From: Urechidicola croceus
GTDB lineage: Bacteria; Bacteroidota; Bacteroidia; Flavobacteriales; Flavobacteriaceae
DNA length: 64,000 nucleotides
Assembly: GCF_001761325.1 (NCBI RefSeq)
Contig: NZ_CP017478.1
Span: 2,873,501 to 2,937,500 of the forward strand
Reading direction: 5' to 3'
The notes under the pieces are model-generated. The model was not told the DNA's origin. It ran no database searches and saw only the letters and a program-made list of their open reading frames with translations. A program made the position numbers and the translations under genes. Within the stretch, counting starts at the first letter, position 1, and each line of letters begins with the position of its first letter. Below are positions 1 to 64,000 of this stretch, piece after piece.

Positions 1-579
1 ACTATCTAAATTTTTACGCTTAGACAATAACTTATCTATTGCTTTTACAGCTGTATTTAATCGAGTTTTTTTATCTCCTTTTAAAATTAAATAAGGACGA
101 TTGTATTTTTTTAAAGCATTTTCAAATGCCTCAAACATTTCTTGTCTTTGATGAGGTTTATCTCTTAAATCATCAGCTTCCCAAGGAGTATCAATATAGG
201 TCAGTAAATATAAATCGTATTGATTATTTAATGCTGCTTCCTGAAGATCAGAATCAACAATACCACCATAATAAGTTTCAGAATATACTTTGGTCTCAAG
301 TAAATCAGTATCGCAAATTAAAATTTTATCGGCTTTTTTTGAAAGTTTATTTTCCAGTTTCATTTGACCAATAGCAATAGGAAGTAAGTCTGAGGTTTCA
401 CAGGTTTTACGTTCGTTATTCCATTTTTTTTGTAAGTATTTTCGAGCATATTCTGGAGCCCAAACAGTATTATAATATTTAGCCAAATGTCTAGAAAGTG
501 TCGTTTTACCAGTAGATTCTGGTCCAAATAAAACAATTTTTATAATGTTAGCTTCTTGCTGTCTAAGCTTTTTTTCCAT
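1..579 (-). CDS. NadR-like ATP-binding kinase (ribosylnicotinamide kinase-type), 3' end cut by window edge
   Basis: The reading frame starts at ATG 579 and runs open off the left edge (193 codons visible). Near the N-terminus is a P-loop, GPESTGKTT at about residues 20-28, followed by SRHLAKYY. This is the arrangement of the AAA_28/NadR C-terminal kinase domain, which phosphorylates nicotinamide riboside to NMN. Further on, LICDTDLLETKVY and a YIDTPWEADDLRD segment fit the same family. The start overlaps the end of pnuC by 40 bp and no other Met lies before the P-loop, so the overlap seems real. Pairing with PnuC supports vitamin-precursor trapping by phosphorylation. The exact substrate is inferred from family and neighbour. 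Confidence 0.8.
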   Translation of the reverse strand, partial: MEKKLRQQEANIIKIVLFGPESTGKTTLSRHLAKYYNTVWAPEYARKYLQKKWNNERKTCETSDLLPIAIGQMKLENKLSKKADKILICDTDLLETKVYSETYYGGIVDSDLQEAALNNQYDLYLLTYIDTPWEADDLRDKPHQRQEMFEAFENALKKYNRPYLILKGDKKTRLNTAVKAIDKLLSKRKNLDS

Positions 580-1172
580 GCTATGTATCCTTGAATTGCT
601 AAGATAGTAAATATTAAATATTGTAATGATAACATTCCTAAACCACGATATGCATAAAGTGGCACGGTTATGATATCTGCAAAAATCCAAAGAGTCCAGT
701 TCTCTAGTTTTTTTGTTGCCATATACCACATACCTGTAAAGAAAACTCCTGATGTAAATATGTCAATATAATTTGCAGTTTTGATTTCGTAATCAAATGC
801 TTTATAAACAGTATAGGTTACTATCATTGTGGCTACAAACATTAGAAAACCAATAATTTTTTCTTTTGTATTCGTGCGAGAGATAGGAACAACAGTTTTA
901 TTATCTTTTTTACGAGCCCAATTCCACCAGCCATAAATACTCATTACAGAATAGTAAAAATTCATCATCATATCACCAAAATATTCGGCTTTATAAAGTA
1001 AATAAACCGTTATAACAGTAGCTACTAATCCTGTTGGGTATACCAATATATTTTCTTTTTTGGCATACCAAACACTAGCAATACCAAACACAAATGCAAT
1101 GGCTTCTAAAATAATATGACTCGTTGGTGTATTGGAATAAGCTTCTAAGAAAAAATCAAAAATGTGGTTCAT
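540..1172 (-). CDS. pnuC: PnuC-family vitamin/nicotinamide riboside transporter
   Basis: A 210-residue membrane protein with about seven hydrophobic segments and the PnuC-type pattern: an N-terminal IASVWYAKKENILVYPTG segment, then YSVMSIYGWWNW, and a C-terminal WTLWIFADIITVPLYAYRG segment. The family takes up nicotinamide riboside by facilitated diffusion, and flavobacterial members (PnuT type) can instead carry thiamine. It overlaps the downstream kinase gene by 40 bp and the upstream thiamine-binding-type gene by 17 bp, so all three are probably translationally coupled. The neighbours point both ways: the kinase suggests nicotinamide riboside and the YkoF/MTH1187-like protein suggests thiamine. 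Confidence 0.88.
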   Translation of the reverse strand: MNHIFDFFLEAYSNTPTSHIILEAIAFVFGIASVWYAKKENILVYPTGLVATVITVYLLYKAEYFGDMMMNFYYSVMSIYGWWNWARKKDNKTVVPISRTNTKEKIIGFLMFVATMIVTYTVYKAFDYEIKTANYIDIFTSGVFFTGMWYMATKKLENWTLWIFADIITVPLYAYRGLGMLSLQYLIFTILAIQGYIAWKKSLDSKKLTL

Positions 1173-1416
1173 ACTCGTGTCGGTCAGATTTAACTATTTT
1201 TATAAATAAAAGTCCTTTTTCTATCAATTCAAAAGCTTCTTTAATTTCAACAGTTAAAAGATTCATAACCTTATCATACTCACCATAGACTTGAGTGCTT
1301 AAAGGGTTTTCCATTACTACTAATCCTGAATTTCTTAATTTTTTTATAAAATTAATTATTGGTTCTTCATATTCATTTTGAAGAGGTGCTAATGTTAGTT
1401 CTACTGATATTTTCAT
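1156..1416 (-). CDS. MTH1187/YkoF-type thiamine-binding protein
   Basis: A small soluble protein of 86 residues beginning MKISVELTLAPLQ, with a later VYGEYDKVMNLL motif. This matches the MTH1187/DUF77 and YkoF-like ferredoxin-fold family, whose members bind thiamine or related hydroxymethylpyrimidines. No signal peptide or membrane segment is visible, so it should be cytoplasmic. It shares 1 bp with the gene before it and overlaps pnuC by 17 bp, so it belongs to a tight operon. Ligand identity is family-based only. Confidence 0.7.
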   Translation of the reverse strand: MKISVELTLAPLQNEYEEPIINFIKKLRNSGLVVMENPLSTQVYGEYDKVMNLLTVEIKEAFELIEKGLLFIKIVKSDRHEYEPHF

Positions 1417-2141
1417 TATTCTAAATTTTTTAAAAAATTATTGTTTTCTTCAAAAGCAGTTCCAATTACAACTAAATCTGCACCGTATTGATATGCTTGT
1501 TTTAATTGCTCTTTGGTTTTTATACCTCCACCCACAATCAACGGAATTGTTAAATTCTCAGAAACAGCTTTAATGATTCTTTTTCCAACAATTTTTTTTG
1601 CTCCGCTTCCGGCTTCCAAATATATGATTTGTTTACCTAAGTATTCTCCAGCGACTGCGGTATCAACAATAAGGTCTATACTTGATTGTGAAATTGGAGT
1701 TGTTTCACTAACTTTTTGAACAGATGTTTCAACTCCTCCATCAATTAATAAATATCCTGTGGGAATTATTTCAATTGATGATTCTTTTAAAAAAGGAACA
1801 GATTTTATTTGTTGTTCAATTAAAAACTCAGGATTTCGTCCTGATAAAAGCGACAAAAACAAAACAGCATCAGCATTGTTTGTCAATTGTGAAAAATCTC
1901 CAGGAAAAAGTATTACAGGTATTTCTGTAAATTCTTTGATTTTTTTTACAAATGAATCTGTTATACCATTTTTCACATCACTTCCTCCTACAAAAATAAA
2001 ATCCACTTTTTGCTGATTTATTTTTTTAATTGTTGATTGAATTTTGTCTAAACTTAACTTATCTGGATCTAAAAGTATAGATAGTAGTTTCTTACCTTTC
2101 TCTTTATTTATTTTGATATGCTCTAAAATCTTATTTTTCAT
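1416..2141 (-). CDS. Geranylgeranylglyceryl/heptaprenylglyceryl phosphate synthase family protein
   Basis: TIM-barrel prenyltransferase of the PcrB/GGGPS family, which joins a polyprenyl diphosphate to glycerol-1-phosphate. Visible motifs are LLDPDK near the start, FVGGSD, ILFPGD, IPTGYLLIDGG, YLEAGSGA and VGGGI followed by GADLVVIGTAFE; together they form the G1P phosphate-binding and active-site loops of this group. I place the start at ATG 2141 (241 residues, MKNKILEHI). A longer reading from GTG 2186 would begin inside a dispersed repeat and adds a low-complexity Lys/Asn-rich stretch not expected in the family. It lies downstream of the phosphopantetheinyl transferase gene in the same direction. 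The biological lipid product in Bacteroidota is not settled by sequence. Confidence 0.88.
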   Translation of the reverse strand: MKNKILEHIKINKEKGKKLLSILLDPDKLSLDKIQSTIKKINQQKVDFIFVGGSDVKNGITDSFVKKIKEFTEIPVILFPGDFSQLTNNADAVLFLSLLSGRNPEFLIEQQIKSVPFLKESSIEIIPTGYLLIDGGVETSVQKVSETTPISQSSIDLIVDTAVAGEYLGKQIIYLEAGSGAKKIVGKRIIKAVSENLTIPLIVGGGIKTKEQLKQAYQYGADLVVIGTAFEENNNFLKNLE

Positions 2142-2180
2142 TTTGTTCTCACTGAACTTGTTTTCAGGTCTCTTATTTTT

Positions 2181-2205
2181 TGTCACTTCGAGCGGAGTCG
2201 AGAAG
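2181..2205. repeat. Dispersed flavobacterial intergenic repeat (TCGACTCCGCTCGA core)
   Basis: A 25-bp GC-rich island in an AT-rich gap between two minus-strand genes. On the minus strand it contains TCGACTCCGCTCGA with near-inverted TCGA ends, followed by AGTGACA. I recognise this motif as one that recurs between genes in many flavobacterial genomes. Only one copy was noticed in this window, so the repeat status rests on recall rather than on comparison here. Confidence 0.5.
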
Positions 2206-2847
2206 TTAATTCATAGCATAAACCAATGTAAAACCATCAATTTGTTCAAAAAAGATGTCATACTTTTCATAAAAATTATCTTTTTTAATCCAACCTTTGG
2301 TTTTTTTATCGGTTAGTTGAAAAGGTTCAATAGGTAAGTGATGCTTAAACAAAAGGCCACCATCAGGATGAATTTTAAACAAACTTTCTTTTGCTCCCCA
2401 AATAACAGTCAGTTGTTTAATTAATTCTTTTGTATTAGATTCAGAAGTGTTATCTAATAAATATTCTTTCTCCTTTCCTAAAAATTTAGGTGCAATTTGT
2501 ATAATTTTATCACGATTCATTTCCATATCAATACCAACGGGTGAATTACTAATAATTAGAGCAGAATAAGTGTATGAATGAGTAATTGAAATCTCTTTAC
2601 CATCAATTAAATGAGGCTTTCCATCACTTGTATAAAACAAATCATTATCAGTATATTCTGCTTCTTTTAATAAATAACGAACACTTAAAAAGCCTCGTTG
2701 GTGCATTTCAGATTTCATACTTTTTATGCGACTTAAACTATTTTCACATAAATCAATATTGTTAAACAAATCGTTAAAGGATTCGTCAATTTTCCATATT
2801 AAAACCTGAGTATGTCTATTTGCTTGTATAGTTTTTAAAAGTGGCAT
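2206..2847 (-). CDS. 4'-phosphopantetheinyl transferase (Sfp type)
   Basis: A 213-residue protein that transfers phosphopantetheine from CoA to a serine of acyl or peptidyl carrier proteins. The family signatures are present in order: SITHSYTY at 87-94, VGIDME at 104-109 (Mg-binding Asp/Glu) and WGAKESLFK at 150-158. Length fits a single-module Sfp/AcpT-like enzyme. It is the first gene of the minus-strand operon and its ATG lies only a few bases past the predicted transcription start, so the message may be leaderless. Divergent from ahcY. Confidence 0.9.
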
Positions 2848-2853
2848 TTATTT

Positions 2854-2884
2854 CAAAGGTATTTCGTAATTTTGCACCTCACAA
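2854..2884 (-). promoter_or_regulatory. Predicted promoter of the phosphopantetheinyl transferase operon
   Basis: On the minus strand, TTG (2884-2882), a 20-bp spacer, then TACCTTTG (2861-2854) fit the Bacteroidota consensus TTG-N17-23-TAnnTTTG exactly. The start codon at 2847 falls about 6 bases after the -7 box. Confidence 0.6.
2867..2874 (+). promoter_or_regulatory. Predicted -7 box for ahcY
   Basis: TAATTTTG fits TAnnTTTG, 20 bp before the ahcY ATG. No good TTG is found at the expected -33 position. The box lies between the -33 and -7 elements of the opposing promoter. Confidence 0.5.
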
Positions 2885-2894
2885 ATATACAATT

Positions 2895-4211
2895 ATGAGT
2901 ACAGAAACTTCAACATACGTGAAATATAAAGTAAAAGACATCAATCTAGCAGATTGGGGACGAAAAGAAATTAAACTTGCTGAAGCAGAAATGCCAGGAT
3001 TAATGAGTTTAAGAGAAGAATATAAAGATGAACAACCATTAAAAGGAGCAAGAATTGCAGGGTGTTTACACATGACAATTCAAACGGCTGTTTTAATTGA
3101 AACTTTACAAGCTTTAGGTGCTGAAGTAACATGGAGTTCTTGTAATATTTTTTCTACACAAGATCAGGCTGCTGCTGCAATTGCTGCTGCTGGAACTGCT
3201 GTATATGCTTGGAAAGATATGACTGAAGAAGAATTTGACTGGTGTATTGAGCAAACATTATTCTTTGGAGAAGATAAAAAACCATTGAATTTAATTTTGG
3301 ATGATGGAGGAGATTTAACGAATATGGTTTTGGATAAATATCCAGAATTGGCTGCAGGAATTAATGGATTGTCTGAAGAAACTACAACAGGAGTTCACCG
3401 TTTATATGATAGAGTAAAAGCAGGAACTTTACCAATGCCTGCAATTAATGTAAACGATTCTGTTACTAAATCTAAATTTGATAATAAATACGGATGTAAA
3501 GAATCTGCAGTTGATGCAATTCGTAGAGCAACTGATATAATGCTTGCAGGAAAACGTGTAACTGTTTGTGGATATGGTGATGTAGGTAAAGGAACAGCGG
3601 CTTCTTTTAAAGGTGCTGGAAGTATTGTAACGGTTACTGAAATTGATCCAATTTGTGCGTTACAGGCTGCAATGGATGGTTTTGAAGTGAAAAAATTAGA
3701 AACTGTTGTTGGTAACTCTGATATTATTATTACTACAACTGGAAATAAAGATATCGTTCAAGGTCGCCATTTCGAAGCAATGAAAGACAAAACTATTGTG
3801 TGTAATATTGGTCATTTTGATAATGAAATTGATATGGCTTGGTTGAATAAGAATTTTGGAAATACTAAAGATACAATAAAACCTCAAGTTGATAAATACA
3901 GTGTAAACGGAAAAGATATTATCATTTTAGCAGAAGGGCGTTTGGTAAACTTAGGTTGCGCAACTGGTCATCCAAGTTTTGTAATGTCAAATTCATTTAC
4001 AAATCAAACATTGGCTCAAATAGAGTTATGGACAAATAGAGATGCTTACGAAAACGAAGTTTACATGTTACCAAAACATTTAGATGAAAAAGTAGCAAAA
4101 TTACATTTAGCCAAAATTGGTGTTGAATTAACTGAGTTGCGAGAAGATCAAGCAAGTTATATTGGTGTAACTGTTGATGGGCCGTATAAGCCAGAGCATT
4201 ATAGATATTAA
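2895..4211 (+). CDS. ahcY: Adenosylhomocysteinase (S-adenosyl-L-homocysteine hydrolase)
   Basis: A cytoplasmic NAD-dependent enzyme that splits S-adenosylhomocysteine to adenosine and homocysteine, removing the product inhibitor of methyltransferases. ATG 2895 gives 438 residues, the usual bacterial length; a reading from 2841 would run back over the promoter and into the opposing gene. Motifs include [11 protein letters not shown] at about 57-67, the [12 protein letters not shown] active-site stretch at 189-200, the NAD-binding GYGDVGKG at 226-233 and the conserved C-terminal KPEHYRY. It is followed 8 bp later by a tRNA gene in the same direction. Confidence 0.97.
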
Positions 4212-4219
4212 TCTATCTT

Positions 4220-4293
4220 GGGGATGTAGCTCAGTTGGCTAGAGTGCTTGACTGGCAGTCAAGAGGTCGTGGGTTCGACTCCCATCTTCTCCA
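4220..4293 (+). tRNA. tRNA-Ala (anticodon GGC)
   Basis: A full cloverleaf can be drawn. The acceptor GGGGATG pairs with CTTCTCC, including the G3-U70 wobble that specifies alanine and one U6-U67 mismatch. D stem GCTC/GAGT, anticodon stem CTTGA/TCAAG with loop CTGGCAG (anticodon GGC at 4254-4256), and T stem GTGGG/CCCAT with loop TTCGACT complete it. Discriminator A73 is at 4293 and CCA is not encoded. It reads GCC/GCU alanine codons. Confidence 0.95.
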
Positions 4294-4313
4294 CAGTAAG
4301 ATTTATATTATTT

Positions 4314-4342
4314 AAAACCGATACCTTTGTATCGGTTTTTAT
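4314..4342 (+). terminator. Rho-independent terminator after tRNA-Ala
   Basis: An 11-bp perfect stem AAAACCGATAC / GTATCGGTTTT with a CTTT loop, ending in a short T-run. It probably ends the ahcY-tRNA transcript. Confidence 0.85.
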
Positions 4343-4456
4343 TTGCCTATTATTTTCAGTAATTTTATTCATTAAATAATTATTCAAATACTGAAAAAGT
4401 TATTGTGACCCTTGATGCTATTGTTGTTACATTTTTAATTTACGCCACCTTTTAAT

Positions 4457-4930
4457 ATGAATATGAGTGATTTAAGTACAGTCAATAAATTATTAAACGA
4501 AATTGAAGCGGACATTGATTTTAGAGATAAGTTAAATCCAACTATTTCAAAAGCAGATGTTGCATGGCATTTGTATCATAGTTTGAAAACAATTAATACT
4601 ATTTGTGAGGCTTTAAAAGCATCTAATCCTGAGGATTTTAAAAGTACTTTTGGATTGCCAAAAATCTTTGTTATGACTTTTGGAATTATTCCTAGAGGAA
4701 AGGCACGAGCTCCAAAGTCGGTAAAACCACCAGAGAACATATTAACGAAAAATATTAAATCACAATTAGAATTGGCACGTGAAAATGTGAGTTTGATACA
4801 AGGTTTAGATAGAAAAAAGAATTTTTACCATCCCATTTTTGGTTATTTGAATAAAAATAAAACGATTCGTTTTTTAGGTATACATACAAATCATCATTTA
4901 AAAATTGTAAGAGATATTTTAAGTAAATAA
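4457..4930 (+). CDS. DUF1569 / DinB-superfamily protein
   Basis: A 157-residue soluble protein. The N-terminal helix has VAWHLYHSLKTI at about residues 34-45 and the C-terminal end has HTNHHLKIV. Paired His-containing helices of this kind form the metal site of the DinB-like four-helix-bundle fold, and the overall pattern fits DUF1569. The middle part has a basic, Pro-rich stretch (PRGKARAPKSVKPPEN). Function of the family is unknown; some DinB relatives are thiol transferases. The gene stands alone between a terminator and a convergent small gene. Confidence 0.65.
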   Translation: MNMSDLSTVNKLLNEIEADIDFRDKLNPTISKADVAWHLYHSLKTINTICEALKASNPEDFKSTFGLPKIFVMTFGIIPRGKARAPKSVKPPENILTKNIKSQLELARENVSLIQGLDRKKNFYHPIFGYLNKNKTIRFLGIHTNHHLKIVRDILSK

Positions 4931-4938
4931 GTTTAGGA

Positions 4939-5199
4939 TTAGTTTACAGAGAAGTAATTCATCAATACTTCTTCTATTTGTTGATGTAAGTCATTAATAT
5001 CAACCTCTTCTTTAGCATATATAGTTACATTTTTTGACACCCTGTTTCTAGCCACACTTTGTTGTATTTCAACCAATTTAATTTCATTAAGGGATGCCAG
5101 CATTTTCATGATATTTGTATCTAATGAAACATCGTTAACATAAATTTTAATAGTTTGTTCTTTTGGAGAATTTCGTATTTCAGTTCTAAATGGTAACAT
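4939..5199 (-). CDS. Small conserved-looking hypothetical protein
   Basis: I choose ATG 5199 (86 residues, MLPFRTEIRNSPKEQ). The frame stays open upstream to 5316, but that extension encodes a hydrophobic segment (PITLFFLLLP) that looks like untranslated AT-rich DNA, so the longer form is possible but less likely. The body alternates strands and helices (IKIYVNDVSLDT, NVTIYAKEEVDINDLHQQIEEVL), suggesting a small alpha/beta fold. No recognised family, no catalytic motif, no signal peptide in the short form. Convergent with the DUF1569 gene, 8 bp apart. Confidence 0.45.
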   Translation of the reverse strand: MLPFRTEIRNSPKEQTIKIYVNDVSLDTNIMKMLASLNEIKLVEIQQSVARNRVSKNVTIYAKEEVDINDLHQQIEEVLMNYFSVN

Positions 5200-5409
5200 C
5201 ACTTTTTTATTATTAAGTAAACAATTAAATGATAGTTTAAAATTACAAAATGAATTCGGTAAAAGCAAGAAAAAGAGCGTAATAGGTTTTAAGTCAAATA
5301 AATAGTATTTTAACATTTTTCACTTTCCCAATTAACAGAATATTAACGGACTCAATGTTTTAATAATTTTAATATTGTTATATCATAACATTTTAAATTC
5401 TTCAAGATT

Positions 5410-6543
5410 ATGAAAACAATTACGAAACTAACTTATTCATCATTATTTATTTTAGTATTATTCAGTTTGTCAGTTCAAGTTAATGCACAAAATCTTATTA
5501 ATGCACAAAATCTTACTACTCCTAAAACAGGAAGCCTTCCTGCTGAAGTTTCTCAAACAGTTGGGCTTACAGAAATCACGGTAAATTATTCAAGACCAAA
5601 TATTATCGCTCCGAATGGAACAGATAGAAGTGGAAAAATTTGGGGACAGTTAGTTCCTTATGGATTTTCGAAAACACAATTTGGAAATCAAGGGATGATT
5701 CCTTGGCGCGCAGGAGCAAATGAAAACACAACAATTACTTTTTCAAATGATGTTAAAGTAGAAGGTAAGGATTTAAAATCAGGAACCTATGGATTACATA
5801 TGGCAGTTTATGAAGAAGGAAAAGTAACAGTCATTTTTTCAAATAATTCTACATCTTGGGGAAGTTATTTTTATGATGATAATGAAGATGAGTTAAGAGT
5901 AGATGTAATGAGCACTTCAACTTCAAAAACTGAATTATTAACCTTTGATTTTTTAGAAACTGGAAATAATTATACTGTATTAGCATTAAAATGGGATGAG
6001 AAACAAATTCCTTTTAGAATCGATGTTGATACTCACAAACATGCTATAAACAGTTTTAAAGAGGAGTTAAGAGGTTTGTCAGCATTTGGTTGGCAAGGGT
6101 TTCAAACCGCGGCTAATTATTGTATGCAAAATAATACGAATTTAGAACAAGGTTTGGCATGGGCTGAAATAGCAACTCAACGTAATCCAGTTTTTCAAAC
6201 CTTAACTACAAAAGCAGGAATTTTAAATGCGTTAGGTAAAACCTCTGAAGCGAGTGCTATTTATGAAAAAGCGGGTGAAAATGCTACAATTTCACAAATA
6301 AATGCTTTAGGATATCAATTTTTAGGAACTAAACAATATGATAAGGTAATCGAATATTTTAAGAAAAATGTTAAAAACGATCCGACTAACCCTAATAGTT
6401 ATGATAGTTTAGGTGATGGGTATAAAGCTATAGGAGATACTAAAAATGCCATTAAAAATTATAAGAAATCACTTTCTTTAAATCCGCCGGCAAATATTAA
6501 AGCTGCCTCTGAGGCTTCATTAAGAGAGTTAGGAGCATTATAA
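5410..6543 (+). CDS. Exported DUF2911 protein with C-terminal TPR repeats
   Basis: A 377-residue exported protein. A signal peptide spans residues 1-26 or so with cleavage after VNA. Residues 45-190 match DUF2911: the SQTVGLTEITVNYSRPN opening, GQLVPYGF, PWRAGANENTTITFS and SGTYGLH. The C-terminal third holds TPR units (AWAEIATQRNP, IEYFKKNVKNDPTNPNSYDSLGDGYKAIGDTKNAIKNY-type pattern). This architecture is common in Bacteroidota and its role is unknown. The signal-peptide end is duplicated at DNA level (see the repeat at 5480). A strong terminator follows. Confidence 0.85.
   Translation: MKTITKLTYSSLFILVLFSLSVQVNAQNLINAQNLTTPKTGSLPAEVSQTVGLTEITVNYSRPNIIAPNGTDRSGKIWGQLVPYGFSKTQFGNQGMIPWRAGANENTTITFSNDVKVEGKDLKSGTYGLHMAVYEEGKVTVIFSNNSTSWGSYFYDDNEDELRVDVMSTSTSKTELLTFDFLETGNNYTVLALKWDEKQIPFRIDVDTHKHAINSFKEELRGLSAFGWQGFQTAANYCMQNNTNLEQGLAWAEIATQRNPVFQTLTTKAGILNALGKTSEASAIYEKAGENATISQINALGYQFLGTKQYDKVIEYFKKNVKNDPTNPNSYDSLGDGYKAIGDTKNAIKNYKKSLSLNPPANIKAASEASLRELGAL
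5480..5515 (+). repeat. 18-bp perfect tandem duplication at the signal-peptide cleavage site
   Basis: TTAATGCACAAAATCTTA occurs twice head to tail (5480-5497 and 5498-5515). It duplicates six codons in frame, so NAQNL occurs twice at the signal-peptidase cleavage region of the DUF2911 protein. Confidence 0.95.
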
Positions 6544-6566
6544 AAATTTCCTTTTTCTTTTTCCTG

Positions 6567-6606
6567 AAAAGCAGTTCTAGATTTTGGTTTAGAACTGCTT
6601 TTTAAT
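6567..6606 (+). terminator. Rho-independent terminator after the DUF2911-TPR gene
   Basis: A 13-bp stem AAAAGCAGTTCTA / TAGAACTGCTTTT with a 10-base loop and T-rich tail; it could also work for the convergent AraC gene. Confidence 0.8.
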
Positions 6607-6651
6607 TATATTATATCCGAATTTTTTACCGAAATCTATTATAAGTTTTAG

Positions 6652-7671
6652 TTAATGAACACCAACATTATTTTTATATTCATTTGGACTAATATTATAT
6701 TTTTCTTTAAATATTTTTGAAAAATAACTTCTACTACTAAATCCAATAGTATATACAATTTCAGAAATGTTCAAATCAGAATTTATTATTAAATCTCTTG
6801 CAGATTCTAATCTCACGTGTCTAATATATTCAGTAACGGTCCGACCATAAAGCAATTTAAACCCTTCTTGAAGTTTTGCTTGAGATAGTCCAGACTCAGT
6901 TGAAAGGGTTTCTAATGAAAAATCTTTAGAAATATTTTTTGTTATTTTTTGAGCGTATTTTCGAATAATTTTTAATTCGTCTTTGTTTAAACTAGTATTT
7001 AATTTCCTTTTATTTGTAGCAATATCATGTTCAGTAATATGTGTTGCTAGAATTTGTAGTACAAGCCCTTGTATTTTCAAGATTCTTATAATTCCCTTCT
7101 CTTTAACCTTTTTTATTTTTTTAAAAAACTCACCAATTTTTAAGTTATAATTTCCAAAATATGAAAATCTATTATCGTAATCAGTATCTAAAAAAACGCT
7201 ATATAATTTTTGATTTAAACTTGAAATATTATTAATTCTTTTTTTTAAGAAACTTTTTCTTAATACTTGAATTGAACAAATTTCTAGTTCGCTGTTTTTA
7301 GGGTAATAAAAGTAATTAAAACAGCCTTCTTTATTTGTGATAATTGCCGATTGTAATTGTTCTATTCTATTTGGTTCAGTTTGATGTTCAAACCGGTGTT
7401 CCATAAAACCATTTAGGCAATATATAAAATGAATAGGGTTATATGCTGAAGCATCTATTATAAATGAAACATCATCAAAAAAAGTTATATCGTATTGAAG
7501 ATAATTTATTCCCCAATCAAACGGAATGTATTTAATAGACCCTTTGCCAATTTCATTGTCAATTGTGTATGTATATTTACCCCAATTTTCAGTGACTTCA
7601 CCACCAAATGTAATTTGAATTTGATACAGTATTTGCTTTAAGTTTTCAGAGTTGATAACTATCTCTCTCAT
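6652..7671 (-). CDS. AraC-family transcriptional regulator
   Basis: A 339-residue protein. The last 100 residues form the AraC/XylS double helix-turn-helix: FSLETLSTESGLSQAKLQEGFK for the first HTH and LNISEIVYTIGFSSRSYFSKIFKE for the second, ending SPNEYK. The N-terminal 230 residues are not a recognised sugar-binding domain and have no membrane segment, so the ligand is unknown. Both neighbours are separated from it by terminators, so it is monocistronic. A nested inverted repeat lies directly upstream and may be its own operator. Confidence 0.85.
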   Translation of the reverse strand: MREIVINSENLKQILYQIQITFGGEVTENWGKYTYTIDNEIGKGSIKYIPFDWGINYLQYDITFFDDVSFIIDASAYNPIHFIYCLNGFMEHRFEHQTEPNRIEQLQSAIITNKEGCFNYFYYPKNSELEICSIQVLRKSFLKKRINNISSLNQKLYSVFLDTDYDNRFSYFGNYNLKIGEFFKKIKKVKEKGIIRILKIQGLVLQILATHITEHDIATNKRKLNTSLNKDELKIIRKYAQKITKNISKDFSLETLSTESGLSQAKLQEGFKLLYGRTVTEYIRHVRLESARDLIINSDLNISEIVYTIGFSSRSYFSKIFKEKYNISPNEYKNNVGVH

Positions 7672-7707
7672 GTAAATTTATCTTTATGTAAATCTACATA
7701 AATTTAC
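7672..7707. promoter_or_regulatory. Nested inverted repeat upstream of the AraC gene (putative operator)
   Basis: TTTATGTA (7683-7690), spacer AATC, TACATAAA (7695-7702) is a perfect inverted repeat 12 bp before the start codon. Outer arms GTAAATTTA (7672-7680) and TAAATTTAC (7699-7707) add a second dyad, and TGTAAAT is also present as direct repeats 16 bp apart. A minus-strand -7 box TATTTTTG is at 7726-7719. Confidence 0.5.
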
Positions 7708-7725
7708 CTATTTATTTACAAAAAT

Positions 7726-7756
7726 AAAAAAGGCTTCATTTAATGAAGCCTTTTGA
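7726..7756 (-). terminator. Hairpin terminator after the small exported protein gene
   Basis: AAAAGGCTTCAT / ATGAAGCCTTTT with a 3-base loop, A-rich on one side and T-rich on the other, so it can act in both directions. It sits 20 bp past the stop codon of the minus-strand gene at 7776. Confidence 0.75.
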
Positions 7757-7775
7757 AATGTTATGAGGTTATTTC

Positions 7776-8276
7776 TTACAATATTTTATGTTCAGTTACT
7801 GTAAAGAAATCATTGTCATTATTATTGATAAAATAGGTTCCTTCTTCGTTTAAATATTCAATATGTTTACCATCGATTAAAATAGCAATTCCATTTTCAG
7901 TCATTATGGTCTTAAAACTATCTTTTAATGATTTTTTATAAGTAAGAACAAAATATGAATCATAGTTTTTGTCTTTATCATTATCTAAGTAAATCCTTTT
8001 GGTAACATCAGCAGGTACAAACACTATATCTTGATTGGTTTTATATTTATCGTTTTTATCTAAGACAACATGATAATCTCTTGACTCATATACTTTGATT
8101 TTATAAGTCATGTTTTCATCGTTATTGTTCATTTTATACTTTTTAACAATCGTCGATTTAAGCATATCGTTATGTATGTCTGTATTTTCCATTTCAACTT
8201 CTTTATTATTGTTTGCATATAAATTGGTTGCTATTAATAATAAGGCTAAACTCGTAATTATTTTTATTGTTTTCAT
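7776..8276 (-). CDS. Exported hypothetical protein
   Basis: A 166-residue protein with a clear Sec signal peptide (hydrophobic core IITSLALLLIATNLYA, cleavage after YANN or similar). The mature part is rich in Asn, Asp and Lys and predicted to be mainly beta (YKIKVYESRDYHVVLD, YFVLTYKK). No recognised family and no lipobox. On the minus strand a -7 box TACCTTTG lies at 8344-8337. Probably periplasmic; function unknown. Confidence 0.6.
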   Translation of the reverse strand: MKTIKIITSLALLLIATNLYANNNKEVEMENTDIHNDMLKSTIVKKYKMNNNDENMTYKIKVYESRDYHVVLDKNDKYKTNQDIVFVPADVTKRIYLDNDKDKNYDSYFVLTYKKSLKDSFKTIMTENGIAILIDGKHIEYLNEEGTYFINNNDNDFFTVTEHKIL

Positions 8277-8519
8277 GATTTAAAATTTTTAAGATTAATA
8301 TTCAGTTTTAATAATTGTCTATTCAATTATCTGTTACAAAGGTATGGGGATACCTAAGGGTTTCTTAGCTCATATTCAAATTATCTTAACTCAAATCAAA
8401 TAGCTTGTTATAGTGTTTTCGAAATATATATGTGTTTTATGCTTGTTAATAGCGTTTAATTTTTTTCAAATGAGTTAACACAAATATTGATTGAGCAAAC
8501 CCAAATTTAATTCTAATTA

Positions 8520-8527
8520 TACATTTG
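8520..8527 (+). promoter_or_regulatory. Predicted -7 box for the SRAP-like gene
   Basis: TACATTTG matches TAnnTTTG, 34 bp before the start codon. The nearest TTG (8491-8493) leaves a 26-bp spacer, a little long. The rest of the 285-bp gap from 8277 shows nothing else that I recognise. Confidence 0.4.
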
Positions 8528-8561
8528 ATAATAAGAAATTAAATAAAAAAACAGATGAGAA

Positions 8562-9203
8562 ATGTATTATAAATTATTAAATACGGCAACTAAGAATGAT
8601 ATAGAAGAAGAGTTTAATTTACAATTTCAATTTCCAAATTTGTATAAGGTCGAAAATATTATCGAAGGTTTAAAAGAGTCAGTTTTGAGCATCATTACAA
8701 TTGAGCATAAGAATTATATATCTTATGGAATTTGGGGTCTTTTGCCAAAAAAATATAATGGAAATTGGTCAGATTTTCAAGCAGTAACAAACACTTTGAA
8801 TATTGATTTTAAGTCTTTCAAAGCCGACGCAAAATATCGAAAAATATTGAGAAGAAGAAGATGTCTTATAATTGTAACAGGATTTATAACAACAGTTTTG
8901 AAAAATGGGAAACTAGAGTATTATTATGTAAATAACATTTTCAAAAAACCATTTGCATTAGCAGGAGTTTATAATCGATTAGAAGATGGGTTTATTACTT
9001 GTTCATTAGTAACAGTAAAATCTTCACCATTTATAAGAACGATTCAAAATATTAATAATAGAATGCCATTGTTTTTGGGGAAAAAGAACCAAAATTTATG
9101 GCTTGATGAAGACACACCTCTAGAGACACTATTTGATTTAATGAAATTTCCAGAAGATTATCCGCTGACTTATCAAAAAAAGAATATTACAGTTGAGGTT
9201 TAA
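8562..9203 (+). CDS. Degenerate SRAP (YedK/HMCES-like) protein lacking catalytic residues
   Basis: A 213-residue protein with the SRAP layout: YISYGIWGLLPKKY at 52-65, RRCLIIVTGF at 99-108, PFALAGVYN at 130-138 and NNRMPLFL at 165-172. SRAP proteins crosslink to abasic sites in single-stranded DNA through Cys2. Here the start is MYY, so Cys2 is absent. The Asn of the NAR motif is aligned with Lys87, the Glu of the GF/WxEW motif with Thr110, and the His of HDRxP with Asn165. All four active residues of YedK thus appear replaced. The core fold signatures remain and the frame is intact, which argues for a changed role rather than decay. It converges with the next gene with a 3-bp overlap of stop codons. 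Confidence 0.7.
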   Translation: MYYKLLNTATKNDIEEEFNLQFQFPNLYKVENIIEGLKESVLSIITIEHKNYISYGIWGLLPKKYNGNWSDFQAVTNTLNIDFKSFKADAKYRKILRRRRCLIIVTGFITTVLKNGKLEYYYVNNIFKKPFALAGVYNRLEDGFITCSLVTVKSSPFIRTIQNINNRMPLFLGKKNQNLWLDEDTPLETLFDLMKFPEDYPLTYQKKNITVEV

Positions 9204-9210
9204 TAACCTC
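9195..9210. other. Small hairpin over convergent stop codons
   Basis: GAGGTT-TAAT-AACCTC is a perfect 6-bp stem placed exactly over the two overlapping stop codons at 9200-9203. It lacks a T-run, so it is a weak terminator candidate at best. Confidence 0.35.
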
Positions 9211-12200
9211 TTCTAATCAAACTAAAATGCCCTTTTCTGATAAATGAAGTTCCATCTTCATCTATAAATTCTACCTTGAACCAATAATCGGTTGCGGGAA
9301 GTTCTTTGCCATTATTTAAACCATTCCAGCCTTCAGAATTTGGAAGAATATTTGCTACTATTTTTCCAAATCGATCATAAATGTAAATAATAGAATTGCC
9401 ATAAAAATTAGAATTAGTTCCTTTTACATTCCAAGTGTCATTTACACCATCATTATTTGGCGTAAAATATTTTGGGTATCCAATAACAGAAACTTGAATA
9501 GGAGTGATGCCGCAATTGTTTTTATCTTGAACATAAACAGTATGAATTCCTGCTGGAACATTTTCAAAAATTGGCTCGTCTTGATAATCACCAAATTCTT
9601 CACCTAAAGAAAATTCATAATCACCAGATCCAAGATTAGAAATATCAATTGAAATACTGTTATTATCAGAGTCATCAATAATTGTAATCATTTCTTGAGT
9701 GATGGTTGCTTTTTCTGATTCATTGATTGTTATTTCTTGAGGAAAAGATTCGCATCCTAAACTTGAAATAGCAATCACTGAGTAAATACCACCTTCAGTA
9801 ACAGTTGCAGAAGCATCCGTACTTATAATAGTTCCATCTGAATCTGTCCATTCATAAGATTCTGTATGAATAGCATTTTGCGTTGTTATTGTTAAACTCG
9901 GACTTTCATTAATACAAATTACATCTTCATCGTCTAATTCAAATTGTGGTCGATCACGCACAATCAATTCAAACGAAGTTTCATCATAACAAATCGTATT
10001 TAACGGATTTTCAACGCGTACATTGATGGTTTCATTTCCTGATAGAAAAGGATTTGGTAACGGACTCGAAAGTACATTTCCTTGACTATCGGTATAAGAT
10101 ACAATCATATCTGTTTGTCCATTTAGAACGATATCTTCAATAGCAGAAGTGTCAAATGGAAACAATCCATCAATATCATCATCACATTCAATTAAATTAC
10201 CAATTGGATTTGCAACTGCTGCTGCATCTACTGAAAAGTTAATGGTAGTTTCGTCAAAACATCTACCATTGGGATCTTGAGAAAGTGTATTTTCAACTCT
10301 TACAGTAATAGTTTGTGAAGTCGTTTGAAAAGGATTTGGTAACGGACTTGGTAAGGCATCACCATTTTCAGCAACATAAAAAACATCAACATCGGTTTGA
10401 GTTCCGATAATGGTACTTTCAATAGTTGAGGTGTCAAATTCATACAATCCATCTCCATCAGGATCACACTGTTCTGGTATCGTGACAGGATTTGCCACAG
10501 GAACAGTTTCAACAGTCAAAGAAATATGTGCGCCCAATCCAAGGCAACTATTGTCCAATTGACTGTCTACACGCACATAAATATCTTGTGAATTTGGATA
10601 ACCACTATTTTCATAGTTTGAAATATCCGTAATAAAGTTTTCTTCCGCTAAAGCATCATCAACATTTCGGTAATAGGTAATGTCTAATTGTTGTCCGACA
10701 GGAAACAAGGCTTCAATTTCAGTATTCACACTGCTAAAATCAAAAGTTGCAATCCCATCAGTATCGTCATCACATTGATAAAAATTTCGTTGAAAAGAAC
10801 TTGGAATCAATGTTGTTGAAACAATTAAATTCACTTGAGAGGTTTTGTAACAACCATCAACGTTTTCAACTCTTGCCCAAATAGTATCGGTACTTACTGT
10901 TTCGTTGGTATATGTTATAGTGTTTGGAATTGGAGAGTTTCCACTTTCGGCTAATGCTAAAGTTTCGTGAAACGTAATTGTTTCGTTTAAATAATTTGCA
11001 CTTATTTTATCTATGACTTCTTCCAAATTAAATAAACTAAAACCATTATTATCATCATCGCATTGTTTGAGTTCAACTGTTGGTGTGATAGTTGGAAGTG
11101 CATTAACTACAAGATTAAAACTTGTTTTAGAATCGCAAGAGTTATTAGAATGAGAAGTATTAGTTACATTCACATAAATTGTCTCCGTGGTATTTGTGTT
11201 TTGATAGGTTGTTGGATTTAAGATTTCATCAGTATATAAATTATCTGTGAAATAAGTAATATTATAATCAGGTTGTGTTTCCCAATTTAATATTTCCTCT
11301 TCTTTTTGAGTTAAATCAATTTCAATAAATCCATCAGTATCAGTTCCAACAGTTGTATTGTCACACAAAGGCAAATCAATTATATTTAAATTGATTAATG
11401 GTGATTCAATTACTGAAATATTGAAACTCATAGAATCCTCACATGTTGGATTATTTTTATTTCGAACACTTATCACTGGATCAGCATTTGAAAATGTTAG
11501 CAATTCAAACATATCTGGATGTTCCATTGGTACATTGTCATTATAATTAGATATTCCATCATAATAGATGACTTCAAATAAATCAGGATCTTGACCATTT
11601 AAGATGTTATCTTCTAAAGTTGTTGTATCAAAAATTACAAATCCATCTTGCTCGGTATCACATAATATAATATCATCAATAGGATGTGCTATTGGAGTTT
11701 CAAAAATAATAACATCAATTTCAGATTCAGCAGTTTCTCCACCGCTAATTGCTGTTGCAGTAACTGTATAGGTTCCTGGAGAAGAAAAAATATGTGTTGG
11801 TTCTATATCTGTTGACGTATTGTCAATTCCTGATGCTGGATCACCAAAATCCCATGTAACTGAATCGACAGTTGTATTGAGGTTGAATTCTGTTGCATCG
11901 CCTAAACATATATTTTGATAAGATAAAGAAACTGTAAAATAGGACTGGATAAAAGGTGGAAGGCCTGCAACGCAATTTCTAATACCTAAATCAACTGAAT
12001 CTTCTATAAAATTACAACTCAACCCTACAGCGTTAGGATTTTCAATGCTACTTAAAAATTTACCTCCTTTAGCAGCATAAATTTTATTATTTGGTGCAAG
12101 TTGTAGGCTAAACGCAACACCATAGTAGTTAGTTATTAATACTTCAGAAGCTGCTATATTTGATGCATCAAGATTATATTGTAGTATATATGTAAATGCA

Positions 12201-13048
12201 GTACTTGAGGAATAATTGTCATAACCAGCAATATAAAGTCTTTTTCCTGAAGGCGAAAATTCTATTCCATAATTATATTTCCGAGAAGAAATTTGAAGTA
12301 AATTACTTACGACTCCAGTTTGGTTGTCAAAATCAAATAAATGTGTACCAATTTCACCATTATTAATTCCTAATTTATTTCCAGTAGGAGATATTTTTAA
12401 TTGACCTGTTGCACTACCAGAACCAGTAATGTCAGGAGGAGGTAACATTAATGATGTAGTACTTTCAACAGGTACTGAATTTATTCCAGATGAAGTAATT
12501 AAAAATGAATTAAACTTGTTACTTTCCCATGGATGTGCAATAACCCAAATATCTACTTCGTTTTGATGGTGTACCGCTGTAACTTGTTCAGTACACTGTG
12601 GTATTAAATTTATATTTTTAACATTTGTAATAGCTCCTAACCCTCCATCTAAAGTTAAATCAACTTCAGAATAATTTAACCCTTTAGTACCTCCTTGTTT
12701 GTCCGTTGTGAAAATATAATAGAGATTAGGATCATTAGGTTTGGGTATTATAATTGCGGATTGTGTACTGTCACTATTTCCTAATAAATCTGTTCCATTC
12801 AACATTACTTGATGATTGCGATTCCAAACTGTAATACCATCGGAATAAAAAAGTAAATTACCATTTGCATCTGAAATCGAAGTGCATCCTTCTCTGGTAT
12901 TTAACTGCCCATCAGTTAATGACACAGGAACTCCACTATTAAAATCTACACCTGCGTTTTCACCAAAGTACCAAATATTGGCTTCTTTTTGGGAGTATAA
13001 AACAAACGAAATAAGAAGAAAAGTATAAAGTATTAATTGTTTTTTCAT
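9200..13048 (-). CDS. Giant T9SS type B sorted surface protein with PKD and repeated Asp-rich modules
   Basis: ATG 13048 gives a 1282-residue protein with a signal peptide (KKQLILYTFLLISFVLYSQ); a longer reading would run into the comM gene. Order: residues 20-370 form a beta-propeller-like region starting NIWYFGENAGVDFNSG; a PKD domain follows (VTWDFGDP, PTHIFSSPGTYTVT). Then come six modules of about 90-100 residues, each with a CDxDxDG-FD core. The C-terminus has YFTPNNDGVNDTW, IYIYDRFGKIV and GKELPATDYWFKVEF, the gliding-motility/type B T9SS sorting domain. It should be secreted by T9SS and attached to the surface. Adhesin-like role is inference. Confidence 0.88.
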   Translation of the reverse strand: MKKQLILYTFLLISFVLYSQKEANIWYFGENAGVDFNSGVPVSLTDGQLNTREGCTSISDANGNLLFYSDGITVWNRNHQVMLNGTDLLGNSDSTQSAIIIPKPNDPNLYYIFTTDKQGGTKGLNYSEVDLTLDGGLGAITNVKNINLIPQCTEQVTAVHHQNEVDIWVIAHPWESNKFNSFLITSSGINSVPVESTTSLMLPPPDITGSGSATGQLKISPTGNKLGINNGEIGTHLFDFDNQTGVVSNLLQISSRKYNYGIEFSPSGKRLYIAGYDNYSSSTAFTYILQYNLDASNIAASEVLITNYYGVAFSLQLAPNNKIYAAKGGKFLSSIENPNAVGLSCNFIEDSVDLGIRNCVAGLPPFIQSYFTVSLSYQNICLGDATEFNLNTTVDSVTWDFGDPASGIDNTSTDIEPTHIFSSPGTYTVTATAISGGETAESEIDVIIFETPIAHPIDDIILCDTEQDGFVIFDTTTLEDNILNGQDPDLFEVIYYDGISNYNDNVPMEHPDMFELLTFSNADPVISVRNKNNPTCEDSMSFNISVIESPLINLNIIDLPLCDNTTVGTDTDGFIEIDLTQKEEEILNWETQPDYNITYFTDNLYTDEILNPTTYQNTNTTETIYVNVTNTSHSNNSCDSKTSFNLVVNALPTITPTVELKQCDDDNNGFSLFNLEEVIDKISANYLNETITFHETLALAESGNSPIPNTITYTNETVSTDTIWARVENVDGCYKTSQVNLIVSTTLIPSSFQRNFYQCDDDTDGIATFDFSSVNTEIEALFPVGQQLDITYYRNVDDALAEENFITDISNYENSGYPNSQDIYVRVDSQLDNSCLGLGAHISLTVETVPVANPVTIPEQCDPDGDGLYEFDTSTIESTIIGTQTDVDVFYVAENGDALPSPLPNPFQTTSQTITVRVENTLSQDPNGRCFDETTINFSVDAAAVANPIGNLIECDDDIDGLFPFDTSAIEDIVLNGQTDMIVSYTDSQGNVLSSPLPNPFLSGNETINVRVENPLNTICYDETSFELIVRDRPQFELDDEDVICINESPSLTITTQNAIHTESYEWTDSDGTIISTDASATVTEGGIYSVIAISSLGCESFPQEITINESEKATITQEMITIIDDSDNNSISIDISNLGSGDYEFSLGEEFGDYQDEPIFENVPAGIHTVYVQDKNNCGITPIQVSVIGYPKYFTPNNDGVNDTWNVKGTNSNFYGNSIIYIYDRFGKIVANILPNSEGWNGLNNGKELPATDYWFKVEFIDEDGTSFIRKGHFSLIRRGY

Positions 13049-13067
13049 AGACTGTAAATATAAAAAA

Positions 13068-14606
13068 TTATCCCAACCAACCTTCACGGTCAAGGCTACG
13101 ATATTGAATGGCTTCAGCAATATGATTTGGTGAGATATGTTCACTAGCATCTAAATCGGCTATGGTACGTGATACTTTTAGAATTCTATCGTATGCACGA
13201 GCAGATAAATTAAGTCGTTCCATGGCATTTTTTAACAATGATTTTGATTCTTCATTTAATGCGCAGTATTTACGAATTTGTTTTACATTCATTTGAGCAT
13301 TGTAATGCACAGCATCATTATCTTCAAAGCGTTTTGATTGAAACTCACGTGCTTTTGTTACTCGCTCACGAATAGTAGCACTTGGCTCACCTCTTCTTTC
13401 TTCGGTTAGTTTTTCAAAAGGTACAGGCTGCACTTCAATATGAATATCAATTCGGTCGAGTAGTGGTCCAGAAATTTTGCTCATATATCTATTCATTTCG
13501 GCTGGAGAAGAAGAAATAGCATTTGGATCATCAGAAAAATAACCACTAGGAGATGGATTCATACTCGCTACCAGCATAAAACTACTTGGATACGTAACTG
13601 TAAACCGTGCTCTTGAAATAGTAACTTCTCTATCTTCTAACGGTTGACGCATTACTTCAAGAACTTCACGTTTAAATTCTGGTAGTTCATCCAAAAACAA
13701 AACACCATTATGAGATAAGGATATTTCTCCAGGTTGAGGATAACTACCGCCTCCAACAAGCGCAACATTTGAAATTGTATGGTGCGGACTACGAAAAGGT
13801 CTGCTATTCATCAATCCACTATTTTCTTTTATTTTTCCAACGACACTATGAATTTTAGTAGTTTCTAACGCTTCATTTAGAGTCATTGGCGGTAATATTG
13901 TTGGCAATCTTTTAGCAAGCATTGTTTTTCCGCTTCCAGGTGGCCCAATTAAAATGACATTGTGTCCACCGGCAGCAGCAATTTCCATACATCTTTTTAT
14001 AGATTCTTGACCTTTAACATCTGCAAAATCAAATTCTGGATTTTCTAAATTCTCGTAAAACTCTTTTCGTGTATCAATAACTAAAGGTTTTAAAGTTGAA
14101 TTTCCTTCAAAAAAATCAATCACTTCTTTGATGTTTTCAACTCCATATACATCCAAATCACTAACAATTGCTGCTTCTTTGACATTTTGTTTTGGTAAAA
14201 TGAAACCTTTAAAACCTTCTTCACGTGCTTTAATTGCAATTGGTAAAGCACCTTTGATAGGTTGTAAACTTCCGTCAAGTGAAAGTTCACCCATGATAAT
14301 GTATTTATCAATCTCATCTGCTTTGATTTGATTGGATGCTGCTAGTATTCCAAGGGCTAATGTGAGGTCATATGCACTCCCTTCTTTTCTCAAATCGGCT
14401 GGAGCCATATTGATGGTTATTTTTTTACCAGGAAGTTTGTAGCCGTTATTATTAAGAGCTGCAGAAATACGATAAGAACTTTCTTTAATTGCATTGTCTG
14501 GAAGTCCAACAAGGTGATAACCTATCCCTTTATCAATATTTACTTCCACGGTTATAGTAGTGGCTTCAACACCAAATACGGCGCTGCCAAACACTTTTAC
14601 TAGCAT
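13068..14606 (-). CDS. comM: YifB/ComM family Mg-chelatase-like AAA+ ATPase
   Basis: A 512-residue cytoplasmic protein. The N-terminal ChlI domain (MLVKVFGSAVFGVEA, residues 1-170) is followed by the Mg-chelatase AAA+ core with Walker A GPPGSGKT at 221-228 and Walker B GVLFLDELPEF, then the C-terminal domain ending LDREGWLG. ComM is known as a hexameric helicase that promotes branch migration during natural transformation. Length and motif order are complete. It stands 19 bp upstream of the giant T9SS protein gene, in the same direction. Confidence 0.93.
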   Translation of the reverse strand: MLVKVFGSAVFGVEATTITVEVNIDKGIGYHLVGLPDNAIKESSYRISAALNNNGYKLPGKKITINMAPADLRKEGSAYDLTLALGILAASNQIKADEIDKYIIMGELSLDGSLQPIKGALPIAIKAREEGFKGFILPKQNVKEAAIVSDLDVYGVENIKEVIDFFEGNSTLKPLVIDTRKEFYENLENPEFDFADVKGQESIKRCMEIAAAGGHNVILIGPPGSGKTMLAKRLPTILPPMTLNEALETTKIHSVVGKIKENSGLMNSRPFRSPHHTISNVALVGGGSYPQPGEISLSHNGVLFLDELPEFKREVLEVMRQPLEDREVTISRARFTVTYPSSFMLVASMNPSPSGYFSDDPNAISSSPAEMNRYMSKISGPLLDRIDIHIEVQPVPFEKLTEERRGEPSATIRERVTKAREFQSKRFEDNDAVHYNAQMNVKQIRKYCALNEESKSLLKNAMERLNLSARAYDRILKVSRTIADLDASEHISPNHIAEAIQYRSLDREGWLG

Positions 14607-14731
14607 ATTTTTTTAATTTTTATAAAAATAATAAAAATCCTTGGTTTTGAAATTACTATAACTAAAATAAGTAGTGAATCCTAAAATTGCTGTAGTTTGA
14701 AAGCTAATTTTATGGTCAATATAATGTAATG

Positions 14732-15076
14732 TTACTTGTTAGTTTTTGCATAATTTTCAACAACATAATCTCCCCAATTTGCAATAGAATTTAAAAGAGG
14801 AATAAGAGTTTTTCCAAATTTGGTTAATGAATACTCAACCTTTAAAGGTGGTTTTGTAGTATAAACTTTTCTGTTAACTACACCATCTTCTTCAAGAGTT
14901 TTTAATTGAAGACTTAATGTTCGTTCTGTAACTCCATCAATTTTCTTTCTTAACTCATTATATCGTAGAGGTTTTTCTATTAAATGAAATAAAATTACTG
15001 TTTTCCATTTTCCACCAATAATACCCATTGTAACACTTGTACAGCATGGGTATTTCTTTCCATTTATTAAATACAT
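14732..15076 (-). CDS. HxlR-family transcriptional regulator
   Basis: A 114-residue winged-helix protein with the HxlR signature: GGKWKTVILFHL at 21-32, RYNELRKKIDGVTERTLSLQLKTLEEDGVV as recognition helix and wing, and GKTLIPLLNSIANWG at the end. Two adjacent cysteines (C11, C12) precede the HTH, as in redox or electrophile-sensing members. It is divergent from an MDR oxidoreductase, the usual arrangement for an HxlR regulator controlling a detoxifying reductase. Thiol-based sensing is inference. Confidence 0.9.
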   Translation of the reverse strand: MYLINGKKYPCCTSVTMGIIGGKWKTVILFHLIEKPLRYNELRKKIDGVTERTLSLQLKTLEEDGVVNRKVYTTKPPLKVEYSLTKFGKTLIPLLNSIANWGDYVVENYAKTNK

Positions 15077-15121
15077 ATTTTATTTTTTAATAAAAAGGGT
15101 AACTATCCTTTTTGACCGTTA

Positions 15122-15170
15122 TTGTGTATATACAAAACTATACTTAATTTTGCTACTATAAAAATTATAG
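15122..15170. promoter_or_regulatory. Divergent promoter region with palindromic operator (HxlR / MDR)
   Basis: For the plus gene, TTG (15122-15124), a 20-bp spacer and TAATTTTG (15145-15152) match the flavobacterial promoter consensus. CTATAA-AAA-TTATAG (15156-15170) is a perfect dyad at the predicted start of transcription. TGTATATACA (15125-15134) is a second palindrome in the spacer. A minus-strand -7 box TAGTTTTG (15140-15133) for the HxlR gene overlaps it. Confidence 0.6.
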
Positions 15171-15198
15171 TTAAAAAAAGGAATATAAAAGAATAATT

Positions 15199-16212
15199 AT
15201 GAAAGCAATAGGATTTAAAAAATCATTACCAATAACAGAAAAGGAAAGTTTTATTGAGTTTGATATTGAAAAACCAATTCCAATGGGATATGACTTACTA
15301 GTAAAAATAGTTGCAATATCTGTAAATCCTGTAGATTTTAAAATAAGACAAAGTGCAGCAAAAGATATTGTATTAGATACTCCAAAAATAATTGGTTGGG
15401 ATGCCGTTGGTATTGTAGAGTCTTTAGGGGATAAAACTTCTAGATTCAAAGTTGGTGACGAAGTGTATTATGCTGGTGACATAACACGAAATGGAAGTAA
15501 TGCAGAATACCAATTGATTGATGAACGCATTGTTGGACATAAACCTAAAAACTTAAGTATACCTGAAGCTGCTGCTATTCCATTAACTGGATTGACAGCT
15601 TATGAATCACTTTTTGATCGTATCAAAGTGGATTCAGAAAGGGATAAAGGAAAAACAGTTTTAATTTTGGCGGGTGCTGGAGGTGTTGGTTCTATCGCAA
15701 TTCAATTAGCAAAAAAAATAGGAAACCTTACTGTCATTGCTACTGCTTCTAGACCAGATTCTGTAAAATGGTGTAAAGATATGGGAGCTGATTATGTGGT
15801 GAATCATTATAATTTAAAAGAAGAATTAGAAAAAATAGGACATAGCCAAGTAAATTATATTTTGGATTTTGTGGATTTAGAGGGATATTGGGAAACCATA
15901 GCAGAAATCATCAAACCACAAGGTCATATTGTTTCAATAACGGCTAGTAGCAATCCATTAAATCTAAATATCTTAAAAGCAAAGAGTGTTACTTTTTCAT
16001 GGGAGTTAATGTACACTCGTTCTATGTATACTACCGATGACATTGAAAGACAACATGAAATTCTAAATCAAATTGCTAGTTTATTAGATGATGGAATAAT
16101 TAAATCTACTTTAACTACTACTTTGAAAGGGTTTACAGTTGAGAATTTAAAAGAAGCGCACAGAATGCAAGAATCAGGAAAAACTATTGGAAAAACGGTT
16201 ATTCAGTTTTAG
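15199..16212 (+). CDS. Zinc-binding-dehydrogenase-family (MDR) quinone oxidoreductase-like protein
   Basis: A 337-residue medium-chain dehydrogenase/reductase. The N-terminal GroES-like part has VAISVNPVDFKIRQS and GWDAVGIVESLGDKTSRFKVGDEVYYAG. The NADPH-binding motif is AGAGGVGSIAIQLAKK at about 157-172, and the C-terminus is GKTIGKTVIQF. The structural and catalytic zinc cysteines of true alcohol dehydrogenases are not seen, which fits the zinc-independent quinone/enone reductase branch. Regulated most likely by the divergent HxlR repressor through the dyad at 15156-15170. Confidence 0.85.
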   Translation: MKAIGFKKSLPITEKESFIEFDIEKPIPMGYDLLVKIVAISVNPVDFKIRQSAAKDIVLDTPKIIGWDAVGIVESLGDKTSRFKVGDEVYYAGDITRNGSNAEYQLIDERIVGHKPKNLSIPEAAAIPLTGLTAYESLFDRIKVDSERDKGKTVLILAGAGGVGSIAIQLAKKIGNLTVIATASRPDSVKWCKDMGADYVVNHYNLKEELEKIGHSQVNYILDFVDLEGYWETIAEIIKPQGHIVSITASSNPLNLNILKAKSVTFSWELMYTRSMYTTDDIERQHEILNQIASLLDDGIIKSTLTTTLKGFTVENLKEAHRMQESGKTIGKTVIQF

Positions 16213-16238
16213 AAAAATTACACAAACAAATTATATTG

Positions 16239-16276
16239 ATAGCGATTTAGGTTTTTACTTAAATCGCTATTTTTTA
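16239..16276 (+). terminator. Terminator after the MDR oxidoreductase gene
   Basis: ATAGCGATTTA / TAAATCGCTAT stem with a 10-base loop followed by TTTTTT. The T-run touches the stop codon of the convergent gene. Confidence 0.8.
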
Positions 16277-17095
16277 GTTTACAATTGGGTTTATTGAGAA
16301 TACATCTATTTTAGATTTTCTATAATTACGAGTTCTCTTCATTACGGCTATACCGTTATGTGATCCTTCTCGATTTGTATTACCTTCTATTGTTTCAATA
16401 ATATCATTATCAATATGTGTTATGATACCTGTATGGAACCAGTCGTATTTTGATTTTTGAATTAAAAAAACATCTCCAGGTTTCATGATATTAGGATTTT
16501 TACGAATTTGTGTATATCTACTTAGCAGCCCTTTTTCAAGTCCTGTAGTTCCAGCAGTATCGCAACTGTAAGTCCATGGCATTAATTTAGTTAGACTTTT
16601 TCCTTGTTTTGAACAAGCTTGATCTATAATTGTCTGTACAAAGCCCATACACCAAAACCATTCACTACCTTGATGTCCATCCATATAACTTCGAACCCAA
16701 GGACCACTATTTGATTCTCCTTTAATTACCAACTCTAAAGGATGACTTTTAACGTGATTCTCAGCACTTTCCAATACTAAATCTCTGAGGTTGTTACTCC
16801 TTAAAGGTTTTTCAAATGCGTACTTCATATCTGAGCAGAGAATTGAAAATAATTTTTGTGTAATTATTCCATCTGTTGGTACATTTATTGATTCTTGAAA
16901 ATTTTTGACTGCTTTTTCAGTGGCTTTACCAAAATCACCATCAATTGCAGTTGCTGAAGCTACATGTGGATTTTGAATTGAAAATAATGTAAGCCACGAT
17001 TGGATTTTTCTAACATCAGCTCTATTATTTAACGCGCCATTTTTTTGTTGACTATTTTTTATAGTCATTTCTTTTTTATAAGTATCTTTTTTCAT
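16274..17095 (-). CDS. Peptidoglycan-binding and CHAP/NlpC-like amidase protein
   Basis: A 273-residue protein. Residues 25-90 look like a peptidoglycan-binding PG_binding_1 domain (VRKIQSWL, DGDFGKATEKAVKNFQESINVPTDGIIT). The C-terminal half resembles a Cys-His peptidase: WFWCMGFV with Cys149, then FLIQKSKYDWFHTGII with His221, and an IEGNTN segment with Glu237/Asn239. This Cys-His-polar order fits CHAP-like amidases acting on peptidoglycan. There is no signal peptide or membrane segment, so the protein would stay inside the cell unless released by another route. Assignment of the catalytic residues is by motif position. Confidence 0.7.
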   Translation of the reverse strand: MKKDTYKKEMTIKNSQQKNGALNNRADVRKIQSWLTLFSIQNPHVASATAIDGDFGKATEKAVKNFQESINVPTDGIITQKLFSILCSDMKYAFEKPLRSNNLRDLVLESAENHVKSHPLELVIKGESNSGPWVRSYMDGHQGSEWFWCMGFVQTIIDQACSKQGKSLTKLMPWTYSCDTAGTTGLEKGLLSRYTQIRKNPNIMKPGDVFLIQKSKYDWFHTGIITHIDNDIIETIEGNTNREGSHNGIAVMKRTRNYRKSKIDVFSINPIVN

Positions 17096-17134
17096 GACTA
17101 ATGATTTTAAGTGAGTAGTTACAGAAGGTTAAAC

Positions 17135-17791
17135 TCAGTTTATTTTTTGATTTAAGTATTTAATATCAAAATATTTAATGGTTTTGGTTTGTGTTGTGTC
17201 AATTTTATTCAGTTTTTCTATTAACTCGGGCTTATCTTTTAATAGATTTGGATTGGTCTTAATGCCTTGCTGAATTTTGGCTAATGTTTTTATTTTTTCG
17301 ACTGTTTCAATACTTTTAAGGTCAAATTTATGTTCTTCTTCATCATCAGAATTATTCATATTTAGCGGATTTGTTAATTTTTTATTTTGATTTTTTAGTG
17401 CTTTATCAGCATATAGAATTGCCTTTTCTGAATTTTCAAGTATTAAATGTGATTCGCTAATGGCAATAAGATCTTGGGTTGATTTCGCTCGAGATTCTAA
17501 TTTTTTTGTAACATTTTCTAAGGCTATTCTAGCATTTGAATTATTTGGGTTTATGCTAAGTTCTTTAACACTTTGTTGCATACTGATTTTAAGAGTATTT
17601 ACTTGAATTTCTTTAATGCTTGAATATCCAATCATTAAAATTGGAACCGCAAAGAAGTACAATATTTGTTTTATGTTTTCTTTCTTTACAATTAAGTAGA
17701 CTAAAGCACAACATAATATTAAAAACAGAAACACTCCTAAAAATAAAAGGATAATTTCATACAAGTGTAAATCGTCAAATATGTTTTTCAT
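17135..17791 (-). CDS. Membrane-anchored hypothetical protein
   Basis: A 218-residue protein with two hydrophobic helices near the N-terminus (IILLFLGVFLFLILCCALVYLIV and ILYFFAVPILMIGYS), followed by about 150 hydrophilic, mainly helical residues rich in Lys, Asn and Glu. The soluble part repeats helical units that look TPR-like (NSNARIALENVTKKLESRAK, EKAILYADKALKNQ). No known family recognised. It is 39 bp upstream of the amidase gene on the same strand, so the two may be co-transcribed. Confidence 0.55.
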   Translation of the reverse strand: MKNIFDDLHLYEIILLFLGVFLFLILCCALVYLIVKKENIKQILYFFAVPILMIGYSSIKEIQVNTLKISMQQSVKELSINPNNSNARIALENVTKKLESRAKSTQDLIAISESHLILENSEKAILYADKALKNQNKKLTNPLNMNNSDDEEEHKFDLKSIETVEKIKTLAKIQQGIKTNPNLLKDKPELIEKLNKIDTTQTKTIKYFDIKYLNQKIN

Positions 17792-18001
17792 GGCTCAATA
17801 GATTTAACATTATGATACAAAAATAGCATTAGAAGTAAATATAGAACAGAGGGTAATCAACCATATTAAATAGTGTAAACACTTAAAATATAGTGAATTA
17901 TATTTAATGATAATATTTATTGGATATAGAAAAGTTAAAAATTTTATTTGTATTTAATTATTTTATATACTTGTAAAAAAAAGGAATCTTAATTTGTTGA
18001 T

Positions 18002-18316
18002 ATGAAAAGAGTTATTGTAAATTATTCAAAGTTAACTTCAGAAATTTTGAGTTTATTGGTTGATAAATATCCTGATGGTTATAATAACAGAGATATTGTT
18101 CGATTTAAAAATGCAAAAAATGAAGAGGTTGAAGCTGTTGAAGTGTCAACAGATGATACGATGTATTTGGTTAAAATAAGTTCCAATTTGGAACAAAGCA
18201 TGGAGGATTACGATGTTTCGGATGATGATTTAGACAATGATGATGATAATGACGATTTAGAAATTGATGATTTGGAGGAAGAGCCCTCTGTAGATGTTGA
18301 TTTAGATGATGATTAG
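18002..18316 (+). CDS. Small acidic-tailed conserved flavobacterial protein
   Basis: A 104-residue cytoplasmic protein. The first 65 residues (KRVIVNYSKLTSEILSLLV, YPDGYNNRDIVRFKNAKN, VEAVEVSTDDTMYLVKIS) form a conserved domain often found in Flavobacteriia and sometimes labelled DNA primase without support. The last 40 residues are almost all Asp/Glu. A highly acidic tail could mimic nucleic acid or bind basic proteins or metals. Function unknown. Confidence 0.7.
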   Translation: MKRVIVNYSKLTSEILSLLVDKYPDGYNNRDIVRFKNAKNEEVEAVEVSTDDTMYLVKISSNLEQSMEDYDVSDDDLDNDDDNDDLEIDDLEEEPSVDVDLDDD

Positions 18317-18321
18317 TTAGA

Positions 18322-19347
18322 TTATGTTGATTGTCTTATTTCTAAAGTTGTTGGTAAGACAATTCTTTCATGTACAATTTCTTTTTTGTCTTTTGATTGT
18401 GCAATTTCTTTTAATAAAATTTCAATAGATTTTTTACCCATTTCATAACCTGGTTGATTAACGGTAGATAAAGGTGGAGTTACCACAGATGACATAAACC
18501 AGTTGCTAAAACCAAAAACAGCCACATCCTTTGGAATACTTATATTATGAGTGTTGAAATATTTGGTTATTCCTACTGCAATAACATCAGTCACAGCAAA
18601 AGCCGCATCTACGCCTATTATACCATGTTTTTTAATTAGTTCAGAGGCATTGTTATAACCATCATTGTATTCGTCACTTGTATCACAAATATAAACTAGA
18701 GAATCATCAAAAGGGATGCGATATTCTTCTAAAGCTTGTTTATATCCTAAAAAACGATTACTAAAGTTTAAAGCAACCATTGATCCACCAAAATAAGCAA
18801 TACGTTTGTATCCTTTTCGAATTAAATATGAAACAGCATCATAAGAAGCTTTTTTATCGTCAATTATAACTTTAGAGCAGTCAATCGCTTTGGCAACTTT
18901 ATCATACATTACTAATGGAATACCTCTTTGTTGAATACGCTCTAAATGTTCAAAATTTTTAGTTTCAACTGTTAGGGATATAAGAATTCCGTCAACTTGT
19001 TGTTGAACTAATAAGTTTAATTGCTTTTTTTCCATTTCAAAGTCTTCGTTACTTTGAAGTAAAATTACCATATACCCATTTTTTTCAGCTTCATTGATAA
19101 TTCCTCCAATAACATTTGAAAAAAAGTGATGAACGATTGTTGGGACAATTACCCCAATAATTTTGGTATGTTGAGTTCTTAAATTTGATGCAACTACATT
19201 TGGTGAAAAGTTTAATTTATCGGCAAGTTCTATAACCAATTTTCTAGTTTTTTCACTTACATCAGGATAGCCTTTTAATGCTTTAGATACTGTACTTACC
19301 GATATATTTAATTCGTATGCTAGATCTTGTAATGTTATTTGTGCCAT
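18322..19347 (-). CDS. LacI-family transcriptional regulator
   Basis: A 341-residue repressor with the LacI HTH at residues 4-50 (ITLQDLAYELNISVSTVSKALKGY, hinge helix NVVASNLR) and a periplasmic-binding-like effector domain (IIGVIVPTIVHHFFSNVIGGI onward). It is the last gene of the GMC/DUF1080/TIM/Gfo-Idh operon, 1 bp after the upstream stop, so it is likely co-expressed with its targets. A perfect LacI-type palindrome is found at 25964-25981 upstream of susC and is the best candidate operator. The inducer is unknown. Confidence 0.92.
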   Translation of the reverse strand: MAQITLQDLAYELNISVSTVSKALKGYPDVSEKTRKLVIELADKLNFSPNVVASNLRTQHTKIIGVIVPTIVHHFFSNVIGGIINEAEKNGYMVILLQSNEDFEMEKKQLNLLVQQQVDGILISLTVETKNFEHLERIQQRGIPLVMYDKVAKAIDCSKVIIDDKKASYDAVSYLIRKGYKRIAYFGGSMVALNFSNRFLGYKQALEEYRIPFDDSLVYICDTSDEYNDGYNNASELIKKHGIIGVDAAFAVTDVIAVGITKYFNTHNISIPKDVAVFGFSNWFMSSVVTPPLSTVNQPGYEMGKKSIEILLKEIAQSKDKKEIVHERIVLPTTLEIRQST

Positions 19348-19348
19348 A

Positions 19349-20785
19349 TTATTTTAAACTCCAACCACTTCGATAATCTCTGCTTACGAATTGATTTCCT
19401 TTTTTAAAATTAGTAATTTCCATATTTTTACTATCCCATAGTAGTTTCTTTCTTCCTTCAAAGCTGTTTTTACCGGTTTTAGTCATATAACTTCTGATAG
19501 CTAAGTTACCAATTAATAATGATTCTGTCAATGGGCCTGCAAAATCAAATGAAGAGGTTAAATCTTTGTGTTTTTGACCTCCAAAACCTTCTTTACATGC
19601 TTCTGTCCAAAAAATATGATGTCCATTTTCTGGTAGATTATTAGTTAGTGAACTTTTAGGAATTTCAATTATTTCTCCAGAATTTAAGTAAACTTTTGGG
19701 TTTCTACCATATGTGCCGCAAGTCATAATGCCTTTTTCTCCCATCATTATGACTCCATTAGAACTATCTTCGTCTCCTATATTATGGTCAGCAGGTATTA
19801 AATCTGGATGAAAAGGTCTTAATCCACCGTCTGTCCAAGTCATTTTTAAACCTATAGGGTTTTTTTCTGTTGCTTCAAATGTCAATTGAGTTCTTGAAGA
19901 TGGAGGACAAGATTCTGGATAATAATCAGGATTCCAGTCTTTTGTGAAAATTGCACCTACACTAGTTTCAACTTCAGTAGGGTATTTTAATCCTAAAACT
20001 CTAAATGGAGGATCCATTAAATGGCATCCCATATCACCCAAAGCTCCAGTTCCAAAATTCCACCAACCTCTCCATTTAAATGGATGGTATAATGGATGAT
20101 AATCAACCATTTCGGCAGGACCAATCCAAGAGTCCCAAGCCAATCCATCAATCATTTTTACTTTTTCTGTTGGAGTAGGAATTCCTTGAGGCCATACAGG
20201 ACGATTGGTCCATACATGAACTTCGTTTACTGAGCCTATAATTCCACTATCAAACCATTTTGTCATTTGCTTTACACCATCACCTGATGCTCCTTGGTTT
20301 CCCATTTGAGTTACTGATTTATATGTACTTGCGGCTTTGGTTAGAATTCGTGCTTCTTTAATATTATGAGTTAGTGGTTTTTGAACATACACATGTTTCC
20401 CAAGTTGCATTGAAGCCAATGCAGCAACAGCGTGAGTGTGATCTGGTGTAGAGATTGTTATAGCGTCAATATCTTTAGAAGACTTTTCGAGCATTTTTCT
20501 GAAGTCTTTATATTTTTTAGCTTTTGTAAATTTATCCATTAATTCTTTTGACATATTCCAATCAACATCGCAAATTGCAGTAATATTATTTGAACCATTA
20601 TTCCATGCATTCAATGCATCACTTTTACCTTTTCCACCACCTCCAATAACGGCAATATTTAATTTGTCACTTGGAGCGATAAATCCTTTTCCCAATACAT
20701 GTCTTGGGATAATTGAAAATCCAACTGCTGCAACAGCACTTTTCTTGATGAAATTTCTTCTGCTGTTTTTAGATGTAGAGTTCAT
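19349..20785 (-). CDS. Tat-exported Gfo/Idh/MocA-family oxidoreductase
   Basis: A 478-residue protein. A twin-arginine signal (SRRNFIKKSAVAAVGFSIIP) precedes the Rossmann motif VIGGGGKGKSDA. Family features include TISTPDHTHAVAA and a VQKPLTHN segment, where Gln replaces the Glu of the usual EKP motif. The GDMGCHLMDPPF segment fits the substrate-site Asp-x-x-x-His pattern. Such enzymes oxidise or reduce a sugar hydroxyl/keto group with tightly bound NAD(P). Export folded with cofactor through Tat explains a periplasmic role. It lies between the TIM-barrel and LacI genes and should act on the same 3-keto sugar intermediates. Confidence 0.88.
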   Translation of the reverse strand: MNSTSKNSRRNFIKKSAVAAVGFSIIPRHVLGKGFIAPSDKLNIAVIGGGGKGKSDALNAWNNGSNNITAICDVDWNMSKELMDKFTKAKKYKDFRKMLEKSSKDIDAITISTPDHTHAVAALASMQLGKHVYVQKPLTHNIKEARILTKAASTYKSVTQMGNQGASGDGVKQMTKWFDSGIIGSVNEVHVWTNRPVWPQGIPTPTEKVKMIDGLAWDSWIGPAEMVDYHPLYHPFKWRGWWNFGTGALGDMGCHLMDPPFRVLGLKYPTEVETSVGAIFTKDWNPDYYPESCPPSSRTQLTFEATEKNPIGLKMTWTDGGLRPFHPDLIPADHNIGDEDSSNGVIMMGEKGIMTCGTYGRNPKVYLNSGEIIEIPKSSLTNNLPENGHHIFWTEACKEGFGGQKHKDLTSSFDFAGPLTESLLIGNLAIRSYMTKTGKNSFEGRKKLLWDSKNMEITNFKKGNQFVSRDYRSGWSLK

Positions 20786-20796
20786 ATATTATAGGT

Positions 20797-21729
20797 TTAG
20801 ATTAAAAAATTGTCTGATTCTTTGTAAGCATTGATTACTGCTAATTCTCCTTGTTTTCCTTCTTTTGAATTTCCATGTTCCATTCCTAAGATTCCTGAAT
20901 AACCTTTCGAATATATATGTTTAAAAATATTTTTATAATTAATTTCACCTGTTGTTGGTTCGTTTCTTCCTGGATTATCTCCTATTTGAAAATAGGCAAT
21001 TTCATCCCAGCATTTTTCAATGTTTGGCAATAAATTTCCTTCTTGAATTTGTTGATGATAAATGTCGAATAAAATTTTACATGAAGGGCTATTTACTGCT
21101 TTACAAATTTCATATGCTTGCGAACTTTTTGTTAAGAAAAGCCCTGGATGATTATAAAAGTTTAAAGGTTCAAGAACCATTGTAATGTTTTCTTTTTCTA
21201 AGATTGCCGATGCCTGTTTTAAAGATTCAATCACATTTGCAGTTTGATATCCCATATCTTGTCTTAAATCAACATGTCCAGGAACAACAGTCATCCATTG
21301 AGCATTAACTCGTTTAGCAACTTCAATGGAATTGGCAATATCAGCTAAAAACTCATTTCTTAATGATTCATCTCCACTGGCTAAATTAGGTTTGTTCCAA
21401 TAAATTTTATGCGCAACGAAAACTCCCATTTGGATATTTTCTTTTGACATACATTTCGCCATATTTTTCTGTTCTTCGATAGGCCGATTTCTCATTTCAT
21501 TATCTTCAAAGGCAGTAAAACCTTGTTCTGACATAAATTTAAGTTCATCCACAGGATTAGTCCCAGCATGATGTGTAAACATACCTATATGAGGAGCATA
21601 GTGTAAATTAAAAGTTGATTTTGCATTACTAGTTGGTTCATAAGTATTCATAGCATGTAATCCTGTTACACCTAGACTTGCGGCTGATGCTAGTACAGTT
21701 CCTTTTTTAATAAACGATCGTCTTTCCAT
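20797..21729 (-). CDS. Tat-exported TIM-barrel sugar isomerase/hydroxypyruvate isomerase-like protein
   Basis: A 310-residue protein with a Tat-type N-terminus (MERRSFIKKGTVLASAASLG). The rest is an xylose-isomerase-like TIM barrel with metal-ligand positions in TMVLEPLNFYNHPG (Glu), KILFDIYHQQI (Asp) and GILGMEHGN (Glu). Family members act as epimerases, isomerases or, in 3-keto-glycoside pathways, lyases or deglycosidases. It sits 2 bp after the DUF1080 gene and 11 bp before the Gfo/Idh gene, suggesting one periplasmic pathway. Confidence 0.85.
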   Translation of the reverse strand: MERRSFIKKGTVLASAASLGVTGLHAMNTYEPTSNAKSTFNLHYAPHIGMFTHHAGTNPVDELKFMSEQGFTAFEDNEMRNRPIEEQKNMAKCMSKENIQMGVFVAHKIYWNKPNLASGDESLRNEFLADIANSIEVAKRVNAQWMTVVPGHVDLRQDMGYQTANVIESLKQASAILEKENITMVLEPLNFYNHPGLFLTKSSQAYEICKAVNSPSCKILFDIYHQQIQEGNLLPNIEKCWDEIAYFQIGDNPGRNEPTTGEINYKNIFKHIYSKGYSGILGMEHGNSKEGKQGELAVINAYKESDNFLI

Positions 21730-21731
21730 AG

Positions 21732-22568
21732 TTAAAATAATAAATCAGAAGGTATTTCGGTAATAGGTTTTAATTTAATGTCTTTATAATAGATTTCTGC
21801 ACCTTCAGATTGGAGTTGAAATTTTCCTTTAGATAAAGGTAAGTTTTTACCATCAATTAATTGTCGTGAATTTTCAAGAATCATAGTTACAACTCCATTA
21901 ACAACATGTACACTAGTGGTTCCAAAAGAATAGAGTTCTAAAGTATTCCAATCTCCTGTTGGATTTTCTGCATCAGGATATTTTTTTACATTTCTATTAA
22001 CACCATTAGTGCCAAAATGTAATAATTCTCCTGTTTTATTATAAATATATGTACTGTCGGAATTCATAATCGCTCGAACATCAACTTCGGATGCTAGTCC
22101 CCAATAATCTCCACAATCTCCTTCTTGAATTTGAAATTCTTGAGATTTCATCCAAAAAAACCAGTCTACTCCATGTTCTCCAGTTGCATGATATAATAAT
22201 CCACTATCTCGTTTTGATGTGTTTTTGGGAGCATATTTATTTTTTCCCCATTTAAATTGTAGTGACAAATGGTAGTTTTGAAATTCTTCTTTAGTAGAAA
22301 TACCACCAAATTCAGTTCCAGAAATTTTCATTACATTTTCTCCATCCAATTCGACAACAGAAAATACATTTCGAGGGTCGTTGTTTAAACCAACTCTTGC
22401 ACCATCAAAATCACCTTTTTTTTCTGAGTAAAGAGGTCCTATATAGGTATCCCAATTTGATAGATTTTTACCATTAAATAAATACGTCCAAGATACTTCT
22501 TTAGTTTTTTCATTTTTACAACTCATAAGTAGAGGAAAAACTAATATTAAAAAAGCAATCTTTTTCAT
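21732..22568 (-). CDS. DUF1080 (3-keto-glycoside hydrolase family) lipoprotein
   Basis: A 278-residue lipoprotein: signal peptide with lipobox LLMSC and Cys17. The body is a jelly-roll DUF1080 domain (WTYLFNGKNLSNWDTY, MKISGTEFGGISTKEEFQNYHLSLQFKWG, RDSGLLYHATG, SQEFQIQEGDCGDYWG, WNTLELYSFG). DUF1080 enzymes are known from Bacteroides-type pathways to hydrolyse 3-keto-glycosides. It follows the GMC oxidoreductase by 2 bp, fitting an oxidise-then-cleave order. Membrane side (periplasm or surface) cannot be decided. Confidence 0.87.
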   Translation of the reverse strand: MKKIAFLILVFPLLMSCKNEKTKEVSWTYLFNGKNLSNWDTYIGPLYSEKKGDFDGARVGLNNDPRNVFSVVELDGENVMKISGTEFGGISTKEEFQNYHLSLQFKWGKNKYAPKNTSKRDSGLLYHATGEHGVDWFFWMKSQEFQIQEGDCGDYWGLASEVDVRAIMNSDSTYIYNKTGELLHFGTNGVNRNVKKYPDAENPTGDWNTLELYSFGTTSVHVVNGVVTMILENSRQLIDGKNLPLSKGKFQLQSEGAEIYYKDIKLKPITEIPSDLLF

Positions 22569-22570
22569 TT

Positions 22571-24298
22571 TTATGAGATGTTAAATTTATTTTCTTTAAC
22601 CTGTTTTGCAGCATGGTTGGCTGCTCTTGCAGTAATTGCCATATAAGTTAAAGAAGGGTTTTGTGATGCTGACGAAGCCATGCAAGCACCATCAGTGACA
22701 TATACATTGGGTACAGTATGTATTTGATTATTACCGTTTAAAACAGATGTTTTTGGATCCCTACCCATTCGAGCAGTTCCCATTTCATGAATTCCATTAC
22801 CTGGAAAGCAAGGTGCTTTGTATCCTTGTACATTTTTAAAACCAGCCTTTTTCAACATTTCTACAGCTTGTTCTTTGGCATGATCACGCATTTTATCTTC
22901 ATTTTCTTTGAATTCACAATCAAAAGTTACTGTTGGGAGTCCCCATTCATCTAATTTGGAATAATCAAGTTCCATTTTGTTTTCATGATATGGTAATGTT
23001 TCTCCAAAACAATTGATTCCTATTCCCCATTGACCTGGTTTTAGTAATTGTTCTTTTAATTGTGCTCCAAAACTCATTTCATTATTTCCGCGTTGCCAAC
23101 TACTTCTTCCAGCACCGCCTTGCATGCCATAGCCTCGTAAGAATTGATTAGTTTTACTTTTTTCATCAATATTTTGAAAACGAGGAACAAAAAAACCTGC
23201 AGGTTTTCTTCCTTTGAAATATTCATCTTCGTGACCTTCAAAAGAAGCTCTTGCTCCAACTTTGAAATGGTGATCCATTAAGTTGTGCCCAAGTTCACCA
23301 CTATCATTTCCAAGACCATTCGGAAATCTTTTTGATTTTGATTGCATTAATATTGATGTAGATGCAACGGCTGCTGCACAACACATAATAGTTTTGCCCT
23401 TAAAAATGAAGTTTTCTTTAGTTTCTGTGTCTATTACCTTAACTCCACTTGCAAGACCTGATTTTTCGTCATAAATTATCTCATGCGCAATTGAATTAGG
23501 ACGTAAAATCATATTTCCCGTTCTATTTGCTGCTGGAAGAGTCGAAGATAAACTGCTAAAATACCCTCCAAAAGGACAACCTCTTATACATCTATTTCTA
23601 AATTGACATTTTGTACGTCCTTCAAAACTAGAATCGTCGCCAGTTAAATTTGCAACACGAGTATTGATAACTTTTCTATCATTATAATTTGCAGCAACTC
23701 CATCTTGAAATTCTTGTTCAACACAGTTGAGAGGCATTTCTGGTGTAAAAATACTATCAGGAAGTTGAGGTAAATTTTCAGCCTTACCGCTAATTCCAAC
23801 AAATTTTTCGACTTTTTCATACCAAGGTTCTAAGTCTTGGTATCTAATAGGCCAATCACATCCGTATCCGTCTTTTGCATTTGCTTCAAAGTCCATTTCA
23901 CTCCATCGAAAAGACATTCTTGCCCACATCAATGATTTTCCGCCAACATGATAGCCGCGAATCCAATCAAATCGTTTAGTTTCATTATAAGGGTGTTTAT
24001 TGTCGTTAACGAACCAATGTTTACTTGCTGGATGAATTGTATACCCTGTTCTTGCTTGTTTTTCTTGTTTTTTTAATTCTTCGGCTTTCATTCGGCCTCT
24101 GTTCTCAAAGTCCCAATTATCTAAATTAGCGGTATGATAATCTTCTATGTGTTTTACCATTCTACCTCGTTCTAAAACAAGTGTTTTTAGTCCATTCTCG
24201 CATAGCTCTTTTGCAGCCCATCCACCAGTAATTCCAGTTCCAATTACTATTGCATCATAGAGAATCGACGGATCTGCATTGGTATTGTAGTCAGTCAT
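22571..24298 (-). CDS. GMC-family FAD oxidoreductase (glucoside 3-dehydrogenase-like)
   Basis: A 575-residue flavoprotein. FAD motif GTGITGG at 20-26, the adenosine-binding Glu in LVLERGR at 43, RGYHVGGKSLMW at 114-125 and the C-terminal HEMGTARMG and SQNPSLTYMA segments with active-site His/Asn. Three cysteines in a Cx5Cx3C pattern (C231, C237, C241) match the [3Fe-4S] ligand spacing of FAD-glucose dehydrogenase. The expected reaction is oxidation of a sugar C3-OH to a ketone. It is the first gene of its operon, but unlike the other two GMC genes here it has no adjacent subunit-3 partner and no signal peptide of its own. Confidence 0.88.
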   Translation of the reverse strand: MTDYNTNADPSILYDAIVIGTGITGGWAAKELCENGLKTLVLERGRMVKHIEDYHTANLDNWDFENRGRMKAEELKKQEKQARTGYTIHPASKHWFVNDNKHPYNETKRFDWIRGYHVGGKSLMWARMSFRWSEMDFEANAKDGYGCDWPIRYQDLEPWYEKVEKFVGISGKAENLPQLPDSIFTPEMPLNCVEQEFQDGVAANYNDRKVINTRVANLTGDDSSFEGRTKCQFRNRCIRGCPFGGYFSSLSSTLPAANRTGNMILRPNSIAHEIIYDEKSGLASGVKVIDTETKENFIFKGKTIMCCAAAVASTSILMQSKSKRFPNGLGNDSGELGHNLMDHHFKVGARASFEGHEDEYFKGRKPAGFFVPRFQNIDEKSKTNQFLRGYGMQGGAGRSSWQRGNNEMSFGAQLKEQLLKPGQWGIGINCFGETLPYHENKMELDYSKLDEWGLPTVTFDCEFKENEDKMRDHAKEQAVEMLKKAGFKNVQGYKAPCFPGNGIHEMGTARMGRDPKTSVLNGNNQIHTVPNVYVTDGACMASSASQNPSLTYMAITARAANHAAKQVKENKFNIS

Positions 24299-24338
24299 AG
24301 TTAGTTTAATTATTAGTAGAGAAACATAATTGTTTGTT

Positions 24339-24346
24339 CAAATATA
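24339..24346 (-). promoter_or_regulatory. Predicted -7 box of the GMC/DUF1080 operon
   Basis: On the minus strand TATATTTG (24346-24339) matches TAnnTTTG, 41 bp before the GMC start codon. No well-spaced TTG is seen. Confidence 0.4.
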
Positions 24347-24514
24347 GGAAATACTTCATGCAAACATTTTAAATATGTATATAAAATTTAGTTAAAAATT
24401 GTTAAAAATGTATTTTGCTAGTTTTGGGTATTTAAACTTAGTATTATTTTATCATTTCTATATAAAAAATTGGCAAACGACTTGAGCGAAGGTGTAACAA
24501 TCTTAGATTCTATA

Positions 24515-24522
24515 TATATTTG
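24515..24522 (+). promoter_or_regulatory. Predicted -7 box of the alpha-galactosidase gene
   Basis: TATATTTG matches TAnnTTTG, 44 bp before the GH27 ATG. No copy of the LacI-type palindrome is seen in this 268-bp divergent gap. Confidence 0.4.
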
Positions 24523-24566
24523 TGTTAAATAAAACTATATATAAATAACATTATAATTTAACTATC

Positions 24567-25769
24567 ATGAAAAGAATCATATGTCTTGTCTGCATTTTTT
24601 TGTCGACAAATTTATTTGCCCAAAAATTTGAAGAACTAGCCCAAACGCCACCATTAGGTTGGAATAGTTGGAATACTTTTGCAACTGATATTAACGAAGA
24701 ATTAGTAAAAGGAATTGCTGATGCTTTTGTTAGAGATGGTTATAAAGAAGCAGGATACGAATATATTGTTCTTGATGATGGTTGGATGTCTAGAGAACGA
24801 GATGAAAATGGAAATTTAGTTGCTGATCCTGAAAAATTTCCTAGCGGAATGAAAGCATTGGCTGATTATGTTCATTCTAAAGGTTTGAAATTTGGATTGT
24901 ATAATTGTGCGGGTTCTAAAACATGTGCAGGATATCCTGGGAGTAGAGGTTATGAATATCAAGATGCACGTTTATATGCCTCTTGGGGTATAGATTATTT
25001 AAAATATGATTGGTGTAACACATCAAAATTAAATGCAGAAGGTGCTTATATGACTATGAGAGATGCTATTTATGCTGCTGGAAACCCTATGGTATTTAGT
25101 ATTTGTGAATGGGGAGATAATGATCCGTGGAAATGGGGAAAAGATGTTGGCCATATATGGAGAGTAACAGGAGATATCATTAATTGTTGGGATTGTGAAG
25201 TTGGTCATGGTTCTTGGTCTTCTTGGGGAGTTTGGAAAATAATTAATATGAGAAAAGATATCAGAAAAGCATCTGGTCCAGGTCATTTTAATGATTTTGA
25301 TATGATGGAAGTTGGTAATGGAATGACAGATGCAGAAGATAGAACTCATTTTGCAATGTGGAGTATGCTAGCATCACCACTTATTCTTGGAAATGATATT
25401 CGGTCTGCTTCGAAGGAAACAATTAAAACTTTAACCAATAAAGGCGTTATTGCTGTAAATCAAGATAAGTTAGGTATTCAAGGACTAAGATTTACAAATG
25501 CTGACGGTTTTGAAATTTGGGTAAAACCATTGACAAATGATGAGTGGGCTATGACCTTTGTAAATATGACTGATACTGTAAAACAAATTGATTTTGATTG
25601 GAATCATCATGAAATTGGAGATGATATCAATGGATTAAGATTAGATACCAAAAAGAACACTTATAAAATTAAGGATTTATTCAATAATAAATCGATTGGA
25701 ACTACAACAAATAATCTAAAATCAACTATAGCTTCTCATGATGTATTAATGATAAGATTGAAAAAGTAA
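24567..25769 (+). CDS. GH27 alpha-galactosidase, exported
   Basis: A 400-residue enzyme with a Sec signal peptide (cleavage after LFAQ). The GH27/melibiase pattern is complete: PPLGWNSWNTF near the start, YIVLDDGWM, FGLYNCAG, the nucleophile Asp148 in YLKYDWCN and the acid/base Asp203 in RVTGDI. A C-terminal beta domain starts near residue 310. The reaction is removal of alpha-1,6-linked galactose, as on galactomannan. No lipobox, so it should be periplasmic and act after import by SusCD. It has its own terminator and so is separate from the susC transcript. Confidence 0.93.
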   Translation: MKRIICLVCIFLSTNLFAQKFEELAQTPPLGWNSWNTFATDINEELVKGIADAFVRDGYKEAGYEYIVLDDGWMSRERDENGNLVADPEKFPSGMKALADYVHSKGLKFGLYNCAGSKTCAGYPGSRGYEYQDARLYASWGIDYLKYDWCNTSKLNAEGAYMTMRDAIYAAGNPMVFSICEWGDNDPWKWGKDVGHIWRVTGDIINCWDCEVGHGSWSSWGVWKIINMRKDIRKASGPGHFNDFDMMEVGNGMTDAEDRTHFAMWSMLASPLILGNDIRSASKETIKTLTNKGVIAVNQDKLGIQGLRFTNADGFEIWVKPLTNDEWAMTFVNMTDTVKQIDFDWNHHEIGDDINGLRLDTKKNTYKIKDLFNNKSIGTTTNNLKSTIASHDVLMIRLKK

Positions 25770-25813
25770 GTTTTCAATTTTCATTAAAACCTTTTTAAGT
25801 ACTAAAACTGTTG

Positions 25814-25849
25814 AAACCCTTGTGATTAATGTATTTGCAAGGGTTTTTT
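25814..25849 (+). terminator. Terminator after GH27
   Basis: AAACCCTTG / CAAGGGTTT stem with a 15-base loop followed by a T-run. Confidence 0.8.
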
Positions 25850-25963
25850 CTATAAAGTGATTTTTTAAATTTTTAATGAATCATTACCATAACTTATGAT
25901 ATTTAATTAAAATGATATTTTTTGATGTAATTTTCTGATTTATAGGCGTATACTTTCCTGTTT

Positions 25964-25981
25964 TACGAAAACGTTTTCGTA
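25964..25981. promoter_or_regulatory. Perfect 18-bp LacI-type operator upstream of susC
   Basis: TACGAAAACGTTTTCGTA is an exact palindrome with a central CG, the classic shape of LacI/GalR operators. It lies 128 bp before the susC start, in the 340-bp gap 25770-26109. The LacI gene at 18322-19347 is the only LacI-type regulator in the window. Confidence 0.75.
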
Positions 25982-26033
25982 GAATTTATTAGCAAGTTTT
26001 CAGATTTTATATTTTATATTGGTACTCTAAAAA

Positions 26034-26089
26034 TTAACTAAAATTTAACTTATCTAGTAAATAAGTTGAATTATTTAACTAAAATTTAA
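26034..26089 (+). repeat. Direct repeats and small dyad in the susC leader
   Basis: TTAACTAAAATTTAA occurs at 26034-26048 and again at 26075-26089. Between them AACTTAT (26047-26053) and ATAAGTT (26061-26067) can form a 7-bp stem. The whole lies in the presumed long 5' untranslated leader of susC. Nothing else is evident in this gap apart from the operator and the GH27 terminator. Confidence 0.55.
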
Positions 26090-26109
26090 TTAATCTAAAT
26101 TAACTAAGT

Positions 26110-29100
26110 ATGAAGAACAATTTACTTAAAAAAATGTTTTTTGTAGCAATAATGCTGGCTAGTAGCTTCATTTTTGCTCAAACAGTAACTGGAACGGTCT
26201 CGGACAGTAGTGGCCCACTTCCAGGAGCGAACGTTGTGGTTAAGGGAACTACAAACGGAACAACAGCCGATTTTGATGGAAATTACTCTATAAGTAATGT
26301 GCCAGAAGATGGAGTGCTACTTGTAAGTTTTGTTGGGTATGCTACTAAAGAAATTAGTGTAGCAGGTCAGGCAGTAATCAATGTAATTTTAGAAGCAGAC
26401 AATGAACTAGATGAAGTTGTAGTGTTAGGTTATTCTTCTCAAACTAGAGGAGATGTAACTGGTGCAGTATCATCGGTTAATATGGGTGATGCAATAAAGG
26501 CACCAATTGTTAATGCAGCAGAAGCTCTAGATGGTAGAGTAACTGGTGTTACTGTTGTAAATAGCGGTTCACCAGGAGGTACACCAAGAATTAACATTCG
26601 TGGTTTTGGAACAAGTAATAATACTAATCCGTTGTATATAATTGATGGTGTTCAAACTGACGATCCTAATATATTAAACAATATCAATCCATCTGATATT
26701 GATCAGATGAATGTATTAAAAGATGGTGCAGCTGCTATTTATGGTGCAAGAGCGTCCAATGGTGTTGTGATTATCTCAACTAAAAGTGGTGGATATAATA
26801 TGGATAAGGCTGAATTTTCAATTGATATGTATTCAGGTTTTTCTGAAATTACTAATGTTCCTAAAATGCTAAATGCCGAGCAACATTCTCAAATGTTATT
26901 TCAAAGTTTAGTGAATGATGGAGCTAATGTGGCAGATGGTTCTTTATCTCATGGTCAATACGATCCAAATGGTACAGGTACCTTTACAGTGCCTTCATCA
27001 ATTGTAGGTTATACTAGAGTTGAAACATATAATCCATCTATATCATTCTATCCAGCTGGAGTATTAAGTGCGGCAGTTAATCCGGGAGGAACTAATTGGA
27101 TAGATGAATTAACTAGAAGTGCATCAACATCAAATGTGTCATTTTCATTAAGAAATGGAACTGAATCAGGAAAATACTTTATGTCAATTTCTTATCTAGA
27201 TAGGCAAGGTATATTATTAAATACTGGTTTTGAGCGTTTGAGCACTAGATTGAATTCAGAATTTAAAATTGCAGAAAAATTAAAAATAGGAGAGCATATT
27301 AATTTATCTTTTTCTGATACAAAAACAGGAAATGCTGAAGCAATTGAAGGAGCTTTGAGGATGACTCCTTTATTACCAGTTAGGGATAATGATGGGCAAT
27401 TTGCCGGTGTTGCAGGACCAAGTTTAGGTAATACTAGAAATCCTGTAGCTCAAAATTATAGAACTAGAAATGACTATAATAAGAGATTTGCAATTTTTGG
27501 AGATGTTTATATGTCGTATGACATATTAGATGAATTAACTTTCAAAACAACACTTGCAGGAGGGATGAGTGCTTTTGATGGTAGATATTTTACAGAACTA
27601 GATCCAGAACATGGAGAGCCAATTTCTACAAATACATTGCAAGAAATGGATCAATCTGCATATAATTGGAGTTGGAGTAACGTTGTGAATTTTGATAAAT
27701 CATTTGGAGAACATGATTTAAATGTCTTAGTAGGTGTTGAAGCTTTAAAAGACGGTGGTAAAGGAAAAGATGTTTCTCGTACAGGATATTTATTTGAAGA
27801 CCCTAATTATTATTTATTAAGTAATGGGTCTGGGGCTATTGCTATTGATGGAGATGATACATATGATTTTTATAATACATTGTTTTCAATATTCGGAACA
27901 GCAAACTATTCATTTCAAGATAAATATTTCTTAACAGCAACAGTTCGTCGTGATGAATCTTCACGTTTCTTAGGTGAAAATAAGAGTGATATTTTCCCTT
28001 CATTTAGTGCCGGATGGGACTTAAGTAATGAAGATTTTTATCCAGAAGATGCTTTTGTTAATAGATTGAAAATTAGAGGTTCTTGGGGTGAGTTAGGTAA
28101 TCAAACACTACCTGCAAGTAACCCAACAATTAATATTTCAAATGTTAGCGAATCTACTGGAGGATATTCATTTACTGGAGGTTCTTCAGGTATTGCAACA
28201 GGAGCAATTTTAAATCAAGTTGGTAATCCTGACTTGAAATGGGAAACAAGTGTTACTACCAATTTTGGTGTTGATTTAGGAATGCTTAACAATAGATTAA
28301 CAGTTTCTGCAGAAGTGTTTAGTATCAAAACGAAAGATTTAATTACTAGAGATTTTAGTTTAATTAGCACAACAGCAATTGATGCAAATCCACCTTTAGT
28401 AAATTTAGGTGATATTCAAAATAAAGGATTTGATTTAGCAATTGGATATAGTGATCAAACTGAATCAGGTTGGTCTTATGGTATTAGTGCCAATATTTCT
28501 CATTATAAAAATGAAGTTTTAAAATTAATTAATGGCGCACCAGTTAGTGGAAGAACTAATGATTTGAGAGGTCAAACACCTACTAGAACTGAAGAAGGTG
28601 AGCCAATCTCATTTTTCTATGGTCGTAATGTAATAGGGTTTACTGATACTGGTAGATTTGCTTACGAAGATGTAGATGGAGATGGAGATACTGATGACGA
28701 TGATAGAACTAAATTAGGTTCTCCACATCCAGATTTTACTTATGGAATTAATTTGAATACAAGTTATAAATCTTTTGACGCATCTTTATTTTTCACAGGG
28801 TCACAAGGAAATGATATTTATAATTTCAATAAATTTTACACAGATTTTCCAGCATTCGTAAACGGAAATAGAAGTGTAAGAGTTTTAGATTCTTGGACAC
28901 CAACTAACACAGATGCAACTTTACCTGCATTATCAGGAGCAATAACAAATAATGAAGGAGATCCAAATTCGTATTATGTTGAAGATGGTTCGTTCCTTAA
29001 ATTGAAAAATGTTCAATTAGGATATACATTACCTACAGCAGTTACAGACAAATTAAGTATGAGTTCTTTACGTTTTTATGTACAGGCTTCAAATTTATTT

Positions 29101-29226
29101 ACAATTACCAAATATGAAGGATTTGATCCAGAAATAATTTCTCAAGATAACTTAAGTTTAGGTATAGATAACAGAGTTTACCCAATCTCAAGAATATTTT
29201 CATTGGGAGCTAACATTAAATTTTAA
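26110..29226 (+). CDS. susC: SusC/RagA-family TonB-linked outer-membrane glycan importer
   Basis: A 1038-residue outer-membrane protein. Signal peptide ends at IFAQ; residues 24-105 are a carboxypeptidase-regulatory-like (CarboxypepD_reg) domain (TVTGTVSDSSGPLPGANV, NPP-type SISNVPEDG). The TonB box region is DELDEVVVLGY, the plug holds INIRGFGTSN, PLYIIDGV and ASNGVVIISTK, and the remainder is the beta-barrel ending in a C-terminal aromatic (LGANIKF). It imports oligosaccharides together with SusD, 5 bp downstream. Substrate is inferred to be manno-oligosaccharides from the hydrolases in the locus. A LacI-type operator lies upstream. Confidence 0.95.
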   Translation: MKNNLLKKMFFVAIMLASSFIFAQTVTGTVSDSSGPLPGANVVVKGTTNGTTADFDGNYSISNVPEDGVLLVSFVGYATKEISVAGQAVINVILEADNELDEVVVLGYSSQTRGDVTGAVSSVNMGDAIKAPIVNAAEALDGRVTGVTVVNSGSPGGTPRINIRGFGTSNNTNPLYIIDGVQTDDPNILNNINPSDIDQMNVLKDGAAAIYGARASNGVVIISTKSGGYNMDKAEFSIDMYSGFSEITNVPKMLNAEQHSQMLFQSLVNDGANVADGSLSHGQYDPNGTGTFTVPSSIVGYTRVETYNPSISFYPAGVLSAAVNPGGTNWIDELTRSASTSNVSFSLRNGTESGKYFMSISYLDRQGILLNTGFERLSTRLNSEFKIAEKLKIGEHINLSFSDTKTGNAEAIEGALRMTPLLPVRDNDGQFAGVAGPSLGNTRNPVAQNYRTRNDYNKRFAIFGDVYMSYDILDELTFKTTLAGGMSAFDGRYFTELDPEHGEPISTNTLQEMDQSAYNWSWSNVVNFDKSFGEHDLNVLVGVEALKDGGKGKDVSRTGYLFEDPNYYLLSNGSGAIAIDGDDTYDFYNTLFSIFGTANYSFQDKYFLTATVRRDESSRFLGENKSDIFPSFSAGWDLSNEDFYPEDAFVNRLKIRGSWGELGNQTLPASNPTINISNVSESTGGYSFTGGSSGIATGAILNQVGNPDLKWETSVTTNFGVDLGMLNNRLTVSAEVFSIKTKDLITRDFSLISTTAIDANPPLVNLGDIQNKGFDLAIGYSDQTESGWSYGISANISHYKNEVLKLINGAPVSGRTNDLRGQTPTRTEEGEPISFFYGRNVIGFTDTGRFAYEDVDGDGDTDDDDRTKLGSPHPDFTYGINLNTSYKSFDASLFFTGSQGNDIYNFNKFYTDFPAFVNGNRSVRVLDSWTPTNTDATLPALSGAITNNEGDPNSYYVEDGSFLKLKNVQLGYTLPTAVTDKLSMSSLRFYVQASNLFTITKYEGFDPEIISQDNLSLGIDNRVYPISRIFSLGANIKF

Positions 29227-29231
29227 TTAAA

Positions 29232-30923
29232 ATGAAAAAAAGAATAATATATTTCGCATTGCTAATTGGTTTATTAGCATGCTCGGATGATTTTACTGAG
29301 TCTCCTGCAGTTGGAGCACTTAGTGATAGTGCACTTCAAAATGCAGTTGGTGTTGATTTGATGTTAACAGGAGCATATTCTGTTCTTGATGGTACTAGAG
29401 CTAATGGTTTTGGAGAAGGTTGGGCAACATCAGGAGACAATTGGATTATGGATGTAATGTCGGATGATGCACACAAAGGAAGTACAGATGGTGATCAGCC
29501 TGAGTTATTTAATTTAGAGACTATGAGTTGGTCAACAGGTAGCTCATATTTTCTTGGAAAATGGGGTGTTGTATTTGCAGGAGTTAATAGAGCAAATGCA
29601 GTTATTGCCTTAATTAATAGTATCGAAGAAGGCGATTTTTCAGCACAATTGGCTGAGGCTCGCTTTTTAAGAGGACATTATAATTTTGAATTGCAGAAAA
29701 TGTGGGGAAATGTTCCATATATTTCTGATGAAAATTATGCGAATACAGAATTTAATCAACCAAATCCAGGTCCAATCTGGGATCAGATTGAAGCAGATTT
29801 TGATTATGCTATGAATAATTTACCAACAACACAAGATTTTCCTGGTAGACCAACTTCATGGGCAGCAAAAGCATTTTTAGGAAAAGCACATTTACATCAA
29901 TCAGAATGGGATGATGCATTTACCTTATTAAATGATGTTGTAGCAAATGGACCATATGATTTAATGGCAGATTATGTAGATAATTTTCGCTTAGCAGGAG
30001 ATAATAGTGTTGAGTCAATCTTTTCTATACAATTTGCAGCTGATGATGGGCAATCATATAATGGTAATGCTCAAGGAGCGTTAAACTTTCCTAATCCAGG
30101 ACCTTTCGGTTCTTGTTGTGGATTTTACCAGCCAACTCAAGATTTGTTAAATGCATTTCAAACAGATGGTAGCGGTTTACCATTGCTAGATACATATAAC
30201 CAAACAGATGTTAATAGCGATTTTGCAATTGATTCAAGTTCGCCATTTACACCATTTGACGGTCCTTTAGATCCTAGAGCAGATTATACAGTAGGAAGAA
30301 GAGGTATTGATTATAACGGTTATGGTGAGCATATTGGTAACGATTGGATTCGTGCTGAGTATACTGATATTTCAGGGTCATATTTACCAAAAAAGAATGT
30401 TTATTGGGAAGGTGAGGCTGATAATCAAGCAACTGGTGCTTGGGGGCAACAACTATCAGGTGTAAACTACCATATTATGAGATTTGCTGACGTATTATTA
30501 ATGGCAGCAGAAGCTGCTGTTGAAAAATCAAGTCCAAATTTACCTTTGGCTATGGATTATGTAAATAGAGTAAGAGATAGAGCCAAAAACTCAAATTATA
30601 TGCAAGCAGTAGATGGTTCTGGTGATGCTGCAAATTATGTAATTGATACATATACATCTTTTGCTGATCAGGCGTTTGCAAGAAAAGCAGTACGTTTTGA
30701 ACGTCGTGTAGAATTAGGTATGGAAGGTCATAGGTTATTTGATTTAAGAAGATGGGGTAATTATGTTGATGTTATGACAGAGTATAATACCAATGAAGCA
30801 AGAACAATTCCGCCTTTTGGAACAAAAGCAGGATCATATTCTGCAACTAATTTATTATTCCCAATTCCAATTAATGCAATTGATCAAAGTGGAGGAGTTC
30901 TAACTCAAAACCCAGGTTTTTAA
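29232..30923 (+). CDS. susD: SusD/RagB-family surface glycan-binding lipoprotein
   Basis: A 563-residue lipoprotein: signal LLIGLLAC with Cys17 followed by Ser-Asp-Asp, which resembles a surface-export signal. SusD/RagB features include ARFLRGHYNFEL, the TPR-like PTSWAAKAFLGKAHLHQSEWDDAFTLL and the C-terminal FERRVELGMEGHRLFDLRRWG. It forms the lid of the SusC transporter and captures the glycan. The gene follows susC by 5 bp and ends in a strong terminator. Confidence 0.95.
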   Translation: MKKRIIYFALLIGLLACSDDFTESPAVGALSDSALQNAVGVDLMLTGAYSVLDGTRANGFGEGWATSGDNWIMDVMSDDAHKGSTDGDQPELFNLETMSWSTGSSYFLGKWGVVFAGVNRANAVIALINSIEEGDFSAQLAEARFLRGHYNFELQKMWGNVPYISDENYANTEFNQPNPGPIWDQIEADFDYAMNNLPTTQDFPGRPTSWAAKAFLGKAHLHQSEWDDAFTLLNDVVANGPYDLMADYVDNFRLAGDNSVESIFSIQFAADDGQSYNGNAQGALNFPNPGPFGSCCGFYQPTQDLLNAFQTDGSGLPLLDTYNQTDVNSDFAIDSSSPFTPFDGPLDPRADYTVGRRGIDYNGYGEHIGNDWIRAEYTDISGSYLPKKNVYWEGEADNQATGAWGQQLSGVNYHIMRFADVLLMAAEAAVEKSSPNLPLAMDYVNRVRDRAKNSNYMQAVDGSGDAANYVIDTYTSFADQAFARKAVRFERRVELGMEGHRLFDLRRWGNYVDVMTEYNTNEARTIPPFGTKAGSYSATNLLFPIPINAIDQSGGVLTQNPGF

Positions 30924-30943
30924 TAGTAACTATAAATTTAATG

Positions 30944-30976
30944 AAAAAACAGCGTGGTTAACACGCTGTTTTTTTT
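30944..30976 (+). terminator. Terminator after susD
   Basis: AACAGCGTG / CACGCTGTT stem with a GTTAA loop and a run of eight Ts. Confidence 0.85.
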
Positions 30977-31050
30977 GTTTACAATTTTTTTTTACACTAA
31001 AAAAAATGTAGTTTTAAAACTTCTTAATCCTAATTATCTATAACTATCTA

Positions 31051-34000
31051 ATGAAAAAAGAAATAATAATTTTACTACTTTCTATTGTACTTGTCAGTTG
31101 TTCAAAAAACAATGATAGCAATAAGAAAAATGACCATAAGATTTTTGAAAGTTTAAGTCATTTGAAAACAAAAATTGATTTTCAAAACCTTCTAAATGAA
31201 AATGATTCGTTAAACTATATGAATTACGCCTACATGTATATGGGTGGAGGAATTTCAGTAGGAGATATAAATAATGACGGTTTAAAAGATGTTTATTTTA
31301 CTGGTAATATGGTTTCAAATAAATTGTACTTAAATAAGGGTAATTTAGAATTTGAAGATATTACCGAAAGTGCTGGAGTGGGAGGTGATAATAGATGGTA
31401 TACTGGTGCAACAATGGCCGATGTTAACGGTGATGGTTTTTTAGATATTTATTGTTCGGTTAGTGGAAAGTTTAAGCCAAAGGTAAACCAACTATTTATT
31501 AATAATGGTGATGGTACATTTCTTGAAAAAGCCGAAGAATACGGATTAGATGATATTAGTAGTAGTGTTCAAGGAACTTTTTTTGACTATGATAAAGATG
31601 GAGATTTAGATTTATATGTTGCTAATTATCCACCAATGCCTTTTAATGCGCCAGAATTTTCTTACAAATTTAGAATGGCAAATTTAAAGCATGAAGAGTC
31701 AGATCATTTATACAGAAATGATGGTGGTAAATTTACAGATGTAAGTTTAGCATCAGGGATTAAAAATTTTGGATTGTCATTAAGTGCTACAATTGGAGAT
31801 TTAAATAATGATTCTTGGCCAGATATTTATGTTTCTAATGATTTTATGTCGCCAGATTATATGTTTATAAATAACCACGATGGTACTTTTAAAGAAGTAA
31901 TAAAACAAGCAACATCTCATACTGCTTTTTATGGTATGGGAGTTGATATTTCTGATATTAACAATGATGGAAATTTAGATATTTTTCAAGTCGATATGGA
32001 TGCCAAAACCAATCGCCGTAAAAAAGCAAATATGGCAAGTATGAACCCTAGATTATTTTGGTCTACAGTTAATTCAGGTTTTCATTATCAATACATGCAC
32101 AATACCCTACAATTAAATTCAGGTTTCACAAAAGAAGGTATTCCTCATTTTTCTAATATTTCAAGGCTTACAGGAACTTCATCAACCGATTGGAGTTGGG
32201 GACCTTTGTTTGCAGATTTTGATAATGATGGATATAAAGATTTATATGTTTCTAATGGAACTAGAAGAGAGGTCAATAACAATGATTTTTTTGATAGTAT
32301 TAAAACTGTTAAACTCAAAAAAGAAGATTTACTAGAATTGTCATTAAAAATCCCATCAGAAAAAATAGACAATTTCATGTATAAAAATAATGGAAACCTA
32401 GATTTTGAAAGAGCCAATAAAAGGTGGGGAATTGAGTTTGAAGGATTTTCAAATGGCGTTGTTTATGCAGATTTAGATAATGATGGAGATTTGGAAATAA
32501 TAACTAATAACATTGATGATTATGCAGCTGTATTTGAAAATAAGAGCTCTGAAACAAATAATTATATTACTGTTAAGTTTGAAGGAGGAAAAGGAAATAA
32601 AGTTGGTTTAGGTAATAGAGTTTACGTTAAAACAGGAGAAAATAATCAATTACAAGAATTAACACTAACAAGAGGTTTTCAATCTTCAGTTGCACCTGAA
32701 TTGCATTTTGGACTGAGTAATTTCGATAAAATAGATGAGTTAAAAGTTGTTTGGGTAGATGGTAAAACACAAGTTCTTAATAATGTTTCAGTAAATCAAA
32801 CTTTAGTTTTTAAAAATGAAGACGCAATTGAAATCACAGAACAAAATAAAGAACTAAAAAATATTTTTGATTCGAGTAAAAGTAATTTATTTCCAGTTCA
32901 TAAGCATACTGAAAATTATAATGATGACTTTGAAAAACAAGTGTTATTACCTCATAAAATGTCAATGTTTGGTCCTGCTTTGGCAGTAGGTGATTTAAAT
33001 GGTGATGGATTGGATGACTATTTTGTTGGAGGAGCCTCAAATTATTCTGGAGAAGCTTTTTATCAAACTGAAACAGGATTTGTAAAAAAGGAAATAACAG
33101 CATTAGAAGAAGATGCAATGTCAGAAGATATTGGAGCAATTATTTTTGACGCCGATTTAGATGGAGATAATGATTTATATGTTGTAAGTGGAGGTTACGA
33201 GTTTAATGTTAACTCAAAGAGATTACAAGATCGGCTGTATATTAATACAGGACAAGGAGAATTTGTAAAAGCAAAAGAGGGAGTTTTGCCATCAATAACA
33301 TCAAGTGGTTCTAAAGTTTATAATATCGATTTTGATAAAGATGGTAAGGAAGATTTATTAGTATTAGGAAGACAGGTTCCTGGAGATTATCCAAAACCAA
33401 CAAGCAGTTATATTCTTAAAAATAACAGTACAAAAGAAAATGTGTTATTTGAAGATGTTACTACATCATCTATCAAAGAATTTGAAAATTTAGGAATGGC
33501 TACAAGTGCTATTATTACCGATTTTAATAAAGATGATTGGCAAGACATAATTATCGTAGGAGAATGGATGCCTATTCGAGTATTTAAAAATATCAAAACC
33601 GGATTTAAAGAAGTTACTAAAGAAATGGGATTGAACAATGACACAACTGGTTGGTGGTGGAGTATTCAAGAAGGAGATTTTGATAAAGATGGAGATATGG
33701 ATTATATTGTTGGAAATAATGGTTTGAATTATAAATATAAAGCTTCAGATGAGGAAACTTTTGATATTTTCATTAACGATTTTGATAGGGATAATAAAGA
33801 TGATATTGTTTTGAGTTATTATAATGATGGTGAGCAATATCCAGTAAGAGGTAGAGAATGTTCTTCTCAGCAAATTCCAGCTATTAAAAAGAAATTTGAA
33901 AATTATGAAAGTTTTTCAGAAGCAACACTTGTAGATGTTTACACTAAGAATGACTTAGAAAAGTCTATACATTATCAAGTAAAATCGTTTGCTAGTGTAT

Positions 34001-34353
34001 ATCTTGAAAACGATAATGGAAAATTTAATATTCACAAGTTACCAATAGAAGCTCAAATGTCAAGTATCAATCAAATTTTGATAAATGATTATGATAATGA
34101 TGGAAATTTAGATGCGCTATTAGCAGGTAATTTATACGCTTCTGAAGTTGAAACTCCAAGAAACGATGGTAGTTATGGTGTCTATTTAAAAGGAAGTGGA
34201 AATGGTACATTTGTGTCAATACCATCTATAGAAAGTGGGTTTTTCACTCCAGGTGATGTAAAAGACATGGCAACTATTAAAGTGAAAGATGATGAATATA
34301 TTATTTCTGCCAAAAATGATGATTTTCTTCAATTCACGAAGATTTTGAAATAG
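31051..34353 (+). CDS. VCBS/FG-GAP and ASPIC/UnbV repeat lipoprotein
   Basis: An 1100-residue lipoprotein (lipobox IVLVSC, Cys17). It has many FG-GAP/VCBS-type calcium-binding loops such as DINNDGLKD, DVNGDGFLD, DYDKDGDLD, DINNDGNLD and DLDNDGDLE, consistent with two seven-bladed propellers. Between them, at about residues 500-590, is an ASPIC/UnbV module (LTRGFQSSVAPELHFGL, LKVVWVDGKTQVL). The role of such proteins in PULs is not known; glycan binding at the surface is a guess. It lies between susD and the two mannanases with its own terminator. Clear paralogues are at 55869, 59110 and 62461. Confidence 0.88.
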   Translation: MKKEIIILLLSIVLVSCSKNNDSNKKNDHKIFESLSHLKTKIDFQNLLNENDSLNYMNYAYMYMGGGISVGDINNDGLKDVYFTGNMVSNKLYLNKGNLEFEDITESAGVGGDNRWYTGATMADVNGDGFLDIYCSVSGKFKPKVNQLFINNGDGTFLEKAEEYGLDDISSSVQGTFFDYDKDGDLDLYVANYPPMPFNAPEFSYKFRMANLKHEESDHLYRNDGGKFTDVSLASGIKNFGLSLSATIGDLNNDSWPDIYVSNDFMSPDYMFINNHDGTFKEVIKQATSHTAFYGMGVDISDINNDGNLDIFQVDMDAKTNRRKKANMASMNPRLFWSTVNSGFHYQYMHNTLQLNSGFTKEGIPHFSNISRLTGTSSTDWSWGPLFADFDNDGYKDLYVSNGTRREVNNNDFFDSIKTVKLKKEDLLELSLKIPSEKIDNFMYKNNGNLDFERANKRWGIEFEGFSNGVVYADLDNDGDLEIITNNIDDYAAVFENKSSETNNYITVKFEGGKGNKVGLGNRVYVKTGENNQLQELTLTRGFQSSVAPELHFGLSNFDKIDELKVVWVDGKTQVLNNVSVNQTLVFKNEDAIEITEQNKELKNIFDSSKSNLFPVHKHTENYNDDFEKQVLLPHKMSMFGPALAVGDLNGDGLDDYFVGGASNYSGEAFYQTETGFVKKEITALEEDAMSEDIGAIIFDADLDGDNDLYVVSGGYEFNVNSKRLQDRLYINTGQGEFVKAKEGVLPSITSSGSKVYNIDFDKDGKEDLLVLGRQVPGDYPKPTSSYILKNNSTKENVLFEDVTTSSIKEFENLGMATSAIITDFNKDDWQDIIIVGEWMPIRVFKNIKTGFKEVTKEMGLNNDTTGWWWSIQEGDFDKDGDMDYIVGNNGLNYKYKASDEETFDIFINDFDRDNKDDIVLSYYNDGEQYPVRGRECSSQQIPAIKKKFENYESFSEATLVDVYTKNDLEKSIHYQVKSFASVYLENDNGKFNIHKLPIEAQMSSINQILINDYDNDGNLDALLAGNLYASEVETPRNDGSYGVYLKGSGNGTFVSIPSIESGFFTPGDVKDMATIKVKDDEYIISAKNDDFLQFTKILK

Positions 34354-34382
34354 AAGACAAAAACAAACAGAATTTATTCAAT

Positions 34383-34418
34383 AAATGCTCAAATCGTATA
34401 AGTTTGAGCATTTTTTTT
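34383..34418 (+). terminator. Terminator after the VCBS/ASPIC gene
   Basis: AATGCTCAAA / TTTGAGCATT stem followed by eight Ts. Confidence 0.85.
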
Positions 34419-34450
34419 GTTCTAAATTTGAAGAAATAAATTAACTAATT

Positions 34451-35584
34451 ATGCAACAAAAGAATTTAAGAAATATTTCAATAGTATTTATAGCGGTTTT
34501 GATGTTTTCATGTAAGCCCAAAAAGGCTGATGAAACGGTTGAAGTCATTGAAGAAAATCCTATTCAATTTGTGGATAAGGATCTTACCCAAGAAACAAAG
34601 CAACTTAGAAATAAATTAGAAGTAATTGCTAGTAAAGGAATTGCTTTTGGTCATCAAGATGCTACGGCTTATGGAATTGGGTGGAAACACTCAGGCTTCC
34701 CTAGTGATAGTGACGTAAAAAAAGTTACAGGTGATTTTCCTGCAATGTTTGGTTTTGAGTTGGGAGATTTAGAATTAGGTAAAGCAACAAATTTGGATTC
34801 TGTCAACTTTGATTTAATGAAAAAATTAATCATTGAAGCGGATAAAATGGGTGGACTTATTTCTGTTAGTTGGCATATGAATAATCCTGTTAATGGTAAT
34901 AATTCATGGGATAAAACAGAAACAATTTCTAAACTTTTAAAAGGAGGAACTCATAGGGATAAATTTGAAAACTATGTAAGCAAAGTAGCAGATTTCTTTT
35001 TAGATTTAAAAGATGAAGATGGAAATTTAGTTCCTGTTATATTCAGACCTTGGCACGAAATGTCAGGAAGTTGGTTCTGGTGGGGAGGTGAGAATACAAC
35101 ACACGAACAATACAAGCAATTTTTTAGAGAAACTGTTGAGTTATTTAGAGATAGATATAATGTGCATAATTTACTATATGTGTATTCTCCGGATAAAATT
35201 CAAACGGAAGAAGAATATATGGCTTACTATCCTGGAGATGAATATGCAGATATTATTGGTATTGATATCTATGATTTTGGAGATGGAAAACATATTGAAA
35301 GAGTTCAAAATTCATTAGCGATTGTTAAAAAAGTTGCTGATGAAAAAGGGAAGTTGTTTGCATTTACAGAGACTGGTAGAGAAAAAATTAATCCATCAAA
35401 TTGGTACACATCTGTTGCATATCCAGGAATTAAAAACAGTGGTGCAGCCTATATGTTTGTTTGGAGAAATGCTAATTTAGGTCATTTCTACGCTCCGTAT
35501 CCAGGTCATGAATCGGTTGAAGATTTTATAGAATTTAAGAATAAACCCGATATTCTATTTTTAGAAGATATCAAAGGACTGTAA
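34451..35584 (+). CDS. GH26 beta-mannanase lipoprotein
   Basis: A 377-residue lipoprotein (lipobox ending VLMFSC, Cys21). The GH26 endo-beta-1,4-mannanase pattern is clear: IAFGHQDATAYGIGW near the start, FPAMFGFELGD, SVSWHMNNP, the acid/base Glu203 in RPWHEM and the nucleophile Glu307 in FTETGRE. It cuts internal beta-1,4-mannosidic bonds, probably at the cell surface or outer-membrane inner face. Followed by a terminator and then a GH5 mannanase, so the two enzymes are separate transcripts. Confidence 0.93.
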   Translation: MQQKNLRNISIVFIAVLMFSCKPKKADETVEVIEENPIQFVDKDLTQETKQLRNKLEVIASKGIAFGHQDATAYGIGWKHSGFPSDSDVKKVTGDFPAMFGFELGDLELGKATNLDSVNFDLMKKLIIEADKMGGLISVSWHMNNPVNGNNSWDKTETISKLLKGGTHRDKFENYVSKVADFFLDLKDEDGNLVPVIFRPWHEMSGSWFWWGGENTTHEQYKQFFRETVELFRDRYNVHNLLYVYSPDKIQTEEEYMAYYPGDEYADIIGIDIYDFGDGKHIERVQNSLAIVKKVADEKGKLFAFTETGREKINPSNWYTSVAYPGIKNSGAAYMFVWRNANLGHFYAPYPGHESVEDFIEFKNKPDILFLEDIKGL

Positions 35585-35591
35585 AAATTCC

Positions 35592-35617
35592 GCCCAATGT
35601 TTTGCATTGGGCTTTTT
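35592..35617 (+). terminator. Terminator after GH26
   Basis: GCCCAATG-TTTTG-CATTGGGC followed by five Ts. Confidence 0.85.
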
Positions 35618-35642
35618 AATAGATTTTAATTAAATATAAATA

Positions 35643-36992
35643 ATGAATAGAGTTTTAATATCAGTAATTGCAATAAGCCTATTAGTTTCTTGTAAAAAAG
35701 TCAGAGAAAAAAATGATAATGATGAATCAGTTGTTTCAATAGAGAATTCAGTAAAAGAGCCAGAGTTAATAACAGTTAAAGATGGTCAGTTTTTTAAAGG
35801 TGACAAACCTTATTATTATGTTGGAACCAATTATTGGTACGGTTCTTTACTTGGATCAAAATCAGTTGGAGATAGAGATAGATTGATTAAAGAGTTAGAC
35901 CTTTTAAAATCAAATGGAATTGATAATCTGAGAATTCTTGTTGGAGCCGATGGTGGAGGAAATGATTATACAGTTCGCCCAGCACTTCAATACGAACAAG
36001 GGAAATACGATGAAAGCCTTTTGGAAGGATTAGATTTCTTAATGGCTGAAATGCGCAAAAGAGAAATGTATGCAGTTTTATACATGAATAATAATTGGGA
36101 ATGGAGTGGAGGAATTTCTCAATATCTTGAATGGAATGGTTACGGAAAAGTTCCAATTCCTAATTTACCTCAATATACTTGGCCACAATATATGACGTAT
36201 GCTGAGCAATTTCATTCATGCGAACCTTGTGTAGAAGCTTTTGAAAACCATGTAAAATTTATCATGGGACGTACGAATTCTATTAATGGAATAAAATACA
36301 CTGAAGACAATACAGTAATGTCTTGGCAGGTTGCTAATGAACCAAGAGTTTTAAGTGAAAAACACGAGCCAATTTTTACTAAATGGTTGAACGAAACTGT
36401 TGATTTGATGGAGTCATTAGATAGTACACATTTGATTTCAACTGGTGGAGAAGGCGCTGCAGGTTTTTTATGGAGTGAAGCTATTTATGAAAGAACACAT
36501 CAAAATAAGAATATTGACTATTTAACCATGCATATGTGGCCTTTTAATTGGGGATGGTATTCTCCAGAAGGTGAAAAGGGGAAAACGCTTAATGATGCTA
36601 TTTTAAAGGCTAAAGAATATATTAATAGTCATGTGTCTTTAGCAGAAAAATCTAAAAGACCAATTGTAATGTCCGAATTTGGATTACCAAGAGAAGGAGA
36701 AAGTCTTTCTCCAGATTCAAGCACCAAAAATCGTGATGAATTTTACAGCAGTGTTTTTTCATTATTAATAGATAGCCACGCTAATAAAGGAGCATTGGGA
36801 GGCTATAATTTTTGGGGATTTGGAGGATATGGTAAATCTGCCAATCATCCTAATGGTAAATGGGAGCCAGGAGACGAGTTTACTGCCGATCCACCACAAG
36901 AACCACAAGGATTTAATACTGTTTTTGCAAGTGATATATCAACGCTTGAAATGATAAAAGGATATAATGAAAAAGTTGGTAATTTGAAGTAA
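35643..36992 (+). CDS. GH5 (subfamily 7-like) beta-mannanase lipoprotein
   Basis: A 449-residue lipoprotein (lipobox LLVSC, Cys17). GH5 mannanase features are YYVGTNYWYGSLLGS, LKSNGIDNLRILVGADGG, NNWEWSGGISQY, acid/base Glu233 in WQVANEPR, MHMWPFNWGWY, and nucleophile Glu345 in IVMSEFG. The same order is typical of GH5_7 endo-mannanases. Together with GH26 it gives two endo-activities of different fold; one may act on polymer and the other on oligosaccharides. No carbohydrate-binding module is visible. Confidence 0.92.
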   Translation: MNRVLISVIAISLLVSCKKVREKNDNDESVVSIENSVKEPELITVKDGQFFKGDKPYYYVGTNYWYGSLLGSKSVGDRDRLIKELDLLKSNGIDNLRILVGADGGGNDYTVRPALQYEQGKYDESLLEGLDFLMAEMRKREMYAVLYMNNNWEWSGGISQYLEWNGYGKVPIPNLPQYTWPQYMTYAEQFHSCEPCVEAFENHVKFIMGRTNSINGIKYTEDNTVMSWQVANEPRVLSEKHEPIFTKWLNETVDLMESLDSTHLISTGGEGAAGFLWSEAIYERTHQNKNIDYLTMHMWPFNWGWYSPEGEKGKTLNDAILKAKEYINSHVSLAEKSKRPIVMSEFGLPREGESLSPDSSTKNRDEFYSSVFSLLIDSHANKGALGGYNFWGFGGYGKSANHPNGKWEPGDEFTADPPQEPQGFNTVFASDISTLEMIKGYNEKVGNLK

Positions 36993-37004
36993 AACTTAAA
37001 TATA

Positions 37005-37039
37005 AAAAAAAACCGATAAGAATGCTTATCGGTTTTTTT
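37005..37039 (+). terminator. Terminator after GH5
   Basis: AAACCGATAAG-AATG-CTTATCGGTTT with a long T-run; a tandem repeat starts at the next base. Confidence 0.85.
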
Positions 37040-37123
37040 CTAAAGTCTAAAGTCTAAAGTCTAAAGTCTAAAGTCTAAAGTCTAAAGTCTAAAGTCTAAA
37101 GTCTAAAGTCTAAAGTCTAAAGT
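37040..37123. repeat. Heptanucleotide tandem repeat (CTAAAGT) x12
   Basis: Exactly twelve uninterrupted copies of CTAAAGT (84 bp) fill the space between the GH5 terminator and the convergent subunit-3 gene. The last copy supplies the stop codon TAG (37117-37119) and part of the final Ser-Leu codons of that gene. Confidence 0.98.
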
Positions 37124-37746
37124 GACCAAGCATAACCATTTTTAACATCACTTAATGGCATACAAGGTTCATACATTCCAGGAATTGGATCGTAATTTAA
37201 AATTGTTTCACCTACTAATTCAGAAGTATAATACCCATATAAAGTGTACCCTCTAGTACTTGTTAGAAATTTATATATAAGATAAGTGTCTAATTTATCT
37301 GCACTAATCTCAGATTGATCTTTTCTAAGCATTTCAAAAATTGATTGTTGCTTTTCTTCAGAAATTGAAAAATACTCTTCTAATAATTTTTGGTATTCTT
37401 CTTTAGTTCCTTTTACAGCATCTTTTGCGTAAGCTTCTTTGAATTTTTTAGCAAAAGCATCTGCACCAGCAGTTATTACTGCTTTTTCATTATCAGGAGC
37501 AATATCATTAAGCATTTTGTCCATAAATTCAGGAACATTAACATCAAGAGCACCAGCAATATCAGTTTTAGGTAAAATAATATCTGCCAAATGTGTTACC
37601 ATATGACCTTGAGTCTCTGTTAAAAAAGAAGGTGTCCATGATGCAACATCAGATTTACACGATTGTAAAACGCTTAAAACAGTTGGTACGGCTACTGCAT
37701 AACCAAAAGTTAGCGACATATTTTTAAGTGCGGTTCTTCTATCCAT
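37117..37746 (-). CDS. Gluconate 2-dehydrogenase subunit 3-family protein (Tat lipoprotein)
   Basis: A 209-residue small subunit. The N-terminus has a twin-arginine motif (MDRRTALKNMSL) and a lipobox-like VLQSC with Cys30. The family region has LADIILPKTDIAGALDVNVPEFMDKML and ends IPGMYEPCMPL. Such proteins carry GMC-type dehydrogenases through the Tat pathway as a complex and dock them at the membrane. The GMC partner ends 2 bp upstream. Its stop codon and last codons are built from the CTAAAGT repeat. Confidence 0.9.
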   Translation of the reverse strand: MDRRTALKNMSLTFGYAVAVPTVLSVLQSCKSDVASWTPSFLTETQGHMVTHLADIILPKTDIAGALDVNVPEFMDKMLNDIAPDNEKAVITAGADAFAKKFKEAYAKDAVKGTKEEYQKLLEEYFSISEEKQQSIFEMLRKDQSEISADKLDTYLIYKFLTSTRGYTLYGYYTSELVGETILNYDPIPGMYEPCMPLSDVKNGYAWSL

Positions 37747-37748
37747 AA

Positions 37749-39470
37749 TTAAGCGTTTTTAAAAGTGTTGTTTTTTAATTGATTTGCTGCATGATTTGCT
37801 GCTCTTGCAGTTAAAGCCATATATGTAAGTGAAGGGTTTTGACATGCCGAAGAGGTCATGCATGCACCATCAGTTACATATACATTTGGTACCGTATGAA
37901 TTTGATTATTTGCATTTAATACAGAAGTTTTTGGGTCACGTCCCATACGAGCAGTACCCATTTCATGAATTCCTAATCCTGGAAAAGATTCACCTCTGTA
38001 ACCTCTTACATTTTTAAATCCAGCAGCTTTTAATAATTTTACTGCTTGTTTTTCCATATCAATTTGCATTTTTAATTCATTCTCTTTCCATTCAGCATCA
38101 AAAGTAACTGTTGGTAACCCCCATTCATCTAGTTTTTCATAATCAAGTACCATTTTGTTTTCATGATATGGTAAACATTCTCCAAATGCGGTCATTCCAA
38201 TACCCCATTTACCAGGTTTCAACAAATCTTCTTTTAACTCGGCTCCGAAACTCATTTCGCTTACAGCACGACTCCACCCACTTCTTCCTGCTCCTCCTTG
38301 CATTCCAAAGCCTCTAACATAGTCTTTCTTTTCTGATTTCTCATCGATGTTAACGAATCTCGGTACGTAGAAACCTGCTGGTTTACGTCCTTTATAGTAT
38401 TTATCTTCAAAACCTTCAACTTCAGCATTTGCACCAACTTTAAAATGGTGATCCATTAAGTTGTGTCCTAGTTCTCCACTATCATTACCAAGTCCATTAG
38501 GAAATCTTTTAGATTTTGATTGTAGTAAAATAGCTGCTGAAGCAATAGCAGATGCGCAACAGAAAATAACTTTTGCATTATAAACTATAGTTTCTTTTGT
38601 ATTAGCATCAATAACTTTAACTCCAGTAGCCAATTTTGTTTTATCATCGTAAATAATCTCATGAACAATAGAATTTGGTCTCAAAATCATATTTCCAGTT
38701 TTTTCAGCGGCTGGAAGTGTTGATGAGTTACTGCTAAAATATCCTCCAAAAGGGCACCCTCTCATACATCTGTTTCTGTATTGACACTTAGATCGTCCTT
38801 CGTGGGTTTTATCTCCTGTAATATGAGCAATTCTTGCATGTGTTACAATCCTATCGTCAAAGGCATTATTTACACCTTCTTTAAATTTTTCTTCAACACA
38901 ATTTAATTCCATAGGAGGGGTTAGATTAGAATCTGGAAGTTGTGAAATACCCTCATTTTGACCACATACTCCTATAAATTCTTCAACCTTAGTATACCAA
39001 GGTTCAACATCTTTATAGCGAATTGGCCAATCGACACCGTGACCATCTTTTTTATTTGCTTCAAAATCCATTTCACTCCAACGGTATGAATGTCTTCCCC
39101 ACATAAGTGAACGACCACCTACGTGATATCCGCGAATCCAGTCAAAACGCTTAACTTCGTTATAAGGGTGCTTGATATCATCAACAAAAAAATGCTGTCG
39201 TGCAGGATGTACTACAAATCCACTTCTATTTTGTTTTGGTTTTCTAGCAAGTACTTCTTTGCTCTTTTCATCTCTATGCTTAAAATCCCAAGGATCCATA
39301 TGCATTGTAGGATAATCTTCAATATGCTTAATCATTCTCCCACGTTCAAGTACTAATGTTTTTAAGCCTTTTTCACACAATTCTTTTGCTGCCCATCCGC
39401 CAGAAATACCTGTTCCGATAACAATAGCATCATAAATCTCATTACTTTGTGAAGTTGAATTTTCGATCAT
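37749..39470 (-). CDS. GMC-family FAD oxidoreductase, partner of the Tat subunit 3
   Basis: A 573-residue flavoprotein very similar to the one at 22571: GTGISGG FAD motif, LVLERGR, RGYHVGGRSLMW, HEMGTARMG and CQNPSLTYMA. The Cx5Cx3C cysteines are C229, C235 and C239. No signal peptide, so export probably depends on the co-encoded Tat subunit. Expected role is oxidation of a sugar hydroxyl (C3 in characterised relatives) in the periplasm. It is divergent from an AraC regulator. Confidence 0.9.
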   Translation of the reverse strand: MIENSTSQSNEIYDAIVIGTGISGGWAAKELCEKGLKTLVLERGRMIKHIEDYPTMHMDPWDFKHRDEKSKEVLARKPKQNRSGFVVHPARQHFFVDDIKHPYNEVKRFDWIRGYHVGGRSLMWGRHSYRWSEMDFEANKKDGHGVDWPIRYKDVEPWYTKVEEFIGVCGQNEGISQLPDSNLTPPMELNCVEEKFKEGVNNAFDDRIVTHARIAHITGDKTHEGRSKCQYRNRCMRGCPFGGYFSSNSSTLPAAEKTGNMILRPNSIVHEIIYDDKTKLATGVKVIDANTKETIVYNAKVIFCCASAIASAAILLQSKSKRFPNGLGNDSGELGHNLMDHHFKVGANAEVEGFEDKYYKGRKPAGFYVPRFVNIDEKSEKKDYVRGFGMQGGAGRSGWSRAVSEMSFGAELKEDLLKPGKWGIGMTAFGECLPYHENKMVLDYEKLDEWGLPTVTFDAEWKENELKMQIDMEKQAVKLLKAAGFKNVRGYRGESFPGLGIHEMGTARMGRDPKTSVLNANNQIHTVPNVYVTDGACMTSSACQNPSLTYMALTARAANHAANQLKNNTFKNA

Positions 39471-39558
39471 TATAAATAGTTATTTAAGTAAGTTAATTTC
39501 ACTTAGGTTAAAATTAATCATATAAAATAAAAAATACTGTTAATTTTCTCTAAATTAT

Positions 39559-39590
39559 TTGCAAATTAATTAATTTGCGATATAGTTTTG
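39559..39590 (+). promoter_or_regulatory. Promoter of the AraC gene with an 18-bp perfect palindrome in the spacer
   Basis: TTG (39559-39561), a 21-bp spacer and TAGTTTTG (39583-39590) fit the flavobacterial promoter. GCAAATTAATTAATTTGC (39561-39578) is a perfect dyad in the spacer, a place where bound protein would block polymerase. It may also serve the divergent GMC operon. Confidence 0.65.
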
Positions 39591-39604
39591 TTCAAAATAT
39601 TTCA

Positions 39605-40624
39605 GTGAAATTAAATATACAAAAAATACAGCCTTACATTGCCGATGATATAGTGTATCATGCGGATACATGTTTGCCATTGGTAGATGCAGTTTCAAGG
39701 AATAAACTAAAATTCAAAGCATTAGCAAGATATACCTATCCTGGAGATCGATTAACTGATGATACTCAAGGAATAAGCACTGTTGGTTATTGGGATGCAG
39801 ATGAGCCACAAGACTGGGGTTTAGACTGGCATAGGAATGAAGGGATAGAATTTCATTTCTTAGAATCTGGAAGCATGCCTTATTCGCAAGGGAATGAAGA
39901 AATAAAATTACTTCCAAACCATTTAACAATTACTAGACCTTGGGAAGAACATAAAGTTGGAAATCCTGAAATTGGAATGGGTAAATTCTACTGGGTTATT
40001 TTAGATTTGGGTGTGCGTAGGCCACATCAAAATTGGACTTGGCCAGATTGGATAATGTTAACGCAGAGTGATTTACAAAGATTGACTACAATTTTAAGAC
40101 AGGATGATAAATGGCTTTGGAAAGCCAATAATAAGATTGCATCTTGTTATAACAAGTTAGGAAAGGCAGTTGAACAAGATAAAGATGGTAATCAAGCATC
40201 TAAGATTAGATTAATAATTAATGAACTATTAATGTCTCTTTTGGAAATGTTAGATGCTGATGAAATTGTTTTAAATGAGTCATTAACTGATAGTTCTAGG
40301 AGTGTAGAATTCTTTTTATCAGAACTAGAAAATAGATTGACAGATAATTGGACAATTGAAGATATGGCTGAATCGGCTGGAGTTGGAGTGACTAGGTTTA
40401 CACATCATTGTAAAAAGTTAACAAACTTAACTCCAATACGTTATTTGACAATGAGACGGCTTGAAATGTCAAAGTTAATGCTTGTCGAAAATGAAAATTT
40501 AAGTATTGCAGAAGTGGCTTATAGTTGTGGATTCGCAACAGGACAGTATTTTTCAACAGTTTTTAGAAGGCATGAAAAATGTACTCCTTTAGAGTATAAA
40601 AATAAGTTCTTAAAAGTGGTTTGA
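39605..40624 (+). CDS. AraC-family transcriptional regulator with cupin-type N-terminus
   Basis: I place the start at GTG 39605 (339 residues, MKLNIQKIQPYI); the frame is open from TTG 39575, but that would begin upstream of the predicted transcription start. The N-terminal half is a cupin-like sensor (LDWHRNEGIEFHFLESGSMPYS, LPNHLTITRPWEEHKVG). The C-terminal AraC DNA-binding part has WTIEDMAESAGVGVTRFTHHCKK and LSIAEVAYSCGFATGQYFSTVFRR. It is flanked by two 3-keto-pathway operons, so it is likely to regulate one or both in response to a sugar. Confidence 0.87.
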   Translation: MKLNIQKIQPYIADDIVYHADTCLPLVDAVSRNKLKFKALARYTYPGDRLTDDTQGISTVGYWDADEPQDWGLDWHRNEGIEFHFLESGSMPYSQGNEEIKLLPNHLTITRPWEEHKVGNPEIGMGKFYWVILDLGVRRPHQNWTWPDWIMLTQSDLQRLTTILRQDDKWLWKANNKIASCYNKLGKAVEQDKDGNQASKIRLIINELLMSLLEMLDADEIVLNESLTDSSRSVEFFLSELENRLTDNWTIEDMAESAGVGVTRFTHHCKKLTNLTPIRYLTMRRLEMSKLMLVENENLSIAEVAYSCGFATGQYFSTVFRRHEKCTPLEYKNKFLKVV

Positions 40625-40734
40625 TATTTTATTTACAAGTTTTTTTTTGTTCAAATTCTTTCACTGATAAAAAATAAACAAAGTTTAGAATTTGATTTTC
40701 TAACTTACCAACTAATTAACTAATCATAACTATT

Positions 40735-41730
40735 ATGAAACGTAGAGAATTCATTACGAAAACTACAAGTTCGGGTATTGCATTGTCATTATTGGGTTTG
40801 TATGCTTGTAAAGACGGAAAAAGTAAGGAGCAAATTTCAAATATTATTTCTGAATACTCAGGTCCGTTTTTTAAACTTTCCTTAGCGCAATGGTCATTGC
40901 ACAAAGCTATTAGAGACGAAAAGACTTTGTCAAATTTAGATTTTGCTAAAAAAGCAAAAGAACTAGGATTTGAAGGAGTAGAATATGTGAGTCAATTATA
41001 TAAATTAGAAGAAGGAAATGAATCAGCCTCTTTGAATAAATTGACTAAAGATTTAAAGCAGCGTAGCATTGATAATGATATCCAAAATGTGTTGATTATG
41101 ATTGATCACGAAGGAGATTTATCTGTAAATGATAAGTCATCAAGAGATGAAGCGATACGTAGACATTCAATGTGGGTTGATGCTGCAGCCGAATTAGGTT
41201 GCTCTTCAGTTCGTGTTAATTTATTTGGAGGTGAAGCTGAAAAAGATCCAAGTGCGTGGCATGCAAATTCTGTTGATGGTATGGGACGCTTATCAGAGTA
41301 TGCTGCAAAAAGTAATATAAATGTGATTGTAGAAAATCATGGAGGGTTATCTTCAGATGCTGGAAAAGTGGTAAAGGTATTGAAAGAAATTAATAGGAGT
41401 AATTGTGGTGCTTTACCAGATTTTGGTAATTTCTGTTATGAACGTGAAGGTGGAAATCGTTGGGGAGGAAAATGTACAGGTCAATATGATATATATAAAG
41501 GAGTAGAAGAATTAATGCCTTTTGCAAAAGGAGTAAGTGCCAAAACATTTGATTTTGATGAAAACGGGAATGAAGTAAGCATTGATTATATGAAAATGTT
41601 TAAAATCATTAAAGATTCTGGATTTAAAGGATTTGTTGGTGTTGAGTATGAAGGTAATAATCTAGGTGAAGAAGAGGGAATAATAGCAACTAAAAATTTA
41701 CTTTTGAGGGTTGCCAAAGAATTAGCATAA
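40735..41730 (+). CDS. Tat-type TIM-barrel sugar phosphate isomerase/epimerase-like lipoprotein
   Basis: A 331-residue protein with a twin-arginine motif (MKRREFITKTT) and a lipobox-like GLYAC with Cys25. The TIM barrel follows, with likely metal ligands in VIVENHGG (Glu), ALPDFGNF (Asp) and FVGVEYEGN (Glu). The family includes isomerases, epimerases and 3-keto-glycoside lyases. It is the first gene of a nine-gene operon ending in a GMC oxidoreductase and is probably periplasmic, unlike the second TIM protein at 45302, which has no signal. Confidence 0.85.
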   Translation: MKRREFITKTTSSGIALSLLGLYACKDGKSKEQISNIISEYSGPFFKLSLAQWSLHKAIRDEKTLSNLDFAKKAKELGFEGVEYVSQLYKLEEGNESASLNKLTKDLKQRSIDNDIQNVLIMIDHEGDLSVNDKSSRDEAIRRHSMWVDAAAELGCSSVRVNLFGGEAEKDPSAWHANSVDGMGRLSEYAAKSNINVIVENHGGLSSDAGKVVKVLKEINRSNCGALPDFGNFCYEREGGNRWGGKCTGQYDIYKGVEELMPFAKGVSAKTFDFDENGNEVSIDYMKMFKIIKDSGFKGFVGVEYEGNNLGEEEGIIATKNLLLRVAKELA

Positions 41731-41758
41731 AAATTAACTTAACTAACTATATTAAATA

Positions 41759-42985
41759 ATGAAAAATACAATTAACAAAAATAAACTGTTTCTTGCAGCT
41801 TGTATTTCTTTAATCGTTACATCAATGACATTTGCGATTAGAGCAGGAATTTTAACACAATTAGGGACTGATTTTGAAATATCAAATGAAAAACTAGGAT
41901 GGATTAATAGTATGGCATTTTTAGGGTTTCCAATTGCAATGATTATTGGAGGGCTACTATACAACACTGTTGGTGCCAAAAAATTAATGGCTGTTGCATT
42001 CATTTGTCATTTATTAGGTTTAATCCTTACTATATATGCAGGTGGATTTTGGTCATTAATTATTTCAACCTTTTTTATTGGTTTTGCTAATGGTTCTGTT
42101 GAAGCAGCCTGTAATCCTATGATTGCCGATATGTATACAAATAACCGTACTGCAATGTTAAATAAATTCCACGTATGGTTTCCAGGAGGTTTAGTTATTG
42201 GTGCTCTAGTATCAGAATTCATGACAAATAACGGAATGGGATGGCAAATGCAAATTGCTGTGATGCTGATTCCAACATTAATATACGGTTATCTAGTTTT
42301 TTCACAAAAGTTTCCAGAAGGTGAAAATATAGAATCTAATACATCTGAAAATATCAAAGCACTTGCAAATCCGCTATATATTTTCATATTCTTTTGTATG
42401 TCTTTAACTGCAGTCTCAGAATTTATACCACAACAATGGGTAGAAAAAATATTGGGAAGTTCAGGGGCAAGTCCAATGTTGGTATTAGCATTAGTTACAG
42501 GTATAATGGCATTAGGTCGTTTCTTTGCAGGTCCAATTGTTCATAAATTAAATCCAACAGGAGTTCTTTGGATGTCTGCAATAATTACAACTATTGCAAT
42601 TTATTTAATGAGTATTGCTGATGGATCATTGATTTATGCAGCAGCAGCATTATTTGCTTTGGGAGTTTGTTATTTCTGGCCAACAATGATTGGTTTCATA
42701 TCAGAATATACTTCAAAAACAGGGGCATTAGGAATGTCGCTAGTTGGTGGTATGGGAATGTTTGCGACTTCTATTTGGAATCCAATTATTGGTTCTATGC
42801 TTGATGCAGAAAAAGAAAGTGCAATTGCATCAGGATTGGTAGGAGGTGCTGCAGATATTGTGGCTGGTAAATCAATTTTAGGATTTATGGTATACTTCCC
42901 ATTAGCATTAGTAGTATTATTTGGAATATTATTCTTTATGAGAAAGAAAGTTGAAGAGAGTAGAATACCACAAACAGGACATTAA
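41759..42985 (+). CDS. MFS sugar transporter
   Basis: A 408-residue membrane protein with about twelve hydrophobic segments. MFS features include AIRAGILTQLGTDFEIS in helix 1, MAFLGFPIAMIIGG, LLYNTVGAKKLM and GFANGSVEAACNPMIADMY. The pattern resembles sugar:proton symporters of the FucP/FGHS type. In this operon it likely carries a sugar or 3-keto sugar from periplasm to cytoplasm, linking the Tat-exported first steps with the cytoplasmic Gfo/Idh and TIM enzymes that follow. Confidence 0.87.
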   Translation: MKNTINKNKLFLAACISLIVTSMTFAIRAGILTQLGTDFEISNEKLGWINSMAFLGFPIAMIIGGLLYNTVGAKKLMAVAFICHLLGLILTIYAGGFWSLIISTFFIGFANGSVEAACNPMIADMYTNNRTAMLNKFHVWFPGGLVIGALVSEFMTNNGMGWQMQIAVMLIPTLIYGYLVFSQKFPEGENIESNTSENIKALANPLYIFIFFCMSLTAVSEFIPQQWVEKILGSSGASPMLVLALVTGIMALGRFFAGPIVHKLNPTGVLWMSAIITTIAIYLMSIADGSLIYAAAALFALGVCYFWPTMIGFISEYTSKTGALGMSLVGGMGMFATSIWNPIIGSMLDAEKESAIASGLVGGAADIVAGKSILGFMVYFPLALVVLFGILFFMRKKVEESRIPQTGH

Positions 42986-42998
42986 AATTAATATAAAA

Positions 42999-44132
42999 AT
43001 GAGTAATAAAATTAGATTAGGAATATTAGGTGGTGGAGGTGATTCTTTAATTGGGATTTTACATAGAATAGCATCATCGATGTATGATAAATACGAAATT
43101 GTAGGTGGTGTTTTTAATCCAGTTTGGGAAGAAAATATTGGTTTTGCCAATCAAATAGGCTTGCCTACAAATAGGATTTATGTCGATTTTGATAAAATGA
43201 TAGAGGAAGAATTAAAACTTCCTGTATCTGAAAGAATGCAGGTAGTCTCAATTCTAACTCCTAACTTTTTACATTTTCCAATGGCAAATAAACTGCTTGA
43301 AAATGGATTTAATGTAATTTGTGAAAAACCAATGACAACCTCTTATGATGAAGCAAAAATATTACAAGAAACATTAAAAAAGGCAAATACAGTTTTTGCC
43401 GTTACTTATACATATACAGGTTATCCAATGATACGTCAAATGCGTCAAATGATTGCAGATGGAGTAATTGGCAATGTGCAAAAAATAGATGCTCAATATT
43501 ACCAAGGTTGGATTAATCCAGTGATACATGATGATGAATTACGTGCAAATACTTGGCGTTTAGATCCTGAAAAGGGAGGAATAAGTTGTTGTATTGGAGA
43601 TATAGGAACACATGCTTTTGATATGTTAGAATACGTTTCTCAATTGAGAATAAAGTCAGTGTTAGCCGATTTGAATTTTGTATATGAGGACAATCAAATG
43701 GATGTAGATGGAACGGTTTTACTTAGAACTGAAAACGGAGTCAAAGGAGTAATTTGTACTAGTCAAATTGCTACTGGTGAAGAAAATAATTTTATAGTTA
43801 AGATTTACGGAGAGAAAGCAGGATTGAAATGGGAACAAGAAAATCCAAATTATTTGTATTTAATGCAAGATGGTGAACCATTACGTGTTTTAAAACCAGG
43901 TCATTCTTATAATTCTGAAATTTCATTAGATGGAACAAAATTACCTCCAGGGCATCCTGAAGGAATTTTTGATTCAATGGCCAATATATATAAAGGCGTT
44001 GCTAAAGCAGTAAATGGAGAAAAATATGACCATGGTGAATTTCCAACAATGATTGATGGAGTAAGAGGAATGAGTTTTATTGAAAAAGTTGTGGAATCTC
44101 ATCAAAAGGGAAATATCTGGGTAGAAATTTAA
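42999..44132 (+). CDS. Gfo/Idh/MocA-family oxidoreductase (cytoplasmic)
   Basis: ATG 42999 gives 377 residues and puts the Rossmann motif LGILGGGGDS at residues 7-16; an earlier Met at 42951 would overlap the MFS gene. The EKP motif is intact (E109-K110-P111 in VICEKPMTT). The active-site stretch is CIGDIGTHAFDML. It should reduce or oxidise a keto sugar with NAD(P). It is 17 bp upstream of a close relative at 44150; the two may act as successive enzymes or as a pair. Confidence 0.9.
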   Translation: MSNKIRLGILGGGGDSLIGILHRIASSMYDKYEIVGGVFNPVWEENIGFANQIGLPTNRIYVDFDKMIEEELKLPVSERMQVVSILTPNFLHFPMANKLLENGFNVICEKPMTTSYDEAKILQETLKKANTVFAVTYTYTGYPMIRQMRQMIADGVIGNVQKIDAQYYQGWINPVIHDDELRANTWRLDPEKGGISCCIGDIGTHAFDMLEYVSQLRIKSVLADLNFVYEDNQMDVDGTVLLRTENGVKGVICTSQIATGEENNFIVKIYGEKAGLKWEQENPNYLYLMQDGEPLRVLKPGHSYNSEISLDGTKLPPGHPEGIFDSMANIYKGVAKAVNGEKYDHGEFPTMIDGVRGMSFIEKVVESHQKGNIWVEI

Positions 44133-44149
44133 AAAGTTGAAAATTATTT

Positions 44150-45298
44150 ATGGCGAGGAAATTAAGGATGGGTATGATTGGTGGTGGTACAGGCTCATTT
44201 ATAGGAGATGTACATAGAAAAGCAGCAGCAATTGATGGAATGATTGAATTGGTTTGTGGTGCTTTTAGTAGTACTGCAGATAAATCTATTGCTTCAGGGA
44301 AAGCTTTGTTTCTTGATGAAAGTAGATGTTATGGGACATTTGAAGAAATGATTTTGAAAGAAAAAGAATTACCCGAAGATATTCGAATGGATTTTGTTTC
44401 AATTGTAACACCTAATCATATGCATTTTCCACCGGCTAAAATGGCTCTAGAAAATGGGTTTAATGTTGTATGTGATAAGCCAATTACATTAACACTTGAT
44501 GAAGCAGTTGAACTTAAAGAAATAATAAAAAAATCAAATAAAATTTTTGCACTAACTCATAATTATACTGGACATCCAATGGTAAAACAAGCCAAAGCGA
44601 TGATTGAAAATGGTGAGTTAGGTAAAATTAGAAAAGTTCAAGTACAATATATTCAAGGATGGCTGGCAACTGATAAAGAAAGTGAAGGGCATAAACAAGC
44701 AGCTTGGAGAGTAGATCCTAAACGCTCTGGAATTGGTGGTGGATTGGGTGATATTGGAACACATGCCGAAAATTTGGTAGAATATGTTACAGGATTAAAA
44801 ATTATAGAATTAGCTGCAGATTTGAGCACCTTTGGCAAAGGAAGAGTTTTAGATGATGACGGACATTTATTGTTAAGACTTGAAGGAGGAGCAAAGGGAA
44901 TTATGTCATTTTCACAAATTGCTGTTGGCGAAGAAAATAATTTAGCCATAAAAGTTTATGGTGAAAAAGGGAGTTTGCATTGGGAGCAAGAAAACCCTAA
45001 TAAATTAACAACAAAATGGCTAGATAAGCCTAATAAAGTATATACTCCAATGGGTAATGATTTATACCCTGAAGCACTTAGTATAAGTCGAATTCCTATC
45101 GGACATCCTGAAGGATATTTAGAAGCATTTGCAACTATATATAGAAATTTTGCAAATCATTTAATGGCTAAAATTGATGGAGAATCTGTAGATAAAACAG
45201 ACTACCCAACAGTAGATGATGGAATAAGAGGAATGCAATTTATATATGCGGCAGTTGAAAGTAATACTAATAATTCAAAGTGGACAAAAATTAAATAA
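44150..45298 (+). CDS. Gfo/Idh/MocA-family oxidoreductase, DKP variant
   Basis: A 382-residue cytoplasmic protein with Rossmann motif MGMIGGGTGSFIGD and GLGDIGTHAENL active-site stretch. The usual EKP is DKP here (D109-K110-P111), a conservative change. It resembles the preceding protein over its whole length and carries the same MHFPPAKMALENGFNV-type helix, suggesting local duplication and divergence. It is 3 bp upstream of a TIM-barrel gene. Confidence 0.9.
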   Translation: MARKLRMGMIGGGTGSFIGDVHRKAAAIDGMIELVCGAFSSTADKSIASGKALFLDESRCYGTFEEMILKEKELPEDIRMDFVSIVTPNHMHFPPAKMALENGFNVVCDKPITLTLDEAVELKEIIKKSNKIFALTHNYTGHPMVKQAKAMIENGELGKIRKVQVQYIQGWLATDKESEGHKQAAWRVDPKRSGIGGGLGDIGTHAENLVEYVTGLKIIELAADLSTFGKGRVLDDDGHLLLRLEGGAKGIMSFSQIAVGEENNLAIKVYGEKGSLHWEQENPNKLTTKWLDKPNKVYTPMGNDLYPEALSISRIPIGHPEGYLEAFATIYRNFANHLMAKIDGESVDKTDYPTVDDGIRGMQFIYAAVESNTNNSKWTKIK

Positions 45299-45301
45299 CC
45301 T

Positions 45302-46357
45302 ATGAAAACAATTAAAGGACCTGCTGTATTTTTAGCACAATTTGTAGATGGTGTAGCACCATATAATTCATTAGATGGATTGTGTAAATGGGCAGCAGAT
45401 TTAGGATATAAAGGAATTCAAATCCCTACTTGGGAATCATTTTTAATAGATTTAGATAAAGCGTCTGAGAGTCAAACCTATTGTGACGATTTAAAAGGAA
45501 AAATCAATTCATATGGATTGGAAATCACGGAACTTTCAACACACTTACAAGGTCAATTGGTAGCCGTTAATCCAGCATATGATGTGATGTTTGATGGATT
45601 TGCACCTGAACATTTACGGGGAAATCCAAAGGCAAGAACTGAATGGGCAATTGATACTGTTAAAAAGGCAGGAACAGCGAGTAGAAGATTAGGACTAACA
45701 TCTCATCCAACTTTTTCAGGAACGTTATTATGGCATACGATGTATCCATGGCCTCAACGCCCACAAGGATTAGTAGAAATGGGTTTTAAAGAATTAGCGG
45801 ATAGATGGATGCCAATTCTAAATCATTTCGATGAAAACGGTGTAGATGTGTGTTATGAAATTCATCCAGGAGAAGATATTCATGATGGAATAACTTTCGA
45901 GCGTTTTCTTGAAGCAACAGGAAATCATAAACGTGTAAATATGTTATATGATCCAAGTCATTATGTATTGCAGCAATTAGACTATTTGACATTTATAGAT
46001 CATTATCATTCATTTATTAAATCTTTTCATGTAAAAGATGCAGAATTTAATGCAACTGGAAAGCAGGGAGTTTATGGTGGATATTCTGATTGGATTAATC
46101 GAGCAGGACGTTTTCGTTCTTTAGGAGATGGACAAGTAGATTTTGCAGGTATATTTTCTAAATTGACACAATATGGTTGTGATGTTTGGGCGGTTATGGA
46201 ATGGGAATGCTGTATGAAGTCGCCAGAGCAAGGTGCTCGAGAAGGAGCGCCATTTATTCAAAAGCATATCATTGAAGCGACTCAAAAAACATTTGATGAC
46301 TTTGCTGGAGGAAATACAGATGAAGATTTATTAAAAGGAATATTAGGATTAAAATAA
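45302..46357 (+). CDS. Sugar phosphate isomerase/epimerase family TIM-barrel protein (cytoplasmic)
   Basis: A 351-residue protein without signal peptide. Metal-site motifs are complete: VCYEIHPGEDIHDG (Glu/His), MLYDPSHYVLQQLDY (Asp/His), KSFHVKDAEF (His, Asp) and AVMEWECC (Glu). This matches the xylose-isomerase-like family, often found beside Gfo/Idh enzymes in inositol, 3-keto-glucose or C-glycoside breakdown. It lies between the two Gfo/Idh genes and two DUF1080 genes. Confidence 0.9.
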   Translation: MKTIKGPAVFLAQFVDGVAPYNSLDGLCKWAADLGYKGIQIPTWESFLIDLDKASESQTYCDDLKGKINSYGLEITELSTHLQGQLVAVNPAYDVMFDGFAPEHLRGNPKARTEWAIDTVKKAGTASRRLGLTSHPTFSGTLLWHTMYPWPQRPQGLVEMGFKELADRWMPILNHFDENGVDVCYEIHPGEDIHDGITFERFLEATGNHKRVNMLYDPSHYVLQQLDYLTFIDHYHSFIKSFHVKDAEFNATGKQGVYGGYSDWINRAGRFRSLGDGQVDFAGIFSKLTQYGCDVWAVMEWECCMKSPEQGAREGAPFIQKHIIEATQKTFDDFAGGNTDEDLLKGILGLK

Positions 46358-46364
46358 TAATATC

Positions 46365-47099
46365 ATGAAAAGAAGTATAGTATCATTTTTCGTTTTAGCA
46401 CTAGTTTTATCGTGTAATTGTAAAGATAAACCAACAACTACTTCAACTGATAATGTATCTGATGAAATTACAACTAAAGTAGAGTTTGTTTCATTGTTTG
46501 ATGGAAAATCATTTACTGGTTGGCATTTGTACAATGGAGGAGAATTAAATACTTCACCTTGGAAAATAGAAAATGAAGTATTGAGTTTTACTGGTAGAAA
46601 AGGTGGCTCATCGTATAATTTAGTTACCGATAAAGAATTTACAAATTTCAAATTATCTTTAGAATGGAAAATTTCAGAAGGTGGAAATAGTGGAATTATG
46701 TGGGGAGTTCAAGAAGATCTAAAATATGGAGAGCCGTATTTAACTGGACCTGAAATTCAAGTTTTACATAACGAAAAACATCCTGATGGAAAATATCCAA
46801 CACATCATGCAGGTGCTCTGTATGATATGATTACACCACCTTCTAATGTTACAAAACCTGTTGGAGAATGGAATAAGTGTGAAATTATAATCAATCACAA
46901 AACCAATGAAGGTAAAGTTTGGCTAAATGGAGTAGTTACTGCCGAATTTCCCGTTTATGGAGAAAAATGGGATGAAATGGTGGCAAACTCTAAGTTTAAG
47001 GATTGGGAAGGTTTTGGAAAATTTCAGACAGGAAAAATCTGTTTACAAGATCATGAAGATAAAGTCTGGTATAGAAATATTAAAATTCAAGAATTATAA
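46365..47099 (+). CDS. DUF1080 (3-keto-glycoside hydrolase family) lipoprotein
   Basis: A 244-residue lipoprotein (lipobox LVLSC, Cys17). DUF1080 motifs: VSLFDGKSFTGWHLY, FTNFKLSLEWKIS, GNSGIMWGVQED, GPEIQVLHNEKHPDG, WNKCEIIINH and VWYRNIKIQEL. Its stop codon shares one base with the start of the next DUF1080 gene, so the two are translationally coupled. Likely cleaves 3-keto-glycosides outside the cytoplasm. Confidence 0.88.
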   Translation: MKRSIVSFFVLALVLSCNCKDKPTTTSTDNVSDEITTKVEFVSLFDGKSFTGWHLYNGGELNTSPWKIENEVLSFTGRKGGSSYNLVTDKEFTNFKLSLEWKISEGGNSGIMWGVQEDLKYGEPYLTGPEIQVLHNEKHPDGKYPTHHAGALYDMITPPSNVTKPVGEWNKCEIIINHKTNEGKVWLNGVVTAEFPVYGEKWDEMVANSKFKDWEGFGKFQTGKICLQDHEDKVWYRNIKIQEL

Positions 47100-47884
47100 T
47101 GGTAAAAAAAATAATTGTAGTTACATTTTTGATTTCAATAATTGGTTGTAAAGAATCAGCAGTTGTTGAAATAAAGGAAGAAGCAAAAACAAATTTAGAA
47201 GTTGAACCAACTAAACCTGAGGAAACTGAGATTTGGGAGCCAAAACCTAACGTAGTTAATGTTTCGAATGGTATTCCATCTGATGCAATTGTTTTATTTG
47301 ATGGTTCAAATTTAGATTCTTGGATAAGTGCAGTTGATTCAACTGCTGCAGATTGGCATTTGAATAAAGATGGAAGTATGACTGTGAAAAATAAAGTTGG
47401 TGATATACGTACAAAACAAAATTTTGGAAGTGTACAATTACATATTGAATGGATGTCACCAGCCGAAGTTCAAGGAAGTAATCAATCTAGAGCAAATAGT
47501 GGTGTTTTTCTACAAGGAAAATACGAAGTACAGGTACTAGATAATAATGATAATGATACTTATGTAAATGGTCAAGTAGGATCTATTTATAAGCAATCAA
47601 TTCCATTGGTAAAAGCATCTTCACCAACAGGTAAATGGAACGAATATGATATTATTTTTCATGCTCCAGAGTTTGATACTGATGGAAATAAAACAAAATC
47701 TGGGACTATTACAGTTTTACATAATGGTGTTTTAGTCCAAGATCATTATGAAATTAAAGGAACTACAGAATATATTGGTTGGCCCAAAAATATAGCGCAC
47801 GGAAAAGGTCCAATAGTATTGCAGGATCATGGTGATAATAGCCGTGTGAGTTATAGAAATATTTGGGTGAGAGAATTAAACTAA
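47099..47884 (+). CDS. Second DUF1080 lipoprotein
   Basis: A 261-residue lipoprotein (lipobox ISIIGC, Cys17). DUF1080 features: AIVLFDGSNLDSWISA, FGSVQLHIEWMSP, RANSGVFLQGKYEVQVLDN, WNEYDIIFHAP, GPIVLQDHGDNSRVSYRNIWVREL. The N-terminal linker is rich in Glu, Pro and Lys. It is only distantly similar to its neighbour, so the pair may differ in glycosidic-bond preference or form a complex. It is 10 bp before the subunit-3 gene. Confidence 0.88.
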   Translation: MVKKIIVVTFLISIIGCKESAVVEIKEEAKTNLEVEPTKPEETEIWEPKPNVVNVSNGIPSDAIVLFDGSNLDSWISAVDSTAADWHLNKDGSMTVKNKVGDIRTKQNFGSVQLHIEWMSPAEVQGSNQSRANSGVFLQGKYEVQVLDNNDNDTYVNGQVGSIYKQSIPLVKASSPTGKWNEYDIIFHAPEFDTDGNKTKSGTITVLHNGVLVQDHYEIKGTTEYIGWPKNIAHGKGPIVLQDHGDNSRVSYRNIWVRELN

Positions 47885-47894
47885 AATAAAAATT

Positions 47895-48437
47895 ATGGAG
47901 CGTAGAGAACTTATAAAATTAGTGACTCTTGCAACAGGTGCCGTGTTAACTGTTCCTTTGTCAAGTACATTATTAACAGCATGTAAAAAGGTCGAAAAAA
48001 CTGAAGACATAGCATATGCGCTTCAATTTTTTAATAAAGAGGACTTTTCTATTGTTAAAAATCTAATCGATGTAATTCTTCCAAAAACTGATAGTCCTTC
48101 GGCATCTGATGTTGGAGTGCATCAAATTATTGATACTATCATTGGAAAGGTATATACATCTGATCAACAAAAATCATTTTCAGATAAATTTTCTGCTTTA
48201 AAAACATATTTATTAGAAGATAATCAGTTAGAATCACTTCAAAATTTATCAAAGTCTACGAATGAAAATGATAAAGATGCAAAATCTGCATTTTTAAATT
48301 TAAAGCAACAAACAATTGCTTATTATCTATCTACTGAAGAGATATCAAAGAATTATTTAAATTTTTTACCAATTCCAGGAGAATACAAACCTTGTATCAA
48401 GTTGGATGAAGTTAATGGAAAAGCATGGGCTATATGA
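47895..48437 (+). CDS. Gluconate 2-dehydrogenase subunit 3-family protein (Tat lipoprotein)
   Basis: A 180-residue small subunit with a twin-arginine start (MERRELIKLVTL) and lipobox-like LLTAC with Cys30. The family stretch is KNLIDVILPKTDSPSASDVGVHQIIDTII and the end is PIPGEYKPCIKLDEVNGKAW, which mirrors the paralogue at 37117. It probably carries the GMC subunit across the membrane by Tat and anchors it. It overlaps the GMC start by 4 bp (ATGA). Confidence 0.9.
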   Translation: MERRELIKLVTLATGAVLTVPLSSTLLTACKKVEKTEDIAYALQFFNKEDFSIVKNLIDVILPKTDSPSASDVGVHQIIDTIIGKVYTSDQQKSFSDKFSALKTYLLEDNQLESLQNLSKSTNENDKDAKSAFLNLKQQTIAYYLSTEEISKNYLNFLPIPGEYKPCIKLDEVNGKAWAI

Positions 48438-50137
48438 GTTTAAAAATAGAAAACACCTATGATGCTATTGTTATAGGTTCAGGAATAAGTGGTGGTTATG
48501 CTGCAATGGAATTGTGTACTAAAGGGTATAAAACATTAGTCCTTGAGCGAGGTAGAATGGTAAAACATGGTGAATATCCAACTGCACATAAAGAAATGTG
48601 GGAATTACCAACACAAAATAAATTATCTCAAGAAGAATTGAAAGATTATCCAAAGCAAAATCGTTTAAACTGGTGGGTAAATCAAGATAATAAACATTGG
48701 ATAAATAAAGATACTGAATACAATTATGATGATAGTGCCAATCGTTTTGATTGGATTCGCGGTCATCATGTTGGTGGACGTTCAATTATGTGGGGAAGAC
48801 ATTGTTATCGATGGAGTGATTTGGATTTTGAAGCTAATAAAAAAGAAGGAATTGCCATTGATTGGCCTATTCGATATAAAGATATTGAACCTTGGTATGA
48901 TAGAGTTGAAACTTTTGTGGGAGTGAGTGGCCAGGCTGAGGGTTTAGCTCAAGTACCAGATGGAAAATTTTTAAAACCTGTGCCATTAAATTGTGCAGAA
49001 CAATATTTTAGAGAAGAGGTGGCAAAGGTATATCCTGAAAGGGTAATAACTCCAGGAAGAACTGCCAATTTAACTGAGTACAACCCTGAAGTTCATAAGG
49101 GTTTAAGAGGAAAATGTCAAAACAGAAATAGATGTTGGAGAGGCTGCCCTTATGGAGCATATTTTAGTAGCCAAGCAGCAACATTACCAGTAGCAGAAGA
49201 TACAGGTAATTTAACAATTCGTCCGCATAGTGTAGTATCAGAAATTGTATACGATGAGAATACTGGTAAAGCATCTGGAGTAAAAATTATTGATGCTGAA
49301 ACAGGTGAAAAGTTAGAGATAAACGCAAGAATTATTTTTTGTAATGCTAGTACCGTTGGCACAACAGCAATCCTATTAAATAGCCGTTCTAAACGTTTTC
49401 CAAATGGATTAGGTAATGATAGTGGAGAGTTAGGTCATAATATTATGGATCATCATTACGGAATGGGAGTTTATGGTACTTTAAACAAGTTTGAAGACAC
49501 CTATTATCAAGGTAGAAAACCTCAAAGTTTTTATGTGCCTAGATGTACCAATTTGGGAGATAAAATGACAGAGAGAAACGAATATAAAAGAGGTTTCGGA
49601 TTTCAAGGAACAATTAGAAGAAGAACAGATGATTCTACAAATTTGTTAGGAAAAGATTTGAAAGATGTAATTTTTAAACCAGGACCTTACAAGTTGAGTA
49701 TGACTTGTTTTGGTGAAATGTTGCCATATCACGAAAATAAAATGTCTTTAGATTTTGAAAGGAAAGATAAAAATGGAATTCCTACAATTGTATTCGATGC
49801 AAAGTTAAGAGAAAATGAAATGAAACTTCGTGAAGATGGTGTGAAAGTAGGTATGGAAATGTTAGAGGCTGCAGGTTTTGAAGATATTGGGTATTATAAT
49901 AGTGCTACTGCACCTGGAGCATGTATTCATGAAATGGGTACAGCACGTATGGGTAGAGATCCAAAAACAAGTGTGTTGAATAAATGGAATCAAATGCATA
50001 CAGTACCAAATGTTTTTGTGACCGATGGCGCTTGTATGACAAGTTCAGGAACTCAAAATCCAAGTATTACATATATGGCTTTAACAGCCAGAGCAGTTGA
50101 TTATGCAGATAAGCAAATAAAAGCGGGTAAGTTGTAA
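48434..50137 (+). CDS. GMC-family FAD oxidoreductase, third copy
   Basis: I take ATG 48434, which overlaps the preceding stop as ATGA (567 residues); an ATG 9 bp upstream is possible. FAD motif GSGISGG, LVLERGR, RGHHVGGRSIMW, and C-terminal HEMGTARMG with TQNPSITYMA. Cysteines in Cx5Cx3C order are C228, C234 and C238. It is the most divergent of the three GMC proteins here. Expected role is periplasmic oxidation of a glycoside at C3 with transfer of electrons to the respiratory chain; no cytochrome gene is nearby. Confidence 0.9.
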   Translation: MSLKIENTYDAIVIGSGISGGYAAMELCTKGYKTLVLERGRMVKHGEYPTAHKEMWELPTQNKLSQEELKDYPKQNRLNWWVNQDNKHWINKDTEYNYDDSANRFDWIRGHHVGGRSIMWGRHCYRWSDLDFEANKKEGIAIDWPIRYKDIEPWYDRVETFVGVSGQAEGLAQVPDGKFLKPVPLNCAEQYFREEVAKVYPERVITPGRTANLTEYNPEVHKGLRGKCQNRNRCWRGCPYGAYFSSQAATLPVAEDTGNLTIRPHSVVSEIVYDENTGKASGVKIIDAETGEKLEINARIIFCNASTVGTTAILLNSRSKRFPNGLGNDSGELGHNIMDHHYGMGVYGTLNKFEDTYYQGRKPQSFYVPRCTNLGDKMTERNEYKRGFGFQGTIRRRTDDSTNLLGKDLKDVIFKPGPYKLSMTCFGEMLPYHENKMSLDFERKDKNGIPTIVFDAKLRENEMKLREDGVKVGMEMLEAAGFEDIGYYNSATAPGACIHEMGTARMGRDPKTSVLNKWNQMHTVPNVFVTDGACMTSSGTQNPSITYMALTARAVDYADKQIKAGKL

Positions 50138-50151
50138 TTATCATTTTAATA

Positions 50152-50189
50152 AACTAAAAAGCGGAAGATTAATCTTCCGCTTTTTAGTT
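50152..50189. terminator. Bidirectional terminator, perfect 38-bp palindrome
   Basis: AACTAAAAAGCGGAAGATT followed directly by its exact reverse complement, with A- and T-runs on both sides. It separates the convergent GMC and HAD genes and serves both. Confidence 0.9.
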
Positions 50190-50853
50190 AAATCAATTTT
50201 TTATCAACCACATAATTTTGAACTTCTGAAAAGTCCTTAAATATCTTGTCTGCAATTTTTAATTTTGGATGAACCGCTTCATAATGTTGAATTGCAAATG
50301 TAGTTAGTCCTGCTGCTTTAGCAGATTTAATTCCATTTTGCGTATCTTCAAAAACTAAGTATTCATTCTTTTTAAATCCAAGAGTATTTACACATAAATC
50401 ATAAGACTCAGGATGAGGCTTACTTTCTTTTACATCACTACATGTAATAGTGGTTTTAAAATACTTACTGAGATTTGTTTTGCTAAAAATATAATCTACT
50501 AAAATACGTGGACTACCAGTTACAAGTGCAATAGGATATTCTTTAGCATGAAGAAAATCTAACATTTCTATTGCATAAGGCATAAATATAATATCTTCAT
50601 TTTTAAGACGGTGTGTAGCAACCTCTTTACGCATTTGTGCAAACTTATCTATTGAAATACTTAAATTACTATACTCAATAATCATTTTGGAAGATTGAGC
50701 GTTTGGAATTCCGGCTAAGGTTTTTAAATAAAAATCATAATCGTATTGTACGTTAAATTTTTTTAAAACTTCATTTAAAGAATTAAAATGAAATTTTTCT
50801 GAATCTACAATAGTACCATCAAAATCGAAAATGAATGCTTTGATTTTACTCAT
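50188..50853 (-). CDS. HAD-family sugar phosphatase / beta-phosphoglucomutase-like
   Basis: A 221-residue cytoplasmic HAD-IA protein. Nucleophile Asp10 and Asp12 are in FDFDGTIVDS, motif II is LVTGSPR, motif III Lys is in ESKPHPESY, and motif IV is VFEDTQNGIKSAKAAG. It also has the alpha-helical cap of beta-phosphoglucomutase/sugar phosphatases. The gene is 11 bp after a Gfo/Idh gene, suggesting a sugar-phosphate step. Confidence 0.88.
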   Translation of the reverse strand: MSKIKAFIFDFDGTIVDSEKFHFNSLNEVLKKFNVQYDYDFYLKTLAGIPNAQSSKMIIEYSNLSISIDKFAQMRKEVATHRLKNEDIIFMPYAIEMLDFLHAKEYPIALVTGSPRILVDYIFSKTNLSKYFKTTITCSDVKESKPHPESYDLCVNTLGFKKNEYLVFEDTQNGIKSAKAAGLTTFAIQHYEAVHPKLKIADKIFKDFSEVQNYVVDKKLI

Positions 50854-50864
50854 GAGTAGTATTT

Positions 50865-51848
50865 TTATTCTTGTGGATATTTTAGGCCAACTTGTTGTCT
50901 AACATCGTCTAAAATAGAAATTAAGTCTAAACTATTTTGGTGTGACCACATGTGACTTTCAATTTGATTATTTTTCAAACATTTGTGACACTCTTCTATT
51001 TCATAGGTAAAACCAATTCCATTAGTGGGTAAACTATGTTTGTGCTCAATAGTATCTTTTACTAATGTATATCCTTCTGCTAAGTGCCATATTTTGTGAA
51101 TTTCAATGCGTCCTTCAGTACCATCAATTCTAGCAATCATGTCTGAATTTGATTCAAAACTACTATATAAAATTGCTTGAGCATCATCATAATTAAAAAT
51201 CATAGACGATTGCATATCACATTTCGTTATTTCGTGAAAAATAGATTTTGCTAAAATATCTTTTGGAACACCAAGAATCAAATAAGTCAAAAAAGCTGGA
51301 TAAATTCCAATATCTAAAATTGCTCCACCACCAAGTTCTAATGCAATTGTTCTACTGTCTAAACCTTGTGAAAATTTGAAAGAAAAATTGGCATTGATGA
51401 ATTTAATTTTACCTAAATCACCATTGTCAATATGTTTTTTAGCAGCTACAATACTTGGGTTAAAACGAGTCCAAAGAGCTTCCATAAAGAATCGATTGGT
51501 ACGTTTAGATGTTTCAATCATTGCAGTAGCTTCTTTAGCATTTAATGCTAAGGGTTTTTCACATAAAACATGTTTACCATGTTCCATGGCTTTGATGCTA
51601 AGTTCTGCATGAGAAACATGTGGTGTTGCTATGTAAACAATATCAACATCTGGATCTAAAAAAAGTTCATCATAACTACCATAAGAAGTTTTTGAATTAT
51701 GTTTTTTACCAAATTTTTGTGCTTTTTCAATGTTTCGTGAAGCAACCGCTGTAATCTCAGCAGCCTCAATTAAAGCCAAGTCAGATGAAAATTTGTTGGC
51801 TATGTTTCCACAGCCAACAATTCCCCATTTTATCTTTTTTGTTTCCAT
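50865..51848 (-). CDS. Gfo/Idh/MocA-family oxidoreductase (short form)
   Basis: A 327-residue cytoplasmic protein with Rossmann motif GIVGCGNIANKF, YIATPHVSHAELS, intact EKP in VLCEKPLALN and GGGAILDIGIYPAFL in place of the D-x-x-x-H-type stretch. This is the dimeric dihydrodiol/xylose-dehydrogenase-like branch rather than that of the four-module paralogues. It lies between the sodium symporter and HAD genes in one operon. Confidence 0.9.
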   Translation of the reverse strand: METKKIKWGIVGCGNIANKFSSDLALIEAAEITAVASRNIEKAQKFGKKHNSKTSYGSYDELFLDPDVDIVYIATPHVSHAELSIKAMEHGKHVLCEKPLALNAKEATAMIETSKRTNRFFMEALWTRFNPSIVAAKKHIDNGDLGKIKFINANFSFKFSQGLDSRTIALELGGGAILDIGIYPAFLTYLILGVPKDILAKSIFHEITKCDMQSSMIFNYDDAQAILYSSFESNSDMIARIDGTEGRIEIHKIWHLAEGYTLVKDTIEHKHSLPTNGIGFTYEIEECHKCLKNNQIESHMWSHQNSLDLISILDDVRQQVGLKYPQE

Positions 51849-51871
51849 TGATTATTATATTTAATGAAAAA

Positions 51872-53530
51872 TTATTTGGCGAAATAAATATAAATAGCAA
51901 TTACTATAATACATATTGCAATACCGACTGCTTTAACATGTTTCCAAGGTTTAATATCAACTTGTTCAGTATATTCTAAGACATACGCTTCCTTTCGAGG
52001 ATATAACTTACCAATAATCAACATTATTACAATATTGAGAATGAATAAAAGTGCCATAATATGTAAGAAATGAGGGTACGCATCTGCTTCTACTATTCTC
52101 AAAGCAGCTGGATCTGTAATTCCTGCTGCTTCTGCCTCAGCTAAAGCATTAGCAATTCTACTAGGTCCAATCCAAAATTGACTGATAATATATAAAATAG
52201 ATCCAGATAATATTCCGATTTTGGCCGCAATTGCAGGTACTCTCTTAGTTAGATAACCAACAACAATAATTGTAAAGATTGGAATACTATAAATACCATT
52301 AATCTCTTGTAAATAGTTAAATAAACTTCCAGCATCAGCAATTAACGGAGCAATAAACATGGCTGCCAAAGCTAAACAAATACCAAATATTTTACCATAT
52401 TTAACAACAGTCATTTCAGGTGCTTCTTTATTGATATGTTGTTTGTAAATATCTATCCCGAATAATGTTACAGAACTATTTAATACACTATTAAAAGAAC
52501 TTAAAATTGCTCCGAACAATACAGCAGCAAAAAATCCAACAAGGTAATCTGGTAAGACTGCTCGAACCAATTCTGGATAAGCCATATCATTTGAGTCTAA
52601 TCCACCTTTGAAATAGTGGTATGCTATCATTCCAGGTAATACTAAAATTAGTGGGCCTAAAATTTTCAAAAATGATGCTAAAAGTAGTCCTTTTTGCCCT
52701 TCGGCTAAGTTTTTTGCACCTAATGCACGTTGTATAATTTGTTGGTTAGTTCCCCAATAAAATAATTGTACGAGCATCATCCCTGTAAAAATGGTAGAAA
52801 ACGGAACTTCTTGACCATGATTTCCAGTTGAGTCAAAACGTTCTGGATTTGCATTAATTAAATTTTCTAAACCAGTTAATACACTATCATCACCAATAGC
52901 CATTAATCCAAAAATTGGAATTAATAAACCACCAATTAAAAGTCCAATTGCATTAATTGAATCAGAAACTACAACAGCTTTAAGTCCTCCAAAAACTGCA
53001 TAAATTGAACCTATAACGCCTATTCCCCAAATACATGCAATAAGTGCTGTTTTATCTGAAACATTTAAAAGCGTAGGGACATCAAACATGCCACTTATAG
53101 CTACTGCACCAGAATATAATATAACAGGTAGCAATACTATAACATAACCAGATAAAAACAATGCTGAAGTGATAGTTTTTGTTGATGTATCAAAGCGTTT
53201 TTCTAAAAATTGAGGTACAGTTGTTAAGCCACCTTTTAAATATCGTGGTAATAAAAATAGCGCAGTCACAACCATAGCAATAGCGGCTAAGGTTTCCCAT
53301 GCCATGACAGATAATCCATCTTTATATGCACTCCCGTTGAGTCCAACAATTTGTTCGGTTGATAAATTTGTTAGTAATAATGATCCGGCAATAACTCCTG
53401 CAGTTAAACTTCTACCTCCAAGAAAATAACCATCTGATGAAGTTTCATCAGTTTTACGTGTTTTAATGTAGGCAATGATTCCTACGAGTGCTGTAAAACC
53501 GACAAAAGAAAAAATACTTATATAATCCAT
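51872..53530 (-). CDS. Sodium/solute symporter (SSS family, sugar-type)
   Basis: A 552-residue membrane protein with about fourteen hydrophobic segments. SSS features: GRSLTAGVIAGSLLLTNLSTEQIVGLNG near helix 1-2, AVFGGLKAVVVSDSINAIGLLIGG and GAILSSFNSVLNSSVTLFGIDIY. The pattern resembles SglT-type sodium/galactose symporters. It likely takes up the monosaccharide or keto sugar used by the downstream Gfo/Idh and HAD enzymes. A 98-bp gap separates it from the preceding gene; no clear terminator is seen there. Confidence 0.9.
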   Translation of the reverse strand: MDYISIFSFVGFTALVGIIAYIKTRKTDETSSDGYFLGGRSLTAGVIAGSLLLTNLSTEQIVGLNGSAYKDGLSVMAWETLAAIAMVVTALFLLPRYLKGGLTTVPQFLEKRFDTSTKTITSALFLSGYVIVLLPVILYSGAVAISGMFDVPTLLNVSDKTALIACIWGIGVIGSIYAVFGGLKAVVVSDSINAIGLLIGGLLIPIFGLMAIGDDSVLTGLENLINANPERFDSTGNHGQEVPFSTIFTGMMLVQLFYWGTNQQIIQRALGAKNLAEGQKGLLLASFLKILGPLILVLPGMIAYHYFKGGLDSNDMAYPELVRAVLPDYLVGFFAAVLFGAILSSFNSVLNSSVTLFGIDIYKQHINKEAPEMTVVKYGKIFGICLALAAMFIAPLIADAGSLFNYLQEINGIYSIPIFTIIVVGYLTKRVPAIAAKIGILSGSILYIISQFWIGPSRIANALAEAEAAGITDPAALRIVEADAYPHFLHIMALLFILNIVIMLIIGKLYPRKEAYVLEYTEQVDIKPWKHVKAVGIAICIIVIAIYIYFAK

Positions 53531-53628
53531 ATTTATAGTTAGTTGTTTATGTGGATGTGAAAATACTTAAATTATGTAAAAGTTAGGTCTTAACAACTCA
53601 TTTTATTTGGGGGACAAACTGTTTTTCT

Positions 53629-54516
53629 CTACTTTTTTATTGGTAAATAGACTTCTGTAACCCATTTTAATTCATTTCCACCAAGATTTGGGTTATTTTG
53701 GAATATTTCAAAAGGTGTATTTTCAATAATAAAATTATTCTTTTTAGCATAGTCTTGAAGTGCATACCAAGTTCTATCAGAAGTAATATAATTTCCGTTA
53801 TAAATTGCCTTTAATGCATGTTTAGATTCAAGCTGTTTGTATTTAATAATTGTGTGGTTGGGTAATGTATCGGGTTTTATAATTGGATAGCAGAAATTAA
53901 AATGAATACTATCAGTATCTTGATTCCATTTTGTGATTTCAATAATTGGTTTTCCGTTTAATTCAACATTATTTTGAACAATGAATGAACTAATCATTTC
54001 ATAATTTTTCATCATCCCTCTTGCCTTTTCTATTTGTTTTCCTTTCATTGGAACATAGGCGCAAAAAGTACTTTTTATTTCACTTTTACCTTCAATTGTA
54101 ATTTTAAAATTTTCAATATGTTCATTTAGTTTTTTACTAAAATCTGTAAGGGTGTTTTTGGTTCTTTTTTCAAAGTCTGTAGTGCCAAATGGAATGCTCA
54201 ATTTGTTCATAATACTATGATTCAAATCCTTAATACCAACAGTAATTTTTGAAGTAGAATCAGAGGTTTTTTTAATATTCCAATTGTAATTATAAATTGA
54301 ATCTCCGAATTGAATTTTCTGATTTAAATTGTATAAATCATCTTGTTGAATTGATGAATTTCCTATGTTGTCACTCCATAATTTTATTGATTGGTTGATT
54401 GTTCCAGGATTTGTTTTTGCTTTTAATGTTACTATATAGTCATTTGGTTTTATAAATATATACCAAACTAAAAAACCAATAATTAATAAAAATATTGCAA
54501 TTAGTACTTTTCTCAT
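53629..54516 (-). CDS. Membrane-anchored GyrI-like effector-binding domain protein
   Basis: A 295-residue protein with one N-terminal membrane segment (VLIAIFLLIIGFLVWYIFI). Residues 25-160 look like an SRPBCC-type ligand-binding half (YIVTLKAKTNPGTINQSIKLW), and the C-terminal part (HALKAIYNGNYITSDRTWYALQDYAKKNNF, WVTEVYLPI) matches GyrI-like/AraC effector-binding domains. No DNA-binding domain is present, so it is a small-molecule binder at the membrane rather than a regulator. It is 2 bp after the haloperoxidase-like gene, so the two should be co-translated. Confidence 0.75.
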   Translation of the reverse strand: MRKVLIAIFLLIIGFLVWYIFIKPNDYIVTLKAKTNPGTINQSIKLWSDNIGNSSIQQDDLYNLNQKIQFGDSIYNYNWNIKKTSDSTSKITVGIKDLNHSIMNKLSIPFGTTDFEKRTKNTLTDFSKKLNEHIENFKITIEGKSEIKSTFCAYVPMKGKQIEKARGMMKNYEMISSFIVQNNVELNGKPIIEITKWNQDTDSIHFNFCYPIIKPDTLPNHTIIKYKQLESKHALKAIYNGNYITSDRTWYALQDYAKKNNFIIENTPFEIFQNNPNLGGNELKWVTEVYLPIKK

Positions 54517-54518
54517 TA

Positions 54519-55853
54519 TTACTTTGTCATCTTTATTTTATTAACAACAAATCCTCCCAATTTTCGACCTTGATCAACACCAACTTCAACAGCGGCGCGA
54601 TAATGAATTCCGCCGTACATTCTACTTATTGCTGCTTCATCTGCTGCTATATTAAACGATTTAAAAGTTCTAACAGGTAATCCGTATCTAGTTTCGGTAT
54701 AATCTTCAAATTGAAAATTATCTCCAAATATTGATGTAAGAACTGTTGAAGCAGCACCAGAAACTACTGAATGCCCACTTGAGTATTCAGGAAATGGAGG
54801 TGTTTGTAAAATAGGTTTCCAACTATCATCAATATGATTGTTAATTAATGTTTCTGGACGAATTAAATTACTACGATATTTTTCATCCCAACAACTAATA
54901 AATGCATCTGCCATTGCTATAGATGCTTTGGTATATACAAAAACTGTTTTGTCAAAATCTGTATTAGTTTGTTTACAAGCAATTTTAGTAATTCCCATCC
55001 AATGAGCTCCAGGAGTTATTTTTTTAGTAGCAAACATTAAATGACCTCGAGTCACAGATACATACGGATTACAATCCCAAAATTGAGCAATAGCAATTTC
55101 TTCAGAAGTATCTCCTTCTTTAGTTATTTTGTTACTAATGTCATAAACTTCTTTTAATTCTTTGTAAAAAGCAGAGTTTTTATCCATAGAAAATTTTGGA
55201 GGAGGAATTGGCTTAAACTGTGCTGCCGAATCAATCACGAATGGTCTAATTTTGTTCCAATGAGGTTCAATACCATCCATATATGCTGGAGGTGTTGGTT
55301 GCCATCTCGATGGGTCGTCAGAGTCTAAAGTAAATTTAGACATTGTACGTGTTTGTTTATAATTGTCCTTATCCATCCATTTTTCAATATGACTTACAAC
55401 TTCCAATGCATATTTTTCTGATTCTTCAAAAACGGTAGGATTTTTTGATTTCCAGATAGTATATAAACTATCTCTGTAAGTTTCAATTTTTTCTTCTGAA
55501 AAAACTAATTTTTTACTTAAATCCATATGTGCAATAAGTGCTGATAATTGAAAATTGATATTATCAGTATTTTTTGGTTTTGGAATTGAAGTTAATTCAT
55601 TTATTTGATTTGATAATGTTTTGTATGAATCATTATTTTGAGCAATAATTTCATACGCAGCAACATTTGGATATGCAAAAATTCTACTTGCAACAGGAGG
55701 AGAAAAAATATCATGTACCATAATATCAACTACATGGTCAATTGCATCATGATATTGATTGGCTGTGACAATAATTGGCTCTTTCTTTTTTGAGCATGAA
55801 ACAATTGTTGTCAATGCTAATGTTAACGATAAAAAATATTTGATAGGTTTCAT
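54519..55853 (-). CDS. Vanadium-dependent haloperoxidase/PAP2-type lipoprotein
   Basis: A 444-residue lipoprotein (lipobox IVSC, Cys20). The vanadate/phosphate site is complete: KX6RP as K325-YRSNLI-R332-P, SGH as S359-G360-H361 in EYSSGHS and SRxxxxxH as R411 and H417 in SRMYGGIHYRA. Family members oxidise halides with hydrogen peroxide or act as acid phosphatases; sequence alone does not separate these. Its neighbours are VCBS/ASPIC proteins upstream and a GyrI-like protein downstream. Confidence 0.85.
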   Translation of the reverse strand: MKPIKYFLSLTLALTTIVSCSKKKEPIIVTANQYHDAIDHVVDIMVHDIFSPPVASRIFAYPNVAAYEIIAQNNDSYKTLSNQINELTSIPKPKNTDNINFQLSALIAHMDLSKKLVFSEEKIETYRDSLYTIWKSKNPTVFEESEKYALEVVSHIEKWMDKDNYKQTRTMSKFTLDSDDPSRWQPTPPAYMDGIEPHWNKIRPFVIDSAAQFKPIPPPKFSMDKNSAFYKELKEVYDISNKITKEGDTSEEIAIAQFWDCNPYVSVTRGHLMFATKKITPGAHWMGITKIACKQTNTDFDKTVFVYTKASIAMADAFISCWDEKYRSNLIRPETLINNHIDDSWKPILQTPPFPEYSSGHSVVSGAASTVLTSIFGDNFQFEDYTETRYGLPVRTFKSFNIAADEAAISRMYGGIHYRAAVEVGVDQGRKLGGFVVNKIKMTK

Positions 55854-55868
55854 TTTTGTGAAATTTTA

Positions 55869-58800
55869 TTATTTTATTTGATAGACTTCCGCCTTGTCAT
55901 TATGAATTGTTATTAATAGATATGAATTTGAATTGAAATTCAAAACATTTAAACTTCTAATTGATTTCTTACTTAAATCCAGTCCAAAATCGCTTCCTAA
56001 AAGTATTTCATTTTCATTTTTTATAAGTGCTCCAGAAAAAGAATCCAATCTGCCGTGGAATGGTTTGGTACCAAAGTAATTTCCTGCAACTAATACCTCA
56101 TTTTGCCCGTTATTATCAAAATCATACTTTAAAAAAGCAGTTATAGGAGATACTTGTAATTCATTTTTAAATGGTACAAATATGAACTTTCCATTTTCGT
56201 TTTTTAGATAACCTGAACGCAGTTCATTTATAGTAAGTAATTTTGCATCGCTTAATACTTTTTTATCAAAAATTTGTTCGACAGTTTTTCCAGCAAAACT
56301 TTTATAAGTAGTAAATTTTTTCTTTACTGAAACAATTTGACTCGTAATTTCATTAAGACCTAAGAGAGGGTAGTAGTTTCCATTTTTCTCAGTTGAAACA
56401 ATCGTTTCTGTTTTTCCATTATTGTCAAAATCTGCATAATGCATGTTCATTGGGTATTTATTCGATGCTTTGAACTTCGAGTTTAATCCCCAATTTCCAA
56501 GTAAATAATCTAAATCACCATCATTGTCAATGTCAAAAGGTTCGATAACTCTCCAAAGACCATTTAAGTCTTCATCTATTAATTCTACTTTATTTAGAAT
56601 ACCATTATTATTTTTGAAAAATGAAGGTTTCATCCATTCTCCAACAACAATTAAATCTTCAATTCCATCATTATCAAAATCGGACCAAACAGCATCTGTA
56701 ATCATCCCTATAGAATTCAATTCCTTATTTTCAATTATTGAAAAATTACCGTTTTCATTGTTCAAAATGTATGAATTTGGAATACTTCCAAATTTATTTG
56801 ATACCACATTATTACCCACGAAAACATCTAAATCACCATCACTATCATAATCATGTACTTTCATAACGGATGCATTTTCAAATGTTTCAGGAAAACTATG
56901 GGCAATAAAACTAGAATCATTTTGGATATAAAAGGAGTCAGTAAGAGGTTTTGATTTGTTCGAAAAATTAGCACCACCAGTACCTATTATTAAATCATTT
57001 TTACCGTCATTATTAAAATCGGCAATTAAAGAAACAACATCTTCTTTTATGGAATCTTTTTTAATGGTTGGAATTTCTGTTTTTATAAAACTAGAATCAC
57101 TTTGAATATAGATTTTTGATGAAATATGTTTTGAACCTCCAAAGAAAATATCAGGTTTTGAATCGTTGTTTAAATCTCCAATCGAAACTGCAGGACCTCT
57201 ATCTGATACTTGATATGGGATCAGTTTCTCTCTGTTGAAATCTATAAAACCATCTTCGATATGAGTGAAGTCAATTCCTAAATTATTATCAATTCTTGTA
57301 AATAAAGACTTAGTTTTAGGATGTAAACTAGCATAATTAAACTCTTTAGTATTTTCTTGTGAAATTGTCAAATTTTGATTGGTTTTTACATCTTTTAAAA
57401 CTTGAAAAGTATTATTTGGCCAAATAATTTTTAACGAATCAATTTGTTCTGATTGATTGAATCCAAAATGAATTATGGGCTCTGAAGATGCTTGAAATCC
57501 TCGAACAGTATATAATTCTTTGAATTGTAATTCGCCATCGTTATAAGCAAAGACTTTTGTTCCTATTCCAAACGAATTAGGTTTTGAATAGTTAAATTTT
57601 AGTTTTAAATAATTTGACTTTTCATTGGTTTTATTGATATATAGTGTTGCAGGACTGTTGATATTATTGGTAATAATATCTAAATCTCCATCATTATCAA
57701 GATCGGCTAGGGCAGTGGCTCCTGAAATTTGTTTTACAGAACCATTAATCCAATCATTAGATTTATCTTCAAATTGAAGGTTTTTATTTCCTTTAAAAAC
57801 GTAGTTATGAACTTCACCAGTTGGCATTAATTCCAATGCTTGTTGGTCAACCAACTTGGTGTTGTCTATCTTTTTTTGAATTTGATCGTTGGAAACAAAA
57901 TTAATGTAATCTAAATCATTTGGACGTTTAGGAATTCCATTAGAAACAAATAAATCTTGTTCGCCATCTTGATTAAAATCTGCAAATAAACCGCTCCAAC
58001 TCCAATCTGTAGCCGCAATTCCACTCATTAAAGCAGTCTCTGAATAACTGCCATTTTGTTGGTTTAAGTGGAGCATATTTCTTGTGAATTGGTAATGATA
58101 CCCATAGCGTTCAATTCGCATTTTTTGAGTTTGAATGTTATCATCACCTTCAGAAGTTTTTAATACAACTTCATCTTCTGGAAGCATATCTAAAGATAAA
58201 ATATCTGGTAAACCATCATGATTAATATCTGCAACATCATTTCCCATAGAGAAACGTGTTGTATGTCCAAAATGTTCTTTTAATTTTTCAGAAAAAGTTC
58301 CATCTCCGTTATTCAAATAATAATAATCATCTTCATGAAAATCATTTCCAACATAAATATCAGGAAAACCATCTTGGTTAAAATCGGAAATTGCAATTCC
58401 TAATCCATATCCATTAATACCACCAAAAATTCCTGCTTCTTCACTTACCTCTGTGAATTTATTTCCATCATTACGCATCAATTTATCACCAGTTTGGTAG
58501 TTTCGTTTAAAACGTAAATCTGCTTTTCCAAAAGATTCTTGAGAATGAACTGCATGATTTAAAATATAGATGTCTAAATCTCCATCCAAATCATAATCTA
58601 AAAATGCTGCGGATGAACTGTATGAGTCAAAATCTAAACCAAATTTTGCGGCACTTTCAGAAAAAGTTCCGTCTCCATTGTTAATGTATAATTCATTAAA
58701 GCCATTGAAACCGTTAACCCCAACAACAGCACAAACATAAATATCAAGTAATCCGTCTCCATTTATATCACCCATAACTGCTCCAGTATTCCAACTACTT

Positions 58801-59117
58801 TTCCCTTCTATTCCTGCAGTCTTACTTACATCTTCAAATTTTAAATTACCTTTATTCAGATACAATTTGTTTTTTACTTGGTTTCCAGACATGAAAATAT
58901 CAGGAAGATTATCATTATTAATATCACCTATAGCAACTCCACCACCATTATAAAAATAGAGGTAATCTAAGATGTTTAAATCTTCGGTTTCAGTAATTGT
59001 ATTGATGAAATCAATCCCCGTTTTTTCGGCAATAGGAGTGTCAAAAAGTTTACCTCCATTCGAACTACAACTAAGAAAGAGTAAGATTCCTAAAATTGAA
59101 AATATAGACTTATTCAT
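55869..59117 (-). CDS. VCBS/FG-GAP and ASPIC/UnbV repeat lipoprotein
   Basis: A 1082-residue lipoprotein (LLFLSC, Cys17). FG-GAP/VCBS calcium loops are numerous (DINNDNLPD, DINGDGLLD, DYDLDGDLD, DFNQDGFPD, DLDNDGDLD). The ASPIC/UnbV module is at about 500-580 (TVRGFQASSEPIIHFGF, LKIIWPNN). The start overlaps the stop of the gene at 59110 by 8 bp. It is about as long as the PUL paralogue at 31051 and shares the GGGVAIGDINND opening. Confidence 0.88.
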   Translation of the reverse strand: MNKSIFSILGILLFLSCSSNGGKLFDTPIAEKTGIDFINTITETEDLNILDYLYFYNGGGVAIGDINNDNLPDIFMSGNQVKNKLYLNKGNLKFEDVSKTAGIEGKSSWNTGAVMGDINGDGLLDIYVCAVVGVNGFNGFNELYINNGDGTFSESAAKFGLDFDSYSSSAAFLDYDLDGDLDIYILNHAVHSQESFGKADLRFKRNYQTGDKLMRNDGNKFTEVSEEAGIFGGINGYGLGIAISDFNQDGFPDIYVGNDFHEDDYYYLNNGDGTFSEKLKEHFGHTTRFSMGNDVADINHDGLPDILSLDMLPEDEVVLKTSEGDDNIQTQKMRIERYGYHYQFTRNMLHLNQQNGSYSETALMSGIAATDWSWSGLFADFNQDGEQDLFVSNGIPKRPNDLDYINFVSNDQIQKKIDNTKLVDQQALELMPTGEVHNYVFKGNKNLQFEDKSNDWINGSVKQISGATALADLDNDGDLDIITNNINSPATLYINKTNEKSNYLKLKFNYSKPNSFGIGTKVFAYNDGELQFKELYTVRGFQASSEPIIHFGFNQSEQIDSLKIIWPNNTFQVLKDVKTNQNLTISQENTKEFNYASLHPKTKSLFTRIDNNLGIDFTHIEDGFIDFNREKLIPYQVSDRGPAVSIGDLNNDSKPDIFFGGSKHISSKIYIQSDSSFIKTEIPTIKKDSIKEDVVSLIADFNNDGKNDLIIGTGGANFSNKSKPLTDSFYIQNDSSFIAHSFPETFENASVMKVHDYDSDGDLDVFVGNNVVSNKFGSIPNSYILNNENGNFSIIENKELNSIGMITDAVWSDFDNDGIEDLIVVGEWMKPSFFKNNNGILNKVELIDEDLNGLWRVIEPFDIDNDGDLDYLLGNWGLNSKFKASNKYPMNMHYADFDNNGKTETIVSTEKNGNYYPLLGLNEITSQIVSVKKKFTTYKSFAGKTVEQIFDKKVLSDAKLLTINELRSGYLKNENGKFIFVPFKNELQVSPITAFLKYDFDNNGQNEVLVAGNYFGTKPFHGRLDSFSGALIKNENEILLGSDFGLDLSKKSIRSLNVLNFNSNSYLLITIHNDKAEVYQIK

Positions 59118-62100
59118 TTATTGTAAAAATTTTAGGTTTACCATCATTTACTGCGGTGATGAAATATGTTTTACCACTTTTATCTTTGAATTGTGCCAAA
59201 TGTTTTACTTCGTCTCTTAGGAAAAACCCACTTGTGTTATAATCCTTCCATTCAAATCCAAGATTACCATCGTTTAAAAGTAGGGTTCCAAAATTACTAT
59301 CCAATCTTGAATATTGTGGTTTAAATTCGTAGTTGTTTCCAGCCATTAGAATATCAATATTGCCATCATTATTTACGTCCGTACAGGTGATTCCACACAC
59401 ACAAGATAACTGTACTCTTGTAGGGAGTTTTATAATTTTGAATTGCCCATTCCCTTCATTAATAGCAATAACCGATTCAGAAATATTACTTTTTCTAACA
59501 ATTGAATTTTCAATAATCTCAGTAGGAAACAATTCTTCTACTGTTCTTTTAGCATATTCTGAAGCCTTTAGATTTTCTTTTTTCAACTTCACAATTTGAG
59601 TGGTTAATTCTTTTTTCATGTGTAGTGGATAGTCTTTTCCGTTAAAATCACGTGTTGTAATTTGTTCAATAGTTCCATTATTATCAAAATCATTGATCCA
59701 CATTTTCATAGGGTTTTCAATCGTTGGTTTATAAGAAATATTATTCCCTTGATTACCCAAGATTAAGTCATTATCTCCATCATTATCTAAATCAACACTT
59801 TCAAGAACATTCCACATTCCATGAAGTTCGTCTAGTGAAGTTTCCATTTTGGCTAATCTCCTACCTGTATTTTTAAAAATTTTAGTTGTTCCCCATTCAG
59901 AAGTTGTTACTAAATCTAGTTTTGAGTCTCCATCCATATCTTTCCAAATAGCATCTGTAATCATTCCAGCATTACGAAGATCATAGGCCAATCTTTCTGT
60001 AGCGTTGTCAAATGTTCCATCACCATTATTTTCTAGAAATAGGTGAGAAGGGTCAACTCCATATGTACCTACAACACTTCTCGAACCTACAAATACATCA
60101 ATATCACCATCATTATCATAATCGTAAGGGTTTATTGTAGAAATATTATTATTTGTTGAAGGAATGTTTTCAGTACTTTTTGAGAAATTTCCTTTACCAT
60201 CGTTTAAATACAATCGAACTTTGTAATTTCTTTCAGAACCAACCTCATTTCCTCCAGAACCAACCATTAGGTCAATATTACCATCTTGATTTACATCAAA
60301 AAATGCTGCAGCAGTATCTTCGAGTTCAGCATCTAGATTAAATGAATTTTGAGTTTTTTGCTTTAATTTGCCAGAACCTTGATTTAAATATATTGTTCCT
60401 GATTGATCTTTTCCACCACCTATAAATACATCTTCATTTCCATCATTATCAATATCTCCAATTGCCATTGAAGGTCCTTCTTGTGAAAGCATTTTTGAAA
60501 TCAATCCTTCATAGTCAAAATCTGAATAATTGTTTTCATCATGTGCGATTAAATTATTATTTGGAAGTTCTTTAATAATAGATTTCTTTTTCTCAATTAC
60601 AGGTTTGTATATTTCTTCAGCATCTTGTTGCTTGAAATATAATGATTGATTTGCAGCAACTTTAAATAGTTTTTGAGTTTTATCATTCGGCCAAATAATT
60701 TGAATAGAATCAATTTCTTTCGTTTTTCCTAATCCAACAGTTACTGGATATTCCATTGAAGATTGGAATCCACGTGAAGGCATTACTTCTTGTAGAATTG
60801 TACTGTTATTGAAATATAATTTAATTTTTGTTCCAATGGCAAATTTGTTGGCTTGTTCACCTTCAAAATTTAATTTGATGTAATTATTATTTGTCAGTTT
60901 TTCAGAATTATTTTTATAAACAAATGATTCCATATTCACATTGTTTATTACTAAATCTAAATCACCATCGTTATCTAAATCAGCATATGCAGCACCGTTT
61001 GATAAACTAGGTAAGTCAAATCCCCAATCTTTGGTTGCATTGTCAAAAGTAATATCACCATTATTTTTATATGCATAATTTACCTGTGGTGCTCTTGGCA
61101 TTTTATTGATAATTGAATCAATAGCTTCTTTTTTACCTGTTAACGCCATTTTTTGAATGATTTCATTAGCAAAAAAATCAACAAAATCAAGATCGGTTAA
61201 ATCATGATTAACACCATTGGTTACATAAATATCTTTAAACCCATCATTGTCCATATCGAATAAAAGACCTGACCAACTCCAATCTGTTTTGGCAACGCCA
61301 CTAAAATAGGCTACTTCAGAAAATGAACCATTACCATTGTTTAATTGTAAGGTGTTCTGAATATATTGTTGAAAGAAGTCTTTACTTTGCTTCAATTTAA
61401 AAACATTGTAGCCTTCAAATTCCATTACCGATTTTACACGCTGGTCGCCTTCAGGAAGCATATCGGTAATAAAAATATCAGCATTACCATCATTATTAAT
61501 ATCAGCCATATCAACACCCATTGCTGATAGACAAAGATGCGAAGTCCAATTTTTTATATCTTCTGTGAAAGTTCCATTTTTATTGTTGATGTAAAGGTAA
61601 TCACGTTCATAGAAGTCATTTGACACATAAATATCTGGATATAAATCGTTATTGATATCCGTAACCATAACTCCTAATCCGAAACCAATCAAACTTCCAT
61701 AAATCCCTGCTTTTTCGCTGACATCAACAAATTTTCCACCATCGTTTCTCAATAACATATCTCCAACTCCTCTAAAAATTTCAGGAACTCCTTCCCAATC
61801 TTGCGCTCTTTTATCACGTTGCTCAGCATACCCTAAACTACTTACAGGAATATTGCTATTATTTAAAATGTAGGCATCTAAATCTCCATCTTTATCATAA
61901 TCAAAGAAAGTGGCATGTGTGCTGAAACCTGTTTCTGCTAGGTTATATTCTTCTGCTTTTTCAGTAAAAGTTAAATCCCCATTATTTATATATAAATCAT
62001 TGTCATGGTTATTTCCTTTCATGTTACCTGCATTACTTACATAAATATCCAACAATCCATCTTGATTGATGTCAACCATATTTACACCAGTAGACCAAGG

Positions 62101-62457
62101 TTTATTTCCAACAACACCAGCACTTTCAGTAATATCTTCAAATTCAAAATTACCTTTGTTTAAATAGAGTTTATTTGGAGCCATATTTCCTGTTAAGTAA
62201 ATATCTGGCAAACTATCATTGTTTATGTCGCCAATTGCAACTCCACCACCATTGTAAAAATTACGGTATTTAAAGATGTTAAAATTCTTTTGATTTTTAA
62301 CTTCGTTGATGAAATCAATTCCAGTTTCTTCTGATGAAAGAAGTGTAAATAACGTTTCTGCTTTTTCTTTTTTAACAACTTTTTCATCATTCTTGGTAGA
62401 GCAAGAAGAAACTGCAAAAAAGAGGATAATTACATGTATGTATTTTATAAATTTCAT
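59110..62457 (-). CDS. VCBS/FG-GAP and ASPIC/UnbV repeat lipoprotein
   Basis: A 1115-residue lipoprotein (AVSSC, Cys19). Calcium-loop repeats include DINNDSLPD, DINQDGLLD, DYDKDGDLD, DMDNDGFKD and DVNQDGNID; the ASPIC/UnbV module has PSRGFQSSMEYPVTVGLG and IQIIWPNDK. The layout matches the tandem neighbours, which indicates duplication of whole genes followed by divergence. The stop overlaps the next start by 8 bp, and the gap to the upstream gene is 3 bp. Confidence 0.88.
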   Translation of the reverse strand: MKFIKYIHVIILFFAVSSCSTKNDEKVVKKEKAETLFTLLSSEETGIDFINEVKNQKNFNIFKYRNFYNGGGVAIGDINNDSLPDIYLTGNMAPNKLYLNKGNFEFEDITESAGVVGNKPWSTGVNMVDINQDGLLDIYVSNAGNMKGNNHDNDLYINNGDLTFTEKAEEYNLAETGFSTHATFFDYDKDGDLDAYILNNSNIPVSSLGYAEQRDKRAQDWEGVPEIFRGVGDMLLRNDGGKFVDVSEKAGIYGSLIGFGLGVMVTDINNDLYPDIYVSNDFYERDYLYINNKNGTFTEDIKNWTSHLCLSAMGVDMADINNDGNADIFITDMLPEGDQRVKSVMEFEGYNVFKLKQSKDFFQQYIQNTLQLNNGNGSFSEVAYFSGVAKTDWSWSGLLFDMDNDGFKDIYVTNGVNHDLTDLDFVDFFANEIIQKMALTGKKEAIDSIINKMPRAPQVNYAYKNNGDITFDNATKDWGFDLPSLSNGAAYADLDNDGDLDLVINNVNMESFVYKNNSEKLTNNNYIKLNFEGEQANKFAIGTKIKLYFNNSTILQEVMPSRGFQSSMEYPVTVGLGKTKEIDSIQIIWPNDKTQKLFKVAANQSLYFKQQDAEEIYKPVIEKKKSIIKELPNNNLIAHDENNYSDFDYEGLISKMLSQEGPSMAIGDIDNDGNEDVFIGGGKDQSGTIYLNQGSGKLKQKTQNSFNLDAELEDTAAAFFDVNQDGNIDLMVGSGGNEVGSERNYKVRLYLNDGKGNFSKSTENIPSTNNNISTINPYDYDNDGDIDVFVGSRSVVGTYGVDPSHLFLENNGDGTFDNATERLAYDLRNAGMITDAIWKDMDGDSKLDLVTTSEWGTTKIFKNTGRRLAKMETSLDELHGMWNVLESVDLDNDGDNDLILGNQGNNISYKPTIENPMKMWINDFDNNGTIEQITTRDFNGKDYPLHMKKELTTQIVKLKKENLKASEYAKRTVEELFPTEIIENSIVRKSNISESVIAINEGNGQFKIIKLPTRVQLSCVCGITCTDVNNDGNIDILMAGNNYEFKPQYSRLDSNFGTLLLNDGNLGFEWKDYNTSGFFLRDEVKHLAQFKDKSGKTYFITAVNDGKPKIFTINE

Positions 62458-62460
62458 GAG

Positions 62461-64000
62461 TTAATTAAGTTCTTTAGTTAAAAAGATAGGTGTATTATTA
62501 TTTATACCAATTATGTATTGGTCAGTGCCATTAATTTTAATTTTTTCGATAGATCTTGCTGGTCCTTGAATGTTAAAATTCTGATTCTTCTTTTCTGTAA
62601 AAAAACCTTTTTTATCATTCAATAATAATACTCCGTGAGAAGCATCAAATCTACCTAACTGCGTACTTATTTCATAATTATTACCAATTAAAAGTAGGTC
62701 TGGAAATTGATCATTATTAAAATCGTCAATTACAATGTCAAATACATTTGAAACTTGAGCCATAAACGGTAGTTCATGTTTTTCAAAAGTATTATTTCCG
62801 TTATTTTTAAAATAGCAAGAAGCCAATTCATAAACTTCTTTTTTCAAAGAAGTACTCAATTTTTCCTTTGAAAATAAATCTGTAAAATCAGCATTTGCAA
62901 AATCAGCATAGGATAAATATTTCTTGTTTAGAAATGGCATTTGTTTCACCAATTCATCTTTTGAGGCAAATGGTGTTTCTTCTCCTTGATAATAATATGT
63001 TACAAGTGATTCAACACGTCCATTATCATCGAAATCCTGACTGTATAATGTAATTGGCTCTTTAGACGAGGCATTTAATCTTGAATTTAAGCCCCAATTT
63101 CCAGAAATGATATCCAAATCTCCATCTTTGTCAAAATCTTCAACTATTACTGAATTCCACCAACCATTGGATTCATTTAAATTGTTGTTTTTTTGTAACT
63201 CTAGTTGCTTGCCATTATTTATAAAAATAGAAATTGGCATCCAATGGCCTACGGCAATGGCGTCTTGTAGTTTATCTCCGTTCATATCTATCCAAACTAT
63301 GTCTTGAATATTACCAATCGTTTCAAATTCTTCAGCAAATATTGAAGTTATATTCTTAAAACTTCCTTTTCCGTCGTTTTCAAAAATATATTGAGTAGGA
63401 GTGACACCAAATTTCCAAGGTTGAAGGTTTGAGCAAATATTAATATCCAAATCACCATCATTATCAATATCAACGGCTTTAACTTTTGATGCATTAACAG
63501 CGATATTTTGAAACTGAATGGAATCTTTAGTGAATACACCATTTTTATTAATGTATAATCTCGGTCTTAAAGGTTTTCCATTTCTGAATTCATTTCCGCC
63601 ACTGACAACAAGCAAGTCTTTGAATCCATCATTATTTGCATCAAAAAACACTTGTGAAACATCTTCATTTATGGCATCGTGTTCAAAAATATTATTTTGA
63701 GAACTTTGGAATTCACCATTTGTTTGTTGAATATTCAGTTGAGAAGCTTGTCTTTTTCCTCCACTGATAAATATATCTTCTAAACTATCATTGTTAACAT
63801 CTACAATAGAAATTTCAGGGCCAAGATTTGTACTTGCATATGGGATTAAAGGATCACGATTAAATTCTACACTAGAACCATCTTTATGTTTAAAATTCAA
63901 AAGGTTAGAAGTATTAGTAAGTAAACCTTTAGTTAGGGTTGAAAAAATAGAGTAATAATCATCAAAAGCATCATAATAGTTGATAGTTAATTCTTGATTT
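62461..64000 (-). CDS. VCBS/ASPIC repeat protein, 5' part cut by window edge
   Basis: The frame is open to the right edge (513 codons visible). A possible start at 63900 is a TTG inside the conserved region, so it is not the true start; residues before it (LTINYYDAFDDYYS) continue the frame. The visible part corresponds to the C-terminal half of the paralogues, from the linker after the ASPIC module (FNRDPLIPYASTNLGPEISIVDVNND) to the last calcium loops (DFNNDQFPD). Third of three tandem copies. Confidence 0.85.
   Translation of the reverse strand, partial: NQELTINYYDAFDDYYSIFSTLTKGLLTNTSNLLNFKHKDGSSVEFNRDPLIPYASTNLGPEISIVDVNNDSLEDIFISGGKRQASQLNIQQTNGEFQSSQNNIFEHDAINEDVSQVFFDANNDGFKDLLVVSGGNEFRNGKPLRPRLYINKNGVFTKDSIQFQNIAVNASKVKAVDIDNDGDLDINICSNLQPWKFGVTPTQYIFENDGKGSFKNITSIFAEEFETIGNIQDIVWIDMNGDKLQDAIAVGHWMPISIFINNGKQLELQKNNNLNESNGWWNSVIVEDFDKDGDLDIISGNWGLNSRLNASSKEPITLYSQDFDDNGRVESLVTYYYQGEETPFASKDELVKQMPFLNKKYLSYADFANADFTDLFSKEKLSTSLKKEVYELASCYFKNNGNNTFEKHELPFMAQVSNVFDIVIDDFNNDQFPDLLLIGNNYEISTQLGRFDASHGVLLLNDKKGFFTEKKNQNFNIQGPARSIEKIKINGTDQYIIGINNNTPIFLTKELN

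Follow-up and report, generated by a model that had tools for sequence, protein, structure and literature searches.

The closest described relative of the enzyme considered here is the protein of PDB entries 4CIT and 4USZ, which we take to be the vanadium iodoperoxidase zgVIPO1 of Zobellia galactanivorans; it is reportedly the subject of Fournier 2014 and is said to be strictly specific for iodide. In the literature searched, neither a physiological context for this structurally solved bacterial iodoperoxidase nor a function for large bacterial VCBS/ASPIC proteins was found. In Arenibacter sp. C-21, iodine uptake involves peroxide and depends on glucose, oxygen and calcium; the genome of this strain contains 4USZ homologues, and the paper assigns no gene to the uptake (PMC5064120). 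The cluster described here, which typically runs SusC-SusD-VCBS(2-3)-vanadium iodoperoxidase-GyrI and is conserved in flavobacteria, is the subject of no account in the open-access literature among the matches listed, Fournier 2014 lying outside that scope. In the window, that is, the whole 64-kb stretch of Urechidicola croceus DNA that was analysed, the relevant genes are:

31051..34353, plus strand: fourth ASPIC paralogue, beside SusC/SusD and GH26 genes
50188..50853, minus strand: HAD phosphatase, beta-phosphoglucomutase-like, scoring below the curated cut-off of the beta-phosphoglucomutase model
50865..51848, minus strand: GFO/IDH/MocA oxidoreductase, following the SSF gene (Pfam)
51872..53530, minus strand: SSF sodium:solute symporter (PF00474; NCBIfam PRK10484, 777.9 bits)
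53629..54516, minus strand: GyrI-like protein, 295 aa (Pfam PF06445, E=3e-7)
54519..55853, minus strand: probable vanadium iodoperoxidase (VHPO) lipoprotein of zgVIPO1 type, 444 aa (PF01569)
55869..59117, minus strand: VCBS1, FG-GAP/ASPIC lipoprotein at position 1, 1082 aa (PF13517, PF07593), 14 DxDxDG-type loops
59110..62457, minus strand: VCBS2, FG-GAP/ASPIC lipoprotein at position 2, 1115 aa, 13 loops
62461..64000, minus strand: VCBS3, FG-GAP/ASPIC protein at position 3, C-terminal part in the window, 11 loops in the whole gene

The first-pass annotation had reported three tandem paralogues of about 1100 residues, a complete K-R-SGH-R-H site, a GyrI-like membrane protein immediately past the peroxidase and a fourth paralogue in a polysaccharide locus, and it was right on each of these points. 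The cassette is a run of three FG-GAP/ASPIC genes head to tail, followed by the PAP2/VHPO lipoprotein gene and the gene of the GyrI-like membrane protein; VCBS1 and VCBS2 overlap by 8 bp, and the remaining gaps measure 3 bp (VCBS2 to VCBS3), 15 bp (VCBS1 to peroxidase) and 2 bp (peroxidase to GyrI-like gene). The whole VCBS3 gene (L001:7961-11212; 1083 aa) lies less than half within the window, and a SusC-SusD pair is found 2.3 kb upstream of it, beyond the window's edge. Since SusC/SusD usually form part of the cluster, the unit is larger than the five genes first described. On the other side, the SSF gene is encoded on the same strand 98 bp downstream of the GyrI-like gene, and it is uncertain whether the SSF, GFO/IDH/MocA and HAD genes belong to the operon. 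The SusC gene of the cassette carries an in-frame stop and VCBS3 is without a normal start, so that the cassette of U. croceus may be in decay; no full-length relative was found in 13 genomes of the same genus, several of them incomplete.

The peroxidase aligns over its full length with 4CIT/4USZ (phmmer E=5e-229; 72.3% identity across 433 residues), and its vanadate site is complete (K325, R332, S359-G360-H361, R411, H417). The same set of residues occurs in 89 of 89 aligned rows (87 distinct, the alignment holding two duplicate pairs), including three distant paralogues from L043-L045. PAP2 phosphatases presumably carry an Asp at the fourth position past the final His of this site; U. croceus has Ala there, as do 84 of 84 distinct close rows, each with the intact site, and among the aligned rows only the distant paralogues of L043-L045 have the Asp. 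None of the 14 PDB matches of the peroxidase is a PAP2 phosphatase. Moreover, the Z. uliginosa peroxidase (L046), which is encoded in a cassette of the same type, shares 98.4% identity with 4CIT. The close identity to 4CIT/4USZ together with the whole catalytic set thus makes it very probable, as far as homology can tell, that the U. croceus enzyme is an iodoperoxidase and not a glycan phosphatase. Of the two activities proposed at first pass, halogenation or phosphate release from bound glycans, halide chemistry therefore stands, refined to iodide, and phosphate release finds no support.

The VCBS proteins combine FG-GAP repeats with an ASPIC domain (Pfam; 9etn), and for VCBS1 the CRTAC1 structure 9etn is both a profile match (E=1e-21) and the top fold match; a similarity of VCBS1 to TnmK2 (E=0.008) was set aside, the 50 listed fold-search matches not including TnmK2. 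Five ASPIC matches were found in the U. croceus genome, namely the three of the cassette, the paralogue at 31051-34353, which falls outside the cassette position groups, and one elsewhere (L003). In the VCBS tree, position 3 occupies one side of a single branch, and positions 1 and 2 require two changes each, with a row of L198, from another family, within each. Judging from this tree, VCBS1-3 are old, position-specific paralogues, and recent tandem duplication is ruled out because each position forms its own old group. The residues following the lipobox Cys (identified with a loose pattern) are less acidic in VHPO and VCBS than in SusD, so that these lipoproteins may lie at the cell surface or in the periplasm.

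The AF2 model of the GyrI-like protein (pLDDT 93.6) consists of three parts: (i) an N-terminal helix (residues 2-22), (ii) an SRPBCC-like layer (∼27-135, as read from the model), and (iii) the GyrI-like domain (∼138-295; PF06445, 31.2 bits versus a cut-off of 26). Foldseek matches the model to CtaZ, CTR107, EcmrR, STM3175 and lin2189. In the alignment E270 is present in 64 of 64 rows, E288 is Glu in 55 and Asp in 6 of the 64, and Y290 is Tyr or Phe in 62; the two catalytic Glu and the aromatic cage expected of the cyclopropanoid hydrolase subfamily of GyrI (E157, E185, W85 and Y187 of lin2189) were set beside E270, E288 and Y290 as a guessed equivalence.

Among 279 genomes, placed in the Flavobacteriaceae through loci that they share with named records, the arrangement recurs in many genera, and hence is not due to chance. 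The matches listed comprise 74 GyrI genes, 69 of which lie directly beside the peroxidase (median gap 37 bp), and 77 VCBS1 genes, 69 of them likewise adjacent; GyrI matches weaker than 1e-40 were dropped, as were VCBS1 matches scoring under 1190 bits apart from two that are split, and VCBS1 is, if anything, undercounted, as some dropped VCBS1 rows at 43-47% adjoin a peroxidase (G022, G206). Again among the matches listed, genomes with a close peroxidase (at least 57% identity) have GyrI in 71 of 99 cases and those lacking such an enzyme in 3 of 180 (p=5e-39 by Fisher's test, uncorrected for shared ancestry), and GyrI and VCBS1 occur together in 72 of 74 GyrI genomes and 72 of 76 VCBS1 genomes. 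The linkage of these families suspected at first pass is thus real, conserved and rich in lipoproteins, and non-conservation beyond the strain is refuted. Neither VCBS1 nor GyrI adjoins 28 of the 100 close peroxidase genes, among the matches listed; a few of these stand at the end of a contig or are some kb distant from their partners, and several have other VCBS neighbours, so the enzyme can occur apart from the full cassette.

Of 80 named loci, 77 entered the neighbourhood comparison, three shorter than 5 kb being left out. The 40 cassette loci represent 40 of the 65 already having both VCBS1 and GyrI, so that only their SusC/SusD count is independent: in 36 of the 40, a same-strand SusC/SusD pair lies upstream, running uninterrupted into the VCBS genes in 21 and separated from them by other genes, mostly an antisense SSF gene plus two more, in 15; the other 4 show no SusD. 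A VCBS gene is the immediate neighbour of distant or atypical peroxidases in 9 of 19 hand-picked loci from other families (20, mostly high-scoring, of 60 non-Flavobacteriaceae genomes with a match) and in 13 of 19 hand-picked atypical loci of the same family (out of 20, among them the split cassette L230). L200 and L231, the latter chosen for its absent peroxidase, were excluded, no peroxidase frame being called in either. We consider it very likely that the cluster is a functional module rather than an accident.

No carbohydrate-active enzyme is part of the cassette core, and the flanking sugar genes (trehalase, xylose genes, GH65, GH97) differ by locus. With G148, present as two fragments, counted once, there are 75 trehalase rows; of the 40 with frames of at least 600 aa, 23 lie within 20 kb of a peroxidase, versus 1 of 35 of the shorter type; the 600-aa split was set after the lengths had been seen, and 23 is a lower bound, as genes on different contigs were scored as far. 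Xylose genes are no constant partner, xylose isomerase being found in just 12 of the 40 cassette loci. A sugar-oxidase link by way of GMC oxidoreductases, two of which are encoded in the window, was rejected as a general feature: at 1e-30 each query found a match in just one of the 77 named loci and one of the 40 cassette loci. An iodide symporter reading of the SSF protein finds no support, its match being to the general model PRK10484; it may have a role in sugar transport.

The explanation that we favour most, though at about even odds when taken whole, is a TonB-dependent locus for nutrient uptake that includes an iodoperoxidase. SusC and SusD, whose families are evident, would form the TonB-dependent outer-membrane importer, possibly for an alpha-glucoside-type or other oligosaccharide, and the propeller lipoproteins, with their CRTAC1-like fold and lipobox, may be its calcium-loaded outer-membrane partners. 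Outside the inner membrane the lipoprotein peroxidase would, given its likeness to zgVIPO1, convert iodide and hydrogen peroxide, supplied by algal defence or sugar oxidation, to hypoiodite or iodine. This would use up peroxide and render iodine available for accumulation, a physiological role that we put forward tentatively, and the membrane-anchored GyrI-like protein, judged by its fold, may bind or destroy reactive hydrophobic by-products in the periplasm and thereby shield the cell. A bolder version, in which the cluster is the machinery by which marine Flavobacteriaceae take up iodine in dependence on peroxide, sugar and calcium, is quite unlikely: the peroxidase would generate hypoiodite, calcium-loaded propellers would hold oxidised or organic iodine, SusC/SusD would import it and GyrI would manage it in the periplasm. 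If true, it would constitute a TonB-dependent halogen uptake system on a sugar-uptake chassis.

Alternatively, hypoiodite might be released where the bacteria feed, killing or silencing their competitors, with GyrI as the self-protection gene. Chemical defence of this kind would agree with the fold relatives of the GyrI-like protein (CtaZ with closthioamide; the albicidin resistance protein STM3175), with one GyrI subfamily that hydrolyses DNA-alkylating agents (PMC5684135), and with the near-constant company of GyrI and VCBS1. It is nevertheless unlikely, as, among the matches listed, GyrI is missing from 28 of the 99 genomes that have the peroxidase, and as SusC/SusD and the sugar-gene linkage would be left unexplained. 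Oxidation or halogenation of bound polysaccharide or phenolics, with import of the products by SusC/SusD, would fit a peroxidase near SusC/SusD and often near alpha-glucosidases, and a 674-680-aa gene preceding it in L198, L201 and L204 (GH65 by Pfam for L198 only); iodide-specific peroxidases, however, are weak oxidants and sugar enzymes of the neighbouring types act on small saccharides, which renders this improbable. We give as little credence to independent genes merely held together by inheritance in the family: the peroxidases without adjacent VCBS1 or GyrI, the variable flanking genes and a Fisher test blind to ancestry would be expected from it, but the gene order is fixed, the gaps are short, and VCBS neighbours recur beyond the family, where peroxidase identity is about 50%. 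A phosphatase freeing phosphate from glycans shares superfamily and vanadate/phosphate site with the enzyme but is very improbable in view of the iodoperoxidase homology, the PDB matches and the Ala in place of Asp.

For the nutrient-uptake locus with an iodoperoxidase, the conserved cluster provides the enzyme with a context and the large VCBS/ASPIC proteins with a biochemical partner; it also defines a gene set for testing flavobacterial iodine and peroxide handling, and peroxide-driven iodine uptake could be probed by gene deletion in Zobellia, a knockout mutant of Z. galactanivorans being reported in PMC8490876.

Compared with known systems, the cassette enzyme resembles zgVIPO1 along its entire length and in every vanadate-site residue. 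The uptake system of Arenibacter sp. C-21 comes from the same family and likewise implicates glucose, oxygen, calcium and a haloperoxidase, and the cassette is present in two further genomes of the genus (L051, L052); as no gene was assigned in C-21, however, we infer the tie to the cassette. The propeller proteins share the FG-GAP propeller, the ASPIC domain and calcium-type loops with CRTAC1/ASPIC-UnbV (9etn) but are lipoproteins of ∼1100 residues with extra FG-GAP repeats past ASPIC, which may form a second propeller, and each cassette encodes two or three position-specific paralogues. The GyrI-like protein matches the xenobiotic-binding CtaZ, STM3175 and lin2189 in fold, with E270 invariant and E288 acidic in 61 of 64 rows, but differs by its predicted N-terminal membrane helix and SRPBCC-like layer. 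Finally, like a polysaccharide utilisation locus, the cluster has SusC/SusD upstream and often sugar genes nearby; unlike such a locus, its core holds an oxidoreductase where a carbohydrate-active enzyme would be.

The five cassette genes lie on the reverse strand with intergenic gaps of 3, -8, 15 and 2 bp, and their coordinates bear out the first-pass annotation, which had proposed three VCBS/ASPIC giants in tandem, followed by a PAP2/vanadium haloperoxidase lipoprotein (VHPO) and a GyrI-like protein:

53629-54516, minus strand, GyrI-like protein
54519-55853, minus strand, PAP2/VHPO
55869-59117, minus strand, VCBS1
59110-62457, minus strand, VCBS2
from 62461, minus strand, C-terminal part of VCBS3 (whole gene L001:7961-11212, 1083 aa, completed from this genome's DNA beyond the window)

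Upstream of VCBS3, likewise beyond the window, comes a histidine kinase/response regulator pair in divergent orientation, followed by SusD, SusC and a trehalase gene; SusC and SusD are 19 bp apart, and the two-component genes occupy the 2.3 kb between SusD and VCBS3. Downstream of GyrI, the same strand of this 3.43 Mb, single-contig genome encodes an SSF symporter, a GFO/IDH/MocA oxidoreductase and a HAD phosphatase (gaps of 98, 23 and 11 bp). The stretch 37749-50137, which separates the GH26 locus from the cassette, encodes a 3-keto-disaccharide-type pathway comprising two GMC oxidoreductases, a gluconate dehydrogenase subunit 3-like protein, two 3-keto-disaccharide hydrolases, GFO/IDH, TIM barrels and MFS.

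In work by Fournier from 2014, the Zobellia enzyme was reportedly active on iodide alone. In the PDB, VHPO matches 4cit/4usz (phmmer, E=5e-229; 72.3% identity over 433 residues), of which 4USZ is the vanadium iodoperoxidase of Zobellia galactanivorans (PMC5064120). The complete vanadate site (K, R, S-G-H, R, H) noted on first inspection is retained in full, being identical across all 89 aligned rows (87 distinct). The residue four positions after the last His is Ala in 84 of 84 distinct close peroxidase rows; Asp is found there only in three distant paralogues (L043-L045). One such distant haloperoxidase-like gene is encoded in this genome (G000:C1:748253-749092; L005, L006, L045; 33-38% identity, 502-aa frame), and its vanadate site is intact, although the fourth residue past the last His is Asp. 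The row nearest to 4CIT, with 98.4% identity, is the Z. uliginosa enzyme, whose gene is itself set within VCBS3-VCBS2-VCBS1-VHPO-GyrI (L046).

This neighbourhood is conserved well beyond the present strain. Among the best 80 of at least 588 relatives from named genomes, gene order was counted in the 77 loci exceeding 5 kb, the flanks of which often stop within VCBS3: VCBS1, VHPO and GyrI are consecutive in 61, and all five genes in 33. Across 279 Flavobacteriaceae genomes, 99 encode the peroxidase at ≥57% identity. Among the matches listed, 69 of 74 GyrI-type proteins (E≤1e-40; median gap 37 bp) and 69 of 77 VCBS1 orthologues (from 76 genomes) adjoin it, and 72 genomes hold GyrI and VCBS1 together. 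GyrI is present in 71 of the 99 genomes with the peroxidase versus 3 of the 180 without (Fisher p=5e-39, phylogeny ignored). Neither partner adjoins 28 of 100 peroxidase genes, a few of these being contig ends or having the partner some kb off (G207, G267), and genome G260 has VCBS1 and GyrI adjacent without a peroxidase. At one locus (L105), a 97-aa peroxidase-matching fragment is left in the cassette and an intact peroxidase lies a few genes downstream. A 285-aa protein without Pfam match often follows GyrI or a lone peroxidase (L092:12212-13069 and 60 more loci).

For the wider unit, 40 of the 65 loci already having both VCBS1 and GyrI were sampled at 20 kb each. SusC or SusD occurs in 36, and SusD runs uninterrupted into the VCBS genes in 21; the complete series SusC-SusD-VCBS3-VCBS2-VCBS1-VHPO-GyrI is uninterrupted in 17. 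As in this genome, a kinase/regulator pair separates SusD from VCBS in two (L156, L160); other genes, chiefly an antisense SSF gene plus two more, do so in 13, and no SusD is visible within the 20 kb of the remaining four. At E≤1e-40 the peroxidase is found in 74 of 395 genomes of the phylum. Since VCBS genes also neighbour it in hand-picked loci from other families (immediately in 9 of 19, within 20 kb in 15) and in atypical loci chosen by hand within the same family (13 and 16 of 19), the peroxidase's link with VCBS seems both older and more widespread than its link with GyrI. Four other-family loci (L206, L210, L211, L213) have SusC, a SusD-like gene (Pfam support in L206 only), a small protein (missing from L213; redoxin-like in L206) and a ∼440-480-aa protein (a weak Cu-monooxygenase match in L206) ahead of VCBS-VHPO; this arrangement is another oxidative partner set.

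In a tree of 86 VCBS proteins, the genes of positions 1, 2 and 3 each form a group of their own (four groups, 5 label changes versus a shuffled mean of 48), and the paralogues of the mannan locus (31051-34353) and of L003 group elsewhere. Each cassette VCBS protein carries 11 to 14 DxDxDG-type loops, and the predicted VCBS1 model (pLDDT 79.7) best matches CRTAC1 (9etn, target TM 0.73), a propeller with ASPIC domain. Lipobox-like motifs occur in VHPO (35/40), VCBS1 (32/40), VCBS2 (26/38), VCBS3 (18/29) and SusD (28/36), compared with SusC (6/34) and GyrI (3/40). Past the lipobox Cys, acidic residues number 1.37 in VHPO and 1.31-1.77 in VCBS, compared with 2.68 in SusD, so VHPO and VCBS may or may not be exposed at the cell surface.

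The predicted GyrI model (pLDDT 93.6) consists of a single N-terminal helix, a further layer, which on our reading may be SRPBCC-like, and the GyrI-like domain; CtaZ, CTR107 and EcmrR are among its best fold matches, followed by STM3175 and lin2189. According to PMC5684135, one hydrolase subfamily of GyrI-like proteins requires two Glu and an aromatic cage. Of 64 rows, all have E270 and 61 have E or D at position 288; the two positions are possible counterparts of those Glu residues.

Trehalases (PF01204) of the 279 family genomes fall into two length classes: 23 of 40 with frames of ≥600 aa lie within 20 kb of the peroxidase versus ∼0.5 expected (roughly 1% each), and 1 of 35 shorter ones does. 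Xylose isomerase occurs in 12 of the 40 wider-unit loci, GH97, GH13 and MFS genes lie near some cassettes, and L198 has GH65 between GyrI and peroxidase. The nearby trehalase, GH97, GH13, MFS and GH65 genes suggest alpha-glucosides as a substrate of the importer in at least one lineage, but the flanking genes differ from locus to locus.

In U. croceus itself, the SusC gene (L001:15097-18204, minus strand, outside the window) has a single in-frame TAA at codon 263, which may reflect decay, polymorphism or sequencing error; the 22 complete SusC frames of relatives' loci span 1027-1120 aa. VCBS3 starts only five residues ahead of its lipobox Cys, with no ATG, GTG or TTG far enough upstream for a signal peptide, which differs from the nine relatives examined. 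Thirteen genomes of the same genus, some of which are incomplete, yielded no full-length relative. The cassette may be an acquired or relict locus in this strain.

The evidence best supports reading the cassette as a TonB-dependent uptake locus that includes an iodoperoxidase. The open-access literature yielded no paper combining haloperoxidase and VCBS repeat and, among the matches listed, no description of the cluster under other term combinations. Iodine uptake by Arenibacter C-21 requires glucose, oxygen and calcium, becomes independent of glucose once peroxide is generated, and has been proposed to involve glucose oxidase and a haloperoxidase (PMC5064120); the cassette is present in two other Arenibacter genomes (L051, L052). 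According to PMC9296495, Z. galactanivorans is able to accumulate iodine, and another of its paralogues, vIPO3, is upregulated on A. nodosum, a brown alga, relative to alginate. Such upregulation would fit a part in countering the peroxide or halogen defence of algae. The calcium-type loops and the sugar linkage, in turn, would match the uptake phenotype of Arenibacter C-21.
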